NCBI GenBank assembly: GCA_025353165.1
Contig: JANXRE010000171.1
Location: forward strand, 1 to 64,000
From: Acidobacteriota bacterium
GTDB taxonomy: Bacteria > Acidobacteriota > Terriglobia > Bryobacterales > Bryobacteraceae
Reading direction: 5' to 3'
Length of the DNA: 64,000 nt
Under the pieces are notes generated by a model that did not search any database, was not told the DNA's origin, and saw only the letters and a list, made by a program, of their open reading frames with translations. The translations under genes were made by a program, and so were the position numbers. Of this stretch, positions 1 to 64,000 are shown piece after piece; the stretch's first letter is position 1, and every line of letters begins with the position of its first letter.

Positions 1-886
1 GGCGCACGTATTCCTCGGGATCGGATCGCCGCAGCGCAACTGCCTGGTCCAGCGTCAGCCCGTTCGGAACGTAGCCGTTCAGCGGGTCGTGCGCGCTCGT
101 CTGATCCGTCAGGATATCGGGAACGATCCCGCGGGCCGCAAGCTCCGGGATGACGTCCGCGCAATTGCCGGCGAGTCCAACTGAGAGCGCCTCGCCCTTA
201 CGCCGCGCGTCGTCCAACCAGCCGAGCGCCTCATCAAGGCGGCAGGACATCCGGTCGCAGTAACCGGTGGCAATGCGTTTCTCGATCCGCTTGGGATCCA
301 CGTCCACGCCCAGAAAACAGGCGTCGTTCATCGTCGCGGCGAGCGGTTGAGCCCCGCCCATCCCGCCCATCCCGCCGGACACGACGAGCTTGCCGCGCAG
401 CGACCCGCCGAAATGCCGAGCCGCCGCGGCTGCGAACGTCTCGAAGGTGCCTTGCACGATGCCCTGGCTGCCGATGTAGATCCAGGACCCAGCGGTCATC
501 TGGCCATACATGATCAGGCCAAGTTTCTCGAGCCGCTGGAATTCATTGAAATTCGACCAGTGTCCGACGAGGTTCGAATTCGCTATGAGAACCCGCGGCG
601 CTTCGTCATGCGTGCGGAAGATTCCCACCGGTTTGCCGGACTGCACCAGCAGCGTCTCGTCGTTGTCGAGCGATTCGAGCGACCGCACGATGGCCTCGAA
701 CGCGGCCCAGTTGCGGGCCGCTTTGCCCGTCCCCCCGTAGACGACCAGGTCGTCCGGACGCTCCGCGACCTCCGGGTCGAGGTTGTTCATGAGCATGCGG
801 AGCGCGCCTTCCTGGTGCCACCCCTTCGTCCGCAATGTGCGGCCCCGCGGAGCCGTAATCGGCCGCGGCGGCGCTTCGATTGACAT
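1..886 (-). CDS. hutU: Urocanate hydratase, N-terminal part (cut by left edge)
   Basis: Urocanase of histidine degradation, a cytosolic NAD+-dependent enzyme converting urocanate to imidazolonepropionate. Reading the minus strand from ATG at 886 gives about 295 residues, starting [15 protein letters not shown], then family landmarks: [41 protein letters not shown], the glycine-rich [17 protein letters not shown] nucleotide-binding segment, and [11 protein letters not shown]. The usual length is about 550 residues, so the C-terminal half including the second conserved Cys region lies off the window. A G-rich stretch about 9 nt upstream of the ATG can serve as the ribosome binding site. It is divergent from the gene at 960; other hut genes probably lie to the left. 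The family assignment is secure; no hut neighbour is visible. Confidence 0.95.
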
Positions 887-959
887 AGCCCGGTCCCCCC
901 AGAAGAAATTTAGCACCCACGAGGGACCCGTGGTTATCGGTAGAATTTAGGAAGACTCA

Positions 960-3947
960 ATGCTTCTCAGGGCGCTACTGGTTTTACTCGCTTTTTTACT
1001 CCCGGCCGCGGACACGTCGAAGTCCGTCGACGAGCGGCTCTGGAGCCACCGCAACCTCGGGAAAGCCTTCTATGAAAACCCCACGACGCAGATCCAGGCG
1101 GTGGACGAATTCAAGAAGGCGCTCGACCTCGCGCCGAAATCCGCGCGTGAGCAAGTGAATTATGGCCTCGCGTTGCTGCGGGCCGGCAAGACAAAGGAAG
1201 GCGTGGAGGCGCTCCAGAGGGTACAGGAGGCGCATCCGGAGATTCCGCACACCTGGTTCAATCTCGGAATTGTTTTCAAGAAGGATGGAGATTTCCCCGC
1301 GGCACGGCAGCAGTTCGAGCGGTTCGTGAAACTCGTGCCCGACGAGCCGGTGGGTCACTACAATCTCGGTGTTCTCCTGAAACAGGAGAGCAAAACCGAA
1401 GAGGCGATCCGGGAACTGACCACGTCGGGCAAGCTGAACGAGAACCTGGCGGCCCCGCATTTCCAGCTCTACAACATCTATCGAACCAGCAGTCATCCGG
1501 TGGACGCCGCCCGCGAGTTGGACATCTTCCGGAATAATAAAAAGGCGCAGGAAAGCTGGGTGTCCGGCGAAGACATGGAGTGGTGCGATTACGCGGAGGT
1601 CTGGGATCCGCTGGACATGACGGCACCCGAACCCGCGCCGGAGCAGGAAAAGTTCGAGGATAGAATTCTGCCTGGCGCGGTGGACGCGAAGACCGCGCAC
1701 GCCATCGTGATAGACGCCGATGGCGATTCGAAGCCCGATCTCCTGGTGTGGTCTTCGAAAGGCGTGCTGCTGTACAAGAACGGGACCGAGCCCGTGAAGG
1801 GTTTCGGTCTCGACAGGCTGACGGATATCATCTCGATCGCACCTGGGGACTACGACAATGACGGTCTGATGGACCTCGCCGTGGTGCAGCCTGTGGGCGT
1901 GACGCTCTGGCATAACGAAAAGGGCCGGTTCAAACAAGTCGATCTGCGCGGAGGAGCCGGTTCGTACAACGCCGCGATTTGGGTGGACTTCGATCACGAC
2001 TACGATCTCGACCTGTTCCTCCTCGGCAAACAGTCGAAGCTCCTGCGGAATCAAGGCACCGCCGGATTCGCCGACCACACCGCCGATTTTCCGTTTGAGA
2101 AGGGCGAGGCGCTGGACGCGATCCCGTTCCGTCTGGTCAAGGATTCGAAGTCATTCGACATTGTCGTTTCGTATGCGGATCATGGCGGCGTCCTCTACCA
2201 CGACAAGCTGAATGCGAAATATGAGGCAATGCCGGCGAAGGACGTCGAGGCAGGCGCCCGCAATCTTGACCTCGCGTACGACGGCAAGGGACAGGCGCAG
2301 GTCGCGAAGTCGGCTCCGCGCGAAGTGACGGCTGATTTCGATGGCGACGGACGCCTGGACCGCGCCGAGGTTGGCGATCAGGTGAAGGTTCGGTTCAACC
2401 GCACCGAGACGAAGCGCCGCTGGATGCGGATCGAGCTCGCGGGCGTGAAGAATCTCAAGCTGGGGCAGGGAAGCGAAGTTGAGATAAAGGCCGGTACGCT
2501 GTATCAGAAGCTGCGCTACGCCGGCCTGCCGTTGCTCTTCGACATGCACGGTTACGACCAGGCCGACACCGTTCGGACGACATGGGGAAACGGACTCATA
2601 CAGAACGAAGCTCAGCAGCCCACCGGCAAGGCGCACGTCTACAAGGAAGCTCAGCGCTTGTCTGGTTCGTGCCCGATGATCTGGACTTGGGACGGCACGC
2701 ATTTCCGCTACATCACCGACGTGCTCGGCGTGGCGCCGCTGGGCGCGACCTCCGGCGACGGCACCTATTTTCCGACGGATCACCATGAGTACATCCAGAT
2801 CCCGGGCGATGCCTTGCAAGCTGTCGACGGCAAGTACGACGTCCGGCTGACTGAGGAGTTGAGTGAAGTTTCGTATTTCGATCAGATCCGGCTTTACGCG
2901 GTGGATCATCCGGCTGGCGAGGAGATCTACACCAGCGAACGCTGGAAAGGTCCGCCGTTCCCGGACTTCCGTTTCTACGGAGTGAAGCGGCGCGTGTACC
3001 CGGTCCGCGCCGTGGATCATCACGGCCATGATGTGCTCGCGAGGATCAAGGCGAAGGATGATTCTTATGTTGACGACTTCGCCAGGCGTGAGAATGGCGT
3101 GGCTGAGTTTCACTCGATCACGCTCGATTTTGGAAAGGCCGCGCCCGATAATCGCGCTGTTCTGATCCTGAACGGCTGGGTGGATTGGGCCGACGGCTCC
3201 ACGTTCCTTTCCGCCGCGCAGGAGTACAAAGACGGACTCGTGCCGCCGTATCTCCAGGTGAAAGATGCCGCGGGCAAGTGGAAGACGGTCATAGAGGACA
3301 TGGGCATGCCCGACGGCAAGCCCAAAACCATCGGCGTCGATCTCACCGGGAAGTTTCTCAGTGCATCGCGAGAGGTCCGCATCATCACGAATCTATGCGT
3401 CTACTGGGACGAGATCTTCCTGGGTGAATCGAGCGCCCCGCCTTCGGTCCGGCAGGCGCAAGTGCAAACCGCATCGGCCGACGTTCGGTTCCGGGGGTTC
3501 TCCGGAAACAGAATCGATCGAGAGCGGAAAAAACCCGAGCAGTTCTTCTATGAGGTGTCTACCCCAACGTCGAACTGGAATCCGACACCGGGCATGTACA
3601 CCCGCTACGGCCCTGTCGCCGGGTTGCTGTCCGACGTGGATGACCGGTTCGTGATTATGGGTTCGGGCGATGAGATCCGGCTGCGTTTTGACGCGGCATC
3701 GCTGCCGCGGACCCCCCAGGGATGGAAACGCGATTGGCTGCTGAAGGTGGACGGCTGGGCCAAAGACCGCGACGCGAACACCGCGTATTCGCAGTCTGTC
3801 GAACCCCTTCCGTTCCACGGAATGAGCCAATATCCATACGGCCCCGGCGAGTCATACCCGAAAGACACTATTCACAATGAATACCGCGCCCTGTACACTC
3901 AACGTCCAGCGCTGCGATTAATTCGTCCGCTTGCAAAGGCCAACTAA
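960..3947 (+). CDS. Secreted TPR + FG-GAP (VCBS) repeat protein with UnbV-like region
   Basis: 995 residues. A signal peptide (MLLRALLVLLAFLLPAA) is followed by TPR-like helices at about 30-200, then four Ca-loop FG-GAP/VCBS motifs of the D-x-D-x-D-G type near residues 252, 296, 343 and 458. A stretch with ASPIC/UnbV character follows (about 490-545: LKLGQGSEVEIKAG). The last 430 residues are beta-rich, with many Trp/Tyr, and not recognised. Known FG-GAP domains are extracellular beta-propellers binding Ca2+; no enzymatic activity is evident. It is first in an operon with the pentaheme cytochrome (6 nt gap) and the CRTAC1-like gene, suggesting a joint envelope complex. The start is supported by a TTTAGGAAGA-like SD. 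Function unknown; domain calls good. Confidence 0.85.
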   Translation: MLLRALLVLLAFLLPAADTSKSVDERLWSHRNLGKAFYENPTTQIQAVDEFKKALDLAPKSAREQVNYGLALLRAGKTKEGVEALQRVQEAHPEIPHTWFNLGIVFKKDGDFPAARQQFERFVKLVPDEPVGHYNLGVLLKQESKTEEAIRELTTSGKLNENLAAPHFQLYNIYRTSSHPVDAARELDIFRNNKKAQESWVSGEDMEWCDYAEVWDPLDMTAPEPAPEQEKFEDRILPGAVDAKTAHAIVIDADGDSKPDLLVWSSKGVLLYKNGTEPVKGFGLDRLTDIISIAPGDYDNDGLMDLAVVQPVGVTLWHNEKGRFKQVDLRGGAGSYNAAIWVDFDHDYDLDLFLLGKQSKLLRNQGTAGFADHTADFPFEKGEALDAIPFRLVKDSKSFDIVVSYADHGGVLYHDKLNAKYEAMPAKDVEAGARNLDLAYDGKGQAQVAKSAPREVTADFDGDGRLDRAEVGDQVKVRFNRTETKRRWMRIELAGVKNLKLGQGSEVEIKAGTLYQKLRYAGLPLLFDMHGYDQADTVRTTWGNGLIQNEAQQPTGKAHVYKEAQRLSGSCPMIWTWDGTHFRYITDVLGVAPLGATSGDGTYFPTDHHEYIQIPGDALQAVDGKYDVRLTEELSEVSYFDQIRLYAVDHPAGEEIYTSERWKGPPFPDFRFYGVKRRVYPVRAVDHHGHDVLARIKAKDDSYVDDFARRENGVAEFHSITLDFGKAAPDNRAVLILNGWVDWADGSTFLSAAQEYKDGLVPPYLQVKDAAGKWKTVIEDMGMPDGKPKTIGVDLTGKFLSASREVRIITNLCVYWDEIFLGESSAPPSVRQAQVQTASADVRFRGFSGNRIDRERKKPEQFFYEVSTPTSNWNPTPGMYTRYGPVAGLLSDVDDRFVIMGSGDEIRLRFDAASLPRTPQGWKRDWLLKVDGWAKDRDANTAYSQSVEPLPFHGMSQYPYGPGESYPKDTIHNEYRALYTQRPALRLIRPLAKAN

Positions 3948-3953
3948 CTAAGC

Positions 3954-6701
3954 ATGAAATCTCGCTTATTGGGAGCGCTGTTTCTCGCGCTGTTGCTGAA
4001 CTCCGGCTACATCTCGGCGTTCGCGACTGCCTCCATCTTTTACGTCGGCAATGTGCTCCTGCACGTGGTGCTCGGCGTGGCCGCAACCATTCTGTTCGTT
4101 CAATGGGTGCGCCCGCGATGGCAGCAGATCGGCGTTGGCTCGGGCTTTCTTTTGGTGTCTGCCGCGTTGGGGTTGTACCTGGCGTGGTTCGGCGCGACTA
4201 CTCCGAACAGGTGGGCGGTAAAACTACACATTTTTCTTGCCGCTCTCGGAATCGGCGCTCTTGTGCCGTTTATGCTGCGCCTCGCTCCCGCCCGGTACCG
4301 GCGAGCATTCTTGATGACGCTGGGACTCTCGGTGTTGCTTCCGCTCGGCGCAGCCTGGTCGAACCGCATCTGGCCCGATCCGAGCGCGCGAATTCGAAAC
4401 CCGCTCCATGTTCCGGCGTCGATGGATGAGGAAGGGGCGGGCCCTAAGTCGCCGTTCTTCCCCTCCTCGGCGAACACGAGCGTCAACGGGATCATCCCTT
4501 CGAATTTCTTCATGGATTCCAAGCTGTGCGGCGAGTGTCACAAGGACATATACGAACAGTGGCAATCGTCCATGCACCACTTCGCATCGTTCAACAACCA
4601 GTTCTACCGGAAGGCGATCGAGAACATGCAGGATGTGGTCGGGACGAAACCCACCAAGTGGTGCGCCGGCTGCCACGACCATGCCGTATTCTTCAATGGA
4701 CGGTTCGACAAACCGATCAAGGAACAGATAGATACGCCCGAGGCTCAGAACGGGCTTGGCTGCCTTTCCTGTCACTCCATCGTTCGCGTCGACGGCAGCA
4801 TGGGGAACGGCGGATTCCTCATCGAATACCCTCCGCTGCACGAACTGGCATCCAGTCACAATCCGTGGATTCGCAAGTTCGATCGCTATGTAACGTACCT
4901 CAACCCGGAGCCTCATCGCCGCACCTTTCTGAAGCCCTTCATGCGAGAGCAGGAGTCGGAGTACTGCTCCGCCTGCCACAAGGTGCACCTGGACGTTCCG
5001 GTCAACGGATATCGCTGGCTGCGCGGTTTCAACGATTACGATAACTGGCAGGCCAGCGGCATATCCGGCCAGGGTGCGCGCTCTTTCTATTACCCGCCCC
5101 AGTCATCCACCTGCGCGGGGTGCCATATGCCGCTTCTCGATTCGCAGGACCCCGGAAATGTCAACGGCAAGGTGCATTCGCATCGCTTTGCCGCCGCGAA
5201 CACGGCTGTCGCTTATGTGAATCACGACCAGAAGCAGTTGAGCGAGACCGAGAAGTTCTTGAAGTCCGGATTCGTCACGGTCGACATCTTCGCAGTCACG
5301 CCGGTTGAAAAGACCAAGGGGCAAACCGAGATGCGGCGGCGCGCCACCGACAGCACGCCTCAGTTGATGTCCACTTTCGCCGTCGGCGAGGAATCCGAAC
5401 AGCAGGGCCCAGTAGTCCTGCGCGAAGTGGGCAAGATTGCAGCTCCGATCGATACGGCCCAGGCTCGCGTCGAACCGGGCGAGACGGTGCGGGTCGATAC
5501 CGTCGTGCGGACCCGCCGCATCGGTCACTTCTTTCCCGGCGGCACGGTGGACGTCTTCGATGTCTGGTTGGAACTGATCGCCAGTGACGCGACCGGCCGG
5601 ACCATCTTCTGGAGTGGCAAGGTGGAGGACCAAGGCACGGGACCCGTCGAACGCGGGGCCCATTTCTACCGCTCGTATCAGCTCGACGGCGAAGGAAACA
5701 TGATCAATAAGCGGAATGCGTTCCAGACGCGCAGCGTTTTGTATGTAAAGCTGATTCCCCCGGGCGCTGCCGACGTCGGACATTTCCGGTTGAAGATTCC
5801 GAAAGACGTGAAGGGTCCGATCACGCTGCATGCCAAGCTGAACTATCGCAAGTTCTCGCATTACTACACGCAGTTCGCGTATGCCGGCAAGCCATCCAGC
5901 TCCGATCCTCATCTCGTGAACGCAAGCGTCGACAATCGCGAGTTCTCGTTTCATCCCTCGAATATCCCAGCCAACGTTTCCGGCGCGATCAAGGGCGAGA
6001 TTCCGAATTTGCCGATCGTCACGGTGGCCGAAGCGACGACGCAACTGCAATTGGGCACACCGGCCTGGGCGCCGGTGGTAACCAAGAAAGACCGCGAGCG
6101 CTGGAACGATTGGGGCATTGCTCTCCTGCTTCAGGGCGACCTCAAAGGCGCGGAGTACGCCTTCAAGAAGGTGACCGAAGCCGAACCGGAATATGCGGAT
6201 GGTTGGCTGAACGTGTCCCGCGCGCTGATCCAGGAAGGCGAAACCGACGCCGCGAAGCCGTACATCGCCAAGGCCCTGGCCGTGGATCCGAAACTCGGCC
6301 GCATCTATTTCTTCAAGGCGATGATCGAAAAAGCCGACGGCGATTACGAGGCCTGCCTGACCAGCCTCCGCACGGTCGCGCAAATGTATCCACGCGACCG
6401 CGTCGTGTGGAACCAGATCGGCCGTATCCTGTTCCTCCAGCGCAATTACGCGGAGGCCGTAAAAGCGTACCAGCAGGCGCTGGGCGTCGACCCGGAGGAC
6501 GTACAGGCGCACTACAGCCTAATGCTGTGCTACAACGGACTCGGGCAGTCCGCACTTGCGGATCGCGAGCGACACTTGTTCGGCCGGTTTAAGGCCGACG
6601 AATCGTCCACCGCGATCACGGCGAAGGCGCGGATGATCAGCCCCGAGGACAACAACGAGCGGCAGCAGATTCACGATCATGAGAGCGTGCCCCTGAAATG
6701 A
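3954..6701 (+). CDS. Membrane-anchored pentaheme cytochrome c with C-terminal TPR domain
   Basis: 915 residues. The first 140 hold about five hydrophobic helices. Five c-type heme motifs CxxCH follow, at Cys192 (CGECH), Cys237 (CAGCH), Cys270 (CLSCH), Cys338 (CSACH) and Cys387 (CAGCH). A beta-rich middle region (about 440-690) and TPR helices (about 700-880) end the protein. The heme spacing and the many free His and Met residues resemble cytochrome c554/NrfB-type electron carriers; the redox partner is unknown. The gene is tightly packed between two FG-GAP protein genes (6 nt before, 4 nt ATGA overlap after), so the three products very likely work together. Covalent heme attachment implies a periplasmic location for residues 190-390. 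The TPR fusion suggests a scaffold role. Architecture is directly visible; the role is inference. Confidence 0.88.
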   Translation: MKSRLLGALFLALLLNSGYISAFATASIFYVGNVLLHVVLGVAATILFVQWVRPRWQQIGVGSGFLLVSAALGLYLAWFGATTPNRWAVKLHIFLAALGIGALVPFMLRLAPARYRRAFLMTLGLSVLLPLGAAWSNRIWPDPSARIRNPLHVPASMDEEGAGPKSPFFPSSANTSVNGIIPSNFFMDSKLCGECHKDIYEQWQSSMHHFASFNNQFYRKAIENMQDVVGTKPTKWCAGCHDHAVFFNGRFDKPIKEQIDTPEAQNGLGCLSCHSIVRVDGSMGNGGFLIEYPPLHELASSHNPWIRKFDRYVTYLNPEPHRRTFLKPFMREQESEYCSACHKVHLDVPVNGYRWLRGFNDYDNWQASGISGQGARSFYYPPQSSTCAGCHMPLLDSQDPGNVNGKVHSHRFAAANTAVAYVNHDQKQLSETEKFLKSGFVTVDIFAVTPVEKTKGQTEMRRRATDSTPQLMSTFAVGEESEQQGPVVLREVGKIAAPIDTAQARVEPGETVRVDTVVRTRRIGHFFPGGTVDVFDVWLELIASDATGRTIFWSGKVEDQGTGPVERGAHFYRSYQLDGEGNMINKRNAFQTRSVLYVKLIPPGAADVGHFRLKIPKDVKGPITLHAKLNYRKFSHYYTQFAYAGKPSSSDPHLVNASVDNREFSFHPSNIPANVSGAIKGEIPNLPIVTVAEATTQLQLGTPAWAPVVTKKDRERWNDWGIALLLQGDLKGAEYAFKKVTEAEPEYADGWLNVSRALIQEGETDAAKPYIAKALAVDPKLGRIYFFKAMIEKADGDYEACLTSLRTVAQMYPRDRVVWNQIGRILFLQRNYAEAVKAYQQALGVDPEDVQAHYSLMLCYNGLGQSALADRERHLFGRFKADESSTAITAKARMISPEDNNERQQIHDHESVPLK

Positions 6702-8338
6702 AAAAGCTGTTTTGCTCCGTTCCCTTTGTCGCCGGTCTGATCGCGTCCATGGGAACCACGCCGTCAACCGGTGTCCGCTTCACGGATGTCACGGGTGCGG
6801 CCGGCATTAAATTCGTGCACAATGCCGGCAAGACGGGAAAAAAGTATCTTCCCGAAACGATGGGCTCTGGCGTTGCGTTTCTGGACGCGGACGGCGACGG
6901 ATGGGTCGACATCCTGCTGGTGAATTCGAAGGACTGGATGCCGCGAGGACGGCGTTCCACCGCCGCGTTGTACCGCAATAATCACGACGGGACGTTCACC
7001 GATGTCACGCGGGGTTCCGGCCTGGATATCGAACTGTTCGGAATGGGCGTCGCGGTCGCGGATTACGACAACGACGGCAGACAGGATGTCTACATAACGG
7101 CGCTCGAAGGCGACCGCCTGTTCCATAACGAAGGGAACTTCAAGTTCCGCGATGTCACCGCTTCCTCTGGTATTCGAAACGCGCACTTCGGAACCAGCGC
7201 CGCCTGGGTCGATTACGACCGCGACGGCAAGGTGGATCTGTTCGTTGCGAACTACGTGCAATGGACGCAAAAAGGCGACCTCTGGTGCTCGCTGGACGGC
7301 GCTACGAAATCGTATTGCACGCCGGAGTCGTATAAGGGCACAAGCTCCAGGCTGTTCCACAATCTCGGTAACGGGAAGTTCGAGGACGTGACGCAGAAAG
7401 CCGGAATCGGCGACACGACCAGCAAATCGCTGGGCGTCGCGGTGCTCGACTACAACGGCGACGGCTGGCCCGACCTGTTCGTCACCAACGACACGCAGCC
7501 GAACAAGCTCTACCGGAACAACCACGGCACGTTTTCAGAAGAGGCCATTCCGGCCGGTGTCGCCTATGGCGAGGACGGGACGGCACGCGGCGCGATGGGC
7601 GTGGATGCCGCGGATTACGACCGCAGCGGGCGGCCTCACCTGCTGGTCGGGAACTTCTCAAACCAGATGCTCGGGCTGTACCACAACGAGGGAACCTCGC
7701 TCTTCGTGGACGAAGCGCCCCGATCCAGCGTGGGTCGCGCGAGTCTGCTGAGCCTCGCATTCGGAGTCTTCTTTTTCGACTATGATCTGGATGGATATCC
7801 CGATATCTTCGCCGCTACCGGCCATATCGATGAGGAGATCGGCCGCGTCCAGCCGAAGATCCAGTTCAAGCAGCCGCCGCTGTTGTTTCACAACGCCGGC
7901 AAAGGCAGGTTTGACGACGTCTCCAAGCAGATGTCGCCGGAATTCGCGCGGCCCGTCGTTGGGCGCGGCGCCGCGTATGCCGATTTCGACCACGACGGCG
8001 ACCTGGACGTCATCGTCTCGACGAACGGCGGCCCGGCCTACCTCTTCCGGAATGATGGCGGAAACAAAAACAACTGGATTCACCTGACACTCACCGGCAC
8101 CAAATCGAATCGCAGCGCGATCGGCGCGGTGGTTCGAATCGAAAGCGCCGGCGGAAAGCAGTGGCAGATGGTGCACAGCGGATCGAGCTACTGTTCGCAA
8201 AGCGAGCTGGGCCTCACCTTCGGGCTCGGAAAAGATCCGAAGGTGAATACAATTGATGTAGAGTGGCCGAGCGGCCAGCGGCAGCACCTCGCGAACGTCG
8301 CCGCCCGCCAGTACCTGAATATCACAGAGCCCAGATGA
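6698..8338 (+). CDS. CRTAC1-type FG-GAP repeat / ASPIC-UnbV protein
   Basis: 546 residues with a short hydrophobic N-terminus (signal peptide). Seven FG-GAP/VCBS Ca-binding repeats are readable: FLDADGDGWVDILLV, VADYDNDGRQDVYIT, WVDYDRDGKVDLFVA, VLDYNGDGWPDLFVT, AADYDRSGRPHLLVG (degenerate: fifth Asp is His), FFDYDLDGYPDIFAA and YADFDHDGDLDVIVS, enough for a seven-bladed propeller. The C-terminal 90 residues are an ASPIC/UnbV domain (IGAVVRIESAGGKQWQ ... LGLTFGLGK ... VEWPSGQRQ). The start ATG overlaps the cytochrome stop (ATGA), so translation is coupled. Paralogous repeats in the operon's first gene suggest two propellers flanking one cytochrome. Secreted and Ca2+-binding by family; substrate unknown. 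Confidence 0.9.
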   Translation: MKKLFCSVPFVAGLIASMGTTPSTGVRFTDVTGAAGIKFVHNAGKTGKKYLPETMGSGVAFLDADGDGWVDILLVNSKDWMPRGRRSTAALYRNNHDGTFTDVTRGSGLDIELFGMGVAVADYDNDGRQDVYITALEGDRLFHNEGNFKFRDVTASSGIRNAHFGTSAAWVDYDRDGKVDLFVANYVQWTQKGDLWCSLDGATKSYCTPESYKGTSSRLFHNLGNGKFEDVTQKAGIGDTTSKSLGVAVLDYNGDGWPDLFVTNDTQPNKLYRNNHGTFSEEAIPAGVAYGEDGTARGAMGVDAADYDRSGRPHLLVGNFSNQMLGLYHNEGTSLFVDEAPRSSVGRASLLSLAFGVFFFDYDLDGYPDIFAATGHIDEEIGRVQPKIQFKQPPLLFHNAGKGRFDDVSKQMSPEFARPVVGRGAAYADFDHDGDLDVIVSTNGGPAYLFRNDGGNKNNWIHLTLTGTKSNRSAIGAVVRIESAGGKQWQMVHSGSSYCSQSELGLTFGLGKDPKVNTIDVEWPSGQRQHLANVAARQYLNITEPR

Positions 8339-9192
8339 CCCCACGAATACCGATTGCCGCGATTACCGACGAATTCGCTCCCGGCTTAGCCACCGCGCTG
8401 GACGCGATGAAGCCCATCGGCATGGAAGCCGCCGAGCTTCGCATGATCGGGTCGAAGAACATCATGGACCTCGACAAGGACGAGCTCAGGGCCGTGAAAG
8501 GGCTGCTCGACAGTCGCGGTTTCCGCGTAATTTCAATCGCTTCGCCCCTGCTGAAATGCGTTTATCCCGGCGTGGAAGTGGACACGCGGTGGCAGCAGGA
8601 CGCCTTCGCGGCGAAGTACGCCGTCGAGGATCAAGCAAGTCTGCTGGAACACGCGCTTCTCGTGGCAAAATACTTTACCTCGCAAATTATTCGAGTGTTC
8701 TCGTACTGGCGGACCGTCGAGCCGGAACGCGTTTTCGAGCCGGTCTGCGACGCTCTGCGGACGATGGCGGAACGCGCGGCACGGGAGAACGTGATTATCG
8801 GCCTCGAGAATGAGCACGCCTGCAACATCTCGACCGGCGCACAAGCGGCGAAAGTACTAGAGGCGGTGAATCATCCGAACCTGAAGCTGGTTTGGGACCC
8901 AGCGAACGCGATGGTCAGTGGAGAGGTGCCTTTTCCCGACGGCTACTCAATGATTCCGAAAGGCCGCATCGTGCACGTGCATGCGAAAGACTGCCACATG
9001 GACGGGCACAAGCCGGTATGGGGCCCGCTCGGTACGCGTTCGGTCGACTGGAAGGGGCAGATCGCAGCCTTGCTGGCGGACGGCTATCCGGGCTACCTGT
9101 CGCTCGAGACGCACTGGCCCGGGCCAGGCGGCGACAAACTTGCCGGAAGCACCATCTGCGGCTGGAACCTGCGCGGTCTTGCATCCGGCTAG
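8335..9192 (+). CDS. Sugar phosphate isomerase/epimerase family protein (xylose isomerase-like TIM barrel)
   Basis: 285 residues, cytosolic with no signal peptide. The ATG at 8335 overlaps the preceding stop in ATGA; an in-frame upstream start at 8263 would overlap the UnbV domain and is not preferred. Typical AP-endonuclease-2-like barrel motifs are present: ITDEFAPGLATALDAM at the start, ENVIIGLENEH, LVWDPANAMVSGE, IVHVHAKDCHMDGHKPVWGPLG and GYLSLETHW, which supply the usual Glu/Asp/His metal ligands (Glu in GLENEH, Asp in VWDPAN, His in HVHAKD, Glu in LETHW). Members isomerise or epimerise ketoses or inositol-type substrates; the substrate cannot be told. Although last in the FG-GAP/cytochrome operon, it may be an independent metabolic gene. 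Its end overlaps the convergent TonB gene by 4 nt. Confidence 0.85.
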   Translation: MTPRIPIAAITDEFAPGLATALDAMKPIGMEAAELRMIGSKNIMDLDKDELRAVKGLLDSRGFRVISIASPLLKCVYPGVEVDTRWQQDAFAAKYAVEDQASLLEHALLVAKYFTSQIIRVFSYWRTVEPERVFEPVCDALRTMAERAARENVIIGLENEHACNISTGAQAAKVLEAVNHPNLKLVWDPANAMVSGEVPFPDGYSMIPKGRIVHVHAKDCHMDGHKPVWGPLGTRSVDWKGQIAALLADGYPGYLSLETHWPGPGGDKLAGSTICGWNLRGLASG

Positions 9193-11381
9193 TAGTGAAA
9201 CCGGTAGCGCAGTTGCAGGTAGATCTGCCGCGGGTCGGCGTAATGCGTTCCTCCGAACGTCTGGCTGTTGTCCAGAAGAAACCGGCGGTTCGCTGCGTTT
9301 AGCGATGTCACCGACACGGTGAAGTTCTCGCCAAACGTCCTGCCGAGCGTGAGATCCAGTGTAGTGTGTCCCGGCAAGTGCATCGGAGTATCGCTGGAAC
9401 CGTCGGTGAAACCCGACCCGTAGTAAACGTCGGCGCTCGCCAGTATTCGCCCCGGCAGGTTCGCATTGAACCCTGTGTGAAGCGTGTGCCGCTGGTCATG
9501 GTCGAGCAGGAAGTATCCGTCCCTGGGAGGAGAGAAGTCCGTCAGGCCGCCGGTGATGGCGCCAGCCGCGTTTGCGTGCGCATAGGCGTACGAAACGTAA
9601 ACTTCGCCGCGCTTGAACAATCGTGGCGAGCGAAGACTAACCTCCCATCCATACAGCTTCGCGCTCTGAATCGTCAGCGGGAAAAACACATTTGAGTTTC
9701 CAATCGCGTTGTGGTCGAAGTAATTCCGCGCGCGCTGGTGATAGTTATTTACATCGACGGACCAGCCGCGGACCGGAACCGTCAGCCCAAACTGGTGTTC
9801 TTCGTCTCGCTCTCCATGGAGCGGAATGACCCGCAGCCCCTGGGCGACCGCGAAGTCGAGCAAAGGTCCGGCCACGGTGGACAGCGGGGGCGCCTGATAA
9901 TACCGGCCCCAGAATCCCCGCAGCACCCAGTTCAACCGCGGGATCCGAATCGCCGCCCCAAGCCGGGGGCTGGCCGCGTTTTCCGAAATCGCGCCCGTGA
10001 AATGCGTCAGCCGTACGCCCGCCGTAAATGTCAGCCACGATAATGCCTTGTACTGATCTTCGAGGAACACCGACTCGAGGTGTCCGGTCGAAACCCTGTC
10101 CTGGGCGAGCGTGCCTCCAGACCCGTCATTCGCAATCAGCCGCACCGATTCGTCGTCTCCCTGGCCGAAACCGTAAACACCCGCGCGTGCGTTGTGCCTG
10201 GCGGTCACGGCGTTCAGCGAGACCTGAGCGCCCGCGTAATCCGAGGATCGCTGCTGCGAGGCGCTAACCGGATAGTCGTTGGGGCTCCCATCGTAGTTCG
10301 TCCAATTGTGGTGATAGAACGGCGAGGCTGTAAGCAGCAGACCCGGACCAAACGAATGCGCCCACGAAAAAGTGGCGAGCGCATCCCGCTCGCGCTCGAC
10401 ATCGCGAAGCCCCACGTTCGGGATCTGGTAATCATCCCGGCGAAGGGTTGTGAAGAAGCGGAACTGATCGCTGGCGTCGCGATTGTAGATGAGGCTGACA
10501 AGCCCTCCTGCACCCCAGACGCGATCGTGCAGCACGTCCGGGCCTGGGGTCTCCAAACCGTAATCGCTTCGATTCCCGTTCAGGCTGGCGAAGTAAGCGA
10601 ACTTCGCGGTGTGGCTGCCGAGGTTCACATGTTCATTGGTCTGATGGAAAGTGCCAAACGTCGTGTAGACCTCGCCTTCCTGGTTGCTTTCAAAGCCGGT
10701 CCTGGGAACGACATTGAACACCCCATACGTGCGATCTCCATAGTCCGACGAATAGCCGCCGCGCTGCGCCTCGAGGTAATCGATATCCTTCGGATCGATC
10801 TGCGGCCCGATGTTGCTTGCGATATTTGTGTTCGGAATGGGCACACCATCGATGGCCCATGTCACCTGGTGGCCGCCTCGAACATGCAGTTGATCGTGCG
10901 TCACCCAAGCTCCGGGCACGTGATCCGTGATCAGATTCAGGCTGTTACTCAAATCCGCGCCGGGCGTCATCTGGATCTCCCGGCGGCTGATCATCGTCGT
11001 CGGAGTCATTACTTCAGGGCTGACCGCAAGCGCATTCTCCAAAACGTCGACCGACTCCCGGTTGGAGCCAATCAGAAGTTGGAAGTGTAGAATCGGCGCG
11101 CTTCCCGACGAGACGACGATGGACTGCCGCGCTGGCACGAAGCCATCGAAAGTGACAGTGACAGTGTAAACGCCGACCGGCACAGGGGAGGACTGGAAAA
11201 CGCCCTCGCCGTTTGTCGTGAGTACCTGAGAGTACTCGGAATCGGCGCCCTTGACCAGCACGTTCGCGGCCGGCACGGGCCGGTGATCGGGATCGTGAAC
11301 GATGCCCCGCAACGAGCCGAGCGCCGCGGCCCACACGTGCAGCGCTGCGAACGCAACTAGACAGATTAAGACTCGCTTCAA
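9189..11381 (-). CDS. TonB-dependent receptor with carboxypeptidase-regulatory-like N-terminal domain
   Basis: 730 residues starting at TTG 11381, preceded by GGGAG about 10 nt upstream. A signal peptide (MKRVLICLVAFAALHVWAAA) is followed by a CarboxypepD_reg-like beta sandwich (about 22-110: LRGIVHDPDHRPVPAANV), a plug domain (about 120-235: GADLSNSLNLIT, VRGGHQVTWAIDGVPIP, RGGYSSDYGDRTYGVFNV) and a 22-strand barrel ending in an aromatic C-terminus (YLQLRYRFHY), as expected for Bam-inserted outer-membrane proteins. No canonical TonB box is obvious. The neighbour upstream in the same transcript is a small Cys-rich secreted protein, hinting at metal or redox-related cargo, but the ligand is unknown. 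Confidence 0.92.
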   Translation of the reverse strand: MKRVLICLVAFAALHVWAAALGSLRGIVHDPDHRPVPAANVLVKGADSEYSQVLTTNGEGVFQSSPVPVGVYTVTVTFDGFVPARQSIVVSSGSAPILHFQLLIGSNRESVDVLENALAVSPEVMTPTTMISRREIQMTPGADLSNSLNLITDHVPGAWVTHDQLHVRGGHQVTWAIDGVPIPNTNIASNIGPQIDPKDIDYLEAQRGGYSSDYGDRTYGVFNVVPRTGFESNQEGEVYTTFGTFHQTNEHVNLGSHTAKFAYFASLNGNRSDYGLETPGPDVLHDRVWGAGGLVSLIYNRDASDQFRFFTTLRRDDYQIPNVGLRDVERERDALATFSWAHSFGPGLLLTASPFYHHNWTNYDGSPNDYPVSASQQRSSDYAGAQVSLNAVTARHNARAGVYGFGQGDDESVRLIANDGSGGTLAQDRVSTGHLESVFLEDQYKALSWLTFTAGVRLTHFTGAISENAASPRLGAAIRIPRLNWVLRGFWGRYYQAPPLSTVAGPLLDFAVAQGLRVIPLHGERDEEHQFGLTVPVRGWSVDVNNYHQRARNYFDHNAIGNSNVFFPLTIQSAKLYGWEVSLRSPRLFKRGEVYVSYAYAHANAAGAITGGLTDFSPPRDGYFLLDHDQRHTLHTGFNANLPGRILASADVYYGSGFTDGSSDTPMHLPGHTTLDLTLGRTFGENFTVSVTSLNAANRRFLLDNSQTFGGTHYADPRQIYLQLRYRFHY

Positions 11382-11414
11382 AACTGAAACTCCCTCTGCG
11401 GTTGTGTGTGGTGT

Positions 11415-11783
11415 TTACAGGATCGCGAGGGAGGGAGGCGGGCGTTGACGGAGGGACTTGTTAAATCCCTCGAAGTGGTTATGGTTCAGCGGTCGCGGTG
11501 CGAACCGAGCCGACGCTACAGGAGCAGGCGCCGTCATCGCCGCCACCGGGACGAAAGGAGAATTCGAGACCGGCGAGCCGAAGACGGCGCCGGCGCAATT
11601 CGTGGAACAGAGAGGCGCACTCTGCCAGCCAGGCGCGGTTTTCGCGGAACAGCAGCATCCCGACCGGCCCTTGCGCGCACAGCACGCCATCCCGCGATCG
11701 GACTGCGTCGCAAAAGCTGGGATCACTGGACCGATTGCCAGTGTGCACAGCAGGAGGGCGGCGATAGCGCGGGCGCGATTCAA
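11415..11783 (-). CDS. Small Cys-rich secreted protein upstream of TonB receptor
   Basis: 122 residues. A clear signal peptide (MNRARAIAALLLCTLAIG to PAFA) precedes a Cys cluster MACCARKGRSGCCCSAK and a further Cys pair (LCSTNC); the tail is Pro/Ala/Phe-rich with His residues (LNHNHF). The start is TTG at 11783, fixed by the signal peptide; no SD is visible, but a strong -10 box ends only 8 nt upstream, so the message is probably leaderless. The receptor gene begins 33 nt downstream. The CC/CCC plus His content suggests thiol-mediated metal (copper-like) handling or disulfide chemistry; this is inference. Not recognised as a named family. Confidence 0.7.
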   Translation of the reverse strand: MNRARAIAALLLCTLAIGPVIPAFATQSDRGMACCARKGRSGCCCSAKTAPGWQSAPLCSTNCAGAVFGSPVSNSPFVPVAAMTAPAPVASARFAPRPLNHNHFEGFNKSLRQRPPPSLAIL

Positions 11784-11791
11784 TCTGTCGG

Positions 11792-11822
11792 ATTATACGC
11801 ACGTACCGGTGCGCGCCGTCAA
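11792..11822 (-). promoter_or_regulatory. Sigma-70-type promoter for the Cys-rich gene/TonB operon
   Basis: On the minus strand, a -35 TTGACG (11822-11817) and a perfect -10 TATAAT (11797-11792) are separated by 19 nt. Transcription expected 6-7 nt after the -10 would start at or 1-2 nt before the TTG start at 11783, predicting a leaderless or near-leaderless mRNA. The intergenic region is shared with the divergent gene at 11858. Confidence 0.6.
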
Positions 11823-11857
11823 CAATGCTATCCTCGTAGGCAACTGAGGCCGAACAG

Positions 11858-12652
11858 GTGCGCATTTGTTTTGTAGTTTCGGGTTTGTTCCTGGCCCTCC
11901 TCTGCCTCGCCGCTTACGCGCAGAAAGAGTTTCGCGAGTACCCGGGAGTGGAGTACGAGAACTTCCCGCTGCCGCCCGACTATCGGGACAAAACCGAGTT
12001 CACGCGAGCCCGGCTCATTTATCCATCGGTTCGTTACGGCTGGCGCCGGTTCAACAGTTGGACCATCGATTACCCCCGCTCCGACCGGCACCTTCTGGCA
12101 GGCATCCGGCGTCTCACTCGGATCGACACGCGCTCCGTCGAACAGCCGGTGAACCCCGACGACGGCGACGATATCTTCAACTGGCCGTTCCTATACGCAG
12201 TGGAAGTGGGCCACTGGGATCTCACCGACGCACAGTGCGGGAAGATCCGCGAGTTTCTTCTGCGCGGCGGCTTCCTCATGGTGGACGATTTCCACGGTAC
12301 GCAGGAGTGGGACGTATTCATCGCCAGCATGAGCCGCATTTTGCCGGAGCATCCGATTGTGGAATTGGACAACAAGGATCCGATCTTTCACACGCTGTAC
12401 GACCTTGACGAACGCTTCCAGGTTGCGGGCGCGCAGTACTTCGATTCCGGCAAGACCTACGAAAAAGATGGGTACGAGCCGCGGTGGCGCGGCATCTACG
12501 ACGACAAGGGCCGGGTGATGGTGGCAATCTGCCATAACATGGATCTCGGCGATGCGTGGGAGTGGTCTGACGATCCGAGATATCCCGAGAAGTGGGCATC
12601 GCTGGCATACCGCATCGGAGTAAACTATCTCATCTACGACATGACCCACTAG
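11858..12652 (+). CDS. DUF4159 domain protein (first gene of MoxR/VWA operon)
   Basis: 264 residues with signal peptide (MRICFVVSGLFLALLCLAAYAQ). Start GTG at 11858 with a CTGAGG SD about 9 nt upstream. The body matches DUF4159: an opening FTRARLIYPSVRYGWRRF, YPRSDRHLLAGIRRLT, PFLYAVEVGHWDLTDAQCG, FLLRGGFLMVDDFHGTQEW and a late MVAICHNMDLGDAWEW. DUF4159 adopts a glutamine-amidotransferase-like fold, usually encoded with MoxR, DUF58 and VWA genes, and no activity is established. Here it opens such an operon, 10 nt before the VWA membrane protein. Likely periplasmic. Confidence 0.88.
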   Translation: MRICFVVSGLFLALLCLAAYAQKEFREYPGVEYENFPLPPDYRDKTEFTRARLIYPSVRYGWRRFNSWTIDYPRSDRHLLAGIRRLTRIDTRSVEQPVNPDDGDDIFNWPFLYAVEVGHWDLTDAQCGKIREFLLRGGFLMVDDFHGTQEWDVFIASMSRILPEHPIVELDNKDPIFHTLYDLDERFQVAGAQYFDSGKTYEKDGYEPRWRGIYDDKGRVMVAICHNMDLGDAWEWSDDPRYPEKWASLAYRIGVNYLIYDMTH

Positions 12653-12662
12653 GGTCGCTAGT

Positions 12663-14915
12663 ATGTTTGAATTCCTTTTCAAATATCCATGGACCGCATT
12701 TTCGAAGGGGAGTCTCGTGTGGCTCGGCTTCGGACCCGTCTGGGTCTTGCCGCTGGTCATCGTCCTCGGCGCGGCGATTCTCGGGTGGCTGCTATGGCGC
12801 AGGCGGTTCGGAACGGGAGCGGTGGCTCGCACCGCGGCCGTATGGGCTTTGCAGACGGCCTTTTTCGCCCTGCTTCTTGCCATGCTCTGGCAGCCTGCGC
12901 TCAGCGTCGCCACGCTGAAGCCCCAACAGAATATTGTCGCTGTTGTCGTCGACGATTCCCGGAGCATGGCGATCCGCGACGGCGGGAGTATGCGTCGGGA
13001 TGAGGCCCGCCACGCGCTGGATCGCCTGCTGCCGTCTCTAAGCCAGCGGTTTCAAGTGCGCCTGTACCGCCTCGGGCAATCGGCCGAACGAGTCCAGAGC
13101 CCGCGAGCGTTCCAGGCCACCGCCCCCGCCACGCACATCGGCGACGGGCTGCGCCAGATAATCGCGGACAGCGCGACATTGCCGGTCGGCGCGGTCGTGC
13201 TCTTGTCCGATGGAGCGGACAACTCGGGCGGCATCGACCTGGACACTCTTTCGGAGTTGCGCGCGAAACAGATTCCGGTCCAAACCGTCGGGTTCGGGAG
13301 CGAACGTCTCGACCGCGACATCGAACTGCTCGAAGTCCAAACACCGCAGTCCTCGCTTGCCGGGTCTCGTGTAGCCGCGCAGATTTCGTTCCGGCAGCGC
13401 GGCTTCGCCGGGCAGAAAGCAAAGATCGTCGTCCGGGACGGCGCCAATATCCTCGCGATGCGTGAGATCACGTTGCCGGCCGACGGCGCGCAGCAGTCGG
13501 AACCGTTGTTGTTTCAGAGCGGGAATCCTGGCGTGCGAAACCTCGCCGCTTCGATCGACCCGCTTCCCGGAGAAGAGAATCCCGCAAACAACCGGATGAC
13601 TCGCGTTATGGAAGTGCGGGGTGACAAGCCCCGCATCCTGTACGTCGAAGGGGAACCCCGCTGGGAATTCAAGTTCATCCGCCGTGCCATGGATGAGGAC
13701 CACAACGTTCAACTCGTAACCCTCCTCCGCGCAACGCAGAACAAGAACTACCGGCAAGGCATCGCCGATCCGAAGGAGCTGGAGGAAGGGTTCCCGGCGC
13801 GGCGTGAAGATTTGTTCGGTTACAGCGCGCTCGTCCTGGGCAGTCTCGAGGCCAACTGGCTTACGCCCGCGCAGCACGAAATGATCCGCGAGTTCGTCGA
13901 CCGCCGAGGCGGCGGCCTGCTCTTTTTAGCCGGACGGTTTGGCTTGGCGGAGGGCGGCTACGCAAAGGAGCCGTTCACCGACCTTCTCCCGGTCACGCTG
14001 CCCAGCCACAGAAACACGTACCATATCGCCCCCGCATACGTCGATCTCACTATGGCCGGCCGCGATAGCCTGATCTGCCGCCTGGTAGACGATCCGCAAG
14101 TCAATGCCGAGCGGTGGAAGAAGCTGCCGTACATGATGAACTGGCAGGAACCCGGCACTCCGAAAGCGGGCGCGGCTGTGTTGGCGGAATCGATTCCCGG
14201 GGGTGCGCGAAACCGGTATCCGCTGCTCGTCACGCAGAACTTCGGGCGCGGCCGGACGTCGGTGTTCGCAAGTTCCGGAAGCTGGCGCTGGCAGATGCTC
14301 CAACCCGTGGAGGACAAGAGCCACGAAACCTTCTGGCGGCAGATGATGCGCTGGCTGGTCACCGGCACGCCAGGGCCGGTTGTACTCACGACTCCCTCCC
14401 CGATTGTCGCCGACGACTCCCGGGTGAAACTGCGCGCCGAAGTTCGCGACAAGACCTACACTCCGGCGCCGGACGCACAGGTGGAAGCTCGCGTAATTGG
14501 ACCGGACGGCTCCAGCGGGACGGTCACGATGAGGCCGGATCCGGCCGAACCGGGAATTTACGCGGCCGAGTACAGCGCTCCCGTGGCCGGCTCCTATATC
14601 GCGGAAGCGGTGGCGCGGCGCGGTAAGGATGAACTCGGACGCGGGGTGGCGGCATTCCGTCGCGAAGACGGTGTCGCTGAGGAGTTTCACACGGAACAGA
14701 ACCGCGAACTGTTGGAGAGGTTGGCGACACAGACGGGCGGGCGTTACTACCGTCCGGCCGACGCGGCGCGCATCACGGACGAGATCACTTACTCGCCAGC
14801 CGGCATCTCGGTCCGGCAGACGTTGGATCTGTGGAATATGCCGGTGCTGTTTCTGCTGGCGCTTGCGTTGCGGAGCGGTGAATGGCTGTTGCGGCGGCGG
14901 TGGGGGCTGATATGA
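12663..14915 (+). CDS. Membrane protein with VWA domain and GATase-like region
   Basis: 750 residues. Two N-terminal transmembrane helices (about 21-45 and 58-78) lead into a VWA domain whose MIDAS motif is D97-D-S99-R-S101 (VVVDDSRSM), with further VWA features GAVVLLSDGADNSGG. An Ig-like segment and a class-I glutamine amidotransferase-like domain (about 310-520: KPRILYVEGEPRWEFKFIRRA, GYSALVLGSLEANWL, GGGLLFLAGRFGLAEG) follow, then beta domains and a final helix (about 725-745). Most of the protein should face the periplasm. Families like this sit beside MoxR ATPases, which are thought to act on VWA partners. Translation is coupled to the next gene (ATGA at 14912). Partner inferred, fold visible. 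Confidence 0.85.
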   Translation: MFEFLFKYPWTAFSKGSLVWLGFGPVWVLPLVIVLGAAILGWLLWRRRFGTGAVARTAAVWALQTAFFALLLAMLWQPALSVATLKPQQNIVAVVVDDSRSMAIRDGGSMRRDEARHALDRLLPSLSQRFQVRLYRLGQSAERVQSPRAFQATAPATHIGDGLRQIIADSATLPVGAVVLLSDGADNSGGIDLDTLSELRAKQIPVQTVGFGSERLDRDIELLEVQTPQSSLAGSRVAAQISFRQRGFAGQKAKIVVRDGANILAMREITLPADGAQQSEPLLFQSGNPGVRNLAASIDPLPGEENPANNRMTRVMEVRGDKPRILYVEGEPRWEFKFIRRAMDEDHNVQLVTLLRATQNKNYRQGIADPKELEEGFPARREDLFGYSALVLGSLEANWLTPAQHEMIREFVDRRGGGLLFLAGRFGLAEGGYAKEPFTDLLPVTLPSHRNTYHIAPAYVDLTMAGRDSLICRLVDDPQVNAERWKKLPYMMNWQEPGTPKAGAAVLAESIPGGARNRYPLLVTQNFGRGRTSVFASSGSWRWQMLQPVEDKSHETFWRQMMRWLVTGTPGPVVLTTPSPIVADDSRVKLRAEVRDKTYTPAPDAQVEARVIGPDGSSGTVTMRPDPAEPGIYAAEYSAPVAGSYIAEAVARRGKDELGRGVAAFRREDGVAEEFHTEQNRELLERLATQTGGRYYRPADAARITDEITYSPAGISVRQTLDLWNMPVLFLLALALRSGEWLLRRRWGLI

Positions 14916-15823
14916 AAGCGCTGACGCTCCTGCTGGCCGTTGCCTCGCTCGCGCCCGCGACCACGTTTTACGTGACCGTGGCCGGCCTCGGTGGAGAGGA
15001 CGAATTCCAGCAGCGCTTCGACAACTGGGCGAAGGAGATCGACAAACTGGTCCGCGCATCAAAAGATGCGCAGGTTGAAACGCTGTTCGGTCCCGCGGCA
15101 ACGAAGGCCAGGGTCGAGGCCGCGTTGCGTTCCGTTTCGGCGAAGGCGCAGCGTGACGATGCTCTGGTGCTGATGCTGATCGGACACGGGACGTTCGATG
15201 GCTACGACTACAGGCTGAACCTTCCGGGGCCCGATATCACGGCCGGAGAACTCTCGGCGCTGTTGGACCGCATTCCGGCATCCCGGCAGTTGATCGTCAA
15301 TATGACGAGTTGCAGCGGTGGCTCTATGAAGGCATTCCAGGGGGCCGGCCGCGTGGTGGTGACCGCGACGAAAACCGGCACCGAGCGGAACGCGACGATA
15401 TTTGCTCGCTACTGGGTGGAAGCGCTCCGCGATCCCGCCGCCGACTCGGATAAGAACGAGACGATTAGCGCGCTGGAAGCCTATCGGTACGCCGAACAAA
15501 AAACGTCGCAGTTTTACGAAACACAGAAGCGGCTGGCGACGGAGCACGCGGTTCTGGAAGACACCGGCAAGGGGGACGGTGTCCGCCAACCCTCGCCGCA
15601 GAACGGGCAGGGGCTCGCCGCCGCGCAGTTTGCGGTAGTGCGAATGGCCGGCGCTCAGAACATTTCCAACGATCCGGCGCTTCTGAATAAGCGGGAAGAA
15701 TTGGAAGCGAGGATCGACAAGTTGAAGTACGAGAAAGCCTCGCTGAACGAGGGCGAGTATCGCAAACAATTGCGGGCCCTCCTCACCGCGCTGGCGAAGG
15801 TACAAGCGGAGTTGGACAAATGA
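14912..15823 (+). CDS. Caspase/legumain-like (clan CD) secreted peptidase
   Basis: 303 residues from ATG 14912, which overlaps the previous stop (ATGA); a start at 14882 lies inside the preceding transmembrane helix and is rejected. After a signal peptide (MKALTLLLAVASLAPA), the core shows a clan CD layout: hydrophobic strand then catalytic His92 (LMLIGHGTFDGYDYRLNL), and a second strand then Cys134 (LIVNMTSCSGGSMKAF), followed by VVVTATKTG. The C-terminal 60 residues are helical with charged repeats (coiled coil). Similar to peptidase C13 proteins of bacteria. The gene lies inside a MoxR/VWA operon, so it could process envelope proteins of that machine; the target is unknown. Confidence 0.75.
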   Translation: MKALTLLLAVASLAPATTFYVTVAGLGGEDEFQQRFDNWAKEIDKLVRASKDAQVETLFGPAATKARVEAALRSVSAKAQRDDALVLMLIGHGTFDGYDYRLNLPGPDITAGELSALLDRIPASRQLIVNMTSCSGGSMKAFQGAGRVVVTATKTGTERNATIFARYWVEALRDPAADSDKNETISALEAYRYAEQKTSQFYETQKRLATEHAVLEDTGKGDGVRQPSPQNGQGLAAAQFAVVRMAGAQNISNDPALLNKREELEARIDKLKYEKASLNEGEYRKQLRALLTALAKVQAELDK

Positions 15824-17985
15824 GGTGGGTCGCGCTCGCTGTGGCCCTGCCACTCGCTGCCCTCGCGCAGGCGCCCCAGGCATGCCGTGCGCTTTACCGG
15901 CAGGGCAAGCTGGCCGAAGCGCGAGAGTGCAACACCCGCCTGGCGAAGTCGGAAGACCCGTTCTTGCGCGCCCAAGGACTGTGGGGCATACGAGATTATC
16001 AGGGCGCGAACGCGGCGTTTCGCGAAGCGGCATTGGCCCGGCCTGCCGATCCCGGCGTCAAGGTGCTGTGGGGCCGCATGTACCTCGAGCATTTTCAGCC
16101 AGCGGACGCCATGGCGCTGTTCCAGGAGGCTTTGAAAGCGAAGCCCGATTACGCTCCTGCGTTACTGGGCATGGCGCTGGCGGCCTCCGAGGGCTACGAG
16201 ATCCGGGCGGTGGAACTCGCGGAGTCCGCGCTGAAATCCGATCCGAGGCTGGCGGAAGCGCGAGCCCTGCTTGCCAGACTCGCCCTGGAGGACAACGACC
16301 GAAAGCGCGCCGGCGACGAAGCGGATAAGGCGCTGGACAGCCTCGAAGCGCTCTCTATCCGCGCCACCATGGACTGGTTGGACGACAAGGGCGATACCGA
16401 GTGGATCGCGCGCATCCTCAAGATCGATCCGGCTTACGGCGAGGCCTACTCGACCGGCGCGCGGCTTCTGGTTCTGAATCGCCGCTACGACGAGGGAATC
16501 CACCTTTACCGCAGGGCGCTGGAACTCAACCCGGAGCTCTCCGATGCGCGGGCGGAACTCGGCGTTCAGCTCATGCGAATGGGCGGCGAAATCGAGGCCC
16601 GCAAGCAACTCGAATCCTGCTACAAGAAAGGCTATCGCGGTCCCGCTGTCGTCAACTCGCTGCGGCTGCTCGATTCCTACAAGAACTTCGAGACGTTCCG
16701 CACGCCCACCACAGTTCTCCGCCTGCAAAAGAAAGAAGCCGCCTTGCTGCGCCCGTACTTCCAGGAGCAGATGGATCGAGCGATGGCGGCATACGAGAAG
16801 AAGTACAAGCTGAAACTGACGAAGCCCGTGCAGGTCGAGGTCTACCCCGATCACGAGGATTTCGCCGTGCGCACGATGGGCATGCCGGGACTGGGAATTC
16901 TCGGCGTGACCTTCGGCAATGTCGTTGCGATGGATTCGCCATCGGGCCGGAAGCCCGGCGATTTCCACTGGGCGAGCACGCTGTGGCACGAACTAAGCCA
17001 CGTGTACGTTCTGACCGCGACCAACCATCGCGTACCAAGGTGGTTCACGGAAGGCATGGCTGTTCACGAGGAAACGGCAGCCTCGCCCGAGTGGGGCGAT
17101 CGCGTCTCCCCCGAGGTCATTCAGGCGATCAAAGATCGGAAATTATTGCCGGTCGCGGAATTGGATCGCGGCTTCATTCGCCCCAGTTACCCGGCCCAGG
17201 TCATCGTTTCGTATTTTCAGGCGGGAAGAATCTGCGATTACGTGAACCAGCGCTGGGGCTTCGATAAACTTCTCGCCATGATGCGGGAGTTTGGCGAGCG
17301 CAAGACAACTCCCGAAGTGGTCCAACATCAGCTGGCAATGACTCCGGACCAGTTCGACCAAGACTTCCTCGCGTGGCTCGGGCAGCAAACGAAAACTCAG
17401 GTCGCCGGATTCGACGATTGGCGCAAGGGTCTGCGCGGCGTGGCCGAAGCCGCCCGCGCGAAGAAGTGGGAGCAGGTAATAGCCGAAGGGAAAGCCATTC
17501 GCGACCTGTACCCCGACTATGTCGAGGCCGGCAGCGTCTATGAGTTTCTTTCGCAAGCGTACGTCGCGCAAGGCGACAAAGCGAAGGCGATGTCCGAACT
17601 GGACCGCTACACCCATGCCGGCGGGCGCAATCCTGCTACGCTGAAGCAATTCGCCGCCTGGCAGGCTGAATCAGGCCGCCAGCGGGAAGCCGCGCAGGTG
17701 CTCGCGCGCCTGAACCTGATCGCGCCCAATGACGAGGACCTGCATCGAAAACTCGGAGCCTTGTTGCAGGAAAGCGGCGACCACGCAGGAGCCGCTCGCG
17801 AGTGGCAGTCGGTGGTGGCCATGAAACCGGCCGACACGGCCGGGGCAAATTTTGAACTGGCCAAAGCATTACAGGCGGCCGGGAAGAGAGACGACGCGCG
17901 GGATGCCGTCCTGAACGCGCTCGAGGCCGCGCCGGGTTACAAGCCCGCGCAGAGACTGCTGCTCGAACTGGACGGAAAGGAATAG
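15820..17985 (+). CDS. TPR protein with gluzincin metallopeptidase domain
   Basis: 721 residues. Signal peptide (MRWVALAVALPLAALAQAPQA), then TPR helices over about 20-300, a peptidase-MA-like domain over about 310-520, and further TPRs to the end. The zinc site is H390-E-L-S-H394 (WHELSHVYVLTATNH) with third ligand Glu411 in WFTEGMAVHEE; the 16-residue spacing fits gluzincins. The start ATG overlaps the upstream stop, and MoxR starts 4 nt after its stop. Predicted periplasmic, possibly trimming or chaperoning proteins with the adjacent VWA partners. No propeptide seen. Confidence 0.82.
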   Translation: MRWVALAVALPLAALAQAPQACRALYRQGKLAEARECNTRLAKSEDPFLRAQGLWGIRDYQGANAAFREAALARPADPGVKVLWGRMYLEHFQPADAMALFQEALKAKPDYAPALLGMALAASEGYEIRAVELAESALKSDPRLAEARALLARLALEDNDRKRAGDEADKALDSLEALSIRATMDWLDDKGDTEWIARILKIDPAYGEAYSTGARLLVLNRRYDEGIHLYRRALELNPELSDARAELGVQLMRMGGEIEARKQLESCYKKGYRGPAVVNSLRLLDSYKNFETFRTPTTVLRLQKKEAALLRPYFQEQMDRAMAAYEKKYKLKLTKPVQVEVYPDHEDFAVRTMGMPGLGILGVTFGNVVAMDSPSGRKPGDFHWASTLWHELSHVYVLTATNHRVPRWFTEGMAVHEETAASPEWGDRVSPEVIQAIKDRKLLPVAELDRGFIRPSYPAQVIVSYFQAGRICDYVNQRWGFDKLLAMMREFGERKTTPEVVQHQLAMTPDQFDQDFLAWLGQQTKTQVAGFDDWRKGLRGVAEAARAKKWEQVIAEGKAIRDLYPDYVEAGSVYEFLSQAYVAQGDKAKAMSELDRYTHAGGRNPATLKQFAAWQAESGRQREAAQVLARLNLIAPNDEDLHRKLGALLQESGDHAGAAREWQSVVAMKPADTAGANFELAKALQAAGKRDDARDAVLNALEAAPGYKPAQRLLLELDGKE

Positions 17986-17989
17986 TAAC

Positions 17990-19012
17990 TTGTCGACAGT
18001 TGTAGCGTCCATCGATTCCGCCGAGCTTCGCACTCGCATCCAGCGGTTCCAGCAAGTGCAGGAAGAAATCGTGCGGCAGGTCCGAAAGGTCATCGTCGGC
18101 CAGGATGAAGTGCTGGAGCAGGTCCTGATCGCGTTGTTCGTGGGCGGGCACTGCCTGATCACCGGAATGCCGGGCACCGCGAAAACGCTGCTGGTCCGCA
18201 CCATGGCCGAGACGCTCGGACTCGAATTCCGGCGCATTCAATTCACTCCGGACCTCATGCCAACCGACATCACGGGCACGGACATCATCGAAGAAGACAT
18301 GACCACCGGCCACCGCAAGTGGACGTTCGTGCCCGGCCCGATCTTCGCGAATGTCCTTCTGGCCGACGAGATCAATCGCACGCCGCCGAAGACGCAATCG
18401 GCGCTGCTCGAAGCGATGCAGGAACTCTCCTGCACGGTGCGCGGCAACATGTACCGCATCAAGCCGCCTTTCTTTGTTCTCGCGACGCAGAACCCGATCG
18501 AACTGGAGGGAACGTACCCACTGCCCGAAGCGCAGCTCGATCGATTTCTCTTCAACACGCTGCTCGACTACCTCAGCGTGGAAGACGAGATGAAGGTGGT
18601 CTCGATGACTACCACGACGGCGCAGGTGAAGGTGGATCCGGTCACGAATGCGGAAGAGATTATCAGCTTCCAGGAACTCGTCCGCATGGTTCCGATCGCG
18701 GAGAGCGTGATGCGGTACGCCGTGGATCTCGTGCGGGCCACGCGCAGCAGCGATCCCAGCGCGCCGGACTTTATCGGGAAGTACGTGAACTTCGGGGGTA
18801 GCGTGCGCGCGACGCTCTTCCTGGTCCTGGCGGCGAAAGCGCGCGCTCTCTCTCGCCATCGATACCACGTAACGTATGAGGACGTCGCCGCGCTGGCACG
18901 ACCGGTCCTGCGGCATCGTGTCCTGGTCAATTTTCACGCAGAGAGCGAACGGCTTTCGTCCGACGACATCCTGAAGCGGCTGCTGGAGGCGAGGCCCGCG
19001 CCGAAGGGATAG
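17990..19012 (+). CDS. MoxR-family AAA+ ATPase
   Basis: 340 residues, cytosolic. Walker A GMPGTAKT (59-66), Walker B VLLADEINR (about 121-129), sensor 1 VLATQNPIELEGTYPLPEAQLDRF and a C-terminal lid domain, all MoxR hallmarks at the usual length. The start is TTG at 17990, with GGAAAGGA about 8 nt upstream. MoxR proteins act as chaperones/insertases for VWA-containing partners; here the next gene is DUF58 and VWA proteins lie on both sides. The most confidently assigned member of the operon. Confidence 0.95.
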   Translation: MSTVVASIDSAELRTRIQRFQQVQEEIVRQVRKVIVGQDEVLEQVLIALFVGGHCLITGMPGTAKTLLVRTMAETLGLEFRRIQFTPDLMPTDITGTDIIEEDMTTGHRKWTFVPGPIFANVLLADEINRTPPKTQSALLEAMQELSCTVRGNMYRIKPPFFVLATQNPIELEGTYPLPEAQLDRFLFNTLLDYLSVEDEMKVVSMTTTTAQVKVDPVTNAEEIISFQELVRMVPIAESVMRYAVDLVRATRSSDPSAPDFIGKYVNFGGSVRATLFLVLAAKARALSRHRYHVTYEDVAALARPVLRHRVLVNFHAESERLSSDDILKRLLEARPAPKG

Positions 19013-19017
19013 TAGCC

Positions 19018-19905
19018 ATGGAGCAGCGGTTCCTCAATCCGTCCGTGCTCGCCGGGATCTCGGGTCTCGAGCTCGTGGCTCGCACAGTCGTCGACGGATT
19101 CATCGCGGGACTCCACCGGTCCCCCGACTTCGGGTTCAGTCAGGAGTTCGCGGAGTACCGCGCCTACAGCGCCGGCGAGGATTTGCGGCACATCGATTGG
19201 AACGTGTTCGCGCGCACCGAGCGCATGTACCTGAAGCGCTACCACGGCGAGACGAACACTCTGATTACCGTGCTGCTGGACGCCAGCAAATCGATGTCGT
19301 ACTCATCGCACCGCGTTCCCAAAATCGATTTTGCCCGCTATCTGGCTGCCTCGTTCCTGTATCTCTCCATCCAGCAGCGCGACGCCGGAGGACTGATCGT
19401 TTTCGACGACGAGATTCGCGATTACGTCCGGCCCTCCGGCCGGCAAGGCCAGTTGCAGCGGCTGCTGTATGCGATTGACAAGGCGGAGCCGGGGCAGCGG
19501 ACGGATTTTGCCAAGCCGTTCCTGCACTTTCAGCAGTTCCTGCACCGGCGCGGAATCGTGGTGGTGATCTCGGATTTTTACGGAGACCCGGATGCCCTGG
19601 TTTCCTCCATGGCGCCGCTGCGAGCGCGTGGCAACGAACTCGCGCTGTTCCATGTCCTCGATCCGGAAGAAGTCCGTCCGCGATTTCGAGACCCCGTTGT
19701 GCTGGTGGACCTGGAGACGGAAGACACGATCGAAGTTTCGCCGGACTACGCCCGGCACGAATACCGGGAGCGCGTGGATGCGCATATCGCGGCCCTGAAG
19801 ACCAAGTCCCAAGCGGCGGGCATGGATTACTTTCTGGTGACGACCGACCGTCCGCTGGACGCTGCGCTGCGCGAATACCTTTTCATACGGCAGGGGAGGA
19901 TGTAG
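19018..19905 (+). CDS. DUF58 domain protein
   Basis: 295 residues. Typical DUF58 signature AGEDLRHIDWNVFARTERMYLKRY (about 52-75), then a VWA-like fold with MIDAS D88-A-S90-K-S92 (LLDASKSMSY) and ISDFYGDPDALV. No signal peptide, so probably cytosolic, at the membrane face. SD AAGGGA precedes the ATG. The next gene follows with no gap. DUF58 and MoxR together are a standard pair; the exact role is unknown. Confidence 0.92.
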   Translation: MEQRFLNPSVLAGISGLELVARTVVDGFIAGLHRSPDFGFSQEFAEYRAYSAGEDLRHIDWNVFARTERMYLKRYHGETNTLITVLLDASKSMSYSSHRVPKIDFARYLAASFLYLSIQQRDAGGLIVFDDEIRDYVRPSGRQGQLQRLLYAIDKAEPGQRTDFAKPFLHFQQFLHRRGIVVVISDFYGDPDALVSSMAPLRARGNELALFHVLDPEEVRPRFRDPVVLVDLETEDTIEVSPDYARHEYRERVDAHIAALKTKSQAAGMDYFLVTTDRPLDAALREYLFIRQGRM

Positions 19906-21927
19906 ATGGGACTGCTCGCTCCCTGGTTCCTCGCCGGACTGGCCGCCCTCGGGCTGCCCATCTACCTGCACCTTCTTCGCAGGCACAAGGTGGAACCAAA
20001 GCCGTTCGCCTCACTCATGTTCTTCGAGCGCCGGATACAAAGCTCGGTGAAGCACCGGCGGCTGAGGTTTTACGCGCTATTGGCGCTCCGCCTCGCGATG
20101 CTGGCGCTGCTTGCTTTCTTGTTCTCGCAACCGTTCCTGTACCGACCTGCAACGGCGAGATCCAGCAATAAACTGGTGGTTATTGCGATCGACCGGTCGT
20201 TCAGCATGCGTGCTTCGGGCCTCCTGCAGGAGGCAAGGCGGCAGGCGCTTTCCGCGGTCGATTCGATCCGCGGCGGCGACACCGGGCAAGTGGTCGCGCT
20301 CGGCAGCCGCGTCGAGATCCTGACGGAACCGGTCGACGATCGGGGCGCGCTCAAAGCCGCAGTGAATTCCATCGTCCCCGGTGACGATGCGAGTTCCTAC
20401 GCCGAGTTCTCGCGATTTCTGCGCGGCCTGCCGCCGGCGCTCAAGATGCCCGTGGAGGCTCACTTGTTTACGGACGCGCAGCAGAGTGGAATGCCCGCGG
20501 CATTTGCGGACCTGGCTCTTGGCGATCGTACGAAGCTGGTGGTTCATCCTGTCGGACGCTTCGCGCCGAATTGGGCGGTGGAGACCGTAGCGGCGCCTCG
20601 TGCGGTGCATGGGTCGGGCAAGGTGCGGGTGACTGCAATAGTGGCCGGCTACGGGACCGAGGCCGCGCGTCGAACGGCATCGCTGGTGGTCAACGGTCGC
20701 GTCATCGAGTCGAAGACGGTTGAGGTGCCTGCCGGCGGCCGGGCCCAGGTTGAGTTCGCCGGGTTCGAGCCGTCCTATGGTTTCAACCGCGGCGAGGTTC
20801 GGATGGAGCCGGGCGATTCGCTGCGCGAGGACGATCGTTATCGCTTCACTACCGAGCGCACCGAAACGCGCAAGGTGTTGTTTGTTCGTGACGTGAAGCA
20901 GACCCCGGGATACTTTCGCGCGGCGCTCCAGGCGGCAGCGGGCAGCGAATACGATCTTGACGCCGTCACGGTGGAGCAGTCGGGGAATTTGGATCCCGCG
21001 AAATACTCGTTCATTGTCCTGGCGGACGCCGCGACACTGGCCGCCGATTTCGAACGCCGCCTGTCTAAGTACCTTCAGAGCGGTGGAGGGCTGCTGATAG
21101 AGGTTGGCCCCGCGTGCGTGGCGAGACAGCGAGTTCCCGTCGTGGAAATGAACGTGGCGGAGTCGCGTTACACGCCCCACGAAGGCGACCGCTTCCAGAC
21201 TGCCGCGCGCCTGGATGCTTCGCACCCGGCCATTCGCGATGCCGCCGCGCTCGACGGCGTGCGGTTCTACGAGAGCGCTCGTGTCGACGCCGGAAAATCC
21301 CGCGTGCTCGCGAGGCTCAGCGACGAATCGCCGTTGCTGATGGAAAAGACCGTCGGCGAGGGCCGAGCGATCGTGCTGGCGTCAACGCTCGACAACGTGG
21401 CTAACGATCTGCCGGTGCATGCGTTGTTCGTCCCGTTTGTAGAACGCATCGCCGCGTACTTGTCCGGACCCGTGAATGGCCCGTCGAGCACTCAGGTGGG
21501 TTCGACCATTGTGCTCCGGACCGACGTAGACGGGCGGGCGTCCACTGGAGTGCTCGATCCGGAGGGGAGGCGCGCCCTCGATCTGAAGGAATCGGCCGGC
21601 ATGGCCGCCTTCACGTTCCCCCGCGAGGGCTATTGGGAAACCCAGAGTGCCGGCGGCCGGCGCGAACTCGTCGCCGTGAATTCGGACCGCAAGGAATCGG
21701 ACCTGGCGCGCGTCCCCAGCGAGACGCTCGCGTTGTGGACCGAATCCGGGCAACCGGGCAACCCGCTTCAGCCGGCCGCGCCGGGAGAACCGGGACGAGC
21801 GCCGCTGTGGCAATACGTTCTCCTGATCCTGGTGGTCCTGGCAGCCGCGGAGTCGCTCGTGGCGAACCGGTTCCAGGGCTCGTCCGAACCGAAAGAACAG
21901 TTGCTGACAAAACGGGAGGCGGCATGA
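19906..21927 (+). CDS. BatA-like membrane VWA protein
   Basis: 673 residues. The N-terminus is the BatA/aerotolerance-type double transmembrane segment (helix at 5-23, basic linker LRRHKVEPKPFASLMFFERR, helix at about 56-76). A VWA domain follows with MIDAS D96-R-S98-F-S100, then beta regions and a GATase-like segment (SFIVLADAATLAADFERRL, GGGLLIEVG), with a last helix near 630-650. Begins directly after DUF58, whose SD-like GGGGAGGA lies just upstream. Bat proteins are linked to MoxR in many phyla; stress tolerance is reported for some. Most of this one is periplasmic. Confidence 0.85.
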   Translation: MGLLAPWFLAGLAALGLPIYLHLLRRHKVEPKPFASLMFFERRIQSSVKHRRLRFYALLALRLAMLALLAFLFSQPFLYRPATARSSNKLVVIAIDRSFSMRASGLLQEARRQALSAVDSIRGGDTGQVVALGSRVEILTEPVDDRGALKAAVNSIVPGDDASSYAEFSRFLRGLPPALKMPVEAHLFTDAQQSGMPAAFADLALGDRTKLVVHPVGRFAPNWAVETVAAPRAVHGSGKVRVTAIVAGYGTEAARRTASLVVNGRVIESKTVEVPAGGRAQVEFAGFEPSYGFNRGEVRMEPGDSLREDDRYRFTTERTETRKVLFVRDVKQTPGYFRAALQAAAGSEYDLDAVTVEQSGNLDPAKYSFIVLADAATLAADFERRLSKYLQSGGGLLIEVGPACVARQRVPVVEMNVAESRYTPHEGDRFQTAARLDASHPAIRDAAALDGVRFYESARVDAGKSRVLARLSDESPLLMEKTVGEGRAIVLASTLDNVANDLPVHALFVPFVERIAAYLSGPVNGPSSTQVGSTIVLRTDVDGRASTGVLDPEGRRALDLKESAGMAAFTFPREGYWETQSAGGRRELVAVNSDRKESDLARVPSETLALWTESGQPGNPLQPAAPGEPGRAPLWQYVLLILVVLAAAESLVANRFQGSSEPKEQLLTKREAA

Positions 21928-24900
21928 ACAACCTGGATGCGTTGAACGAATATCTACGCAAAATCGAGCGCGCCCTGGGGTTCTTCGCGTTGTCGCGCGG
22001 CGCTGCCGCCACCGCGGGTACGGCGCTTGGGGCAACCGTGGCGCTCGCGTTCCTGATTCACCGGAACGCATTCGCACCCGAGGTGCTGCTGCTGGCACGG
22101 TTCGCGCTGTTCCTGTCCGTTGGGGCGGCGGCAGCCTTCGGGGGAGTGATCCCCATGCTGGCGATGAATCGTCGCCGGGCTGCGCGCCGGACCGAGCAGG
22201 TGTTCCCGGAATTCGAACAGCGCCTTCTGACGATAGCGGAACGCGGCGACCCGGGATCGCACGATCCGTTCCTCGCACTTGTCGCCGGTGAAGCTGCGGA
22301 GGTCGCGCGGAAAGCGAGGCCGTCGAGCGTGGCATCGCGGAGCCGGCTGGCAGCCTTCGCAACATCGGCCGCCGGAGCGTTGGCCATTCTCCTCTGGCTC
22401 ATCGTGGCCGGCCCCGGATATCTCGGCGAAGGAGCATCGCTGCTGTGGGCGGGGACGCCGAAGACCGGCTCGGCTTACTTGCACGGGATCAAAGTGGCGC
22501 CGGGGAACGCGACGGTGCGCCGCAAGTCCGACCAGTGGGTAATTGCCAGCCTGGAAGGTTTCGATACACCCGATGTTAAGCTCCTGGCGCGTTTCCGCGG
22601 CGGCGCAAAATGGGAAGAGACACCGATGTCGCCTCGTGCCGGTGCGGACGGATATGAGTTCCTCTTTGCCGCGCTGCCGGACGATGTGGAATACTATGTC
22701 GCTGCGCGCGGCGTCCGTTCCGGCACTTACAAACTCTCAGTAAGAGACTTACCCGGAATCCGAAAACTCAAAGTAACTTACCACTATCCGACGTGGACCG
22801 GACTTAGTGACAAGACCGAAGAACCCGGCGGTGACTTACGAGCCATCGAGGGCACTATCGCCTATCTTCAAATCGAGTTCGACAAGCCCGTTCGCGGCGC
22901 GGCCCTGGCTTTCGATAACGGAAGCAGCATCAAGCTCGACGGCGATGGCGCTCAGCGCCGCGTGCAGGTGCCGATCGAGCGGGACGGCATGTACCACGTC
23001 GCTTCGCTCGAGGGCGATCAGCCCGCCCGGCTCTCCGAGGATTACTTCATCGAGGCGCGAAAAGACGCGGCCCCCATGGTCAAGATCGACCGCCCCGGCC
23101 GCGATGCGCGCGTAAGCCCGATCGAAGAAGTGCCTGTGGTTGTGGAGGCCGGGGACGACTTCGCTCTCCATGAGGTCGCGCTGCACTATAGCGTGAATGG
23201 CGGACCCGAGCGCACCATCGATCTGCTCCCGCACGCGGGAGCGAAGCAGGCTACGGGCAAGACGCTACTCTATCTCGAAGACCTGAAGTTATCCCCCGGA
23301 GACATCGTTGGACTCTACGCAATCGCTCGCGACGCCCATAATATTGCGCAAACCGACATGTTCTTCCTCGAAGCCCAGCCATACGACCGCGAGTACTCAC
23401 AAAGCCAGGCAGCGGGAGGGCAGGGTGGCGGCATGGGCGGAGACGAGGAGCGCCTCGCGGCCCGGCAGAAAGAGGTGATTGCCGCCACCTGGAATCAGAT
23501 TCGGGACGAGCGCCGCGCCAAGAACGCCGCCGACGACGCGCGTTTCCTTTCTGAAGTGCAGAAGAGACTCCGAGATCAGGCACAGTCGGCGGCCGAGCGG
23601 TCGAAGAGCCGTGAACTCGCCGGGACGAACGACACGTTTCAGCTCCTGGTCCGCGAGCTCGAACAGGCCGCGAAGGAGATGTCGGGCGCGGCGGACAAAC
23701 TGAAGGCGCAGGCCTTGCGCGATGCGCTGCCGTCGGAGCAGCGCGCGCTTCAACATCTCATGCGCGCTGAGATGGCGATTAAGAACATCCAGGTCGCCTT
23801 CGGAAATTCCCAGGGAGGGCAGGGAAGCGGCGCGGTGCGCGATCTCGAGAACCTCTTCGATCTCGAACTCGACACCGAGAAGAACCAGTACGAGACCGGC
23901 CAACAACTGAATGCGGCGAATCAACGCGAGCAGGACATTGATGAAGCCTTGCAGCGCCTGGAACAACTCGCGCGGCGGCAGCAGGAGATCGCCGAGCGGC
24001 AGAAACAGAAGCAGCAGGCCTTCGAGCAGCGCTGGCAGCAGGAGCAATTAAGGCGCGAGGCGGAAGAACTGCGCCAGAAGATGGAGCAATTGACGCGGCA
24101 AAGCGCGGCTTCCTCGCAATCGTCCGGGCAGCAATCCTCGCAGTCATCCTCCGGTGGCTCGCCGGGCGATCGCACCATGCGGCAGGCGTTCGACCGGCTG
24201 TCTCGCGCGACCGACGACATGCGCCAGGCCGCGTCGCAACCGGACCAGCGTGAAGCCGGAGCCCGGCGAGCGGCGGAGCGTCTTCAGGAGGCCCAGGACC
24301 TTCTGCGCGGACTTCGGCGTAACCAGACTTCGTCGCAGCTCTCGGATCTCGGCGACCGGTCGGACAAGCTGTTCGAGCAGCAGCGGCAGTTTACCGAGAA
24401 GATGCGGCAGGCTTTCAGCGGGCAACCGGCGCAGGCTGCCGCGGGGCAAGGCGGCAAGGAGCAGAACCAGCGGTTGGCGGCGGAGAAAGAGCAGATGGCT
24501 CGAGACCTGGACCGTCTCCAATCGGATGTACAGCGCGCCGCGCGCGCACTTCAGGGAACCGAGCCTCGCGCCTCCGGTAAGCTTCGCGAGGGGCTCAGCG
24601 AAGTCCAGCAGAACGAGGTCCAGCTCCGCATGAAATATGCCGCGAATTGGATACGAAACGGTCGTGGCGGGTCCCTGACTTCCGGCGAGGCCGTCACCAC
24701 CGCAGGCCTGGGAAAGCTGCGTGACAGCGTCCGAGACGCCCAGCAGATTGTGGAGAAGGCGGGCGACAAGAAAGGACCCGCCGGCGGTAGGGACGAGCAG
24801 GCGCTAGAACGAATCGAGCAGGCCCGGGAAGCGCTGCAACGCCCCGGGCGTGACGCCACCGGCGGCGCAATCCGGCAGGCGGTCCGCGATCTGACGCAGC

Positions 24901-25175
24901 TTCGCCAGAAATTCGCGCCGGGTGGAATCAGCCGCGGTGTCGCCGACGCGATTCGCCAACTGGACAGCATCCAGAAACTCCCGCTCGCCGGGCCGGAAAT
25001 GGATGCGCGCATCCAGCGCGAAGTTTTGCCCAGCCTGGAGCAGATCGAGCTTCAGCTTCGGCGCAAGGTGGAGGACTCGAAAGCCGGCGCGCGCAACCCC
25101 GCGCCCGAGCGCATCCCGTCAGGCTACGCGGACCGCGTGGCCGACTATTTCCGCCGCCTCAGCCGGGCGCAGTAA
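21924..25175 (+). CDS. Large Q-rich coiled-coil membrane protein, DUF4175-like
   Basis: 1083 residues from ATG 21924 (ATGA overlap with the BatA stop); an open frame continues upstream to 21633 but lies in the BatA gene. Three N-terminal helices (about 25-50, 52-80, 138-160) are followed by Ig-like beta domains (about 170-480), a Gly-rich hinge (GGQGGGMGGDEER), then about 550 residues of Gln/Glu/Arg-rich coiled coil (repeats like LEQLARRQQEIAERQKQKQQ) with a Ser/Gln linker. This layout is similar to alphaproteobacterial DUF4175/TIGR02302 proteins, which also close MoxR-DUF58-VWA operons. Probably a structural periplasmic arm of the machine. Composition makes homology below the helices uncertain. 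Confidence 0.72.
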   Translation: MNNLDALNEYLRKIERALGFFALSRGAAATAGTALGATVALAFLIHRNAFAPEVLLLARFALFLSVGAAAAFGGVIPMLAMNRRRAARRTEQVFPEFEQRLLTIAERGDPGSHDPFLALVAGEAAEVARKARPSSVASRSRLAAFATSAAGALAILLWLIVAGPGYLGEGASLLWAGTPKTGSAYLHGIKVAPGNATVRRKSDQWVIASLEGFDTPDVKLLARFRGGAKWEETPMSPRAGADGYEFLFAALPDDVEYYVAARGVRSGTYKLSVRDLPGIRKLKVTYHYPTWTGLSDKTEEPGGDLRAIEGTIAYLQIEFDKPVRGAALAFDNGSSIKLDGDGAQRRVQVPIERDGMYHVASLEGDQPARLSEDYFIEARKDAAPMVKIDRPGRDARVSPIEEVPVVVEAGDDFALHEVALHYSVNGGPERTIDLLPHAGAKQATGKTLLYLEDLKLSPGDIVGLYAIARDAHNIAQTDMFFLEAQPYDREYSQSQAAGGQGGGMGGDEERLAARQKEVIAATWNQIRDERRAKNAADDARFLSEVQKRLRDQAQSAAERSKSRELAGTNDTFQLLVRELEQAAKEMSGAADKLKAQALRDALPSEQRALQHLMRAEMAIKNIQVAFGNSQGGQGSGAVRDLENLFDLELDTEKNQYETGQQLNAANQREQDIDEALQRLEQLARRQQEIAERQKQKQQAFEQRWQQEQLRREAEELRQKMEQLTRQSAASSQSSGQQSSQSSSGGSPGDRTMRQAFDRLSRATDDMRQAASQPDQREAGARRAAERLQEAQDLLRGLRRNQTSSQLSDLGDRSDKLFEQQRQFTEKMRQAFSGQPAQAAAGQGGKEQNQRLAAEKEQMARDLDRLQSDVQRAARALQGTEPRASGKLREGLSEVQQNEVQLRMKYAANWIRNGRGGSLTSGEAVTTAGLGKLRDSVRDAQQIVEKAGDKKGPAGGRDEQALERIEQAREALQRPGRDATGGAIRQAVRDLTQLRQKFAPGGISRGVADAIRQLDSIQKLPLAGPEMDARIQREVLPSLEQIELQLRRKVEDSKAGARNPAPERIPSGYADRVADYFRRLSRAQ

Positions 25176-25260
25176 GGCAACCCGCGCCTCCGCTGGAAGT
25201 GATATATATTCAGCAGCGGCACCCATTCGCGCGCCGCTCTTTTGAAGAGGAGGTTTTCCT

Positions 25261-26175
25261 ATGTTACGCACTACCCTTTGCGTGCTACTCCTGGCTACCG
25301 CCCCTTTCGTGGCCGTTGCACAGGACGAACTGAACGAGGCATTCAAGGCGCTGAAAGCGGCGGACGAACAAAAAGACAGCGACCTGGTTAAGAAGTGGGC
25401 CGTTGAGTCTATCCACTTGGCCGATGCTTCTTTGAAAGCGCCGAAGCCCACCGACGAATCCGATCTGGCGATCTGGAACACGTCGCAGACCTTCGGCAAG
25501 GACGTCAAGGCGTTTGCCGAGTACGCGCTCGATACGGCGATTCTCCGAACCACCGACCCGGCCAAGCAAGGGGAGTTGTTCGAGACTCTCGAAAAGGAAA
25601 GCCCGGATTCTAAGTACTTGCCGCAGGTGTATGGCGTGGTCTTGGGCGCATACGCCAAAATGAAACCGGACAAGTCTTTCGCCTTCGCGCAACGCGTGAT
25701 CGCGAAGGATCCCGACAACGAGGCCCTTCTATTCATCCTCACAATGGGCGCTTACGACCGGAAACAATACGACAGCACCATCAACTTTGCGGGCCGCCTG
25801 GTAAAAGTGATGGGCGGCCACCCGAAGCCCGAAGGTGTGTCGGCCGGAGACTGGGAGTTCAAGCGAGCGCAGATGCTCGGTCGTGGACACTGGTACGCGG
25901 GCATGTCCTACGCAGCCCAAAGCAAGCACCCCCAGGCCGTCGAGAGCCTCAAAGCCTCGTTGCCATACGTAAAAGGAGAGCCGGCTCTGGCCGCGGCGGC
26001 GCAGTTCCAGATCGGTCTGTCGGACTACAATCTGGCCCGGGTGACGCGCGAGAAGGGCATCATGCAAGAGGCGCTGAAATACAGCGAAATGGCGGCCCGG
26101 TCCAACGCGGCTGTCAGCAAGCAAGCGGCCCAAAACGCTTACGTGATTAAGAGCGAACTCCTCAAGATGCGATAA
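25261..26175 (+). CDS. Secreted helical-repeat (TPR-like) protein
   Basis: 304 residues. Signal peptide MLRTTLCVLLLATAPFVAVAQ, then alpha-helical repeats throughout (ALKAADEQKDSDLVKKWAVES, YGVVLGAYAKMKPDKSFAFAQ, GHWYAGMSYAAQSKHPQAVES). An excellent SD (AGAGGAGG) sits about 8 nt before the ATG, and an AT-rich TATATT element lies 50 nt upstream. It stands apart (85 nt) from the MoxR operon. Function unknown; the helical solenoid suggests protein binding. Confidence 0.75.
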   Translation: MLRTTLCVLLLATAPFVAVAQDELNEAFKALKAADEQKDSDLVKKWAVESIHLADASLKAPKPTDESDLAIWNTSQTFGKDVKAFAEYALDTAILRTTDPAKQGELFETLEKESPDSKYLPQVYGVVLGAYAKMKPDKSFAFAQRVIAKDPDNEALLFILTMGAYDRKQYDSTINFAGRLVKVMGGHPKPEGVSAGDWEFKRAQMLGRGHWYAGMSYAAQSKHPQAVESLKASLPYVKGEPALAAAAQFQIGLSDYNLARVTREKGIMQEALKYSEMAARSNAAVSKQAAQNAYVIKSELLKMR

Positions 26176-26335
26176 GGCGGCCCCGCTCCTCTGTGCATAC
26201 TGAGCTTCCCGGAGAAGCTCACGCGCTGGGAGTTCGCTGCAATCTATTTGTCGATCGCGGTCGTAGGCCAAGCCGCACCCGCGTTCAACGGCATGCAGTG
26301 CGACGACCCTAAAGGATTGTGCATAAATAACTGCT
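26176..26335. other. Intergenic stretch, possible IS end
   Basis: No gene supported. Read on the minus strand just after the transposase stop (26336) it contains AGTTATTTATGCACAATCC, the type of AT-rich sequence seen near the ends of ISAzo13-like elements. The remainder up to the upstream gene stop is not recognised; no terminator hairpin was found. Confidence 0.3.
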
Positions 26336-26404
26336 TCATTGTGCCGCTGGAGAGATCGTGTAGTTCCAATCGCCGTGGAATGCGTGGCGAGTGAGGTTGA
26401 TGGC
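26336..26404 (-). pseudogene. C-terminal remnant of an ISAzo13-like transposase
   Basis: On the minus strand the last 22 residues read AINLTRHAFHGDWNYTISP plus AAQ and stop. The RHxFHGxWNYTI ending is characteristic of ISAzo13-family DDE transposases, recalled from the family and not checked by search. Only the tail survives; it is fused at about 26404/26405 to an oxidoreductase remnant, so the element was cut by deletion or recombination. Confidence 0.45.
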
Positions 26405-26601
26405 GGTGATAGTGGCCGACACAATGGCGCCGATGCCATGCTTCGCGAACATCACCTCGAAATGTTCCACGCTTCATTCACATAGCCTTCGTAGTAAGCG
26501 GTGCGCCCCCCGATCGAGGATCGGATAAGCCGGTTCTTGGAGGTTACGCCGGTGATCGTGATGGGTTCGAACATCTGGTTAGACAGAGGCGTCTCAGGCA
26601 T
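26405..26601 (-). pseudogene. N-terminal remnant of NADH:flavin oxidoreductase (old yellow enzyme family)
   Basis: Minus strand from ATG 26601: MPETPLSNQMFEPITITGVT, then SKNRLIRSSIGGRTAYYEGY and VNEAW match the OYE N-terminus (usual length about 360-400). A 1-nt deletion near 26458 shifts the frame; the other frame continues HFEVMFAKHGIGAIVSATIT, again OYE-like, before running into the transposase tail. So the gene is truncated and frameshifted. No promoter was judged. Confidence 0.65.
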
Positions 26602-26646
26602 TGCTACGTGATGCATCCTTTCGCCATCCGGGAGTAACATGGAGCC

Positions 26647-27150
26647 GTGGTCACCGACCCGGTCGAGGTCCAGAGGCTCTCGCAGTTGAAGGAGGGGGAA
26701 AACCTTGCCTTTCGCCGCTACCTCCACCACCATCACCACTCCGACGAGCCGTTTCACATCATCGCCGCGCAAGTCGAAAAGCAGATGGATTGCAAAACCT
26801 GCGCCAACTGCTGCCGCCAAACGCTGGTGACCGTTTCAGCCGAGGAGATTGAGAAAATTGCCCACTACCTGTGCGTCGATGTTGTCGATGTCGCGCACAT
26901 CTACGTGGACTCCGGCACGCTGAAAAACGGCGTCGATGGCTGCGTCTTCCTCGACGAAAATCGTTGCACCATCTATGACGCCCGCCCACGAGTGTGCCGC
27001 GAATTCCCGCACCTGAACGGCGTCAAGCACTCGCCCGCAACCGCGATGGACGCCGTATGCCGCCGCTCCGCCCTCTGCCCCATCGTGTACAACGCGCTCG
27101 AAGAGTACAAACACCAGGTGGGATTCCGGGGGGATTCCATTCTCCGGTAA
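26647..27150 (+). CDS. YkgJ-family cysteine-cluster protein (putative zinc/iron chelating)
   Basis: 167 residues. N-terminal helical part with HHHHHSDEPFH, then the UPF0153/PF03692-type cluster: CKTCANCC (about 49-56), then later Cys in VDGCVFL, ENRCTIYDARPRVCREFP and the final CRRSALCPIV. All eight or so Cys positions expected for the family are present. Start GTG 26647 with GGAG about 12 nt upstream; internal ATG for a shorter protein exists before the Cys cluster. No signal peptide, so cytosolic. Predicted to bind metal; substrate unknown. Confidence 0.85.
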   Translation: MVTDPVEVQRLSQLKEGENLAFRRYLHHHHHSDEPFHIIAAQVEKQMDCKTCANCCRQTLVTVSAEEIEKIAHYLCVDVVDVAHIYVDSGTLKNGVDGCVFLDENRCTIYDARPRVCREFPHLNGVKHSPATAMDAVCRRSALCPIVYNALEEYKHQVGFRGDSILR

Positions 27151-27274
27151 ATGCTCGTATAATTCTGGTGGCACCGTCCGGCAGGTGCCTCGGACTTTAG
27201 AGTTCGAAAACACGGGACCCAATCGTTAACCTGGCCGCGCAAGGCGGTCAGCGGCATCCTCTGGAGGATTTGCC

Positions 27275-27418
27275 ATGTTCGACAGCCTAGACGAGCAGAT
27301 GAAAAAAGATGACAGCAAGACTCCACCCAGACAGCGGATGCTGCTGTGGCTGGTGATTGCCGTCGCTTCCGTCCTCGTGGTCGGTGGACTTTATTTCGGA
27401 GTGAAACTAGTCGGTTAA
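27275..27418 (+). CDS. 47-residue single-pass membrane protein
   Basis: MFDSLDEQMKKDDSKTPPRQ then one hydrophobic helix (about 23-43: MLLWLVIAVASVLVVGG) and a short tail LYFGVKLVG. An acidic N-terminal head would be cytosolic (charge rule). A strong GGAGG sits 8 nt before the ATG, and a hairpin follows immediately after the stop. A possible -10 TATAAT at 27158-27163 lies 110 nt upstream. Too small for most gene finders. Function unknown. Confidence 0.75.
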   Translation: MFDSLDEQMKKDDSKTPPRQRMLLWLVIAVASVLVVGGLYFGVKLVG

Positions 27419-27420
27419 AA

Positions 27421-27467
27421 GGGACGGCCAAGCCGTCCCGAGGGGTGTCCCGGCGCATCGCGCCGGG
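27421..27467. terminator. Two tandem hairpins between convergent genes
   Basis: Stem 1: GGGACGGC (27421-27428), loop CAA extended by C/A mismatch-free pairing, GCCGTCCC (27432-27439). Stem 2: CCCGGCGC (27449-27456), loop ATC, GCGCCGGG (27460-27467). Both stems are perfect 8-bp pairs. They separate the stops at 27418 (+) and 27473 (-), so a bidirectional terminator or intergenic repeat is likely; no long T-run is present. Confidence 0.6.
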
Positions 27468-27472
27468 TGAAG

Positions 27473-27952
27473 CTAATTGAAGGCGGAAGCGATTTCGCTT
27501 CGTGCGATCTGGCGCATCACCGCCTTCACGCGAAAAACGTAATCGGCGTGCTCCGGATTGAACGCCCGGAGAATCTCGTCTACGCTCTTGTCCCGATATC
27601 GGGGAGCCGTGGCGAGAACGCGCGCCACCTCCTGGATCCCCGCTCGAATACTGGTGAACCGCAGATTCCCGTTACCCCAGCCGAGAATGTTGTTGTTGCG
27701 ATAAGCTCTGCCGCCGCCCGACTCAATAATCGCGATGCTGGGCAACAGCCGCCAGTCCAAGGCGTTGCTGTCGGCCGCGACAATGAAATCCTGCGCGAAC
27801 CGGTGAGCCGGGCACGCATTGTCTTCGAGGTACTGCTGCAATCGGACCAAACGGGGGTCCTTGGGAAGTGTGGCCACGCGATCCGCCGGATTGGCAAGAG
27901 GAGCTGCCAGTAGTCCGGCGAAAACGACCAGCCCTGTCGATACTGCTTTCAT
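27473..27952 (-). CDS. Small secreted lysozyme/transglycosylase-like protein
   Basis: 159 residues from ATG 27952, chosen because GGAGG precedes it by 6 nt and a signal peptide follows (MKAVSTGLVVFAGLLAAPLA). The body LDWRLLPSIAIIESGGGRAY then NNNILGWGNGNLRFTSI has the E-S-G catalytic-type motif of lysozyme-fold enzymes (Glu in AIIESGGG) and the N-x-x-x-W-G element seen in the glucosaminidase/transglycosylase clan. Likely acts on peptidoglycan in the periplasm. It is shorter than typical family members (about 180-200), so activity is not certain. Confidence 0.68.
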   Translation of the reverse strand: MKAVSTGLVVFAGLLAAPLANPADRVATLPKDPRLVRLQQYLEDNACPAHRFAQDFIVAADSNALDWRLLPSIAIIESGGGRAYRNNNILGWGNGNLRFTSIRAGIQEVARVLATAPRYRDKSVDEILRAFNPEHADYVFRVKAVMRQIARSEIASAFN

Positions 27953-28171
27953 CGAGAACCTCCTTTCCGCGACCGGCGGCAAAATCCCACTGGGGAAGCG
28001 TACCGCAGTTTTGGAAAGATGAATTTGGGTTCATGTACTGGAACCCGGCTGGCCCAGCCGCCGGCAACAGCACATGTCTTGCTCAGGTGAAACGAACAGG
28101 GATTACAAAGGAAGCATACTCGTCAGTATACCAACCAGCGGGGTCGGATACCACTGTTGCATAAGCCACGG

Positions 28172-30187
28172 TTATGGAAGAATAACCAGACTCGTCCGTG
28201 CGAACGCGAATCGGCGCCCCTGCTCGTCCACCACATTCACTTGCCCGAGGTAGCGGCCGGAGCCCAGGCGCGCCATCGGGAGCTGGAGCTGAAACGCGAG
28301 CGTGCCGGGGCGCTGTTTCAGCGGACTACCTGACCGCACAGGGCTGGACTCAAAGACCTTTCGAGGTCCCTGATAGAGCGCGAGATTGGCCGTAATCGCC
28401 GTCGCCGCGGAATCCGGATTCCGGGCCGGGTCGTACACTTCGAAATAGACGTAAAGCGTTTGGTTCTTTCGAAATACGCGGGTCACGCTGGGTACCAGCT
28501 TCTGCCCGTCCTGCACCAGCGGATGATTCGCCAGCACCTTTTTATTGTCGTCGGCCGACCCGACGGCGGAGGCCACTGCTTCCCGCTGGCCCGCCCAGAC
28601 CACCGAACTCAGACGGGCCCACTTCGATTCGCTATTCACATCCGGGATGGTGAACGACGATTCGAAGGTCCCCATCTTCCCGGAAAGGTTTTCGCGCGCC
28701 AGGAACCGTAAGCTGTATTCGCCCGGCGGCAGGGTCAACCCGGTGTCGTACTGGAGGTGCCGCTGTCCGGACTGGGCGTCATTCAGTTGCACCTTGATTC
28801 CGTCGCGAACCGCCGAAACCAGTTGGCCGGCTTTGTCTCGAACCTGGCCGATGAAGTCCATCTCGGTCTTACGCCCGATCGCGGAACCGGGGATTTTGAC
28901 CGACACCGGCACGAAGTAGCTGCCGCGCCCCAGCCGGAACCAGTCGATCTCCACGGCCAGCGGCAGATCGCTAACCGGGTCGCCCGTCGCAAGCGCTTCC
29001 TCCAGTTGGCGCTCCTTGTCGGAGGAGTTGTACTTCGCCCAGTTCTTCGACGCGTAGTAGCCGCTGCGATAATCGAGCTTGGCCTGGAGCTGGCCGTTCA
29101 GCCGCATCTTGATCCGCCGGAATCGGCCATCCAGCGCCCCGTTCGTGCTGTAGTAGCCAAGCGTATAGTAGCTCTCGACATCCTTTTGAACCTGCCGGAT
29201 ACCGAGGGTCAAATCGTTGGAATCGAACAGCGCTTTGCCGCCGGTGTCGGCAGCCAGCGTGTAGAGCGTCTCCTGCGAATTGTTGACGCTCGCCCGCAGG
29301 GAGCTCTGCCCTCTCCCGGAGAACAGGCTGCTTCCCTGCGGCCCGCTGGAGGTGACGTCGCCGCCAGGCGCCGAGGCCATCAGGCCGCGAGCGTCAATCG
29401 GGTAGAACGATACATTCGCGCGAACGGCCGCGTTCACCGTCGCCCGCAGTTGCGCCTGGTTCTCCGCGCCGGTCTGGTTGATACCGCTGGAGAAATAGAC
29501 CAGCGCCTTCTTCTGCGGAAACGCGCCGAACTGTCGCGCTGCGGTCTCCAGCGCCGTCAGCTTGCGGTCCGTATTAAAAATGTTGAACTCCGTCTCGTCG
29601 GCCGCGAAGAGATTGCTGCCCGAGTCGTCCGCCGAATCCGGGACCGAGGCATCGACGGCAAGCTCCGCACCCTCACCGATCCGCAGCTTCTTTAAGGTGT
29701 CGATCAGCAGCGGACGATTACTCGTAAACTCCTGGACGGTCTTGAGTTGGGTCGAAAACGTTAGGATTTCTACCAGGTCCGACGAGGTCATCTGCTTCTC
29801 CAGGAAATCGATGGCGGCCTTTTGCGCGCGTAGTTCCTCGGGTACGCCCATCGCCGAGAAGTCGAACAGCAGGGCGACCAGGCGTTTGTCCTGATAGCGG
29901 CTCACGGGAGAAGCCGGGGCGGTTCGAAGGACCTCTTCAGCCGTACCCGGAGACTCGGCAACCGGCGGCAAGGGCTCGAGAGACAGGTTTTGTTCCTCGA
30001 AGATCGCCACCGCCTGTGGCTTGTCGTCTTCCAACAGCGTGAAATCGTCCTTCTTTAATCCTTTCATCGTCTTGCCGGCTCGATCCTTCACCGACACATT
30101 CACAATGACCAAGTTCGCGGTGGCCGAGAACTTCGCTTCCTGAGCGAACGCCAGGACCGCGATTACGGCGGCAAAGAGCCAGCGCAT
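28172..30187 (-). CDS. VWFA-related acidobacterial protein (TIGR03436 type)
   Basis: 671 residues. Signal peptide (MRWLFAAVIAVLAFAQ), N-terminal TIGR03436 segment (about 25-66: VNVSVKDRAGKTMKGLKKDD), VWA domain (about 104-310; LLFDFSAMG gives D-x-S but lacks the second MIDAS Ser), and a beta-rich C-terminal half. Starts one nt after the overlap with the TonB receptor stop (30187 shared). Together with the receptor and the small secreted protein it forms a three-gene minus operon. The family is acidobacterial; its role is not known, but secreted location is likely. Confidence 0.85.
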   Translation of the reverse strand: MRWLFAAVIAVLAFAQEAKFSATANLVIVNVSVKDRAGKTMKGLKKDDFTLLEDDKPQAVAIFEEQNLSLEPLPPVAESPGTAEEVLRTAPASPVSRYQDKRLVALLFDFSAMGVPEELRAQKAAIDFLEKQMTSSDLVEILTFSTQLKTVQEFTSNRPLLIDTLKKLRIGEGAELAVDASVPDSADDSGSNLFAADETEFNIFNTDRKLTALETAARQFGAFPQKKALVYFSSGINQTGAENQAQLRATVNAAVRANVSFYPIDARGLMASAPGGDVTSSGPQGSSLFSGRGQSSLRASVNNSQETLYTLAADTGGKALFDSNDLTLGIRQVQKDVESYYTLGYYSTNGALDGRFRRIKMRLNGQLQAKLDYRSGYYASKNWAKYNSSDKERQLEEALATGDPVSDLPLAVEIDWFRLGRGSYFVPVSVKIPGSAIGRKTEMDFIGQVRDKAGQLVSAVRDGIKVQLNDAQSGQRHLQYDTGLTLPPGEYSLRFLARENLSGKMGTFESSFTIPDVNSESKWARLSSVVWAGQREAVASAVGSADDNKKVLANHPLVQDGQKLVPSVTRVFRKNQTLYVYFEVYDPARNPDSAATAITANLALYQGPRKVFESSPVRSGSPLKQRPGTLAFQLQLPMARLGSGRYLGQVNVVDEQGRRFAFARTSLVILP

Positions 30188-33100
30188 CAGAACCGGAACC
30201 TCACCGTTCCCTGCAGGGTGCGCATCGCTCCGGCGGCCAGCGCGATGCCGTAGGTGTTGGAGTTAACCACCGTGCCGATGCCGCCGATGTTCACGTGATT
30301 CGTGACGTTGGTGGCATCCAGACGGAACTCCAACCGCCGCCGGTCGCCCAGCGAAAAGGAGCGGCCGAACGACGAGTTCAGCGAAAACGAGCTTGACCCC
30401 GGAATGGTGTTGCGGCCCGCATCGCCATAACGGCCCGACGGCGGGATGGCGAACGCCGCGAGGTCGAAGAACTCGCCGCCCGCGATGGGCAAGCCCGTCG
30501 AGTCGGCGCGGCCCGAACCGACCGACCCGGTACCGCTCGAATCAGCCAGGTTGCCAAGCACGCGCGCGGTCAGCGGAGTGCCGGTCATAAGGGAGACGCT
30601 GCCGTTCAGGCTCCAGTCGTGCAGCATCACTACGAATGACGAAGTTAGGGTATGTCGCCGGTCGAAGCTCGACAGCCCGCGCTCGGCGCGAAGGTTGTTC
30701 GCGTCCTGGGCAACGGTGTTTCCCGCGCCGCCAAACGTGGAAGAGTTGTCGATCGACTTGCCGAACGTGTAAAGCCCATTGACGGACAGCCCCCGGCTAA
30801 ACCGCCGCGCAATCCGTAGTTGCGCGGCATGGTAGATCGAGTTTCCCTGGGAACTCTCAAACACGAAGCCGGACGCATTCGCAATCAGGCGGCGCTGTTC
30901 GGCGGTCAGCGGCGATCCCGGCGCGGCGCGATTCGGCATGCCCTGAATGTCGAGACGGGTGCCTTTCGTCCCGAGATATCCGGCTTCCACTACGATTCCG
31001 CCCCTGAACTCCCGCTGCAGTGAAGCGCTCCAGGTCTGGGCATACGGAACGCGATAGTATCGGTCGGCCGCGAAGGTATTGAGGATAGTCTTGCCGGCTG
31101 GGATCGTCGCCAGTCCGGTTTGGATTGTGAGGGGATCCGTGAGCGACGTGCTGACCGACGAGGTTTTCGCGAACGGAGGCTGAGCCGCCATCCGTGCCGC
31201 GAGGGTATTGTACACGCCCTCGTTGTAGTAGATGCCATAGCCGCCGCGGAACTGTGTTTTGCTATCGGCCTTCGGCTTCCACGCGAATCCCATGCGCGGA
31301 GAGAAGTTGTTCTTGTCCGGATTGATCAGGTAGTCGGGGAATCCAGTTTGGCCGGGGGTCACAACCGTAACGCCGGTGAACCCAGGCGCGATTTCCAGGT
31401 TCGCGATGCGTCCGTACTTCTCTTTCAGCGGCGTGAAGTACTCGTAACGCACTCCCAGCGTCAGCGTGAGATTCGGCCGGGCCCGCCAGTCGTCCTGCAC
31501 GTACGTGGCGAATGTGCGGTTCCGAAAGTAAGTGTCGGCGCTGCCGTATTGAATCGAACTGCTCTGCGGCAGGCCGAGCAGAAAATCGGCGAAGTCCCAG
31601 CCGGTGTTCGCGAGCGGCGATCCCGCGGAACTCAAGGCGCTGGTCTCCAGGCCGCTGAAGCTGAACGATCCCCGCCCGTTCTGATCGGTGTGCGTGTTCA
31701 GTTCGTTCCATCGCAGTTCGCCGCCCAACGTGAAGTTGTGCGATCCATGCGACCACGTCACGCCCTCCACCAGGCCGATATTCTGGTTCACGACGTGGGC
31801 CGCGCTCGAGTCGCTCAGCGCCCCGTAGTTGGTGAAGCTCAAGTTCGGCGGACCGTAATTGATGGGATTGGCCGATGCCCCCAGAATACCGAGAGCGGCG
31901 GCGACGTTCTCTCCAAATGCGAAGTAGGGTAGCGTGGCGTTCGTATTCCGGTTGAACGCCAGATGGAGAGTGTTGACCGACCGTGCGCTCAGGTTGCGTG
32001 TCCACGAGAGATCGGTGTTGATGCCGCTGCCGCTCGCCTCATCCACGAACCCGTACGTTTGGGCATTATTCGCATCCCGCCGCTGGTAATTGAACGTGAC
32101 TCCCAGACGATCTTTCTTGCTCAGGCTGCGGTTGACCCGAGTGTTCAGGTTGTCGGTGTTCCGCGGCACCGTCGTCGAGAAAACGTAATTCTGGATTGCC
32201 CCGGGTTGGTTGGGAAGGGGAATGAACTTCAGCAATCCGAGCGCGGCCGGGTCCAGGCGGTTCAGCGGAATCTGATTGCCCGCGAAGGGAAGCCGGGACA
32301 GCGGATCGTATAGGATAGAGCCGATGGCCGAGAAATCGCCGGTCCGCTGGACGCTGCTTGGAACGGTGGCGACGTTGCGCACGGGATTGTCGGCCCGCGT
32401 CCCAGTGTAATTCAGGAAGAAGAACGTCTCGGGCGACTTGAAGAGCTTCGATACGATTAGCGGTCCTCCGAGGTTGAAGCCGAAACGGTATTGGTCGTAA
32501 GCCTGCTTAATCGAGGACTGCCCGTTTACAGAGTACGGGGCTGCGTCGAGCCCGGAGTTCCGGAAGCTGAAGAACACCGACCCGCGCACCTGGTTGTTCC
32601 TCTGCATGCGATTGCCAAAGAAAGCGCCCTGCTGTCCCGCGGGGCGCCGGTCGCGCTGCCGGCCGAAGCCGCCGCCGCCGAAGTCGCCCGGTCCGCGGCG
32701 GTCGAAGCCACCCGGACTCTGCGCGCTGGCGCGCATCTGGCGGAACTGATCCGGGTTCTGCTGGCCGGGGTCGGACTCGCCTGGCTGGAGTCCGCGGCTG
32801 ATGCTGCCGTTGACGAGAAAGGCTTCGGTGGTCGTGTTGTCTTCGGGCGTCACGCCGGGAACAGGGGCGACTTGCTGTTCGGCCTGGTTCTGAAGGACCT
32901 GAAAGCCGGTGGCGTTGTTCGGCGGGCCGCGGCGCGCCGCCATCGGTTTCAGCTCAAGCGTCCAGCCCGTGACAACCGGCGAGCTCCCGATCTCGATCTG
33001 CCTATTGGCCGTCGTGAATCCAAACAGGTCCGCCTGCGCCTTCCAGGTTCCCGCCGTCATTCCCTCGAATGCATACCGGCCGTTCTCGTCCGTCGTCGTA

Positions 33101-33237
33101 ACCAGTTTGCGGTCGCCCAACGCGGCCGTCAAGGTCACGCCGGGCAGGGGGAGCCCGTTCGATTTCACCACGCCGGTCTGGCCCCAGGACGCTGAGACAG
33201 TAAAGGCCAGCGCGGCGAAAAGAACGCCGTTTCTCAC
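30187..33237 (-). CDS. TonB-dependent receptor (large acidobacterial type) with CarboxypepD_reg-like domain
   Basis: 1016 residues from GTG 33237, which overlaps the stop of the upstream gene (GTGA); longer open frame upstream belongs to that gene. Signal peptide VRNGVLFAALAFTVSASWGQ, carboxypeptidase-like domain (about 20-100: VTLTAALGDRKLVTTTDENG), a disordered GGFGRQRDRRP/PGGFDRRG linker, plug and barrel with Asn/Thr-rich strands, and an aromatic end (LQGTVRFRF). Size and linker are usual for acidobacterial SusC-like/TonB oligosaccharide or peptide receptors. Ligand unknown. Confidence 0.88.
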   Translation of the reverse strand: MRNGVLFAALAFTVSASWGQTGVVKSNGLPLPGVTLTAALGDRKLVTTTDENGRYAFEGMTAGTWKAQADLFGFTTANRQIEIGSSPVVTGWTLELKPMAARRGPPNNATGFQVLQNQAEQQVAPVPGVTPEDNTTTEAFLVNGSISRGLQPGESDPGQQNPDQFRQMRASAQSPGGFDRRGPGDFGGGGFGRQRDRRPAGQQGAFFGNRMQRNNQVRGSVFFSFRNSGLDAAPYSVNGQSSIKQAYDQYRFGFNLGGPLIVSKLFKSPETFFFLNYTGTRADNPVRNVATVPSSVQRTGDFSAIGSILYDPLSRLPFAGNQIPLNRLDPAALGLLKFIPLPNQPGAIQNYVFSTTVPRNTDNLNTRVNRSLSKKDRLGVTFNYQRRDANNAQTYGFVDEASGSGINTDLSWTRNLSARSVNTLHLAFNRNTNATLPYFAFGENVAAALGILGASANPINYGPPNLSFTNYGALSDSSAAHVVNQNIGLVEGVTWSHGSHNFTLGGELRWNELNTHTDQNGRGSFSFSGLETSALSSAGSPLANTGWDFADFLLGLPQSSSIQYGSADTYFRNRTFATYVQDDWRARPNLTLTLGVRYEYFTPLKEKYGRIANLEIAPGFTGVTVVTPGQTGFPDYLINPDKNNFSPRMGFAWKPKADSKTQFRGGYGIYYNEGVYNTLAARMAAQPPFAKTSSVSTSLTDPLTIQTGLATIPAGKTILNTFAADRYYRVPYAQTWSASLQREFRGGIVVEAGYLGTKGTRLDIQGMPNRAAPGSPLTAEQRRLIANASGFVFESSQGNSIYHAAQLRIARRFSRGLSVNGLYTFGKSIDNSSTFGGAGNTVAQDANNLRAERGLSSFDRRHTLTSSFVVMLHDWSLNGSVSLMTGTPLTARVLGNLADSSGTGSVGSGRADSTGLPIAGGEFFDLAAFAIPPSGRYGDAGRNTIPGSSSFSLNSSFGRSFSLGDRRRLEFRLDATNVTNHVNIGGIGTVVNSNTYGIALAAGAMRTLQGTVRFRF

Positions 33238-33611
33238 ATCGACTTCTTGGCGACGAACTCCTGCACGCGATCCGTTCCCTCGCGCTGCGACTTCATCTTG
33301 ATGCTGTCGCCTTCCACTTTGCCGGTGTAGTTGATCTTCACTTCGTTGCCCTGGATTTCCATCTTGACCAGAAACGAAATATTGTCTCCATCCACCTTGC
33401 CGTCGGAAATCTCGACTTCGCGGCCCATCATTCCGACCATCGTTCCGGTGAGCGCCGCGCCATCCTGCTTGAACGAGAAAGTGATCGGGCGGGGTTGGCC
33501 GTTGCGTCCCTGGACCTCGCCGGCCCATTTGCCATTCACATCCGCCGCGGCGAGCGTGAAGGCCGCAAGGAGAAGAACTGCCCCGAGGATCAATACGGAG
33601 TGTTTTCGCAT
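33234..33611 (-). CDS. Small secreted beta-rich protein
   Basis: 125 residues. Signal peptide MRKHSVLILGAVLLLAAFTLAAA, then alternating strands and turns with repeated GK/DG motifs: VNGKWAGEVQGRNGQPRPIT, KQDGAALTGTMVG, ISDGKVDGDNISF, INYTGKVEGDSIKMK. Looks like a small lipocalin-like or beta-sandwich domain common in acidobacterial genomes. It is first in the operon, overlapping the TonB gene start by 4 nt. No function known. Confidence 0.75.
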   Translation of the reverse strand: MRKHSVLILGAVLLLAAFTLAAADVNGKWAGEVQGRNGQPRPITFSFKQDGAALTGTMVGMMGREVEISDGKVDGDNISFLVKMEIQGNEVKINYTGKVEGDSIKMKSQREGTDRVQEFVAKKSM

Positions 33612-33728
33612 GCTGTAACGATGCGCTCACGCCCGCGCGAGGTTACGCGCAAGTCCCACCATTTACAAACATTTAGTAGTGATGGGAACACGGCTGCCGC
33701 CATTGCCGTCTAATCACAGAGGACAGCC

Positions 33729-34964
33729 ATGCCAGTCCGGAAGATCCCTTTCGAGTCGCGGGTCATCCTCGCCCTGGCTGCTGCGCTGGTCCCCTCCCGG
33801 CAGCGGTCGCCGTGGCAGGAACGCTGGAGATCGCGGTCCGAGGCCTGGTGGATCTACAATCGCGACCTGCCCGGAGCGCGAATCGGGCTCCTGCGGGAAG
33901 CGGCCAACGCATGTCCGGACGCGTTGTGGCGCCGGCTGAATCGGGACGAGGCTCCGAGGCGGTTGCACCTCGCAGTGGGCAGCCCGCTGTTTGTCGGCGG
34001 TGTTCTCCTTTGCGTTCTCGGCGCGATCGGGCTTTTGAGCGGCGGCTTTCGCGAGACCCGTGCGATGCTGACGGATCAGCGGACCGACAACCCCCGGCTG
34101 GTCATTCTCAGCAATCACTCCGCGTTGACCGGCTATGCGTGGGGCGTTCCGTCCAGCCGCTTCACGGCATGGGCGCATTATCAGAAATCGCTGGAATCCT
34201 ACGCCGCTTATTCCTGGGCCATCGACTCCAAGGGTAGAGTGCTCGCCCGCGTGGAACCTCAGTTCTTCCGCATTCTGGGCATTCCGCCGAATGGGTGCGC
34301 CTTCCGATTCGTTTCGGTCCGGCCCGCCTACTCGGTTCCGCTGGACCGGGCAAAGCTGCCGCGGCAGTTGGGCGTGGTCGGTCTGCTCCGTCCTGGGGTA
34401 AGCGTCGAACGGGCTGAGCACGATCTCGGCGTAGGCGTGATGCCGGTGTCGCGTCTGGCCTGGGGAACGCTGGGGTTCTATTCAGCCGGACTCTGCCTCG
34501 CGCTGTCGGTGGCCCTGTTTCGAGTGATCTTCGACCGGGCCTTTTGGGCGCACGCGGCCGGGCGCTTCCGGAAATCGTGGCGGTTCTGGGCGTTCTTTGC
34601 CGTCAAGACCGCAGTCGCGGTGGCCCTGGTTGCATGGGCGGGAATCGAGGCGCGGTTCGGTATTACGCTCACCACGACCGGCGCGCGCGATCCGCTGGTC
34701 CTGATGCTCGCGACATGGCCGTTGCTGTTGGCCTTCGGCGGAGCGCTGCTGTGGTCGTGGCTGGACCAGAGGCTGCGCTGCCGGAGTTGTAACCGCCGTC
34801 TCGACCTGCCGGTCCACATGGGCGTGATAGGCGCATCGCTCTTTGATCCGACGGGCATCGAATCGGTTTGTCCCGCCGGGCATGGAGCGCTCTACGAACC
34901 CGATACCGAGATGAGCGACGCCGCGTGGATTACGCTGGACGAGTTCTTCTCGACTCGTCGATAA
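33729..34964 (+). CDS. Membrane protein with MacB-like periplasmic domain and C-terminal zinc ribbon
   Basis: 411 residues. Soluble basic N-terminus (1-75), helix (about 83-103), an extracytoplasmic segment (about 105-245) with VPSSRFTAWAHYQKSLESYA and RVEPQFFRILGIP, which recalls the periplasmic core of acidobacterial MacB/ADOP ABC permeases, then three helices (about 250-270, 292-315, 325-348) and a C-terminal CRSCNRR ... CPAGHGALY zinc-ribbon-like module facing the cytoplasm. The ABC ATPase domain is absent. Terminates inside the convergent hemD gene (35 nt overlap). Function unknown; the permease resemblance is a judgement by eye. Confidence 0.6.
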   Translation: MPVRKIPFESRVILALAAALVPSRQRSPWQERWRSRSEAWWIYNRDLPGARIGLLREAANACPDALWRRLNRDEAPRRLHLAVGSPLFVGGVLLCVLGAIGLLSGGFRETRAMLTDQRTDNPRLVILSNHSALTGYAWGVPSSRFTAWAHYQKSLESYAAYSWAIDSKGRVLARVEPQFFRILGIPPNGCAFRFVSVRPAYSVPLDRAKLPRQLGVVGLLRPGVSVERAEHDLGVGVMPVSRLAWGTLGFYSAGLCLALSVALFRVIFDRAFWAHAAGRFRKSWRFWAFFAVKTAVAVALVAWAGIEARFGITLTTTGARDPLVLMLATWPLLLAFGGALLWSWLDQRLRCRSCNRRLDLPVHMGVIGASLFDPTGIESVCPAGHGALYEPDTEMSDAAWITLDEFFSTRR

Positions 34965-36429
34965 TCGCCGCCACCAGGCCGTCCATCGTGAAGGGACTTG
35001 CCTCCACGTCGACTACCAATCCGTGAGAGCGGGCCGTCTCGGTTGTCACCGGCCCGATGGAGGCGATTCGCACTTCCTGAAGCGCCTGGCGGCCGGCCAC
35101 CGTCAGGAAATTCGTCACCGTCGAGGAGCTCGTGAACGTGATCCAGTGGGGCCGCTTCTTCCCGCCGAAGACTTCGCGGGCGCGCGCCGTGGCTTCTTCC
35201 GGCAGGACCGTCCGGTAGGCCTCGACGACATCCACTTGCGCGCCTCGCGCCGACAATCGCTCGGGCACCAGATCGCGCGCCACTGCCGCTCTCGGAAGCA
35301 GCACCCGTTTGCCCGCGAGCTCGATCGTTTCGAAAGCGGCCACCAGGCTCTCGGCAACGTATTCCTCCGGGACGATATCTACCTTGAGGTGCAGTTGCTC
35401 AAGCGCGTTGCGGGTGGCGGGACCGATCGCGCAGATTCGCGCCCGCAGCGCGCGCAGATCGCGGGGCGAATGGTCGAGGTGGTCCAGGAAGTACCGCACC
35501 CCGTTCACGCTGGTGAAGATGACCCAGTCGTAGGTTTCCAGTTCGCCGATCGCGCGATTCAGTGGAGCGCTGTCGGCGGGCGGTTGAATTTCTATGACGG
35601 GCAATTCGATCGGTTCCGCGCCGAGCGCAAGGAGTTTGGCGGCGAGATCGCCCGCCTGGCTGCGATCGCGCGTGATTACGATGCGCTGGCCGAAAAGCGG
35701 CAGCCCCTCATACCAGTTCAGCCGGTCGCGCAGCCCGACAACGTCGCCGACTACGATGGTCACCGGTGGTTTGATCTCTTGTTCCAAGAGAATGGCCGGC
35801 AGCGTCGCCAGGGTTCCCGCCAGGGTCCGCTGATCGGGACGCGTACCCCAGCGGACGGCCATCGCCGGAGTGCCGGGCGACCTACCGCTCTCAATGAGCC
35901 GCCGCGCGATCTCCGGGAACGCCATCAGTCCCATGTAAAGAACCAGCGTCTGGTCGGCGCCGATGCGGCTCCAGTCGAAATGATCGGCGGCGTGGCCCGT
36001 TACAAACGTCACCGCCGCCACGTGATCGCGATGCGTCAACGGAACGCCGGTGTAAGCGCCGATGCCCAGAGCCGAGGTGACGCCCGGCACGACTTCGAAT
36101 GGCACGCCCGCGGTGGAGAGCGCTTCCAGTTCCTCGCCGCCGCGGCCAAAGATAAACGGGTCGCCGCCCTTCAGCCGGACTACCGTCAGTCCTTTGCGCG
36201 CGCGTTCGACGAGCATCGCCGAGATTTCGTCCTGCTCAAAGGCGCGCTCCGTGGCTTTCTTTCCGACATAGAGCCGCTCGGCCGAGGGCGGCGCCAGGTC
36301 GAGCAGCGCGTGAGGGGCCAGGTTGTCGTACAGGACGGAATCCGCGGAAGCGAGAACGCGCTGTCCTTTTACGGTGATCAGTTGCGGGTCGCCTGGTCCA
36401 GCGCCCACGAGGTAGACCTTCCCGCTCAT
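34930..36429 (-). CDS. cobA-hemD: Fused uroporphyrinogen-III methyltransferase / uroporphyrinogen-III synthase
   Basis: 499 residues. The N-terminal half (1-245) is SUMT: KVYLVGAGPGDPQLITVKG, RLKGGDPFIFGRGGEELEAL, VPGVTSALGIGAYTGVPLTHR and VVGDVVGLRDRL, the SAM-binding and precorrin-2 landmarks. The C-terminal half (about 255-499) is HemD: FGQRIVITRDRSQAG, FTSVNGVRYFLDHLD, RVLLPRAAVARDLVPERL, FTSSSTVTNFL and SIGPVTTETARSHGL. So one polypeptide makes uroporphyrinogen III and can methylate it toward siroheme/cobalamin. ATG 36429 overlaps the hemC stop (ATGA). An upstream in-frame extension into hemC is rejected. Confidence 0.94.
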   Translation of the reverse strand: MSGKVYLVGAGPGDPQLITVKGQRVLASADSVLYDNLAPHALLDLAPPSAERLYVGKKATERAFEQDEISAMLVERARKGLTVVRLKGGDPFIFGRGGEELEALSTAGVPFEVVPGVTSALGIGAYTGVPLTHRDHVAAVTFVTGHAADHFDWSRIGADQTLVLYMGLMAFPEIARRLIESGRSPGTPAMAVRWGTRPDQRTLAGTLATLPAILLEQEIKPPVTIVVGDVVGLRDRLNWYEGLPLFGQRIVITRDRSQAGDLAAKLLALGAEPIELPVIEIQPPADSAPLNRAIGELETYDWVIFTSVNGVRYFLDHLDHSPRDLRALRARICAIGPATRNALEQLHLKVDIVPEEYVAESLVAAFETIELAGKRVLLPRAAVARDLVPERLSARGAQVDVVEAYRTVLPEEATARAREVFGGKKRPHWITFTSSSTVTNFLTVAGRQALQEVRIASIGPVTTETARSHGLVVDVEASPFTMDGLVAAIIDESRRTRPA

Positions 36430-37325
36430 CCGTAGACCGCTTCGAGAATCTCGCGGCCGCCGCCCCGGATCAGTTCGTCGCCGAGATCGCGGCCCAGCTT
36501 TTGCGCGTCGGAGGCTCTGCCGGTGCGCTGCCCTCGAACCACCCGGTCTCCGGAAGGGGTGATCACGACGGCCCGCAGACTCAGCTCGCCGTCGCGGACA
36601 TAAGCGTAGGCTCCGATCGGCACCTGGCACCCACCGCCCAATGCGCCGAGCACGGCCCGCTCGGCGGTGACCTCGGCGCGGGTCCGCGGGTGATCCAACA
36701 GCGCGCAGATTCGCGCGTCGGCGTCGTCGCCCTCGCGTGTTTCGATGGCGAGCGCTCCCTGGCCGACGGCTGGACACATGATGTCGATGGGGATCAGCTC
36801 CGCGATGCGGTCCGCCCAACCAAGCCGCCGCAGTCCCGCGGCCGCGAGCACGATCGCCTCGTAGCGGCCCTCGTCCAGCTTGCGAAGTCGCGTATCGAGA
36901 TTGCCGCGCAGGTCGGCGATTTGCAGGTCCGGCCGCACGGCTCGCAATTGCGCGGCGCGCCGCAGGGAGCCGGTTCCCACGCTCGCGCCTTCGGACAGGT
37001 CGGCCAGCTTGCGCCCGATCATGGCGTCGTGAACGTCCTCTCGTTTGGGAACGGCGCGGAGGTAGAGGCCCGCGGGAAGTTCGGTGGGCATGTCCTTCAG
37101 ACTGTGCACGGCGACGTCGATGGTCCGGGCGAGCAGCGCTTCTTCGAGCTCCTTAGTGAACAGTCCCTTGGTTCCCACTTTGGCCAGCGGGACATCGGTG
37201 ATCTTGTCGCCGGTGGTACGTATGATCTCGATGCGGCACTCGGATCCAAGCGCGATCAAGCGCGTTTCGATCCAGTGGGCCTGCCACAAGGCCAGTTGAG
37301 ACCCGCGCGAGCCGATGACGATCAA
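36426..37325 (-). CDS. hemC: Hydroxymethylbilane synthase (porphobilinogen deaminase)
   Basis: 299 residues, cytosolic. Start TTG 37325 with AAGGAG about 9 nt upstream. Family landmarks: IGSRGSQLALWQA at the N-terminus, AVHSLKDMPTELPAGL, GTGSLRRAAQLRAVRPDL, RGNLDTRLRKLDEG, and the dipyrromethane-cofactor Cys in GGCQVPIGAY (about residue 233). Polymerises four porphobilinogens. Sits between hemA (123 nt gap) and the cobA-hemD fusion. Confidence 0.96.
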   Translation of the reverse strand: MIVIGSRGSQLALWQAHWIETRLIALGSECRIEIIRTTGDKITDVPLAKVGTKGLFTKELEEALLARTIDVAVHSLKDMPTELPAGLYLRAVPKREDVHDAMIGRKLADLSEGASVGTGSLRRAAQLRAVRPDLQIADLRGNLDTRLRKLDEGRYEAIVLAAAGLRRLGWADRIAELIPIDIMCPAVGQGALAIETREGDDADARICALLDHPRTRAEVTAERAVLGALGGGCQVPIGAYAYVRDGELSLRAVVITPSGDRVVRGQRTGRASDAQKLGRDLGDELIRGGGREILEAVYG

Positions 37326-37448
37326 ACGAGTATCTCCTTAGTGGCGTCTCTACTCCGCGGGGCGGAACCCGACTTAGCGCCTGTCATGAGATCACCGTGC
37401 CGGTCCGACGCGGCGCACGCACTCCGGGAGTGCCGCCCCACACGGCGA

Positions 37449-38717
37449 TCATTCGCCCCCCAGGCGGAAGACTTTTCGGACGACGGAGACGAAGTGGTGC
37501 CCGTCCGGATGAGCAGCCTGCTTGCGCAACTCCGAGATCGGGCCGTGCGCAATCTTGTTCACGATGCTGCGGGTGAGCGCGTTGACGGCTTCTTCCTGTT
37601 CCGGCGTCAGCTTGCCGAGTTTGCCGCGCATCCGCTCCATCTCGCCCAGACGAACGTGCTCGAGTTGTTCCTGCAGGCTGACGATGGTTGGGGCGATCTC
37701 GCGCGCCTTCAGCCGCGACATCATGCGCTCGACTTCTTCCGCGATGATGAGCTCGGCTTCCTCGGCCATCTGAAGGCGGCCCTTCATGTTCCCGTTAACT
37801 ACGCGTTGGAGGTCGTCGATGTCGTACAGGAAGACGTTGTCCAGTTCGTTGACGGCGGGCTCGACGTTGCGCGGCACTCCGATGTCGATGATGAAGACCG
37901 GCCGGTTCCGGCGGGCTTCGATGACGCGCTTCATCTCCTCTTTGTGGAGGATGTAATGCGGCGCGCCGCTGGAGGTGACGACGATGTCCATCTCCGGCAG
38001 CGATTGCAGGAGACGGTGGTGTTCGATCACGCGGCCGTTGAAGATTTGCGCCATCTCCTGGGCCCGCGCGCGCGTGCGGTTGACCACCGCGATGTCCGAA
38101 GCGCCCGCGCGGTGTAGATGCCGGGCCGCCAGCTCGCTCATCTTTCCCGCGCCGATGAGCAGCACCTTGCGATCCTTCAACGATCCGAAAATGTCCCGCG
38201 CCAACTCCACCGCGGCGTAGCTGATGGAGACGGCGCTTTGTCCGATGTCGGTCTCTGTGCGCACCCGCTTGGCTACGCTGAAGGCGCGCGTCACCACGAG
38301 GTCGAGAAAGCCGCTGATGGAGCCGCGCTCTTTCGCGGCGGCATAGGCCTGCTTCATCTGGCCGAGAATCTGCGGCTCGCCGACGACCATCGAATCGAGA
38401 CTGGACGCGACACGGAACAGGTGCCGCACCGCTTCCTGGCCGGCGTAATGGTAGAGGTATGGCGCCACCCAGTCGCGCTGCACTTCTCGCGATTGGGAGA
38501 GGAACTGTTCGATGGTTTCATCGGGATCGGTGTCCTCGTCGGAAGTGATCGCGATCTCCACGCGATTGCAAGTCGACAGGATCATGCCTTCGAGGAGCCC
38601 GGGGCATTGCCGGAGGGAATCGAGCGCCCCGCCGAGGGCGGACTCATGGAACGCGATACGCTCGCGGACTTCCACCGGCGCGGTGCGATGGTTCAGGCCC
38701 GCGATCACGAACTTCAT
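37449..38717 (-). CDS. hemA: Glutamyl-tRNA reductase
   Basis: 422 residues. N-terminal catalytic domain LNHRTAPVEVRERIAF with catalytic Cys in MILSTCNRVEI; NADPH domain VLLIGAGKMSELAARHL; VVTSSGAPHYILHKEEM; C-terminal dimerisation helices. Reduces Glu-tRNA to glutamate-1-semialdehyde, the entry to C5 tetrapyrrole synthesis. ATG 38717 overlaps the stop of the CcsA/HemX-like gene (ATGA). Usual length for the family. Confidence 0.97.
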   Translation of the reverse strand: MKFVIAGLNHRTAPVEVRERIAFHESALGGALDSLRQCPGLLEGMILSTCNRVEIAITSDEDTDPDETIEQFLSQSREVQRDWVAPYLYHYAGQEAVRHLFRVASSLDSMVVGEPQILGQMKQAYAAAKERGSISGFLDLVVTRAFSVAKRVRTETDIGQSAVSISYAAVELARDIFGSLKDRKVLLIGAGKMSELAARHLHRAGASDIAVVNRTRARAQEMAQIFNGRVIEHHRLLQSLPEMDIVVTSSGAPHYILHKEEMKRVIEARRNRPVFIIDIGVPRNVEPAVNELDNVFLYDIDDLQRVVNGNMKGRLQMAEEAELIIAEEVERMMSRLKAREIAPTIVSLQEQLEHVRLGEMERMRGKLGKLTPEQEEAVNALTRSIVNKIAHGPISELRKQAAHPDGHHFVSVVRKVFRLGGE

Positions 38718-39556
38718 CGGAACGACTCAGGCCTCAAACCGACGTGCGCGGCCCAGGTGAGCGCGGAAAATCCCAGAACGCAGAGGGCCATGACGGCGGC
38801 TTTGCGCCCCCTCCATCCGGCGGTCGTGCGGAGGAAGATCATGACCAAGTAGAGCGCCCAAGTGAGGAGAGAGATGGCGATTTTGGCTTCGCCGATCCAC
38901 CGCGTGCCGAGTTCGATGAAGGCCCACGTGCTTCCGACGATGACTCCCAGGGTGATGAACACGAAGCCGAAGCCCATCGCGCTGGTGATGAGATTGTCGA
39001 GCGCGCTTAGGGAAGGGAGGCGCTCGAACAGGCGGCTTCGCTGTTTGCTCTTGAGCTGCCGTTCCTGGATGAGGTAGAAGAGCGACGCTGCGGCGGTGAG
39101 GGCCAGGCCGGCGTACCCGAGCAGCACGAGCGCGACATGGAGGGCGAGCCAGGCGTTACGGATGCGGATGTCGGTCCAGGTTTGGACGGGGAACTCCATT
39201 GCGCCGACCTGGGTCATGAGGAAGATCAGCGGAAAGACGGGTACCGCGAGTCCGGTGAACTGGTAGCGCCACATGACGATCAGGAAAGCAATGGCGATGA
39301 GGAAGGCGCAGAAGGAGATGGATTCGTTGAAGTTGTTAACCGGAATGGTACTGGTGGCGACGCCGAGTTGCACGAGAGCGACGAAGTGGAGGACGACCCC
39401 CACACAGAACGCGCCGAGCGCGATTTTGAAGAGGCGCGATTCCTTGCGCAGGACGACAAGGATGGCGTGCAGCAGGCCGACGGAGTAGAGAGCGGTGGCG
39501 ACGCGGAGCCACAGGATGCTCATTTCAGGCATGTTGCCCCAGGTTGTTGAATCCAC
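38714..39556 (-). CDS. CcsA/HemX-like cytochrome c assembly membrane protein
   Basis: 280 residues with about eight transmembrane helices. Conserved features of the CcsA/ResC/HemX family: LHFVALVQLGVATSTIPVNN, NFNESISFCAFLIAIAFL, WLALHVALVLLGYAGLALT, SALDNLITSAMGFGFVFIT and GSTWAFIELGTRWIG (WxxxE-like region), with conserved His for heme. Start GTG 39556, GGAGG 11 nt upstream; ATG at 39532 is an alternative. Placement before hemA is typical for hemX. Likely affects heme delivery or HemA level. Confidence 0.85.
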   Translation of the reverse strand: MDSTTWGNMPEMSILWLRVATALYSVGLLHAILVVLRKESRLFKIALGAFCVGVVLHFVALVQLGVATSTIPVNNFNESISFCAFLIAIAFLIVMWRYQFTGLAVPVFPLIFLMTQVGAMEFPVQTWTDIRIRNAWLALHVALVLLGYAGLALTAAASLFYLIQERQLKSKQRSRLFERLPSLSALDNLITSAMGFGFVFITLGVIVGSTWAFIELGTRWIGEAKIAISLLTWALYLVMIFLRTTAGWRGRKAAVMALCVLGFSALTWAAHVGLRPESFR

Positions 39557-39954
39557 AGGAGATAGGTCCTCCGTGGGTTCGTTTCGTAATTTTGATGTTT
39601 GCGGGCTTCACATTCCTCCTTCGCATGGAAGGCTCCCCTCTTTCATTATATAGGACGGGTTGGTAATTTTCGGGTCGGCGGGGGGGCTAACTAATTCAAA
39701 AGAAATAGATTATGCGAGGGTAGGACGAGTGGAAATGGATGGCGGATTTTCCCAGCATGTCATTCAGCCCCCATGCGTTAGGCTGCTTTCTGCCCCACCT
39801 CATGCGCCTGGGTTGCCGCTATTTTCGTAGTACCAGGCGGTAGTCCCCAATTCGCCATACCGGGATTCCGCATTCCCAGCCCTCGCTCGGTCAGTTGCGG
39901 CGTGAGGTCAAATCCCAGCGCGTTCCGCCGGGGCAAACAGGCTGACCGGCGGCG
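39557..39954. other. Upstream region of heme operon; no intact gene
   Basis: Contains AT-rich stretches (39640-39720) that could hold the promoter of the minus-strand heme operon, though no clear -10/-35 pair was fixed. Open frames on either strand show no recognisable protein; the reverse-strand frame from 40167 is an antisense of the fdhE remnant. Confidence 0.4.
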
Positions 39955-40246
39955 CAGACGTGGGAGATCACCGCGGTGTGCCCTTGCTGCGGGTGCCAGC
40001 CGCAAATCTCGGTGTTGCGCGAGGACACGCACGGCGCGCGGCGCAACTTGGTCTGTTCCCTGTGTGTGCCGGTGGGAGTGGGAATTCCGCCGCATTCTGT
40101 AGCCGGCCCTGCGGGGATGACCAGTTCGAATGACTGGAGACGGCCGGGCCCTGACTTCCGCGGGCAACCTGACGGCGCTACCGCTGCATATGTGGGCGCG
40201 GGAACGAGGGTATCATCCGGTTCCGGGGGATCTGCCCCGATTGTGA
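39955..40246 (+). pseudogene. fdhE: Degraded formate dehydrogenase accessory protein FdhE
   Basis: Pieces in three frames, in order, match FdhE: TWEITAVCPCCGCQPQISVL then REDTHGARRNLVCSLC (frame 1), then WEWEFRRIL (frame 2), then a C-x-x-C-like CGDDQFE (frame 3), then the C-terminal TALPLHMWARERGYHP then VPGDLPRL and stop 40244-40246. FdhE (about 300 residues) binds zinc or iron through its CxxC pairs and helps mature formate dehydrogenase. Here at least two frameshifts and an N-terminal deletion make it non-functional. Frame tracing by eye. Confidence 0.7.
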
Positions 40247-40274
40247 ATGTCGCCGGCCCAGCCTTACCTTACTC

Positions 40275-40640
40275 TCAAAGGAAAAGGTCGGCAGGCACGT
40301 GGAATAGCTCCGCCAGCTTCTTGGCTTGCGCCTTGCTGATCGCCCGCTTCCCGCTGACAACCTCGGAGGCTATGCCGCGCGAACCGAATACGTCGAGCAA
40401 GTCGCGCTGGCGCATGTTGTGCTCTTCCATCAGACCGCGCAACCTGCTGTCCGGCGTCGATCCTTCAAGCGCGTAGTTGGCGTCCTCGAAGGCTTCGATC
40501 AGCACCGTCAGGAGTTCGGAGTACTCGCGCTCTTCCGGTTTGAGTTCGTCATGGCGTTTGTCGAGTTGCTACAACTCGGCGATCAGGCGCTCATTCTCTT
40601 CATCGACGTGATTATTTCCCGCGCCAACGATTTATCCATT
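40275..40640 (-). pseudogene. HigA-like HTH antitoxin with internal stop codon
   Basis: The longest open piece (76 residues, 40505-40275) is an XRE/HigA-type helix-turn-helix: MEEHNMRQRDLLDVFGSRGI then ASEVVSGKRAISKAQAKKLA. Read upstream in the same frame, HVDEENERLIAEL, then a TAG, then QLDKRHDELKPEEREYSELL, matching the usual HigA N-terminal helices. A single substitution (e.g. GAG to TAG) explains it. Reinitiation at GTG 40505 could still give the HTH part. No partner toxin gene remains next to it. Confidence 0.65.
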
Positions 40641-41122
40641 CGCGCTCCCAGACAATCACCGTTATTGGTTTCAAGTATTCGATGACACCACTTTGACCTG
40701 ACGGAATTCTTGTTTCGGCTAATCTGTAATTCCGCATATGCAAAATAATTCGCCAACTCAAGACGGGATGTTGACCCCTTAGGAACAAAAGACCACTTTG
40801 CCAGTTTGCTCTTTCCGTTTGTACACATCAGTGAAGGAGAGTCTGTCTCAGCAATATCGCCCAAAGCTAACCTGGCTCGTTCCCGATACCTATCCTGATC
40901 TTCAAATACTATTTCGAGCCGTTCGTTATTTGGAATGCCGCGAAGGGCGTTAACAACAACCCCATAGCAACAGACGATATAACCAACCAGTAAATTCTCA
41001 TGCCTTGTTCCTGAGACTAGATCCTCGTAATCAGAAACCCTAACGGATGCAAACAAGGGCTTTAGCCCCGCCGCGTCTGGTACGGCACCCGCTCGCATCG
41101 GTGGGTTCTTGGGCAATAACAA
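40583..41122 (-). pseudogene. C-terminal part of a DUF3800-like protein
   Basis: 179-residue frame whose residues from about 24 on resemble DUF3800: YEDLVSGTRHENLLVGYIVC then RLEIVFEDQDRYRERARLAL, SFVPKGSTSRLELANYFAYA. The family normally starts with a short D-D-S-G (RNase H-like) motif, which is missing; the sequence upstream of about 41050 matches nothing. The gene thus seems truncated at its 5' end, next to the plus-strand acetamidase. Its 3' end overlaps the antitoxin remnant in another frame. Confidence 0.5.
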
Positions 41123-41161
41123 TGGGGAAAGGCATCCGTCCCCCTGGTCCCAACGCTTCTA

Positions 41162-42416
41162 GTGTCTCAACCCTTCGTTGTTACGGGCCGATGGATCGCG
41201 ACCGCCGATTTCTACGGCACGCCCATCCATTTCCAGATGGAACTGGCCCAGGAAGGAGACCGGCTCACGGGCGCCTTTGGCGGAGACAAACTGGAGGGAA
41301 CGCTGGCCGGCAATTCTCTTTACTGTTTGGCCAAAGACGAGAACGGTGGAACGGAAGAACTCACCGCCACTATGCAATCCGGCGTGTTCTCCGGGACCAT
41401 CGTCTTCATCGACACCGACGATAGAGACCACCCCGCCACGCATCCGTTCAGCGCTACGCTGGTTCCGCCGCGCCGCGCCGGGCCGTCTCAGCGCCACGAT
41501 TTCACGCCGACCATTTTTCACCGGCAGTTCTCGGCGTCGAATAAGCCCGTGCTCACGGTCTCCCCCGGCGATACCATCCACACCATCACCGTCGACGCCG
41601 GCGGAACGGACGAAAAGGGCGTCACGCGCGTCCTCGGCGGAAATCCTGTAACCGGGCCTTTCTACATTGAAACCGCCGGGCTTGGAGACATTCTCGCGGT
41701 TCACTTTACGCACCTCCGCCTCAATCGCGATTGGGCCATGAGCGACGACGGCATAGTGGGTCGCGGCGTGGACAGCAATCTTGCCGTGCAGATGAAGGAT
41801 GGCTTTAAGAAGGTGCGCTGGCGCCTCGATCTCCAGCGCGGCGTGGCCACTCCCGCGAAACCCGCCGAGCACCTGACGCGCTTTACCGTGCCCCTCCGGC
41901 CGATGTTGGGATGCGTTGCGGTCGCGCCAAATTCCGCCCAAGCGCCGCCGGGTACGGGCGATTCCGGGCGGTGGGGCGGCAACATGGACTTCAACGAGAT
42001 CGTGGAAGGGGCCACCGTCTACCTTCCGGTGAGCGTCCCGGGCGCTCTCCTTCTATGTCGGGGACGGCCACGCGGCGCAAGGCGATGGCGAACTCAACGG
42101 CAATGCGCTTGAAACGTCGATGGATGTGGAGTTCACCGTGGATCTGATTTCGCACAAGGCGATCTTGGGTCCGCGCGTGGAGTCCGCCACCCACATCATG
42201 GCCATGGGCTTGGCCGGTTCGCTGGACGACGCCTTCCGCGCCGCGACCGCCAACATGCAGTGGCTCTCGGACGACTACAAACTGACTCCCTCCGAGATCG
42301 CGCAAGTGGTCGGCGCCGCCGCCGAATACAAAGTGAGCGAAGTCGCCGACCGCAACGCCGGCATCGTCCTCAAGATCCACAAGGACCGGCTGGCATCCCT
42401 AACCGCCGTGAAGTAG
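41162..42416 (+). pseudogene. Acetamidase/formamidase family protein, frameshifted
   Basis: Two frames join into one protein. Residues 1-100 form a beta domain (GRWIATADFYGTPIHFQMEL, GDRLTGAFGGDKLEGTLAG); from about 110 the acetamidase/formamidase core begins (FHRQFSASNKPVLTVSPGDT, GRWGGNMDFNEIVEGATVYL). At about 42050 a single extra C shifts the frame: corrected reading gives FYVGDGHAAQGDGELNGNAL, the conserved family stretch, continuing to the stop at 42416. The start GTG 41162 lacks a signal peptide, so the 5' end is likely lost too. Substrate would be a short amide. Frameshift could be a sequencing error. Confidence 0.72.
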
Positions 42417-42442
42417 AGTTGAGCCGCATATCATACAGCGGC

Positions 42443-43186
42443 CTAATCGTCTTTCCCCGACAGCTCCACTGCCGGCAGCCGCGCGGCGGGATTGGCGATC
42501 TCGGAGCAGCGGTATTCTCCATAGTCGATTTCCAGCGTGGAGCGCCCGAAGATGCGAAGCTCGGCGTAACTGCGATGGCGCACCGGCAGCCAGAAACCGC
42601 TCACCCTCTCGTACTCGTGAGTGAACTCGGTCCGTTTCACCCAGAACGAGGGCGACACTGCGGGCGTGCCCTGCACGCGCTTTATGCCGAACGTTTCGGG
42701 ATCCACCCAGATGCGGCCGCGAAATTGAAAGCGCTGAGGCGAGAGCGGAACCGCATCGAACACATACGCATTCGCGGGCGTGTCGAATTCGATGAATCGG
42801 AACGAGTAGTTCTTGCGGTTGATGTCGGTGCGAACGCGCGCCTGGGGCAGGGCACTCTGCCGCTCGGCGTCGAGGATCGGATAGATGACCCGTTTCGCGA
42901 CGAACGAAGAACCAGAGGATTCGAGAACGCTATATGTCTTCTTGCCGGGAGCCGTAAAGTTGAGCCGGATTTTCACTTTCGCCCACTTGCCAAGCCGGCT
43001 GTTATTCGCGCTATAGGTGCGTACACAAGTCCAACTTTCCAGATTCGTTTGCTGCCGCTGCCCGGCCTCTTCCATCCGGTCGAGGATCGCAGTGGACGAG
43101 AGCGGCGGCGCCGGCGTTTCCGCTCGCAGGCCGAGGGGGGATAGGACGGCGAGAAATAGAATCAGCCGGCCGTTTTCTAGATTCAT
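42443..43186 (-). CDS. LolA-like secreted protein (outer membrane lipoprotein-sorting type)
   Basis: 247 residues from ATG 43186, chosen for the signal peptide MNLENGRLILFLAVLSPLGL; a longer start at 43213 is possible. Beta-rich body resembles acidobacterial LolA/LppX-fold proteins: SWTCVRTYSANNSRLGKWAK, FRFIEFDTPANAYVFDAVPL, GRIWVDPETFGIKRVQGTPA, GFWLPVRHRSYAELRIFG. Such proteins bind lipids or lipoproteins in the periplasm. No LolB-like partner here. Confidence 0.72.
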   Translation of the reverse strand: MNLENGRLILFLAVLSPLGLRAETPAPPLSSTAILDRMEEAGQRQQTNLESWTCVRTYSANNSRLGKWAKVKIRLNFTAPGKKTYSVLESSGSSFVAKRVIYPILDAERQSALPQARVRTDINRKNYSFRFIEFDTPANAYVFDAVPLSPQRFQFRGRIWVDPETFGIKRVQGTPAVSPSFWVKRTEFTHEYERVSGFWLPVRHRSYAELRIFGRSTLEIDYGEYRCSEIANPAARLPAVELSGKDD

Positions 43187-43377
43187 AAGCGGGAACGCTC
43201 TTGCTACGTTCATGGTACGACTTTACAGCCAGTACGACGCTTTCCCAATCCTGCGGGGCTTGGCTCTCGCCGCGGCATGGAACCCAGCACTCGGGGTAAA
43301 CCCAAGTGTCGTGTCACCAGGGGCCATTTGACCGCGCCACGCGGCCCTTGTTCTGCCAGCATAAGGGCTAACTTCCG

Positions 43378-43408
43378 GTAGTGGGTCAGTTTCAGACTGA
43401 CCCACTAC
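43378..43408. repeat. Perfect 13-bp inverted repeat
   Basis: GTAGTGGGTCAGT (43378-43390), loop TTCAG, ACTGACCCACTAC (43396-43408). No T-run follows. It lies in the roughly 290-base gap between the LolA-like gene and the TPR remnant, where no gene is visible. Could be an IS/MITE end or a hairpin. Confidence 0.6.
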
Positions 43409-43475
43409 CCACTCCTTGTGCTGGCCGCTGTTCAGCCGCCGGCGCCGCCGCTAATTTCCAGCGTATGATCGCGGC

Positions 43476-43660
43476 AAGCAGGGACTCGATGCGGATGACG
43501 CGCGCGTCATTCTGGTGCTGATTGACACCCGGGAGCGCGACTACCAGCGGGCCTATAACTGTTTGGCCGAACTGCTCGGAAAGTACCCGCGGAACTACCT
43601 ACTGCAACTCGACATGGCCGGCATGGCGCTACTCATGAAACACCCGGACCAAATCGGCAG
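43476..43660 (+). pseudogene. Remnant of a TPR-containing protein
   Basis: Frame reads SKQGLDADDARVILVLIDTR, ERDYQRAYNCLAELLGKYPR, NYLLQLDMAGMALLMKHPDQ and then loses similarity. The A-x-x-x-L-x-x-L-x-x-K-Y-P-R-N-Y pattern is typical of TPR helices in acidobacterial secreted proteins. No start or stop signals; fragment of a larger gene. Confidence 0.5.
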
Positions 43661-43808
43661 CCGCGGCCGCCATATGCCCGGATATCGCGGGTTGAGCCAG
43701 GGCGCGCCGGAACCAGTCTGAAGACTCGCGTCGATTGTGCGGGCTCGCGCGAAGAAGCGCCGGAGGCTGATCCGTGCAGAGGGCAGGTAAAATTTGTGCC
43801 GCCTAAAA

Positions 43809-44051
43809 ATGAAAGCGACGCATCTAATGAATATGGACACTTTGACGACCGATACCAAAACCTGGCCCGATCTCGCGATCGGCCTCTACGACAAACTCAC
43901 GGGCCGCGGCGCGGAGATCATCTATGAATTCCGTGACTTCGAGATATCCGTGCCCAGTTCCGCCTCGGCTGACGCTCAGCATGCAACATGGCGGGTGAGC
44001 GGTACAGTGAAGATCCGGACTCAAGATGAACAAACCGCTCGCCGCGCTTGA
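43809..44051 (+). CDS. Small conserved-looking protein of unknown function (80 aa)
   Basis: About 80 residues (ATG 43809; ATG 43827 and 43833 also possible, no clear SD). Core: WPDLAIGLYDKLTGRGAEII, YEFRDFEISVP, ATWRVSGTVKIRTQD. It looks like a compact alpha/beta domain. Overlaps the next small gene by 26 nt, and the SDR gene follows, so these three probably form a short operon. Not assigned to a family. Confidence 0.55.
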   Translation: MKATHLMNMDTLTTDTKTWPDLAIGLYDKLTGRGAEIIYEFRDFEISVPSSASADAQHATWRVSGTVKIRTQDEQTARRA

Positions 44052-44265
44052 TATCAATCTACTGATTGAACACGGTGGGTATCAAGTAACGCTGAAAGGG
44101 TCGGATACGCGATTCGTCGCTACCTTTCCGACTCTTCGATCTCTCTTGCATTTTATCCGCCGTTCGCGGCCGATCCGGCGGTACCTCCCGGCGGAGGCTG
44201 CGGTGCAACTCGAGTGGCGTGGATGCCGTCTTCCATCCCGGTGGGTATTTCGTGACACTCAATGA
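44026..44265 (+). CDS. Small protein of unknown function (79 aa)
   Basis: MNKPLAALDINLLIEHGGYQ, VTLKGSDTRFVATFPTLRSL, LHFIRRSRPIRRYLPAEAAV, QLEWRGCRLP. Starts inside the preceding gene (26 nt overlap) and ends inside the following SDR frame as drawn, implying either coupled translation or a later SDR start. Basic, no signal peptide. Family unknown. Confidence 0.5.
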   Translation: MNKPLAALDINLLIEHGGYQVTLKGSDTRFVATFPTLRSLLHFIRRSRPIRRYLPAEAAVQLEWRGCRLPSRWVFRDTQ

Positions 44266-45760
44266 CGGCGTGGCGATTGGGCCGCACCCGACTACGCGGC
44301 ACGTGGCGATCGTTGGCGCCACCGGTTATATCGGCGGCAGGCTCGCTCGAAGGTTAGTCGAATCCGGATATCGCGTTCGATGCCTGGCGCGCTTTCCGGA
44401 AAAAATCCAGAGTCGCGACTGGGCCGCAGATCCTTTGCTCGAAGTCCGGCAAGCCGATCTCACCGACTCCGAGTCTCTCGCCGGTCACCTCGAGGATTGT
44501 GAGGCGGCGTTCTACCTGATTCATTCGATGAGCTCGGCAGGGGCGCGGTATGCGGAGCAGGACCGCATCCTTGCGTCGCAGTTTGCGACTGCCGCTCGTC
44601 GGGCCGGTGTGGGTCGCATCATTTATCTCGGCGGCCTAGGTGAAACCGGGCCCGATTTGAGCGAGCACCTGTCCTCGCGCCGTGAAGTGGAGACGGCGCT
44701 GGCTTCCACCGGAGTTCCGGTGACGGTCCTGCGCGCCGCCATGATTATCGGGTCCGGCTCGGCATCGTTTGAAATCCTCCGCTATCTAGTGGAGCGATTG
44801 CCGGTCATGATCACTCCGAAATGGGTTAGCACGCCATGTCAGCCGATTGCAGTGCGGAACGTCATCGGCTACCTGGCTGGCGTACTATCAAAACCCGAAA
44901 CCGTTGGGCAGGTGTTCGACATCGGCGGCCCTGAGGTGCTGTGTTACCGCGACATCATGCGGATCATGGCGGAAGAACGGGGACTGAAGAGCCGCTGGGT
45001 GATTCCGGTTCCGGTTTTAACCCCGCGCCTGAGTTCTTACTGGATCCACCTGGTTACTCCCCTGAGCCACGACATCGCGAAGCCTTTGGCGGAGGGGCTG
45101 AAGAATCCGGTGGTGTGCCGCGAGGACCGGATCGCGCGTCTGATTCCGCAGCAACTCCTGACCGTGCGCGAGGCGATTCGAGCAGCCTTGTGCAAGATGG
45201 CGGAGCATCACGTGGAAACGAACTGGTCGATGGCGGGGCCGATTCCGGGCGACCCGGACTGGGCTGGGGGCGCCGTTTTCCGAGATACGCGCCGCGTCAC
45301 GGTGAGTGCGCCAGACTGGGCTGTGTTTCGCTCTGTTTGCCGCATCGGCGGCGCGCACGGGTGGTACTCGGCGGACTGGCTGTGGGTCATACGCGGCTGG
45401 ATGGATCTTCTGGTTGGCGGACCCGGACTGCGGCGCGGCCGGCGCGATCCCGAGGAGGTCGGTTATGGGGAAGCGTTGGATTTCTGGCGGGTGGTGGACG
45501 TTCAACAGAATCGCAGGCTGGCGCTGCGCGCCGAGATGAAACTGCCGGGCGAGGCGTTGCTCGAATTCCAAATCGAGCCAGGCCCGGCCGGCGAGTGCAC
45601 TTTGCAGCAACAGGCTCTTTTCCGGCCGCGCGGGTTGTTCGGCCTCTTGTACTGGTATGCGGTCGCGCCGCTGCACCACATTGTTTTCGGCGGCATGTTG
45701 CGGGGCATCCGGCAGGAAGCTCAGCGGATAGTCGAGGGGAGGACAGCGAATGAGTCTTGA
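44219..45760 (+). CDS. SDR-type NAD(P)-binding protein with DUF2867 C-terminal domain
   Basis: 513 residues. Extended/atypical SDR: VAIVGATGYIGGRLARRLVE (GxxGxxG), LTDSESLAGHLEDCEAAFYL, HSMSSAG, IIYLGGLGETG. Residues from about 345 are a DUF2867 region: FRDTRRVTVSAPDWAVFRSV, GWYSADWLWVIRGWMDLLVG, LDFWRVVDVQQNRRLALRAE. The annotated ATG lies within the upstream small gene; GTG 44252, with GGTGGG upstream, may be the true start. The NAD(P) fold is clear; substrate unknown. ATG of the next SDR overlaps its stop. Confidence 0.85.
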   Translation: MDAVFHPGGYFVTLNDGVAIGPHPTTRHVAIVGATGYIGGRLARRLVESGYRVRCLARFPEKIQSRDWAADPLLEVRQADLTDSESLAGHLEDCEAAFYLIHSMSSAGARYAEQDRILASQFATAARRAGVGRIIYLGGLGETGPDLSEHLSSRREVETALASTGVPVTVLRAAMIIGSGSASFEILRYLVERLPVMITPKWVSTPCQPIAVRNVIGYLAGVLSKPETVGQVFDIGGPEVLCYRDIMRIMAEERGLKSRWVIPVPVLTPRLSSYWIHLVTPLSHDIAKPLAEGLKNPVVCREDRIARLIPQQLLTVREAIRAALCKMAEHHVETNWSMAGPIPGDPDWAGGAVFRDTRRVTVSAPDWAVFRSVCRIGGAHGWYSADWLWVIRGWMDLLVGGPGLRRGRRDPEEVGYGEALDFWRVVDVQQNRRLALRAEMKLPGEALLEFQIEPGPAGECTLQQQALFRPRGLFGLLYWYAVAPLHHIVFGGMLRGIRQEAQRIVEGRTANES

Positions 45761-46478
45761 GAACTGCCACTATGTGGTGATTGGCGCGGCGGGCGGCATC
45801 GGTTCAGCCCTCGCCCGCAAGCTTACGCGCGGCGGAGCACAAGTGATTTTGCTGGGCCGTTCTGCCGAGCGGTTGGCGCCGCTGGGCCAGGAACTCAGCG
45901 CGCAAACCTTCTGTATCGACGCAACCCAGGCCGATGCGATGGAGAAGGCCGTCGCCGGGTTCGGCGCGATCAACGGCATTGTGAACTGCGCGGGCAGCCT
46001 TCTGCTCAAGCCGGCCCACCTGACGACGGAAGCAGAATGGAGACAGACCATCGAGACCAATCTCACCACGGCCTATGCCACCGTGCGAGCTGGCGCGAAA
46101 GCGCTCTGGTCCACGGGCGGATCGATCGTGTTGTGCGCGACGGCTGCCGCGCGAACCGGCCTGGCAAATCACGAGGCGATTGCCGCCGCGAAGGGCGGAG
46201 TGATCGGATTGACGCTCTCGGCGGCGGCGACGTACGGGCCGCGTAACATCCGGGTGAACTGCGTCGCGCCGGGCTTGGTGGACACCCCGCTAACCTCGCG
46301 TATCGTCGCGAACGAGGCCGCGCTCAAAGCGTCCACCGCGATGCACGCTCTGGGACGGATCGGCCGGCCCGAGGATGTAGCGTCAGGGATTGCCTGGCTG
46401 CTGGATCCCGAGAACGCGTGGGTAACGGGCCAGGTAATCGGCATCGATGGCGGCCTTGGTACGGTGCGACCTCGCTAG
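45750..46478 (+). CDS. SDR-family oxidoreductase lacking catalytic Tyr
   Basis: 242 residues with classical SDR layout: VVIGAAGGIGSALARKLTRG (TGxxxGIG-like), NCAGSLLLKPAHLT, IRVNCVAPGLVDTPLTSRIV, GRPEDVASGIAWLLDPENAW, VTGQVIGIDGGLG. At the active site the Tyr of YxxxK is Ile144 (EAIAAAK148) and the preceding Ser position is Thr-like, so the standard Ser-Tyr-Lys triad is incomplete though Lys148 remains. It overlaps the first SDR by 11 nt, so the pair is likely co-translated. May bind NAD(P) without classical dehydrogenase chemistry. Confidence 0.85.
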   Translation: MSLENCHYVVIGAAGGIGSALARKLTRGGAQVILLGRSAERLAPLGQELSAQTFCIDATQADAMEKAVAGFGAINGIVNCAGSLLLKPAHLTTEAEWRQTIETNLTTAYATVRAGAKALWSTGGSIVLCATAAARTGLANHEAIAAAKGGVIGLTLSAAATYGPRNIRVNCVAPGLVDTPLTSRIVANEAALKASTAMHALGRIGRPEDVASGIAWLLDPENAWVTGQVIGIDGGLGTVRPR

Positions 46479-46501
46479 GTGCGACCTTGAACGCAGCCGC
46501 C

Positions 46502-49039
46502 TTATTGGCCGATTGACAGGTAATAGGCGGCGGACGTCGCGCCCTTCCAGGTGATGGTCACCGGCACCTGCGATCCTTGCTGAACGTCGCTGGCGAGCAC
46601 AACCTGGATCAGCGCGAACGGAGCCTGCTTGCCCTGGTTCGCGATCCGGACGGCCACGTGATCCTCGCCGCCGATAGAGAAGTGCAGGACTGAAGCATCG
46701 GAAATCGCCGACAGGTCGCCGAGGCCGGTCACCGCGAATACGACCGTGCTGCCGGCGGTTGTCGGGTGCAGTGAACTGATCTGCACATTCGAGCGGTTCA
46801 ACGCCGCCAGAATGACCGGCGGCCGTTGATCGATGTCAATCACCACCGGCGGAACGGAAGCGTTCTGCTGTGTCTGCAGCCGCAAAACCGCCGGACCGGG
46901 CGTGACGCTCGTGGGCACCTGGAACGCCAATTGACCGTCGACCCACCAGTAAACGGTCGCCGGCTGGTCCGCTACAAAAAGACTGACGGATGGGTCCGAC
47001 GCCTTCAGATGGGCTACGTTTACGATGGCGATGGCTCCCGGCCACACCGATGCGGTCCCGGTAACCGCGTTCAACAGGCCGGGTTGAATCGCCAATTGTC
47101 CGTCGACGCGCAGTCCGACATGCAGAGCGGCCTGGGTGTAGATAGTCTGCAATCCGGAAGCGATCGTCACCGGCAGATCTCCCGCGGCGGCAGCGCTGTT
47201 CACGCCGACGTTCAGCCAGAGCCGCGTGGAATCCTTCACCCATACTTTCCGGACCAGCACATCGCTGGAACCGAAGCCAACCGAGACTTGGCCGTCGATG
47301 AAGTTGAGGCCCCTGATTTCGATCATCGCTTCGGATCCGGCCGGCAGAGGAGGCGCATGCACCGTCGCCGTCGCCGCGGCCGCCGGAGCGTACGTATAAG
47401 TGACCGGTGTGGTCTCGACGGATAGGGAACTCTGCTGGTCGCTGTTGATCGCGGTCACGTTGGCCTGGAACGAGCCCGGAGCGGACGGGACCGCCACGCT
47501 CAGCGACTGATCCTTTGCGTTCTGACCGAGGACGCGCGCGGGAACGCCTTCAAAGAAGATACGGCCGGCGGGGTCGAGATTCGTACCGGCGACCACCGCG
47601 GTCGGGTTCCCATTCGCATCCGGATCGGAGGCCGTCACGGAAGTGATGGAGGGCGGGGAATTCCTGACCACCAGGAACGCCGACGGCAGGATATACATAT
47701 CGTCCGCGGTCGTGAAGAACAAATGCCGCAGGCCCAGCGCATCGGTCGCGCCCGGCGCGAACCCAAATTCAATGTACGAACCCGTATAGTACGACAACGT
47801 TCCGTCGATGTAGTTCGCCGTGCCGCCCAGCGCCGACACCGACAGTCCCGGAGCCACCGCTTGGCCGCCGGCCGCGAGCAGGCCCGCGCCCGTTGCAACC
47901 ATGGTCGATCCGCTGGATCCCTCCACGAGCGGTCCGGGGTGAACGGCGTTTGCGCCCCAATAGCCGTAAGTGGTGACCGAAGATATCCCCGGGGCGCTGC
48001 GCGGGTTGACGGCGAAATCCATCGTATCCATGCGATCGCCCGGCTTGAGCGTGAGAACAGCCGCCTGCAACGGATCCCTCGTTCCCGGATAGAACTGGCT
48101 GTCGAACGCGCCGGAGGCGGGAATGGGCTGGCCGGAATCGTCCTTCGGAGGCACGATGTTGGCGGGCGTGATCTCCACCGTCAGCGGCGGCGGCAACGGG
48201 TGAACGTAAATGTAATACCCCGCGCCCGGAGGAATCCCGCGCAGCGCGTACGAACCATCCGGATTCGTCAGCGTGCTGATGGCCGGCCCGGTGGCGGAGA
48301 TGGCCACGACGGATGCTAGATTCACGCCTGCCCCGTTCATCATCACGCGGCCCGACAGGGCGGCGGTGTTCTTCAGGAATGCGCCGGTGGGATACAACAC
48401 CGAAACGCCCGCGATGTCGTCCGCGCCCAGCGGCAGCGCCTTGGTCGTCCCTCGGGTGATGCTGGTCGACATCACGGCCGAAGTCAGCGTATGCTGCAAT
48501 CCGAGCGCATGACCAAACTCATGGACGATGCTCAGGTACAGATCGTCGCCATAGCTCGGGAAGGTGCTTAGGTCGCGGTGAATTCGGACCATGGAATGAG
48601 CGATCGGCGCGAATGTCTCGTCCCCGTTAGTGACGAATTTCGAGCCCAAAGAAGTCGGACCGCCATACGCGATCAGCCCCGGCGGAATGTCGTCGTCGAA
48701 GATCACGTCGATAGCGGGTCCGTTCTGCACCGTGTCGGCCGGCACAAAGCCGCCAAACGCGATCCGCAAATCGGAACTCCGCACGTCGTTCCACGCCTTC
48801 GTAGCCAGGCGAATCTGACTGACCAATGCCGTGAAGCTGTCGTTCCCGGCTAGTTTGGTGGGGCCGTTGTCCGAAATCAGGTATTGGACGGTTTTGCCGC
48901 TCAGGGCGGTCAAATCGAATTTCTCGGGAATCGGCGCGTACGATCCGGTGGAGATCAGGAAGTGGACGTAATGGTAATAGGCCGACGCTCCCGACGAGAG
49001 GAGAAGAGCGGCGGCGGCGATCAGCATCCCGCGCCTCAT
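46502..49039 (-). CDS. Secreted matrixin-type zinc metalloprotease with repeated Ig/IPT-like domains
   Basis: 845 residues. Signal peptide MRRGMLIAAAALLLSSGASA, then catalytic domain with H173-E-F-G-H177-A-L-G-L-Q-H183 (the HExxHxxGxxH zinc motif) and a Met-turn-like SAVMSTS soon after; residues 30-235 form the protease. The rest (about 250-845) comprises carboxypeptidase-like and IPT/TIG-like beta domains (AVVAGTNLDPAGRIFFEGVP, MIEIRGLNFIDGQVSVGFGS) typical of adhesion. The stop and start overlap (49036-49039) couples it to the upstream 183-residue secreted protein. Extracellular proteolysis; substrate unknown. Confidence 0.85.
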   Translation of the reverse strand: MRRGMLIAAAALLLSSGASAYYHYVHFLISTGSYAPIPEKFDLTALSGKTVQYLISDNGPTKLAGNDSFTALVSQIRLATKAWNDVRSSDLRIAFGGFVPADTVQNGPAIDVIFDDDIPPGLIAYGGPTSLGSKFVTNGDETFAPIAHSMVRIHRDLSTFPSYGDDLYLSIVHEFGHALGLQHTLTSAVMSTSITRGTTKALPLGADDIAGVSVLYPTGAFLKNTAALSGRVMMNGAGVNLASVVAISATGPAISTLTNPDGSYALRGIPPGAGYYIYVHPLPPPLTVEITPANIVPPKDDSGQPIPASGAFDSQFYPGTRDPLQAAVLTLKPGDRMDTMDFAVNPRSAPGISSVTTYGYWGANAVHPGPLVEGSSGSTMVATGAGLLAAGGQAVAPGLSVSALGGTANYIDGTLSYYTGSYIEFGFAPGATDALGLRHLFFTTADDMYILPSAFLVVRNSPPSITSVTASDPDANGNPTAVVAGTNLDPAGRIFFEGVPARVLGQNAKDQSLSVAVPSAPGSFQANVTAINSDQQSSLSVETTPVTYTYAPAAAATATVHAPPLPAGSEAMIEIRGLNFIDGQVSVGFGSSDVLVRKVWVKDSTRLWLNVGVNSAAAAGDLPVTIASGLQTIYTQAALHVGLRVDGQLAIQPGLLNAVTGTASVWPGAIAIVNVAHLKASDPSVSLFVADQPATVYWWVDGQLAFQVPTSVTPGPAVLRLQTQQNASVPPVVIDIDQRPPVILAALNRSNVQISSLHPTTAGSTVVFAVTGLGDLSAISDASVLHFSIGGEDHVAVRIANQGKQAPFALIQVVLASDVQQGSQVPVTITWKGATSAAYYLSIGQ

Positions 49040-49587
49040 TGCGTCACCTTCCCGCCCAGCTTGGTCAGCACCAGGCTTTTCAGTTCCTCGTAGGTGTACC
49101 GGACGCCTGGATCGGCCACCTGCTTGTGGGTGACCGGGTCGAGCATCGGCTCGGTGATGGCCGCGCGATGCACTCCGGTGTTGCCCTGCAAGTCGCGGCG
49201 AATGTCGAAGAGCCCTTGCGACATACCGATCAGTTGCGGAAGTCCGCTACGGCTGGTCCAGATGAATAAAACGTACTCCTGGCCGTTCTGCAAAACCGGC
49301 GCGCCGGCGATGGTTTGCCGCAGTCCCTGCGTGAAGCCGCCGGGAACGGCCACCTGCACGGGCGCGGCGTTTGCGCCCTTCAACGATTCGACAACCTGCA
49401 GGTTGTACCAGGTGTAAATCATGCCGCCCGGTCCCGCCGGACCGCGGAATGCCGCCTGACTGGAAGTGACGCGCGCCCGCACGATGGCTGACGACCGGGA
49501 GATCATGTCGTCCATGGCGAGGCGCTCGAGCGTGGCTGCCGGCAGGCATGCCGACGCCGCCGCGAGGAGAGCAATCATCCGGAGCAT
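49036..49587 (-). CDS. Secreted protein of unknown function, partner of the metalloprotease
   Basis: 183 residues from ATG 49587 (chosen for the signal peptide MLRMIALLAAASACLPAA and an upstream GGGGA). Beta-rich: LAMDDMISRSSAIVRARVTS, YTWYNLQVVESLKGANAAPV, VPGGFTQGLRQTIAGAPVLQ, YVLFIWTSRSGLPQLIGMSQ. This resembles secreted proteins with one immunoglobulin-like sensor fold that occur beside matrixins in acidobacteria. Could be a propeptide-like inhibitor or chaperone for the protease, inferred only from the ATGA coupling. Confidence 0.7.
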   Translation of the reverse strand: MLRMIALLAAASACLPAATLERLAMDDMISRSSAIVRARVTSSQAAFRGPAGPGGMIYTWYNLQVVESLKGANAAPVQVAVPGGFTQGLRQTIAGAPVLQNGQEYVLFIWTSRSGLPQLIGMSQGLFDIRRDLQGNTGVHRAAITEPMLDPVTHKQVADPGVRYTYEELKSLVLTKLGGKVTQ

Positions 49588-49686
49588 AGTCAAAAATCCC
49601 CAGTTGCTAGAGCAGCGCTCGTTCCATCCATAAGATGTTGAAAACAAGGCAGGGGATTCGGCGTTTCCGGGAACGGAATGTATAGC

Positions 49687-51582
49687 CTAGACACGCCGGT
49701 GTGTCCGGACGATCAGGATAGGCACCTCCACCTCGTGCCGGACCGCGTTGATCGTCGTACCTAAGATCAGGTCACTGAATAGCTTATGGCCGTGCGCGCC
49801 CATTACAATCAGGTCCGGGTGATGCTCGCGCGCCCACTTCACAATGGCGGAGCGGGGATGGACCCCGTAATCCACGTGCAGCTCCGCGGCCACTCCCTCG
49901 GATCGAAGGCGCGCCAGGATACTCTCGAAATATTGCCTTCCGCTCGCAATCTCCTCGGTATCGGCGACGTCGCCATACACGTTGCTGGTGACGCCTTCCT
50001 CAACGTGCAGCAGATGTATGGTGGCGCCGTGCATTTTGGCCATACCCGCCGCGTGGCTGAGCGCCACCGGGTCTCGATTCGAATGGTCGAGCGGAACCAG
50101 GATATCCCGGTAGCTCAGGATCGGGATGGCGGTCTCGGCCGTCGCCGGCAGCACGTTGGCGAGGCGCGACCGGCGGAGGTATCGCTGCAGCACCGGCTGC
50201 GCCGACATCCACAGCAAGAGCAGTCCGAGCAGGCTCAGAACCGGGATTAGAAAACACCATATAAGCCATTGATAATTAGGGGCTGCATCCAGCCATGTAC
50301 TTACCCCCAATCCGACCAGCCGCACATTCAGGCCGACGATCAGAATCACCGTCGTCCAGGACAACACCTTGACCCACGGGCAATTCACAAAATCTCCCAT
50401 TCGGGTGCGGTCGCCGGTAAATTGAACCAGCGGAATGACAGCGAAGGGAAGCTGCAACGAAAGTATCACCTGACTGAGCAGAAGTAGTTGAAATGTTGCC
50501 TTTTCCCCCATTACCAGAATCGTGATGACCGCCGGGATTACGGCGAGTAACCGGGTCACGAACCGGCGTAGCCACGGCCTAACGCGAATCTCGATAAACC
50601 CTTCCATCACGATTTGCCCGGCCAGGGTTCCCGTGAGCGTGGACGACTGCCCGGAACAGAGCAAGGCAATCGCAAAAATCACTCCGGCAAAACTAGTTCC
50701 GAGCAAAGGTACAAGTAATTGTTGAGCCTGCTGGATCTCCGTCACGACGATGTGCCGGGTGAAGAACACAGTCGCCGCCAGGACCAGGATTGCTGCGTTC
50801 ACGATCAGCGCGAAGTTTAGCGCAACCACGGAATCGATTAGATTGTACTTGCACGCGGCGCGTTTCTCGCGCACGTTGTCGCCGATCCTTCGGGTCTGCA
50901 CGAGCGCCGAGTGGAGGTACAGATTGTGGGGCATGACGGTCGCCCCGAGAATCGCGATCGCGACGAACAGGTTCTGGTTGTTGAGGTGCGGGACCAGCCC
51001 AGCCGCTAATCCCGCCAGCGGCGGCTGCGCGAACCAGAGTTCGACCAGAAAGCACCCCGCGATCACGGCGATGAGCGCCAGCACAAATCCCTCGATCACG
51101 CGGATGCCGTATCGCGTGAACCAGAGAATCAGTAATGTGTCCGCGGAGGTGAGAACGACGCCAACAATTAGTGGCAGATGAAACAATAAGTTAAGGCCAA
51201 TTGCAGCACCTAATACTTCAGCTAGATCACAGGCCGCGATGGCGATCTCGCAGAGGATCCACAGGGTCCAAGTGACGATCCGCGGGTATTCGTCGCGGCA
51301 CGCCTGGGCAAGGTCGCGGCGGCTCACGATCCCCAACCGCGCGCTAAGCGTCTGCAGCAGGATCGCCATGAAATTCGACATGACGATCACCCACAGCAAC
51401 TGGTAGCCGAAGCGGGCGCCGCCTTCCAGATCGGACGCCCAGTTGCCCGGGTCCATATAGCCGACGCTGACCAGGTAGGCCGGGCCCGCGAAAGCGAACA
51501 TGCGCTTCCAGATGGAAGGCTGTCCTGTCTGCACGCTGGAATGAACTTCGGGAAGGGATCGGGTTGTGCCCTCGGGCTCCAT
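49687..51582 (-). CDS. mntH: Nramp-type divalent metal transporter fused to a UspA domain
   Basis: 631 residues from ATG 51582 with AAGGG upstream. Residues about 30-470: eleven-helix Nramp with both metal-site motifs, VGYMDPGNWASDL (DPGN) and GATVMPHNLYLHSALVQTRR (MPHxxYLH). Residues about 490-631: universal stress protein domain with RDILVPLDHSNRDPVALSHA and the ATP-binding G-2x-G-9x-G-T motif in MGAHGHKLFSDLILGTTINA. Nramps import Mn2+/Fe2+ with protons; the Usp half is cytosolic and may gate transport by nucleotide. Fusion is unusual relative to the about 420-residue stand-alone MntH. Confidence 0.93.
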   Translation of the reverse strand: MEPEGTTRSLPEVHSSVQTGQPSIWKRMFAFAGPAYLVSVGYMDPGNWASDLEGGARFGYQLLWVIVMSNFMAILLQTLSARLGIVSRRDLAQACRDEYPRIVTWTLWILCEIAIAACDLAEVLGAAIGLNLLFHLPLIVGVVLTSADTLLILWFTRYGIRVIEGFVLALIAVIAGCFLVELWFAQPPLAGLAAGLVPHLNNQNLFVAIAILGATVMPHNLYLHSALVQTRRIGDNVREKRAACKYNLIDSVVALNFALIVNAAILVLAATVFFTRHIVVTEIQQAQQLLVPLLGTSFAGVIFAIALLCSGQSSTLTGTLAGQIVMEGFIEIRVRPWLRRFVTRLLAVIPAVITILVMGEKATFQLLLLSQVILSLQLPFAVIPLVQFTGDRTRMGDFVNCPWVKVLSWTTVILIVGLNVRLVGLGVSTWLDAAPNYQWLIWCFLIPVLSLLGLLLLWMSAQPVLQRYLRRSRLANVLPATAETAIPILSYRDILVPLDHSNRDPVALSHAAGMAKMHGATIHLLHVEEGVTSNVYGDVADTEEIASGRQYFESILARLRSEGVAAELHVDYGVHPRSAIVKWAREHHPDLIVMGAHGHKLFSDLILGTTINAVRHEVEVPILIVRTHRRV

Positions 51583-51663
51583 TAAACCCTTAACTATAAT
51601 GCGGCGAAGGCGGCCACGCAAACCGGGCTGTCCCGACGGGGTCTGGTTTAAGACAATCAGGCT

Positions 51664-51697
51664 GGTGGTTTTCGGCCACCGGCGAGCGAGTCGACTC
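51664..51697 (-). promoter_or_regulatory. Possible structured leader of the Nramp gene
   Basis: On the minus strand upstream of mntH: palindrome GAGTCGACTC (51697-51688), then stem GGTGG, loop CCGAAAA, CCACC (51680-51664). These lie in the 194-nt divergent gap shared with the FecR gene. It may be an operator (MntR/Fur type) or leader hairpin; the yybP-ykoY manganese riboswitch consensus was not found. Confidence 0.3.
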
Positions 51698-51776
51698 CGT
51701 ACAGAAGCTGCTCATTCGAAGATACTTAACGATTGGTCCTAAGCTTGCCTCATCTTGGGCGGAGAGGCGAACAGCC

Positions 51777-54173
51777 ATGAAATCGAAAACACTCATCATC
51801 GCAGCCCTGACAGCAGCCCTGGCGATCCCGATCCTGGCACAGGAACAGGAGAGGGACGAAGGGCCGGGGCGTGGCGTGGCGCGCATCAGCGTGATCAACG
51901 GCGAGGTATCGGTCAAGCGCGGCGACTCGGGCGAGCTGGTGGCGGCGGCCATCAATGCGCCGCTGGTCCTTCAGGATCGTCTGATGACGGGTCCCGGATC
52001 GCGAGCCGAAGTCCAGTTCGACTCTGCGAACTCCCTCCGCATCGGTTCCTCGAGCGAGGTGCGGTTGAGCGAAATGGATAACCAGCGCTATCAGATTCAA
52101 GTGGCGGCGGGCACTACGACGTTCCGCGTCCTCCGCGAAAGCAACGCGCAGATCGAGCTGGCGACGCCGAATGTTTCCGTGCGTCCCATGGGCAAAGGCG
52201 TTTACCGGGTCAGCGTGCTGGAGGACGGTTCCACCGAGATCACCGTTCGCAGCGGGCAAGCGGAGATCATCACCCAGCGCGGGTCGGAGAAGGTCGGGGC
52301 GGGGCAAACGATGCTCGCCCGCGGCTCCGCACAGGATCCCGAGTTTCAAGTGACGGCCGCGATTCCCCTGGATGAATGGGATCGCTATAACGAGACCCGG
52401 GATCGGGACCTCGAACATAGCCGCTCCTACAATTACGTCAGTCCCGATATCACGGGAGCGGAGGATCTGGACCGGTACGGCCGTTGGTCCGACGTAGCGC
52501 CCTATGGCCACGTCTGGGTTCCAACCGCGGACCCGGGGTGGGCTCCGTACCGCGACGGCCGCTGGACCTGGGAAGACTGGTATGGGTGGACCTGGGTTAG
52601 CAACGACCCTTGGGGATGGGCGCCTTATCACTATGGCCGCTGGTTCAATAGCGGGCCCGATGGTTGGTGCTGGTACCCCGGTGGGTTCGGCCGCCAGTAT
52701 TGGTCGCCGGCTTTGGTGGGGTTCTTCGGATTTGGCGGCGGAGGTCTTGGTTTCGGCTTTGGGTTCGGCAACGTAGGTTGGGTTCCGCTCGCTCCGTTCG
52801 AGCCTTTCCACCGCTGGTGGGGACCGGGCCACTACGGTGGAACCAACATCAACAACACCACGATCGTGAACAACACGAATATCACCAACATTTACCGCAA
52901 TGCGCGGGTTAACAACGGGATCACGGCCGTGAACGCGACCGACTTCGGCCGGGCTCGGATCACCAACGGGAATCTGATCCGGATGAGCCAGGCCGATCTG
53001 GGGCGGGTGAATTTGGTCCGGGGCCAGTTGCCGGTGACCCCCAGCCGCGAGAGTCTCGCCTTGAGTGATCGAGCGGTACGGACGGCTAATCTGCCTCGTG
53101 TTTCGGACAACCAGCGTTTCTTCTCGAAGCGGCAGCCGCAGCCCGTACAGCGGATTCCGTTTGAGCAGCAACGTCAGAATATTCAGGCAAATACGCGGAG
53201 AAGCTTAGGTGATACTTCCGGTCGTGGGACAGGGACATTTGGGGGCAGGGAAGCGGCCACATCCACCCCGGGCGTAACGGGCCGCGGGAGCACGAACGGC
53301 GGATGGCGCAGAGGGGTGGAGACGCAGGCGCCCGCCACCGCGAATAGGCCGGCGGAATCCGGCGGTGGGCAGTGGCATCGCTTCGGCGAGCCATCGCATA
53401 CCCGCGATAGTGTTCGCTCGACACCCGCACAGGACGGAAACGGGCGGCGATTCGGCGAGCCCGGCAACAGCCGGCAGATGCAGGAACCGGCTGGACGGAG
53501 CAGCGACCGCTCTCCGCGCAGCGAGCCCGGCAACAGCCGGCAAATCCAGGAACCGGCTGGACGGAGCATGGACCGCTCTCCGCGCAGTGAGCCCGCCCGT
53601 CCGGAACCGTACCGTTCGCCCGCGCCAAGCGCGCCGCGGTCGGACCCGCCGGCGCGCTCCAATGATCGGCCCAGCAGATCGGATGCCGGGTGGCAGCGCT
53701 TCGGCGGGAATAACACGGGTGCCCAATCGAGCCGCGCTTGGGGCGGTCAGGTGAGCACACCCGCTCCGGTTCGCATCAGTCCGCCGATCGTCCGGGACAG
53801 GAGCGCGTCATCCTATAGCCCGTCACGCGGATATGCGCCGTCTTATAACGCACCGCGCGGAGGGGGATATGCGCCGACCTATAGTGCTCCCCGCAACGCT
53901 CCCACCTACAGTGCCCCGCGTGGTGGCGGCGGATATGCGCCGTCTTATAGCGCTCCCCGCAACGCTCCCTCATACGGTGCCTCGCGTGGAGGCGGCGGAT
54001 CTGCGCCGTCCTATAATGCTCCCCGCAGCACGCCCTCCTACAGTGCCCCGCGTGGAGGAGGCGGATCGTCTCCTTCGTACAGCGCGCCGCGTGGAGGGAG
54101 TGGCGGAGGCGGAGGAAGCAGGTCCGCGGCACCGTCGGGGGGCGGCAGGGAATCCGACGGTCGACGCCGCTAG
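51777..54173 (+). CDS. FecR-domain / DUF6600-type protein with repetitive C-terminus
   Basis: 798 residues. Signal peptide MKSKTLIIAALTAALAIPIL to AQ, FecR beta-domain (about 35-185: ISVINGEVSVKRGDSGELVA, RTQ-like core, ARGSAQDPEFQ), then a Trp/Tyr-rich DUF6600 stretch (about 210-360: YGRWSDVAPYGHVWVPTADP, WTWEDWYGWTWVSNDPWGWA), followed by Asn/Ser-rich segments. The C-terminal 250 residues are low-complexity with two direct 66-nt units and SYSAPRGGGG-type repeats. Secreted or cell-surface; role unknown. Ends just before a strong terminator. Confidence 0.82.
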   Translation: MKSKTLIIAALTAALAIPILAQEQERDEGPGRGVARISVINGEVSVKRGDSGELVAAAINAPLVLQDRLMTGPGSRAEVQFDSANSLRIGSSSEVRLSEMDNQRYQIQVAAGTTTFRVLRESNAQIELATPNVSVRPMGKGVYRVSVLEDGSTEITVRSGQAEIITQRGSEKVGAGQTMLARGSAQDPEFQVTAAIPLDEWDRYNETRDRDLEHSRSYNYVSPDITGAEDLDRYGRWSDVAPYGHVWVPTADPGWAPYRDGRWTWEDWYGWTWVSNDPWGWAPYHYGRWFNSGPDGWCWYPGGFGRQYWSPALVGFFGFGGGGLGFGFGFGNVGWVPLAPFEPFHRWWGPGHYGGTNINNTTIVNNTNITNIYRNARVNNGITAVNATDFGRARITNGNLIRMSQADLGRVNLVRGQLPVTPSRESLALSDRAVRTANLPRVSDNQRFFSKRQPQPVQRIPFEQQRQNIQANTRRSLGDTSGRGTGTFGGREAATSTPGVTGRGSTNGGWRRGVETQAPATANRPAESGGGQWHRFGEPSHTRDSVRSTPAQDGNGRRFGEPGNSRQMQEPAGRSSDRSPRSEPGNSRQIQEPAGRSMDRSPRSEPARPEPYRSPAPSAPRSDPPARSNDRPSRSDAGWQRFGGNNTGAQSSRAWGGQVSTPAPVRISPPIVRDRSASSYSPSRGYAPSYNAPRGGGYAPTYSAPRNAPTYSAPRGGGGYAPSYSAPRNAPSYGASRGGGGSAPSYNAPRSTPSYSAPRGGGGSSPSYSAPRGGSGGGGGSRSAAPSGGGRESDGRRR
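53457..53588 (+). repeat. Two tandem 66-bp units inside the FecR/DUF6600 gene
   Basis: Units 53457-53522 and 53523-53588 encode nearly identical EPGNSRQMQEPAGRSSDRSP and EPGNSRQIQEPAGRSMDRSP (each plus RS), a clean in-frame duplication. A third, broken copy starts at 53589 (GAGCCC). Recent tandem duplication in a disordered region. Confidence 0.75.
53800..54110 (+). repeat. Degenerate APSYSAPRGGGG protein repeats
   Basis: The end of the gene encodes about eight imperfect copies of the pattern S-Y-[SN]-A-P-R-G-G-G-G, alternating with SAPRNAPS forms (for example YAPTYSAPRNAPTYSAPRGG). Codons vary, so this is an old repeat expansion. Confidence 0.7.
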
Positions 54174-54199
54174 TCAGGAAACACGATCTTCCCTCAAGA

Positions 54200-54245
54200 G
54201 CCCCGGTCCGATTCGCGTAAACGCATCGGGCTGGGGCATTTTTTT
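54200..54245 (+). terminator. Rho-independent terminator of the FecR gene
   Basis: Stem GCCCCGGTCCGAT (54200-54212) with ATCGGGCTGGGGC (54225-54237), one G-T type mismatch, 12-nt loop, followed by a 7-T run (54239-54245). It lies 26 nt after the stop at 54173. Confidence 0.8.
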
Positions 54246-54550
54246 AAAATGAGTTCGTTAGTTGACATAATATCTATTATCGGCGGTTTGTTTAAGGGGA
54301 GTGTTGCCGCCGTGATCGAGTAGAAAGACTCCGAAGCGAATAGATCACGGCTGGCAGCGCGACGGCGAAATCGACTACGAACTTCCGTTGAGAGTTCCCG
54401 CCGCGAACATCAGGACCCCGCTGATCGCAAGCCGTCACGAACGATCCCAATCGCTGGAGCTATTTCCCTGGTATCGTTCGGGCCCCTGTTGTTGGGGCCA
54501 AACGATTGCAAGGCGCGGGTATGAGAAGCAGGAATTGGCGGCTCCCGGCG
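54246..54550. other. Intergenic region with short remnants
   Basis: No intact gene. Contains a 14-nt palindrome ATAATATCTATTAT (about 54268-54281), a minus-strand tail at 54375-54431 reading LAISGVLMFAAGTLNGSS and stop, which resembles the VIT1-like C-terminus of the adjacent mbfA, and a GGCCCC/GGGGCC hairpin (54481-54499) just past mbfA's stop that could be its terminator. Confidence 0.4.
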
Positions 54551-55510
54551 CTACGCACTGCCGATCAAAATCCCAGCCGCGAACACCAGCATTCCGCCGA
54601 TTGCCACCTGAAGCGCAGCCGTCAAGAACGAGCTCTGCATATACCGGTAGCGAACGTAACTAATGGCCGCTAGTTCCACCACCACCACCGCGATCGCCAG
54701 TGTCATGGCGATCCGGAAATCGGGAAAGAGAAACGGCAGCGTGTGGCCAATGCCGCCCGCCGTCGTCATCAGCCCGCAAATCAGCCCGCGGATCCAGGGA
54801 TGGCCCCGGCCGGTGAGCGTCCCGTCGTCCGACAACGCCTCCGCGAATCCCATCGAGATCCCCGCCCCGACCGAGGCCGCCATCCCCACCAGAAACGCGT
54901 CCCAACTGTTGTGCGTCGCAAACGCCGCGGCGAACACCGGCGCGAGCGTGGACACCGATCCGTCCATCAATCCCGCCAACCCCGGCTGCACGATCTGAAG
55001 CACGAATAGCCTGCGCGTGGCGGCTTCCTCGGCTGCCCGCACGTCCTTTGTAAGGTGCTCGTGCTCCAGTTCCGCCGCGCGCTCCGAATGTTTCCGTTCA
55101 ACTTCCGCCAGATCCACCAGCAGCTTTCTTGTGGAGGCGTCGGTGACCCGCGCGGCGGCCTTGTCGTAGAAACGGCGCGTCTCCGTTTCCATGCTCTCCG
55201 CGGCCTTGCGGACCGATTCGATGCCCAGCGGCCGGACCAGCCACACGGGCAACCGGTTCACGAAACCCTTCACGTCCTGCCGCCGGATCAGCGTGATGTG
55301 CTCGCCGTACTTCCGCCGGTGCAGCTCGATCAGCAGGTGCCGGTGATCGGCTTCCTCCGTCACCATCTCCTCGAACAGCTGCGCGCTGACCGGGTACTGG
55401 TCCCGCAGGCCCTCGGCAAACTCCGCGTAAATGCGCCCATCCTCTTCTTCTAGCGAAATCGCCAGGGCGATGATTTCGCGCTCGGTGAGGTCCTTGAAGT
55501 TTTTTGCCAT
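54551..55510 (-). CDS. mbfA: MbfA-type membrane ferritin (rubrerythrin domain + VIT1/CCC1 domain)
   Basis: 319 residues. N-terminal four-helix ferritin-like domain (1-165) carries Glu/His ligands: [77 protein letters not shown]. The C-terminal half (about 175-319) is a VIT1-like transporter with [39 protein letters not shown]. MbfA exports Fe2+ and protects against peroxide in alphaproteobacteria. Here likely an inner-membrane iron exporter. The methyltransferase gene stops 6 nt before its start. Confidence 0.9.
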
Positions 55511-55516
55511 TTGAAA

Positions 55517-56188
55517 CTATTCTTTCACCCGCCCGAACAGCGAGACCCGAAACGACCATCCGTGCGACCAGGCTTCCGGTTGAATTAACCCCGCTTGGCC
55601 GGCGAGGGCCTCCAGTTCCGCGGGACGGAACGCGGCTTCCACCGAAATCGGGCCGTCGTGGACGGTAATCGGATCCCAACCGTACAGCCACGCGGTTACT
55701 GGTACGAAGTAATACGCGATCGGATGGCGGTACAGATCTATAGCCAGCACACCGCGCGCCGCGACTCGCGCCATCTCCGACAAGAGCCGGACTATTTCAT
55801 CGTCACTAAAATGATGCAGAAAAAGGGATGAGAAAACAAAATCGTAGCTCCGAGGCTCGAATGGGATCCGGAACGCGTCCGCGCAGACTCGCGGACACGG
55901 AGCCGGCGTCAGATGATCCGGCCTGTAATCGAGCGACGTGACGCGAGCCCCCGGATACAGTTCGCGCGCGTAGCGCCACAGGTCCCCGGACGCCGCCCCG
56001 ATATCCAGAACGGTAAACGCATCGTTTGGGCGAACGACCTGTTCCAACAGCCGCCGGAGCGGCCGCCGCCCGGACTGCCGGTTCAGGCGCGTGAGATCCT
56101 CCAGGCTGCGGCGCTTCCGATCAAGCGCCAGATCGTCGAGTATCTCGGGGCGGATAATCCGCCCGCCCATCGCGCGCATAAAGCCCAT
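55517..56188 (-). CDS. Class I SAM-dependent methyltransferase
   Basis: 223 residues. Motif I DIGAASGDLWRYARELYPGA (LDIGxGxG-like), motif II LDYRPDHL, post-motif FEPRSYDFVFSSLFLHHFSD, all UbiE/Methyltransf_11-type. Substrate unknown; GRVKE at the end. ATG 56188 has no strong SD; ATG 56179 or 56170 are alternatives. Divergent from tdk. Adjacent to mbfA in the same direction, perhaps co-transcribed. Confidence 0.85.
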   Translation of the reverse strand: MGFMRAMGGRIIRPEILDDLALDRKRRSLEDLTRLNRQSGRRPLRRLLEQVVRPNDAFTVLDIGAASGDLWRYARELYPGARVTSLDYRPDHLTPAPCPRVCADAFRIPFEPRSYDFVFSSLFLHHFSDDEIVRLLSEMARVAARGVLAIDLYRHPIAYYFVPVTAWLYGWDPITVHDGPISVEAAFRPAELEALAGQAGLIQPEAWSHGWSFRVSLFGRVKE

Positions 56189-56232
56189 GATAGAATATTT
56201 TGTCGCTATGCCCTTCCCTGCCCCTGTGTTAT

Positions 56233-56832
56233 ATGGATATCTTTAATACCCACACCGGTTGGATCGAAGTCGTATGCGGCCCTATGTTCTCCGGCAAGAG
56301 CGAGGAGTTGATCCGGCGGCTCAGGCGGGCCATGATCGCCCGCAAGCGCGTGCAGGTCTTCAAGCCCGCCATCGACAACCGCTACTCCGACGACGAGATC
56401 GTGTCCCACGGCGACATCCGGATGAAATCCGAAACGGTCGCCTCGGCTAAGGGAATCCTCGAGAAGCTGGACTGGCGCACCCAGGTGGTGGGCGTCGACG
56501 AAGCGGCGTTCATGGGCGTGGAATTGATCGGTATCGCCCAGCAGCTTGCGGATTCCGGCAAGCAGGTGATTATCGCGGGCCTCGACACGGATTACCTGGG
56601 CAGGCCCTTTCCGCCGATGCCGGACCTGCTGGCCTTGGCCGAATTGATTACCAAAACTCTGGCCATTTGCGTGTGCTGCGGAAACCCGGCAAAGCACACG
56701 CAACGTCTAATTAAGTCGGATGACCTGATTGTGGTTGGCACCTCAGGTCTGTACGAGGCCCGCTGCAGGCGGTGTTTCGAGCCGGGCGTTCCCAAGCAGG
56801 AGTATCTGGATTTCGCGCGTCCACGAATGTGA
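56233..56832 (+). CDS. tdk: Thymidine kinase
   Basis: 199 residues from ATG 56233 (a longer frame to 56200 has no support). Type II TK: P-loop CGPMFSGKSEELIRRL (15-30), Walker-B-like VVGVDEAAFMG with catalytic Glu, lasso and zinc Cys pairs ICVCCGNPAKHTQR and EARCRRCFEPG, and DTDYLGRPFPPMPDLLALAE. Salvages thymidine to dTMP. Full family length. Confidence 0.96.
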   Translation: MDIFNTHTGWIEVVCGPMFSGKSEELIRRLRRAMIARKRVQVFKPAIDNRYSDDEIVSHGDIRMKSETVASAKGILEKLDWRTQVVGVDEAAFMGVELIGIAQQLADSGKQVIIAGLDTDYLGRPFPPMPDLLALAELITKTLAICVCCGNPAKHTQRLIKSDDLIVVGTSGLYEARCRRCFEPGVPKQEYLDFARPRM

Positions 56833-56891
56833 GCTCGGATTCCGATATAACATCGATAGAGCACCCTAGTGCCTTTAAGGAGACCTACGGC

Positions 56892-57770
56892 ATGAGCGAA
56901 CCAAATCAGCCGGCTTACGTAATAGCGCCCGAGAGCGGCCCGGGGTGGAAGATCCCTGTGTTGTTCGTTCTCGTGATTCTACTGATTGCGGGCAACGCAT
57001 ATCAGTTCTACAAGATCAACAATGTCGAGAAGGACCTGGGCACGACGCGTGACGCGCTGAGCGGAGAGATCGCCAAACTGCGCGACACCGAAACGCTGTC
57101 GTCCCAGACTCACCGGCGATCGGCCGAGCAGCTGGAAACGGAGCTGACGGTCGCCAAGCGTCAGGCCACCACGGCCGCGGGCCAGGCCAAGACGGATGCG
57201 ATCAAGCGCAGCGAGGAGCTCACCGCGCAGCTCGCCAAGGAACAAGCCAAGGCGCAACTGGAAACCAACGCCCAGATCTCGGCGGTGAAGGACGTGGCGA
57301 CGACCGCGAATACCAAGGTCGGCGAGGTGAGCACGGAAGTGGGCAACGTCAAAACAGACGTGGCCTCGACCAAATCCGAGCTTGAGAAAACCATCGCGAA
57401 TCTGAAGCGGGTAACGGGAGATTTGAGCAGCCAGGGCTCCCTGATTGCGACTAACTCGTCGGAGCTTGGAGCGTTAAGGCAGCTCGGCGAGCGCAACTAC
57501 TTCGAGTTCAGCATCCATAAAGCGAAGGACCCGCAGAAGGTCGGCGACATCGCCCTGGTGTTAAAGAAGGTCGATCAGAAACACAACAAATATACGGTGG
57601 ATGTTTTGGCGGACGACACGCGAGTCGAAAAGAAGGACCGCACCATCAACGAACCGGTTCAGTTCCTAACCTCCAGGTCGAAGCAGCCCTTCGAGATTGT
57701 GGTGAACAAAGTCGGCAAGGATCAGATCTCCGGCTATCTGTCCACTCCGAAGGTTCAGACGGCCCGGTAA
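56892..57770 (+). CDS. Membrane-anchored coiled-coil protein of unknown function
   Basis: 292 residues from ATG 56892, chosen because AAGGAG lies about 10 nt upstream; the longer frame to 56772 lies in the tdk gene. One N-terminal helix (about 21-42: KIPVLFVLVILLIAGNAYQF), then a long Gln/Glu/Lys/Thr coiled coil (about 45-190), and a beta C-terminal domain (ERNYFEFSIHKAKDPQKVGD, KKDRTINEPVQFLTSRSKQP, YLSTPKVQTAR). Widely seen in acidobacteria. Possibly a periplasmic rod. Confidence 0.78.
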   Translation: MSEPNQPAYVIAPESGPGWKIPVLFVLVILLIAGNAYQFYKINNVEKDLGTTRDALSGEIAKLRDTETLSSQTHRRSAEQLETELTVAKRQATTAAGQAKTDAIKRSEELTAQLAKEQAKAQLETNAQISAVKDVATTANTKVGEVSTEVGNVKTDVASTKSELEKTIANLKRVTGDLSSQGSLIATNSSELGALRQLGERNYFEFSIHKAKDPQKVGDIALVLKKVDQKHNKYTVDVLADDTRVEKKDRTINEPVQFLTSRSKQPFEIVVNKVGKDQISGYLSTPKVQTAR

Positions 57771-57780
57771 TAACCGGCTC

Positions 57781-57827
57781 CCTTACGGTCGCGGCTCGGA
57801 AGCGCTTTCTGAGCCGCGACCGTAAGG
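57781..57827. repeat. Hairpin repeat, copy 1 (bidirectional terminator between convergent genes)
   Basis: Perfect 17-bp stem CCTTACGGTCGCGGCTC (57781-57797) and GAGCCGCGACCGTAAGG (57811-57827) with a 13-nt loop GGAAGCGCTTTCT. It sits between the stops at 57770 (+) and 57844 (-). A second, imperfect copy is at 61360-61404. Confidence 0.75.
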
Positions 57828-57843
57828 AAGCCATTTGTCATAT

Positions 57844-58920
57844 TTAGCGAACCGCCCTGTCCGCATCCGCGGCCAAGTTCTGCATCATTTGAAAGAACGC
57901 CGGCGACTGGCCTATGAACAGCCCGTCCGCCGTGAGTCCGTTGACGGCCGCCATGGCTGCACCCTTCGTCTCGGTAGGCCGGAGGATCGAGCACACCGGG
58001 AGCCGGGCGTCGAGAAAATGCGTGGGTTCCGGCATGATCAGATTGGTCTGGAACGTCTCGCCGCCAAACGGCGGCGCATTCAGGTTCGGGAAGACCAGCG
58101 ACGGATCGCTGGGGTCGATCAACGGCGGCGCATTTCCGGCCTTGTCATGCCACGTCTGGAAGTGCGCCGTTTCGACCGGGCCGATGCTGAGCAGGATGCG
58201 CAGGACTTCCACGCTGCTCACTCTTTGCGCCAGCGACGGGTACAAGCTCATGCCGCCCTGCTCGATGAACCCGAAATGGAATCCGGCGGTGCTGGCGATC
58301 GCTTGTATGTGAGCGTCCGGCGTGAGGTCGGCATCGGTTCTCGGGATCGCCGGGTGCTGTCCCACGTTCAGGCTCGGGACTGCTTGGGGAAACACGAAAT
58401 TGGGATCCAGATCTGGATTGTTCGACCGCGCGCGGTAACGCGTCCACCAACTGGTATCCACGGATAGCTGCATGAGGTTGGTCAGCCGGCCGACCTGCCG
58501 GGCGCCAGTGGCTTGGCTGCTCGGTAATGTGCGGAACTGGTCCAGGTTCACGGGGTCGGCGCCCTTCGAGACCAGGTAGGCGTTGATGAACCGGAAATGG
58601 GTCAGCTCATCCTCGGCGTTGTCATGAATGTACTGCGGCATGTCGCCGTCCAGAACCTGGAGCTTCGCGATGTACGCGGGGCTGCCGCCGGCAATGCCGG
58701 GCACTTCGCCGTCTTGGACGCCCCCAAGTTCGTTGTACTGGACCCACAAATCGCTTTCGATGATTTCGGCCGCGGCCAGAAACCTCAGGATTGCCGCATC
58801 GCCATGGGAGATGGAGCCATTTGAAGCTCCCGTTAGCAGTCCCGCGGTCCCAGCGGCGACTCCCGCCTTTAGGAAGGAGCGGCGGTTCGCCGTTTTCTTG
58901 AGTCCACTTACTAAGTTCAT
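57844..58920 (-). CDS. Tat-exported ferritin-like domain protein
   Basis: 358 residues. Twin-arginine signal NRRSFLKAGVAAGTAGLLTG (residues 12-31). The mature part has ferritin-like helices: LRFLAAAEIIESDLWVQYNE, DNAEDELTHFRFINAYLVSK, GPVETAHFQTWHD with Glu/His residues suited to a di-iron site. Common in acidobacteria as DUF/ferritin_2-like proteins. Function unknown, iron binding likely. The promoter lies in the 71-nt gap to the VWA gene. Confidence 0.85.
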   Translation of the reverse strand: MNLVSGLKKTANRRSFLKAGVAAGTAGLLTGASNGSISHGDAAILRFLAAAEIIESDLWVQYNELGGVQDGEVPGIAGGSPAYIAKLQVLDGDMPQYIHDNAEDELTHFRFINAYLVSKGADPVNLDQFRTLPSSQATGARQVGRLTNLMQLSVDTSWWTRYRARSNNPDLDPNFVFPQAVPSLNVGQHPAIPRTDADLTPDAHIQAIASTAGFHFGFIEQGGMSLYPSLAQRVSSVEVLRILLSIGPVETAHFQTWHDKAGNAPPLIDPSDPSLVFPNLNAPPFGGETFQTNLIMPEPTHFLDARLPVCSILRPTETKGAAMAAVNGLTADGLFIGQSPAFFQMMQNLAADADRAVR

Positions 58921-58992
58921 GCAAGGATGGTACCTTTGGCGGCGCGAGGCAACTGCAGTGAAATTGTAAATTCGACGTAAAAGAGTTAGTAA

Positions 58993-59787
58993 CTATTCCA
59001 ATGGCATTACAGAGACAAAAACCTTCTGGGAATTTCGGATCTCCACCTTCACTTTGTCGCCCAGAGAGAGATTGCCGAACAAGGTAACCGTGTAGCTCTT
59101 GCGAACGGTCTCGAAAATTCGAGGCCCGGGCTGGCCCACCGCATTCTTCCGAAAATCGTTCAAGCTGAAGATCGCGCCGCCTGTTTCGCGAGCCAGCGTT
59201 TCGAACATGCCCCTCTCCGCCCCGGTCATATAGATCGGATAGATCGACACGCCGTTTCTCCGCGCGATCCGGATGACGTCGCGTTCCGTTTCGCGGCTGC
59301 CGCCGTCATATCCGGTGGTGAGCAGCAGGACGACGCGCCGGTACACGGCATTGTCGAACGCTTCCCGGATGGCGGCCGAGAGGGCGTCGAGCACTCTCGG
59401 CGTGTTCCCGAACTTGACGGTGGAGACCGCCCTCGAAAGCAGCTCCTTGCTGGACGTGAAATCCTGCACGAGCTCGGCCGAGGAGTGATAGCCGACGACA
59501 GCCATCTGATCCTTGTCCTGAAGCTGTGCGATGAGGCTGGCGGCGAACGGCTGGACCGCGGGACCCGCGAGGCTGGTGTCGAGCAGCAGCATCAGATCCA
59601 GCGGTCCGGCCGGCGTCATCTCAACCGACTCGACCGCGCGCGGCGTCTTGTCGTCGAGGATGGTGAAGTCCTCGGCCTTCAGCCCATCGACGAAGCGCCC
59701 GGTCCGCCGCTCAACCACTGACACCGAGAGCTTGGTGGCGCCGAACGACACCGAGGCAAGACAAACGAGAGCCAGCGCGAAACGCAT
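58993..59787 (-). CDS. VWFA-related acidobacterial protein, short
   Basis: 264 residues from ATG 59787, picked for the signal peptide (MRFALALVCLASVSFG). TIGR03436-like start: KLSVSVVERRTGRFVDGLKA, EDFTILDDKTPRAVE; then VWA fold with LMLLLDTSLAGPA (D-x-S without the second Ser) and RRVVLLLTTGYDGGS. Secreted. An in-frame ATG at 59799 would add 4 residues. Paralogous to the 671-residue VWFA gene, but lacking its C-terminal half. Confidence 0.82.
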   Translation of the reverse strand: MRFALALVCLASVSFGATKLSVSVVERRTGRFVDGLKAEDFTILDDKTPRAVESVEMTPAGPLDLMLLLDTSLAGPAVQPFAASLIAQLQDKDQMAVVGYHSSAELVQDFTSSKELLSRAVSTVKFGNTPRVLDALSAAIREAFDNAVYRRVVLLLTTGYDGGSRETERDVIRIARRNGVSIYPIYMTGAERGMFETLARETGGAIFSLNDFRKNAVGQPGPRIFETVRKSYTVTLFGNLSLGDKVKVEIRNSQKVFVSVMPLE

Positions 59788-59803
59788 TGCGATCCCCATG
59801 GCA

Positions 59804-60027
59804 TCACAAGAATCTTTGCAGGTCCTCTTCGTTTAATCCGCAATCCCGCAGAATTTTGCGCATTAATCCCAGCCCGATCGTCTCGCCGGAGTGAACCGGA
59901 CGACTGCCACACGACCGTCTTGGTGGCGCAGAAAGTGGTGACTGCCCCGCACTCGAATCTCTCTGAACCCAGCGCGACCAAGCGCTGAAACTAGGGCCTT
60001 TCCGGTGATCCGCGGCACCTCGCTCAT
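59804..60027 (-). pseudogene. hicA: HicA toxin with frameshift
   Basis: MSEVPRITGKALVSALGRAG, FREIRVRGSHHFLRHQDGRV are a HicA double-stranded RNA-binding-like fold with the catalytic His in GSHHF. After AVV the frame runs into a stop (about 59863); moving one base gives VHSGETIGLGLMRKILRDCG, LNEEDLQRFL and a stop at 59804-59806, the normal HicA end. So a 1-nt deletion (CCG to CG) breaks the toxin or is a sequencing error. ATG overlaps the hicB stop (ATGA). Confidence 0.75.
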
Positions 60028-60239
60028 GCGGCCACGGTCACGCGCTGGATGCCTATGAATTCCAAGTCCGAGGTAGGGTCTCCTTCCACCTCCAGGCATA
60101 GCTCGATCGCCTCACGGATCCGCTCCATTACCGTATCAAGCGATCGAGCCTGCGTGTGACAACCGCGCAACTGCGGCGCGGTGGCGACATAGTATCCGTC
60201 ACCGTCACGCTCAATGATTACGTCGAATTGGCGTTGCAT
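60024..60239 (-). CDS. hicB: HicB antitoxin
   Basis: 71 residues from ATG 60239; a longer frame to 60266 lacks support. HicB fold: MQRQFDVIIERDGDGYYVAT, APQLRGCHTQARSLDTVMER, IREAIELCLEVEGD. No C-terminal DNA-binding extension is present (short form). The antitoxin gene precedes hicA and overlaps it. If the toxin is dead, this is an orphan antitoxin. Confidence 0.82.
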   Translation of the reverse strand: MQRQFDVIIERDGDGYYVATAPQLRGCHTQARSLDTVMERIREAIELCLEVEGDPTSDLEFIGIQRVTVAA

Positions 60240-60252
60240 GATAACCAGTCCC

Positions 60253-61323
60253 CTACGTTTCTTCAATCAGACGGTCCACGCTCACACTATACACCGCCGG
60301 TTTGCCGTGCTGATCGCTGACGAAGAACACTCGCTGGCTGTTCGGCGAAAGGACTGGCGAGACCATCAGCGGATCGCTCGCGCGGTGCTCGCAAATTGTC
60401 AATTCCCGTTTCACCGACCGCAGCAGCAACAGCACATGCGGCGTCGCCTTGCTCCCGCTGGCGCCCACAAACACCGACGCGTCCGAATTCGCGCGGAACT
60501 GAACGAATCGAGTGGTCGCCGCAACCAGCTTGTCCTCGTTGGTGTCCGGAGTGAACTCGCGAATTTCGTTTCTGGCCGATGCAATGGATAAATAGAATAT
60601 GGTACGGCCATCCGGCGACCATTGCGGCGTGGCCACGTTCTCGGCCCCGAGCCGCAGCCTGTAATTCCGGACCCCGTCGTAGTTCGCGAGATAGAGCGAC
60701 TCGGCGCCGCGCCGGTACAGTATCGACGCGCGAAGCAAACGGTGAACGGGCTCGCCAAGAACCTCCTCGGTCTCCGCCAGGCGCCGCGGCTCTCCGCTGC
60801 CGATGGGAATCAGCGCAAGCCTATTCCGCTTCTCCGCCGCCTCGATTACGGCCGCGTGCGTTCCGTCTTCCGAAACGCTCGCCGCCAGGATGTCGCCACT
60901 CGCGCTGTACAACTCGCGCTGCTTCAGACTGCCCGTGGAGAGCAAACGCAGCGACTGCCCATCCGCGTACACCAGACCGCGATCGCCGGGAAGCAGGTCG
61001 AGAGTCGAGGGCTGAATCCGCTCCCCGCTCGTGAGCCGCTTCGTCTCGCCGGACCGGAGATCGGCGCGATAGATATCCATCTTGCCTTCCCGGTCGCAAC
61101 AGAAATACAGGAACGATTTCCCCGCGAGGGAGCGATTGTAATAGGCGGTGAGACGCGAAGTGTATTCCGGCGAGGTCAGCCGTAGGACGGTGAACTCCGT
61201 CAGCGGATCGTTGTACCGCCGGGCGTCGGAACGGTACACCGGGAATTTCGACGGATCGGAGGCAAAACAAGCTCCGGCGCCGGCGAGGAGAACCACACGT
61301 CGGCTTAGCACTGATAATTCCAT
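60253..61323 (-). CDS. WD40-like beta-propeller (PD40/oligogalacturonate lyase-like) protein
   Basis: 356 residues from ATG 61323. Signal-like N-terminus MELSVLSRRVVLLAGAGACF. Propeller repeats: FLYFCCDREGKMDIYRADLR, SGETKRLTSGERIQPSTLDL, ATPQWSPDGRTIFYLS, VSPVLSPNSQRVFFVSDQHG. It is similar to oligogalacturonate lyase-type propellers (a His-rich Mn site was not pinned). Upstream open frame to 61395 belongs to no protein. The hairpin repeat follows upstream. Role unknown. Confidence 0.7.
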   Translation of the reverse strand: MELSVLSRRVVLLAGAGACFASDPSKFPVYRSDARRYNDPLTEFTVLRLTSPEYTSRLTAYYNRSLAGKSFLYFCCDREGKMDIYRADLRSGETKRLTSGERIQPSTLDLLPGDRGLVYADGQSLRLLSTGSLKQRELYSASGDILAASVSEDGTHAAVIEAAEKRNRLALIPIGSGEPRRLAETEEVLGEPVHRLLRASILYRRGAESLYLANYDGVRNYRLRLGAENVATPQWSPDGRTIFYLSIASARNEIREFTPDTNEDKLVAATTRFVQFRANSDASVFVGASGSKATPHVLLLLRSVKRELTICEHRASDPLMVSPVLSPNSQRVFFVSDQHGKPAVYSVSVDRLIEET

Positions 61324-61359
61324 TGAAACACGGACCGCGCAAACCGAAGGCACCGCTTG

Positions 61360-61404
61360 CTTACGCGCGCGGCTCGGAAGCTCCTTCTGAGCCACGACCG
61401 TGAG
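61360..61404. repeat. Hairpin repeat, copy 2 (imperfect)
   Basis: CTTACGCGCGCGGCTC (61360-61375), loop GGAAGCTCCTTCT, GAGCCACGACCGTGAG (61389-61404). Loop and arms match the copy at 57781-57827 with a few substitutions. Lies between the propeller gene start and the DUF3500 stop. Confidence 0.65.
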
Positions 61405-61414
61405 GGAGTGGCCG

Positions 61415-62458
61415 TCAGTGCGCGGCGTGATGGCTCGAATCGTAGTGCTGCTTCAACAGGTCCAGCCCGAAGTCGTTTTCATAGTCGCGCCAGACGGAGT
61501 GGATGTGATTGGCTTCGTTCTGCGTATTATCGTATTCGATCAGGAACGAAGGCGCCTGAATGCGGTAGTAGTGGGGACCGCCCTTTTGCTCGACGCCCGC
61601 CCAGGCGAAATACAGCTTGTCCTCTTCCTTGCGGACCTGCTCCGCGCGAGCGTCGGCGACCTGGTCCGGCACGTCGTGGACGTATTCGGCCACCAGCGCA
61701 TCCAGCAATTCGCGCTGCTTCTTGGTCATCTTTGCGATGGACAGGCCGCTGGGCTGGCCGCTCAGCGCGGCTTTGCGGGACGCGGCCGTGAGGACATCCG
61801 GATAGGCGGTCGCATCGACTATCGCAACCTTTTTTTGCTCGGGAGTCAACGCCACAAGCAGATCGCGGCCGAGGTCTTCCTCGCGCCCCAGCACGCGCAG
61901 CCCTTTGCGCGGCCCTTGCCGGACCTCGGCGGGATTCGTCCCGAAGAACGTCGGGCCCGCGGCGACTACCCCGTTGGCGATGGTGAAGTTCAGCGAGACG
62001 TGGTGGCCTTCCACCTTCATCGCCCACATTCCCTTCTCCGCCGGCTCGCCGAAAATACTGAAGTAATACTTCTCGGGATTGCGCCGCTCGCCGCTATCGT
62101 TTTCCATGATCCGCAGCACATCCTCCAGGCTCATGATGCTGGTCGCCTTGATGTACCCGGACTGGCTAAGGCTGGAAGCCAGCAGCGCCTGAGCGAGATG
62201 CCGTTGCGGCGGCGTCATCTCGCGCAGCGGCAGCCCCTTGCGCTCGCGCGGGATGTAATGCCAGTCGAAGCGCTCGTTGTCCTCGAATTTGAACACGGCG
62301 CGCGCTTTCTGTTCCGGGGTCAGGGATGCCAGGAAATGCTGAGCCGCCTCGCTCATGACGGACGCGGCGTGAATGCGGTAATACGCGGAGGTCAGAAGAA
62401 GGATGCCCATGCCGCCGGCAATCAGCCTCGCCCTGTTGGGGGTCAAAACGCTACTCAT
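61415..62458 (-). CDS. DUF3500 protein
   Basis: 347 residues. N-terminal membrane helix/signal (ARLIAGGMGILLLTSAYYRI). Body matches DUF3500: LASLTPEQKARAVFKFEDNE, RFDWHYIPRERKGLPLREMT, PEKYYFSIFGEPAEKGMWAM, KVEGHHVSLNFTIANG and NEANHIHSVWRDYENDFGLD. Conserved His/Asp/Glu near HHVSLN and the C-terminal HIHSVWRDYENDFG suggest metal binding. Role unknown. Ends 11 nt before the hairpin. Confidence 0.85.
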   Translation of the reverse strand: MSSVLTPNRARLIAGGMGILLLTSAYYRIHAASVMSEAAQHFLASLTPEQKARAVFKFEDNERFDWHYIPRERKGLPLREMTPPQRHLAQALLASSLSQSGYIKATSIMSLEDVLRIMENDSGERRNPEKYYFSIFGEPAEKGMWAMKVEGHHVSLNFTIANGVVAAGPTFFGTNPAEVRQGPRKGLRVLGREEDLGRDLLVALTPEQKKVAIVDATAYPDVLTAASRKAALSGQPSGLSIAKMTKKQRELLDALVAEYVHDVPDQVADARAEQVRKEEDKLYFAWAGVEQKGGPHYYRIQAPSFLIEYDNTQNEANHIHSVWRDYENDFGLDLLKQHYDSSHHAAH

Positions 62459-62478
62459 TGGAGACTTAATATATCACG

Positions 62479-63363
62479 TCAGAACGGCAGCTCGTGTTGC
62501 GCGGGCATGGCTGTCGCCACCTCCTTCAGATAGCGCGACGGGTTGATCGGATTTCCATCCTGACGAACTTCATAATGCAGATGGGGTGAAGTGACGCGTC
62601 CCGTTCCTCCAGAGAGGCCTAGAATCTCGCCGCGCCGGATTTCCTGGCCGGGAATCACTTCCAGCTGGGAGAGATGCGCATACCACGTCTGAATGTCATG
62701 CCCGTGATCGATGATGACGAGTTTGCCGTAGTGGCCGCTCCATTCGGCGCGCACCACAATGCCGTCGGCGGTCGCGTGGACCTGCGTGCCGGTAATCGCC
62801 GACAAATCGATGCCCGTATGCATTGCGCCTTCGCCCGAGAATGGGTCGGTGCGGCTGCCGAACACGCTCATTAACCGGCCTTGCACGGGCCATAGCGAGG
62901 GCTGGACGTGATCTTGCCACTGCCGGGGATACGTGCGCTGAATCATCGAGTAGTTCGCGCTTCGCAGGAAGTTGTATTCCTCCAGGCTCTGCTTGAAAGT
63001 GGGAAGCAGCGCCCCTTCCCGGGTGATGTCGGAGGGACCTTCGAGCGCTTGCTTGATGCCGTAGGCCAGCGACACTTCATTGGCCAGGACCTGGAGCGAC
63101 GCCAACTGGTGGTCCTTCTCATCCTTCTCGCGGCGCAGCGCATCGTACCGCACTCGAAGCATGCCCACTTCCTGCCGCAACGTATTGTAATTCGAGACCT
63201 TCAGGGTCATCCGGAGGTAACTCGAAATCATGCCGAACATCGCCATCGAACTGAAGAGGATGAGACCGAGGACCGCGTACAGGTATTTATGCGGAATCTG
63301 GATTCTTCGCAGGCGGCCGTGTAATGAGTGGGCTAGAACTAAAACGAAGTATTGCTGTCGCAT
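62479..63363 (-). CDS. M23 family peptidoglycan endopeptidase (LytM)
   Basis: 294 residues. One N-terminal helix (about 22-48), a coiled-coil segment (about 55-100) and the M23 domain (about 165-280): HTGIDLSAITGTQVHATADG (first zinc His and Asp near residues 181-185), HGHDIQTWYAHLS and SPHLHYEVRQDGN (HxH near 260). All three zinc ligands are present, so active. Cleaves peptide cross-links in the periplasm. The coiled coil resembles EnvC/MepM regulators. About 20 nt separate it from the DUF3500 gene. Confidence 0.92.
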   Translation of the reverse strand: MRQQYFVLVLAHSLHGRLRRIQIPHKYLYAVLGLILFSSMAMFGMISSYLRMTLKVSNYNTLRQEVGMLRVRYDALRREKDEKDHQLASLQVLANEVSLAYGIKQALEGPSDITREGALLPTFKQSLEEYNFLRSANYSMIQRTYPRQWQDHVQPSLWPVQGRLMSVFGSRTDPFSGEGAMHTGIDLSAITGTQVHATADGIVVRAEWSGHYGKLVIIDHGHDIQTWYAHLSQLEVIPGQEIRRGEILGLSGGTGRVTSPHLHYEVRQDGNPINPSRYLKEVATAMPAQHELPF

Positions 63364-63743
63364 TCAGGATCTCCATAGCTTGATTTGGCGCAGACCGGAA
63401 GACGTTCAAGTCCGTTCTTCCGACCGTAGGCCGGAGAGTACCACGCGTATGACAAAACGTTAACAAACCGTCAGGATATCGCGGTGGGATGGCGGTGTCA
63501 AGTAAAGAAACGTGTCGTTTCGTTATATGCCTTACAAACTAAAAGAGTGGACCCGGCCGTACTTAAAAAGATGCTTCGCGAGACCGCCAAGGCTCCGGAG
63601 AAAACCTAGCGGCTACGGAGCCAACTCGTACGCCATACCCGGGCTCTGCGCGTCAGCCGAATAGTTTGTGATGCCGAAGAACGCGCCACTTAAACGCGTT
63701 AGGCCGGCATAGGGATGCGACTCATTCACAACTCCTTCTCGGT
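63364..63743. other. Promoter region of M23 gene and unassigned remnants
   Basis: Nothing intact. A short frame at about 63550-63609 (+) reads VDPAVLKKMLRETAKAPEKT, perhaps a gene tail. On the minus strand, 63613-63725 reads ESHPYAGLTRLSGAFFGITN then YSADAQSPGMAYELAP and stop, resembling one repeat of acidobacterial GloVer-type tandem-repeat proteins. Confidence 0.35.
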
Positions 63744-64000
63744 TCACCGTACCTGGAATAGGCCGGCGAGAATCTTCGCCGACGGCGTACCGGCAGCTTC
63801 GATCGCCGCGGCGTAAATGCCGTCCGGTCCGGCGGCAATGGCAGGAGAGACCAGTCCGCCACCCGGACGGCTGACGGCCGCCATCGTCCAGTGCCATACA
63901 TCCCCGTCGGCATGGCCGACAGCCGCCAGGTACCCGCTGGCCGTCGTCGCCAGGATATAGGCTCGGCTTTCGGAAATGTCGGCATCGAATTCGAAAAGGG
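63744..64000 (-). CDS. C-terminal end of an unrecognised protein (cut by right edge)
   Basis: The last about 85 residues of a minus-strand frame: FEFDADISESRAYILATTAS, GYLAAVGHADGDVWHWTMAA, GPDGIYAAAIEAAGTPSAKI, LAGLFQV and stop at 63744-63746. Looks like beta-propeller/repeat strands. The start is outside the window. No family assigned. Confidence 0.45.
   Translation of the reverse strand, partial: LFEFDADISESRAYILATTASGYLAAVGHADGDVWHWTMAAVSRPGGGLVSPAIAAGPDGIYAAAIEAAGTPSAKILAGLFQVR

Follow-up and report, generated by a model that had tools for sequence, protein, structure and literature searches.

Bat/MoxR operons are widespread, and to our knowledge the function of their exported parts is poorly understood. 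Prokaryotic caspase homologues that have lost the cysteine are known (Klemencic 2019, PMC6426788; Asplund-Samuelsson 2012, PMC3501461), and the available text of the former paper also mentions pseudo-orthocaspases that keep the histidine (His-Ala). We analysed the window, a stretch of 64,000 nucleotides of Acidobacteriota DNA (contig JANXRE010000171.1), in which a preliminary description had read one gene as encoding an exported caspase-like peptidase with a His-Cys dyad. The host is a soil bacterium. The open reading frame is real, and its features are the following.

14912..15823, + strand: gene of the pseudo-caspase/legumain-fold protein (303 aa; ATG 14912, TGA 15821-15823)
14912..14956, + strand: probable signal peptide, residues 1-15, with APA preceding the mature start (from the sequence, a crude test and model helix 2-11)
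15185..15187, + strand: His92 of GHG, invariant (129/129)
15308..15310, + strand: Ser133, clan CD nucleophile position on most tests (Ser 115/129, Cys 0)
15311..15313, + strand: Cys134, the cysteine earlier called catalytic (10/129, not conserved)
15443..15478, + strand: EF-hand-like loop, residues 178-189 (Asp178 and Glu189 each 129/129)
15674..15817, + strand: two-helix tail, residues 255-302 (AlphaFold2 model)

The AlphaFold2 model of the full protein (pLDDT 89.9, pTM 0.80) has a fold that is of clan CD, caspase-hemoglobinase type, as the preliminary description had proposed. The closest PDB structures found with VIA are legumains, with Z of 18-21; most catalytic-domain rows superpose about 190-205 residues at an rmsd of 2.3-2.8, which rises to as much as 8.9 for rows that include proenzyme tails; metacaspases, GPI8 and caspases follow. 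A BFVD structure search gave 12 matches at E<=0.001, mainly caspase/metacaspase proteins of large DNA viruses, and a phmmer search of PDB sequences with a far relative returned nothing relevant. The GHG (residues 91-93) and TSCSGG (residues 132-137) motifs stand in the strand context that had been described: one modelled strand (84-91) stops at the histidine, another (125-132) stops just ahead of residue 133, and a helix starts at 135. The tail, earlier called a coiled coil, is helical in the model, with helices at 255-277 and 280-302. Among Pfam profiles the best match of the family is PF01650 (C13), reached at E<=0.01 by 31 of the 81 members of alignment A2; the window protein scores 21.0 bits, below the gathering cut-off of 22.8, which relatives L131, L134, L136 and L138 pass. 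PF00656 (C14 p20) did not match the window protein at E<=1 and matched 4/81 A2 members at E<=0.01.

At E<=1e-30 the family is matched in 85 of 297 Acidobacteriota genomes; 69 relatives (29 + 40 loci) were taken from a longer list of strong matches. The comparison comprises 129 rows, or 127 different sequences, some far genomes contributing two; it includes L028, which is excluded from alignment A1, and excludes L061, whose ORF shares only the tail. L055 and L058 were left out of alignment A3 and, together with L061 and L030, out of the dN/dS calculation. Beyond Acidobacteriota, the search covered a single scan of species genomes, queried with the window protein and finding close relatives only, and plasmid, phage and viral records; phage records gave no match, no relative was confirmed in viral contigs, and a Gemmatirosa (Gemmatimonadota) megaplasmid carries the pseudo-caspase gene with the whole cluster. 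The family is under purifying selection, with dN/dS of 0.053-0.096 for the 8 pairs with dS up to 0.52 among 724 pairs kept; the values over all 724 (median 0.30, maximum 0.76) are not evidence, as these pairs are mostly far apart or near saturation.

These proteins look like a family of pseudo-peptidases, conserved together with the operon, in which the catalytic cysteine is replaced mostly by Ser133. At residue 133 the 129 sequences have Ser 115 times, Thr 5 times, Glu 3 times and Pro, Asn and Ala twice each; the catalytic cysteine that clan CD proteins carry after strand 4 appears there in 0/129. His92, in the HG turn after strand 3 as clan CD requires, is kept in 129/129. Across the aligned sequences the active-site histidine is invariant, and the GHG turn invariant or nearly so, despite the family-wide loss of the cysteine.

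The register of the nucleophile site was examined with a second model, which covers residues 16-137 (pLDDT 94.5, its last two residues at a low 44), superposed on PDB chains in a VIA search in which 46 of 50 rows were caspases. The alignments end with model residue 119 on Yca1 277 (C276A in the entry title), 122 on caspase-1 289 (C285A), 122 on caspase-11 258 (C254A) and 118 on apo-caspase-6 163 (catalytic Cys163). These ends imply that model residue 118, that is Ser133, lies on the catalytic cysteine; VIA reports only the first and last aligned residues, and the register assumes that the last few are free of gaps and sets aside the rows for metacaspase-4 (122 on 229) and GSU0716 (122 on 139). 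With hhalign, the 71 A2 members lacking Cys134 aligned ungapped with 15 genuine clan CD proteins, Ser133 on the cysteine, in all three modes. The PF01650 profile places the Gly of DACxSG at its position 163 in 4/4 genuine fragments; of six family fragments, three have the SxSG Gly at 163 and the other three end earlier. In L088, a Cys134 carrier, the C13 stretch ends ahead of the motif, and an ungapped extension would place Cys134 on the cysteine column. Most of these tests, though not all, thus point to Ser133 as the clan CD nucleophile position, namely the superposition, the alignment lacking Cys134 and the Pfam C13 register.

One reading of these columns is that the clan CD fold here supports a serine-type hydrolase, perhaps an amidase, esterase or transpeptidase, in which Ser133 acts as nucleophile with His92. 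Ser or Thr occupies the nucleophile position in 120/129 sequences and His92 is invariant over deep divergence, but residue 133 is Glu, Pro, Asn or Ala in the remaining nine. Moreover, in the available text of the two papers serine is the commonest replacement of the cysteine in prokaryotic homologues (43% of substitutions; PMC3501461) and Cys-less prokaryotic forms are presumed inactive (PMC6426788), and we regard such a hydrolase as unlikely. A more specific form, slightly less probable still, takes the protein as a widespread EF-hand-loop clan CD protein whose Cys-His pair has become Ser-His, an active serine hydrolase or transpeptidase that would serve a Bat-type MoxR complex as its exported enzymatic arm; if true, this would add a natural serine branch to clan CD, whose members are described as cysteine peptidases.

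That the protein is exported as an active cysteine peptidase working through His92 and Cys134, be it only in the window species and the other proteins with Cys134, seems to us quite improbable. Residue 134 is Ala in 76 sequences, Ser in 37 and Cys in 10, the carriers including the window protein and six of the seven members of a single distant clade, and hhalign does pair Cys134 with the catalytic cysteine when given the full 81-row A2, through two one-residue gaps, or the 10 carriers alone, with one gap in the strand. Against this, 119/129 sequences lack Cys134, among them L002, L004, L007, L012 and L003, the five rows with the shortest path to the window protein, which all have Ala. The column accepts small residues only (Ala, Ser, Cys, Gly, Val, Thr), as it does in A1 (60 rows, chimeric L061 counted: Ala 38, Ser 18, Cys 3, Gly 1), and superposition of the partial model of the window protein puts Cys134 one residue past the nucleophile site. 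Cys134 as nucleophile was rejected on the register tests, those two hhalign runs dissenting, and the His92/Cys134 dyad of the preliminary description is not supported. The case cautions against taking GHG together with SCSGG for an active dyad.

The conserved pseudo-peptidase also carries an EF-hand-like loop. The 12-residue pattern D-x-[DNS]-x-[DNSG]-x-x-hydrophobic-x-x-x-[DE] fits 119/129 sequences, the other 10 having Thr at position 8, and of 20000 shuffled versions of the window protein 36 held a similar, somewhat stricter pattern. That the loop is unique to the family was considered and rejected: a similar one is present in 3 of the 15 genuine Acidobacteriota clan CD proteins, so that it may be inherited.

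The protein is probably exported (periplasmic), judging from its hydrophobic N-terminus. In 56 of the 60 A1 rows (L061, L055, L058 and L030, incomplete or chimeric, were omitted), crude tests found a hydrophobic N-terminal 9-mer in 56/56 and a small-x-small site ahead of the mature start in 42/56; the AlphaFold2 model forms a helix at residues 2-11. Export of a clan CD homologue is less unusual than the preliminary description held, since in the available text of one survey a single N-terminal helix, maybe a signal peptide, precedes the domain in 46 of 671 prokaryotic homologues (PMC3501461).

The neighbouring genes are as follows.

11858..12652, + strand: DUF4159 protein (GTG start as listed)
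12663..14915, + strand: GATase1_like / weak VWA protein (stop overlaps the pseudo-caspase start, ATGA)
15820..17985, + strand: TPR + Peptidase MA-like protein with HExxH (HELSH) (start overlaps the pseudo-caspase stop, ATGA)
17990..19012, + strand: MoxR AAA+ ATPase (TTG start as listed)
19018..19905, + strand: DUF58 protein (profile match)
19906..21927, + strand: BatA-type membrane VWA protein (profile match)
21924..25175, + strand: DUF4175-like large protein (20.9 bits, below the Pfam cut-off of 27.3; the start is our choice of the in-frame ATG overlapping the BatA stop, query span 21909-25172)

These genes and the pseudo-caspase look like a conserved operon. The stop-start coupling noted before is present at both ends of the gene (ATGA at 14912-14915 and 15820-15823), and among near comparisons, plus-strand loci only, an in-frame NTGA overlap recurs upstream in 52/64 and an NTGA downstream in 54/63. 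Coupling to a membrane-protein gene stands. The protein upstream matches VWA only weakly, at 17.9 bits (cut-off 27), and GATase1_like clearly, at 39.7 bits (cut-off 27). This GATase/VWA gene lies on the same strand in 66/68 near and 55/60 far loci, the TPR-MA gene is present in 68/68 near and 30/60 far loci, and MoxR, DUF58 and BatA accompany the pseudo-caspase in all 41 near loci that have 4.5 kb of flank on each side. The neighbourhood is less constant among far loci, with MoxR in 17 of 26 that have long flanks. In the window MoxR, DUF58 and a BatA-type VWA protein form one run (17990-21927), the hallmark of the Bat type.

It is very improbable that the protein belongs instead, as a pseudo-caspase, to a MoxR-vWA ternary system of biological conflict (immunity): MoxR, VWA and caspase-like parts do occur together, about 70% of effector-position caspase domains in the described systems are inactive (PMC7159879, available text) and MoxR also matches bpMoxR (41.9 bits), but its AAA_3 score is far higher (201 bits), near relatives keep one constant gene set, DUF58 and BatA mark the Bat type while "DUF58" has 0 occurrences in the available text of PMC7159879, and PADLOC gave no match to the pseudo-caspase at E<=0.01, MoxR alone matching among the 8 operon proteins (mad8, 6.7e-7; TRIP13, 0.0042).

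We favor, as somewhat more probable than not, the view that this clan CD-fold protein serves a Bat/MoxR-type envelope complex as an exported, non-cysteine subunit for recognition, regulation or scaffolding; its partnership, Ca2+ binding and location we infer. In such a complex a peptide or protein tail would bind to the former active-site region with His92 and be held in place by Ca2+ on the EF-hand-like loop; through its two-helix tail the pseudo-caspase would dock to the GATase/VWA protein or the TPR-metallopeptidase, and MoxR would drive assembly or remodelling of the envelope complex. A conserved pseudo-peptidase with an invariant histidine, adjoining a TPR-metallopeptidase, offers a concrete handle on Bat/MoxR operons.

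Our literature search found no description of this Acidobacteriota pseudo-peptidase group. With the EACC1-associated caspase (NF047832), the sole NCBIfam match of the window protein at E<=1, it shares only that match (21.8 bits, far below the cut-off of 140). Like pseudo-orthocaspases, as far as the available text describes them (PMC6426788, PMC3501461), the family has a caspase fold and has lost a catalytic residue, Cys to Ser being common; here the cysteine is lost at 133 and the histidine kept, and the window protein has no C14 p20 match in Pfam at E<=1. Pseudo-orthocaspases, in contrast, are p20/C14 proteins in which the histidine is mostly changed too (YS, YA, FS, YN), whereas here it is invariant and C13 is closest; 90% of them come from Alphaproteobacteria and Cyanobacteria, whereas this family is mainly from Acidobacteriota, a name ("acidobacteria") with 0 occurrences in the available text (PMC6426788). 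This suggests a loss of the catalytic cysteine fixed family-wide, outside the main home of pseudo-orthocaspases given in that text. With C13 proteins (legumain, GPI8; PF01650) the family shares the closest fold (Z 18-21) and the best Pfam match, and differs in having no cysteine at residue 133 in 129 sequences, a score of the window protein below cut-off, a two-helix tail and a MoxR/Bat-type operon. VMAP/MoxR-vWA ternary conflict systems, in the available text, likewise associate MoxR-vWA with caspase-like, often inactive, domains (PMC7159879), but the present locus has a Bat-type gene set (DUF58, BatA) and a separate small, probably exported protein. Finally, it shares with Bat (Bacteroides aerotolerance) operons, as the available text presents them, the grouping of MoxR, DUF58, BatA-type VWA and TPR proteins (PMC11834572), to which it adds a DUF4159 protein, a GATase1_like protein, a TPR-metallopeptidase and the pseudo-peptidase.

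The gene of interest and its downstream neighbour lie in the window as follows:

14912-15823, + strand: pseudo-caspase ORF, 303 aa
15820-17985: TPR protein with the metallopeptidase-like motif HELSH...WFTEG

Using AlphaFold2 with a 60-row alignment of near relatives we obtained a model of the pseudo-caspase (pLDDT 89.9, pTM 0.80) that comes closest in the PDB to legumains (VIA Z 18-21), followed by metacaspases, GPI8 and caspases, which confirms the caspase-like (clan CD) fold proposed in the preliminary description. For most catalytic-domain rows the rmsd against legumains is 2.3-2.8, with about 190-205 residues superposed, and it is larger where proenzyme tails align. The Pfam C13 profile scores 21.0 bits against the window protein, slightly below its cut-off of 22.8, and matches 31 of the 81 members of the family alignment at E<=0.01. 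Residues 255-302 are modelled as two helices, in agreement with the helical tail described earlier. Residues 178-189 form an EF-hand-like loop that may bind Ca2+, judging from its sequence: Asp178 and Glu189 are invariant in 129 sequences and the EF-hand pattern fits 119 of them, the remaining 10 deviating by Thr at position 8. The loop is not unique to this family: of the 15 genuine Acidobacteriota clan CD proteins used for comparison, 3 have a similar one.

Relatives were collected in a single scan of species genomes (60 loci, nearly all Acidobacteriota by their titles), and a search with the near alignment found matches in 92 of 297 Acidobacteriota genomes at E<=1e-3 and in 85 at E<=1e-30. 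The aligned set consists of the window protein plus 128 relatives; counting the window protein, 69 members are near and 60 far, and together they give 127 different sequences. It leaves out L061, where a TPR protein (2540-3463) is fused in frame to the final ~40 residues of the family tail, which may reflect chimeric assembly or a tail common to both proteins. Two loci (L014, L044) show the Acidobacteriota-type operon under the titles Acidimicrobiia and Bordetella parapertussis, and are probably mislabelled metagenome bins. The system spans more than one phylum, given that a complete cluster lies on the megaplasmid of Gemmatirosa kalamazoonensis (Gemmatimonadota; L178, NZ_CP007129.1 737172-757870); its pseudo-caspase shows 38% identity at 81% query coverage. 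This relative has no Cys at either 133 or 134.

To place the nucleophile site, residues 16-137 of the window protein, itself a carrier of Cys134, were folded alone and aligned to PDB chains, and the last aligned pairs were used. Model residue 119 falls on 277 of Yca1 (C276A in its title), and model residue 122 on 289 of caspase-1 and 258 of caspase-11 (C285A and C254A, each in a title), so that Ser133 (model 118) sits on the Cys in all three; in caspase-6 it falls on 163, which we take to be the catalytic Cys. Using hhalign against the 15 genuine proteins, the 71 family members lacking Cys134 align ungapped with Ser133 on the Cys in three modes, whereas the full 81-row alignment places Cys134 there with two one-residue gaps, and the 10 Cys134 rows alone do so with one gap in the strand. 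Pfam C13 fragments ending at the motif SG stop at position 163 in 4/4 genuine proteins and 3/6 family members; the other three end earlier, two of them from Cys134 carriers, and for one (L088) an ungapped continuation would favour Cys134. Since the structural test on a Cys134 carrier and the ungapped alignment agree, we conclude that residue 133 is the predicted nucleophile site, from which the gapped alignments dissent.

Residue 133 is Ser in 115 sequences, Thr in 5, Glu in 3, Pro, Asn and Ala in 2 each and never Cys, and residue 134 is Ala in 76, Ser in 37, Cys in 10, Gly in 3, Val in 2 and Thr in 1; in either register, at least 119 of 129 members lack Cys at the nucleophile site. Of the dyad claimed earlier, His92 is invariant (129/129); Cys134 as its catalytic partner is not upheld. 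On a quick tree, parsimony requires five changes for the Cys134 label, four forced by well-supported branches, and the five rows nearest the window protein by tree path all carry Ala. A distant clade (L072, L073, L076, L077, L079, L088) keeps Cys134, with Ser, Thr or Asn at 133, possibly a one-residue shift of the reactive group. The invariant His and frequent Ser are compatible with a serine-type hydrolase, which is a less probable alternative. The gene is not decaying, as indicated by a dN/dS of 0.053-0.096 in the 8 least diverged pairs, whose dS does not exceed 0.52.

The coupling reported earlier holds: ATGA at 14912 joins the upstream stop to the pseudo-caspase start, and ATGA at 15820 joins its stop to the next start. 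Among plus-strand loci, NTGA overlaps recur upstream in frame in 52/64 near and 22/31 far comparisons, and downstream in 54/63 and 22/34. A hydrophobic N-terminus with a small-x-small site suggests that the protein is likely exported. The gene order is DUF4159, GATase1_like/weak VWA, pseudo-caspase, TPR-Peptidase MA, MoxR, DUF58, BatA and DUF4175-like. In single-sequence searches, which may miss divergent copies, a same-strand GATase/VWA gene was found in 66/68 near loci (in the other two, L030 and L058, the match begins at a contig edge) and TPR-MA in 68/68; the 60 far loci gave 55 and 30. All 41 near loci flanked by 4.5 kb or more on each side have MoxR, DUF58 and BatA, while 39 of them have DUF4175-like and 30 have DUF4159; among 26 far loci with long flanks, 17 have MoxR and 23 MoxR or DUF4175-like. 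The TPR protein is kept in near relatives and lost or undetected in many far ones. HExxH is present in 67/72 near and 16/30 far TPR-MA ORF hits, hence a plausible metallopeptidase adjoins the pseudo-peptidase in near relatives. Elsewhere in the window's genome, contig C60 carries a strong C14 caspase-domain match (35638-36309, L145; 139.9 bits) separate from this operon, and contigs C132, C187 and C189 carry three more AAA_3 (MoxR-type) ATPase matches, one weak.

We infer that the pseudo-caspase is probably a non-cysteine recognition or scaffold subunit, which would serve the flanking membrane protein and the TPR-metallopeptidase within a Bat/MoxR-type complex. MoxR and Bat operons elsewhere have been linked to stress resistance (PMC11834572). 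In the open-licence literature we saw neither the family nor its operon described, and no DUF4159 paper, including among MoxR/DUF58 papers. Among prokaryotic caspase homologues, forms that have lost the catalytic Cys, frequently with Ser in its place, are already known (PMC3501461, PMC6426788), and MoxR-vWA conflict systems include inactive caspase domains (PMC7159879).
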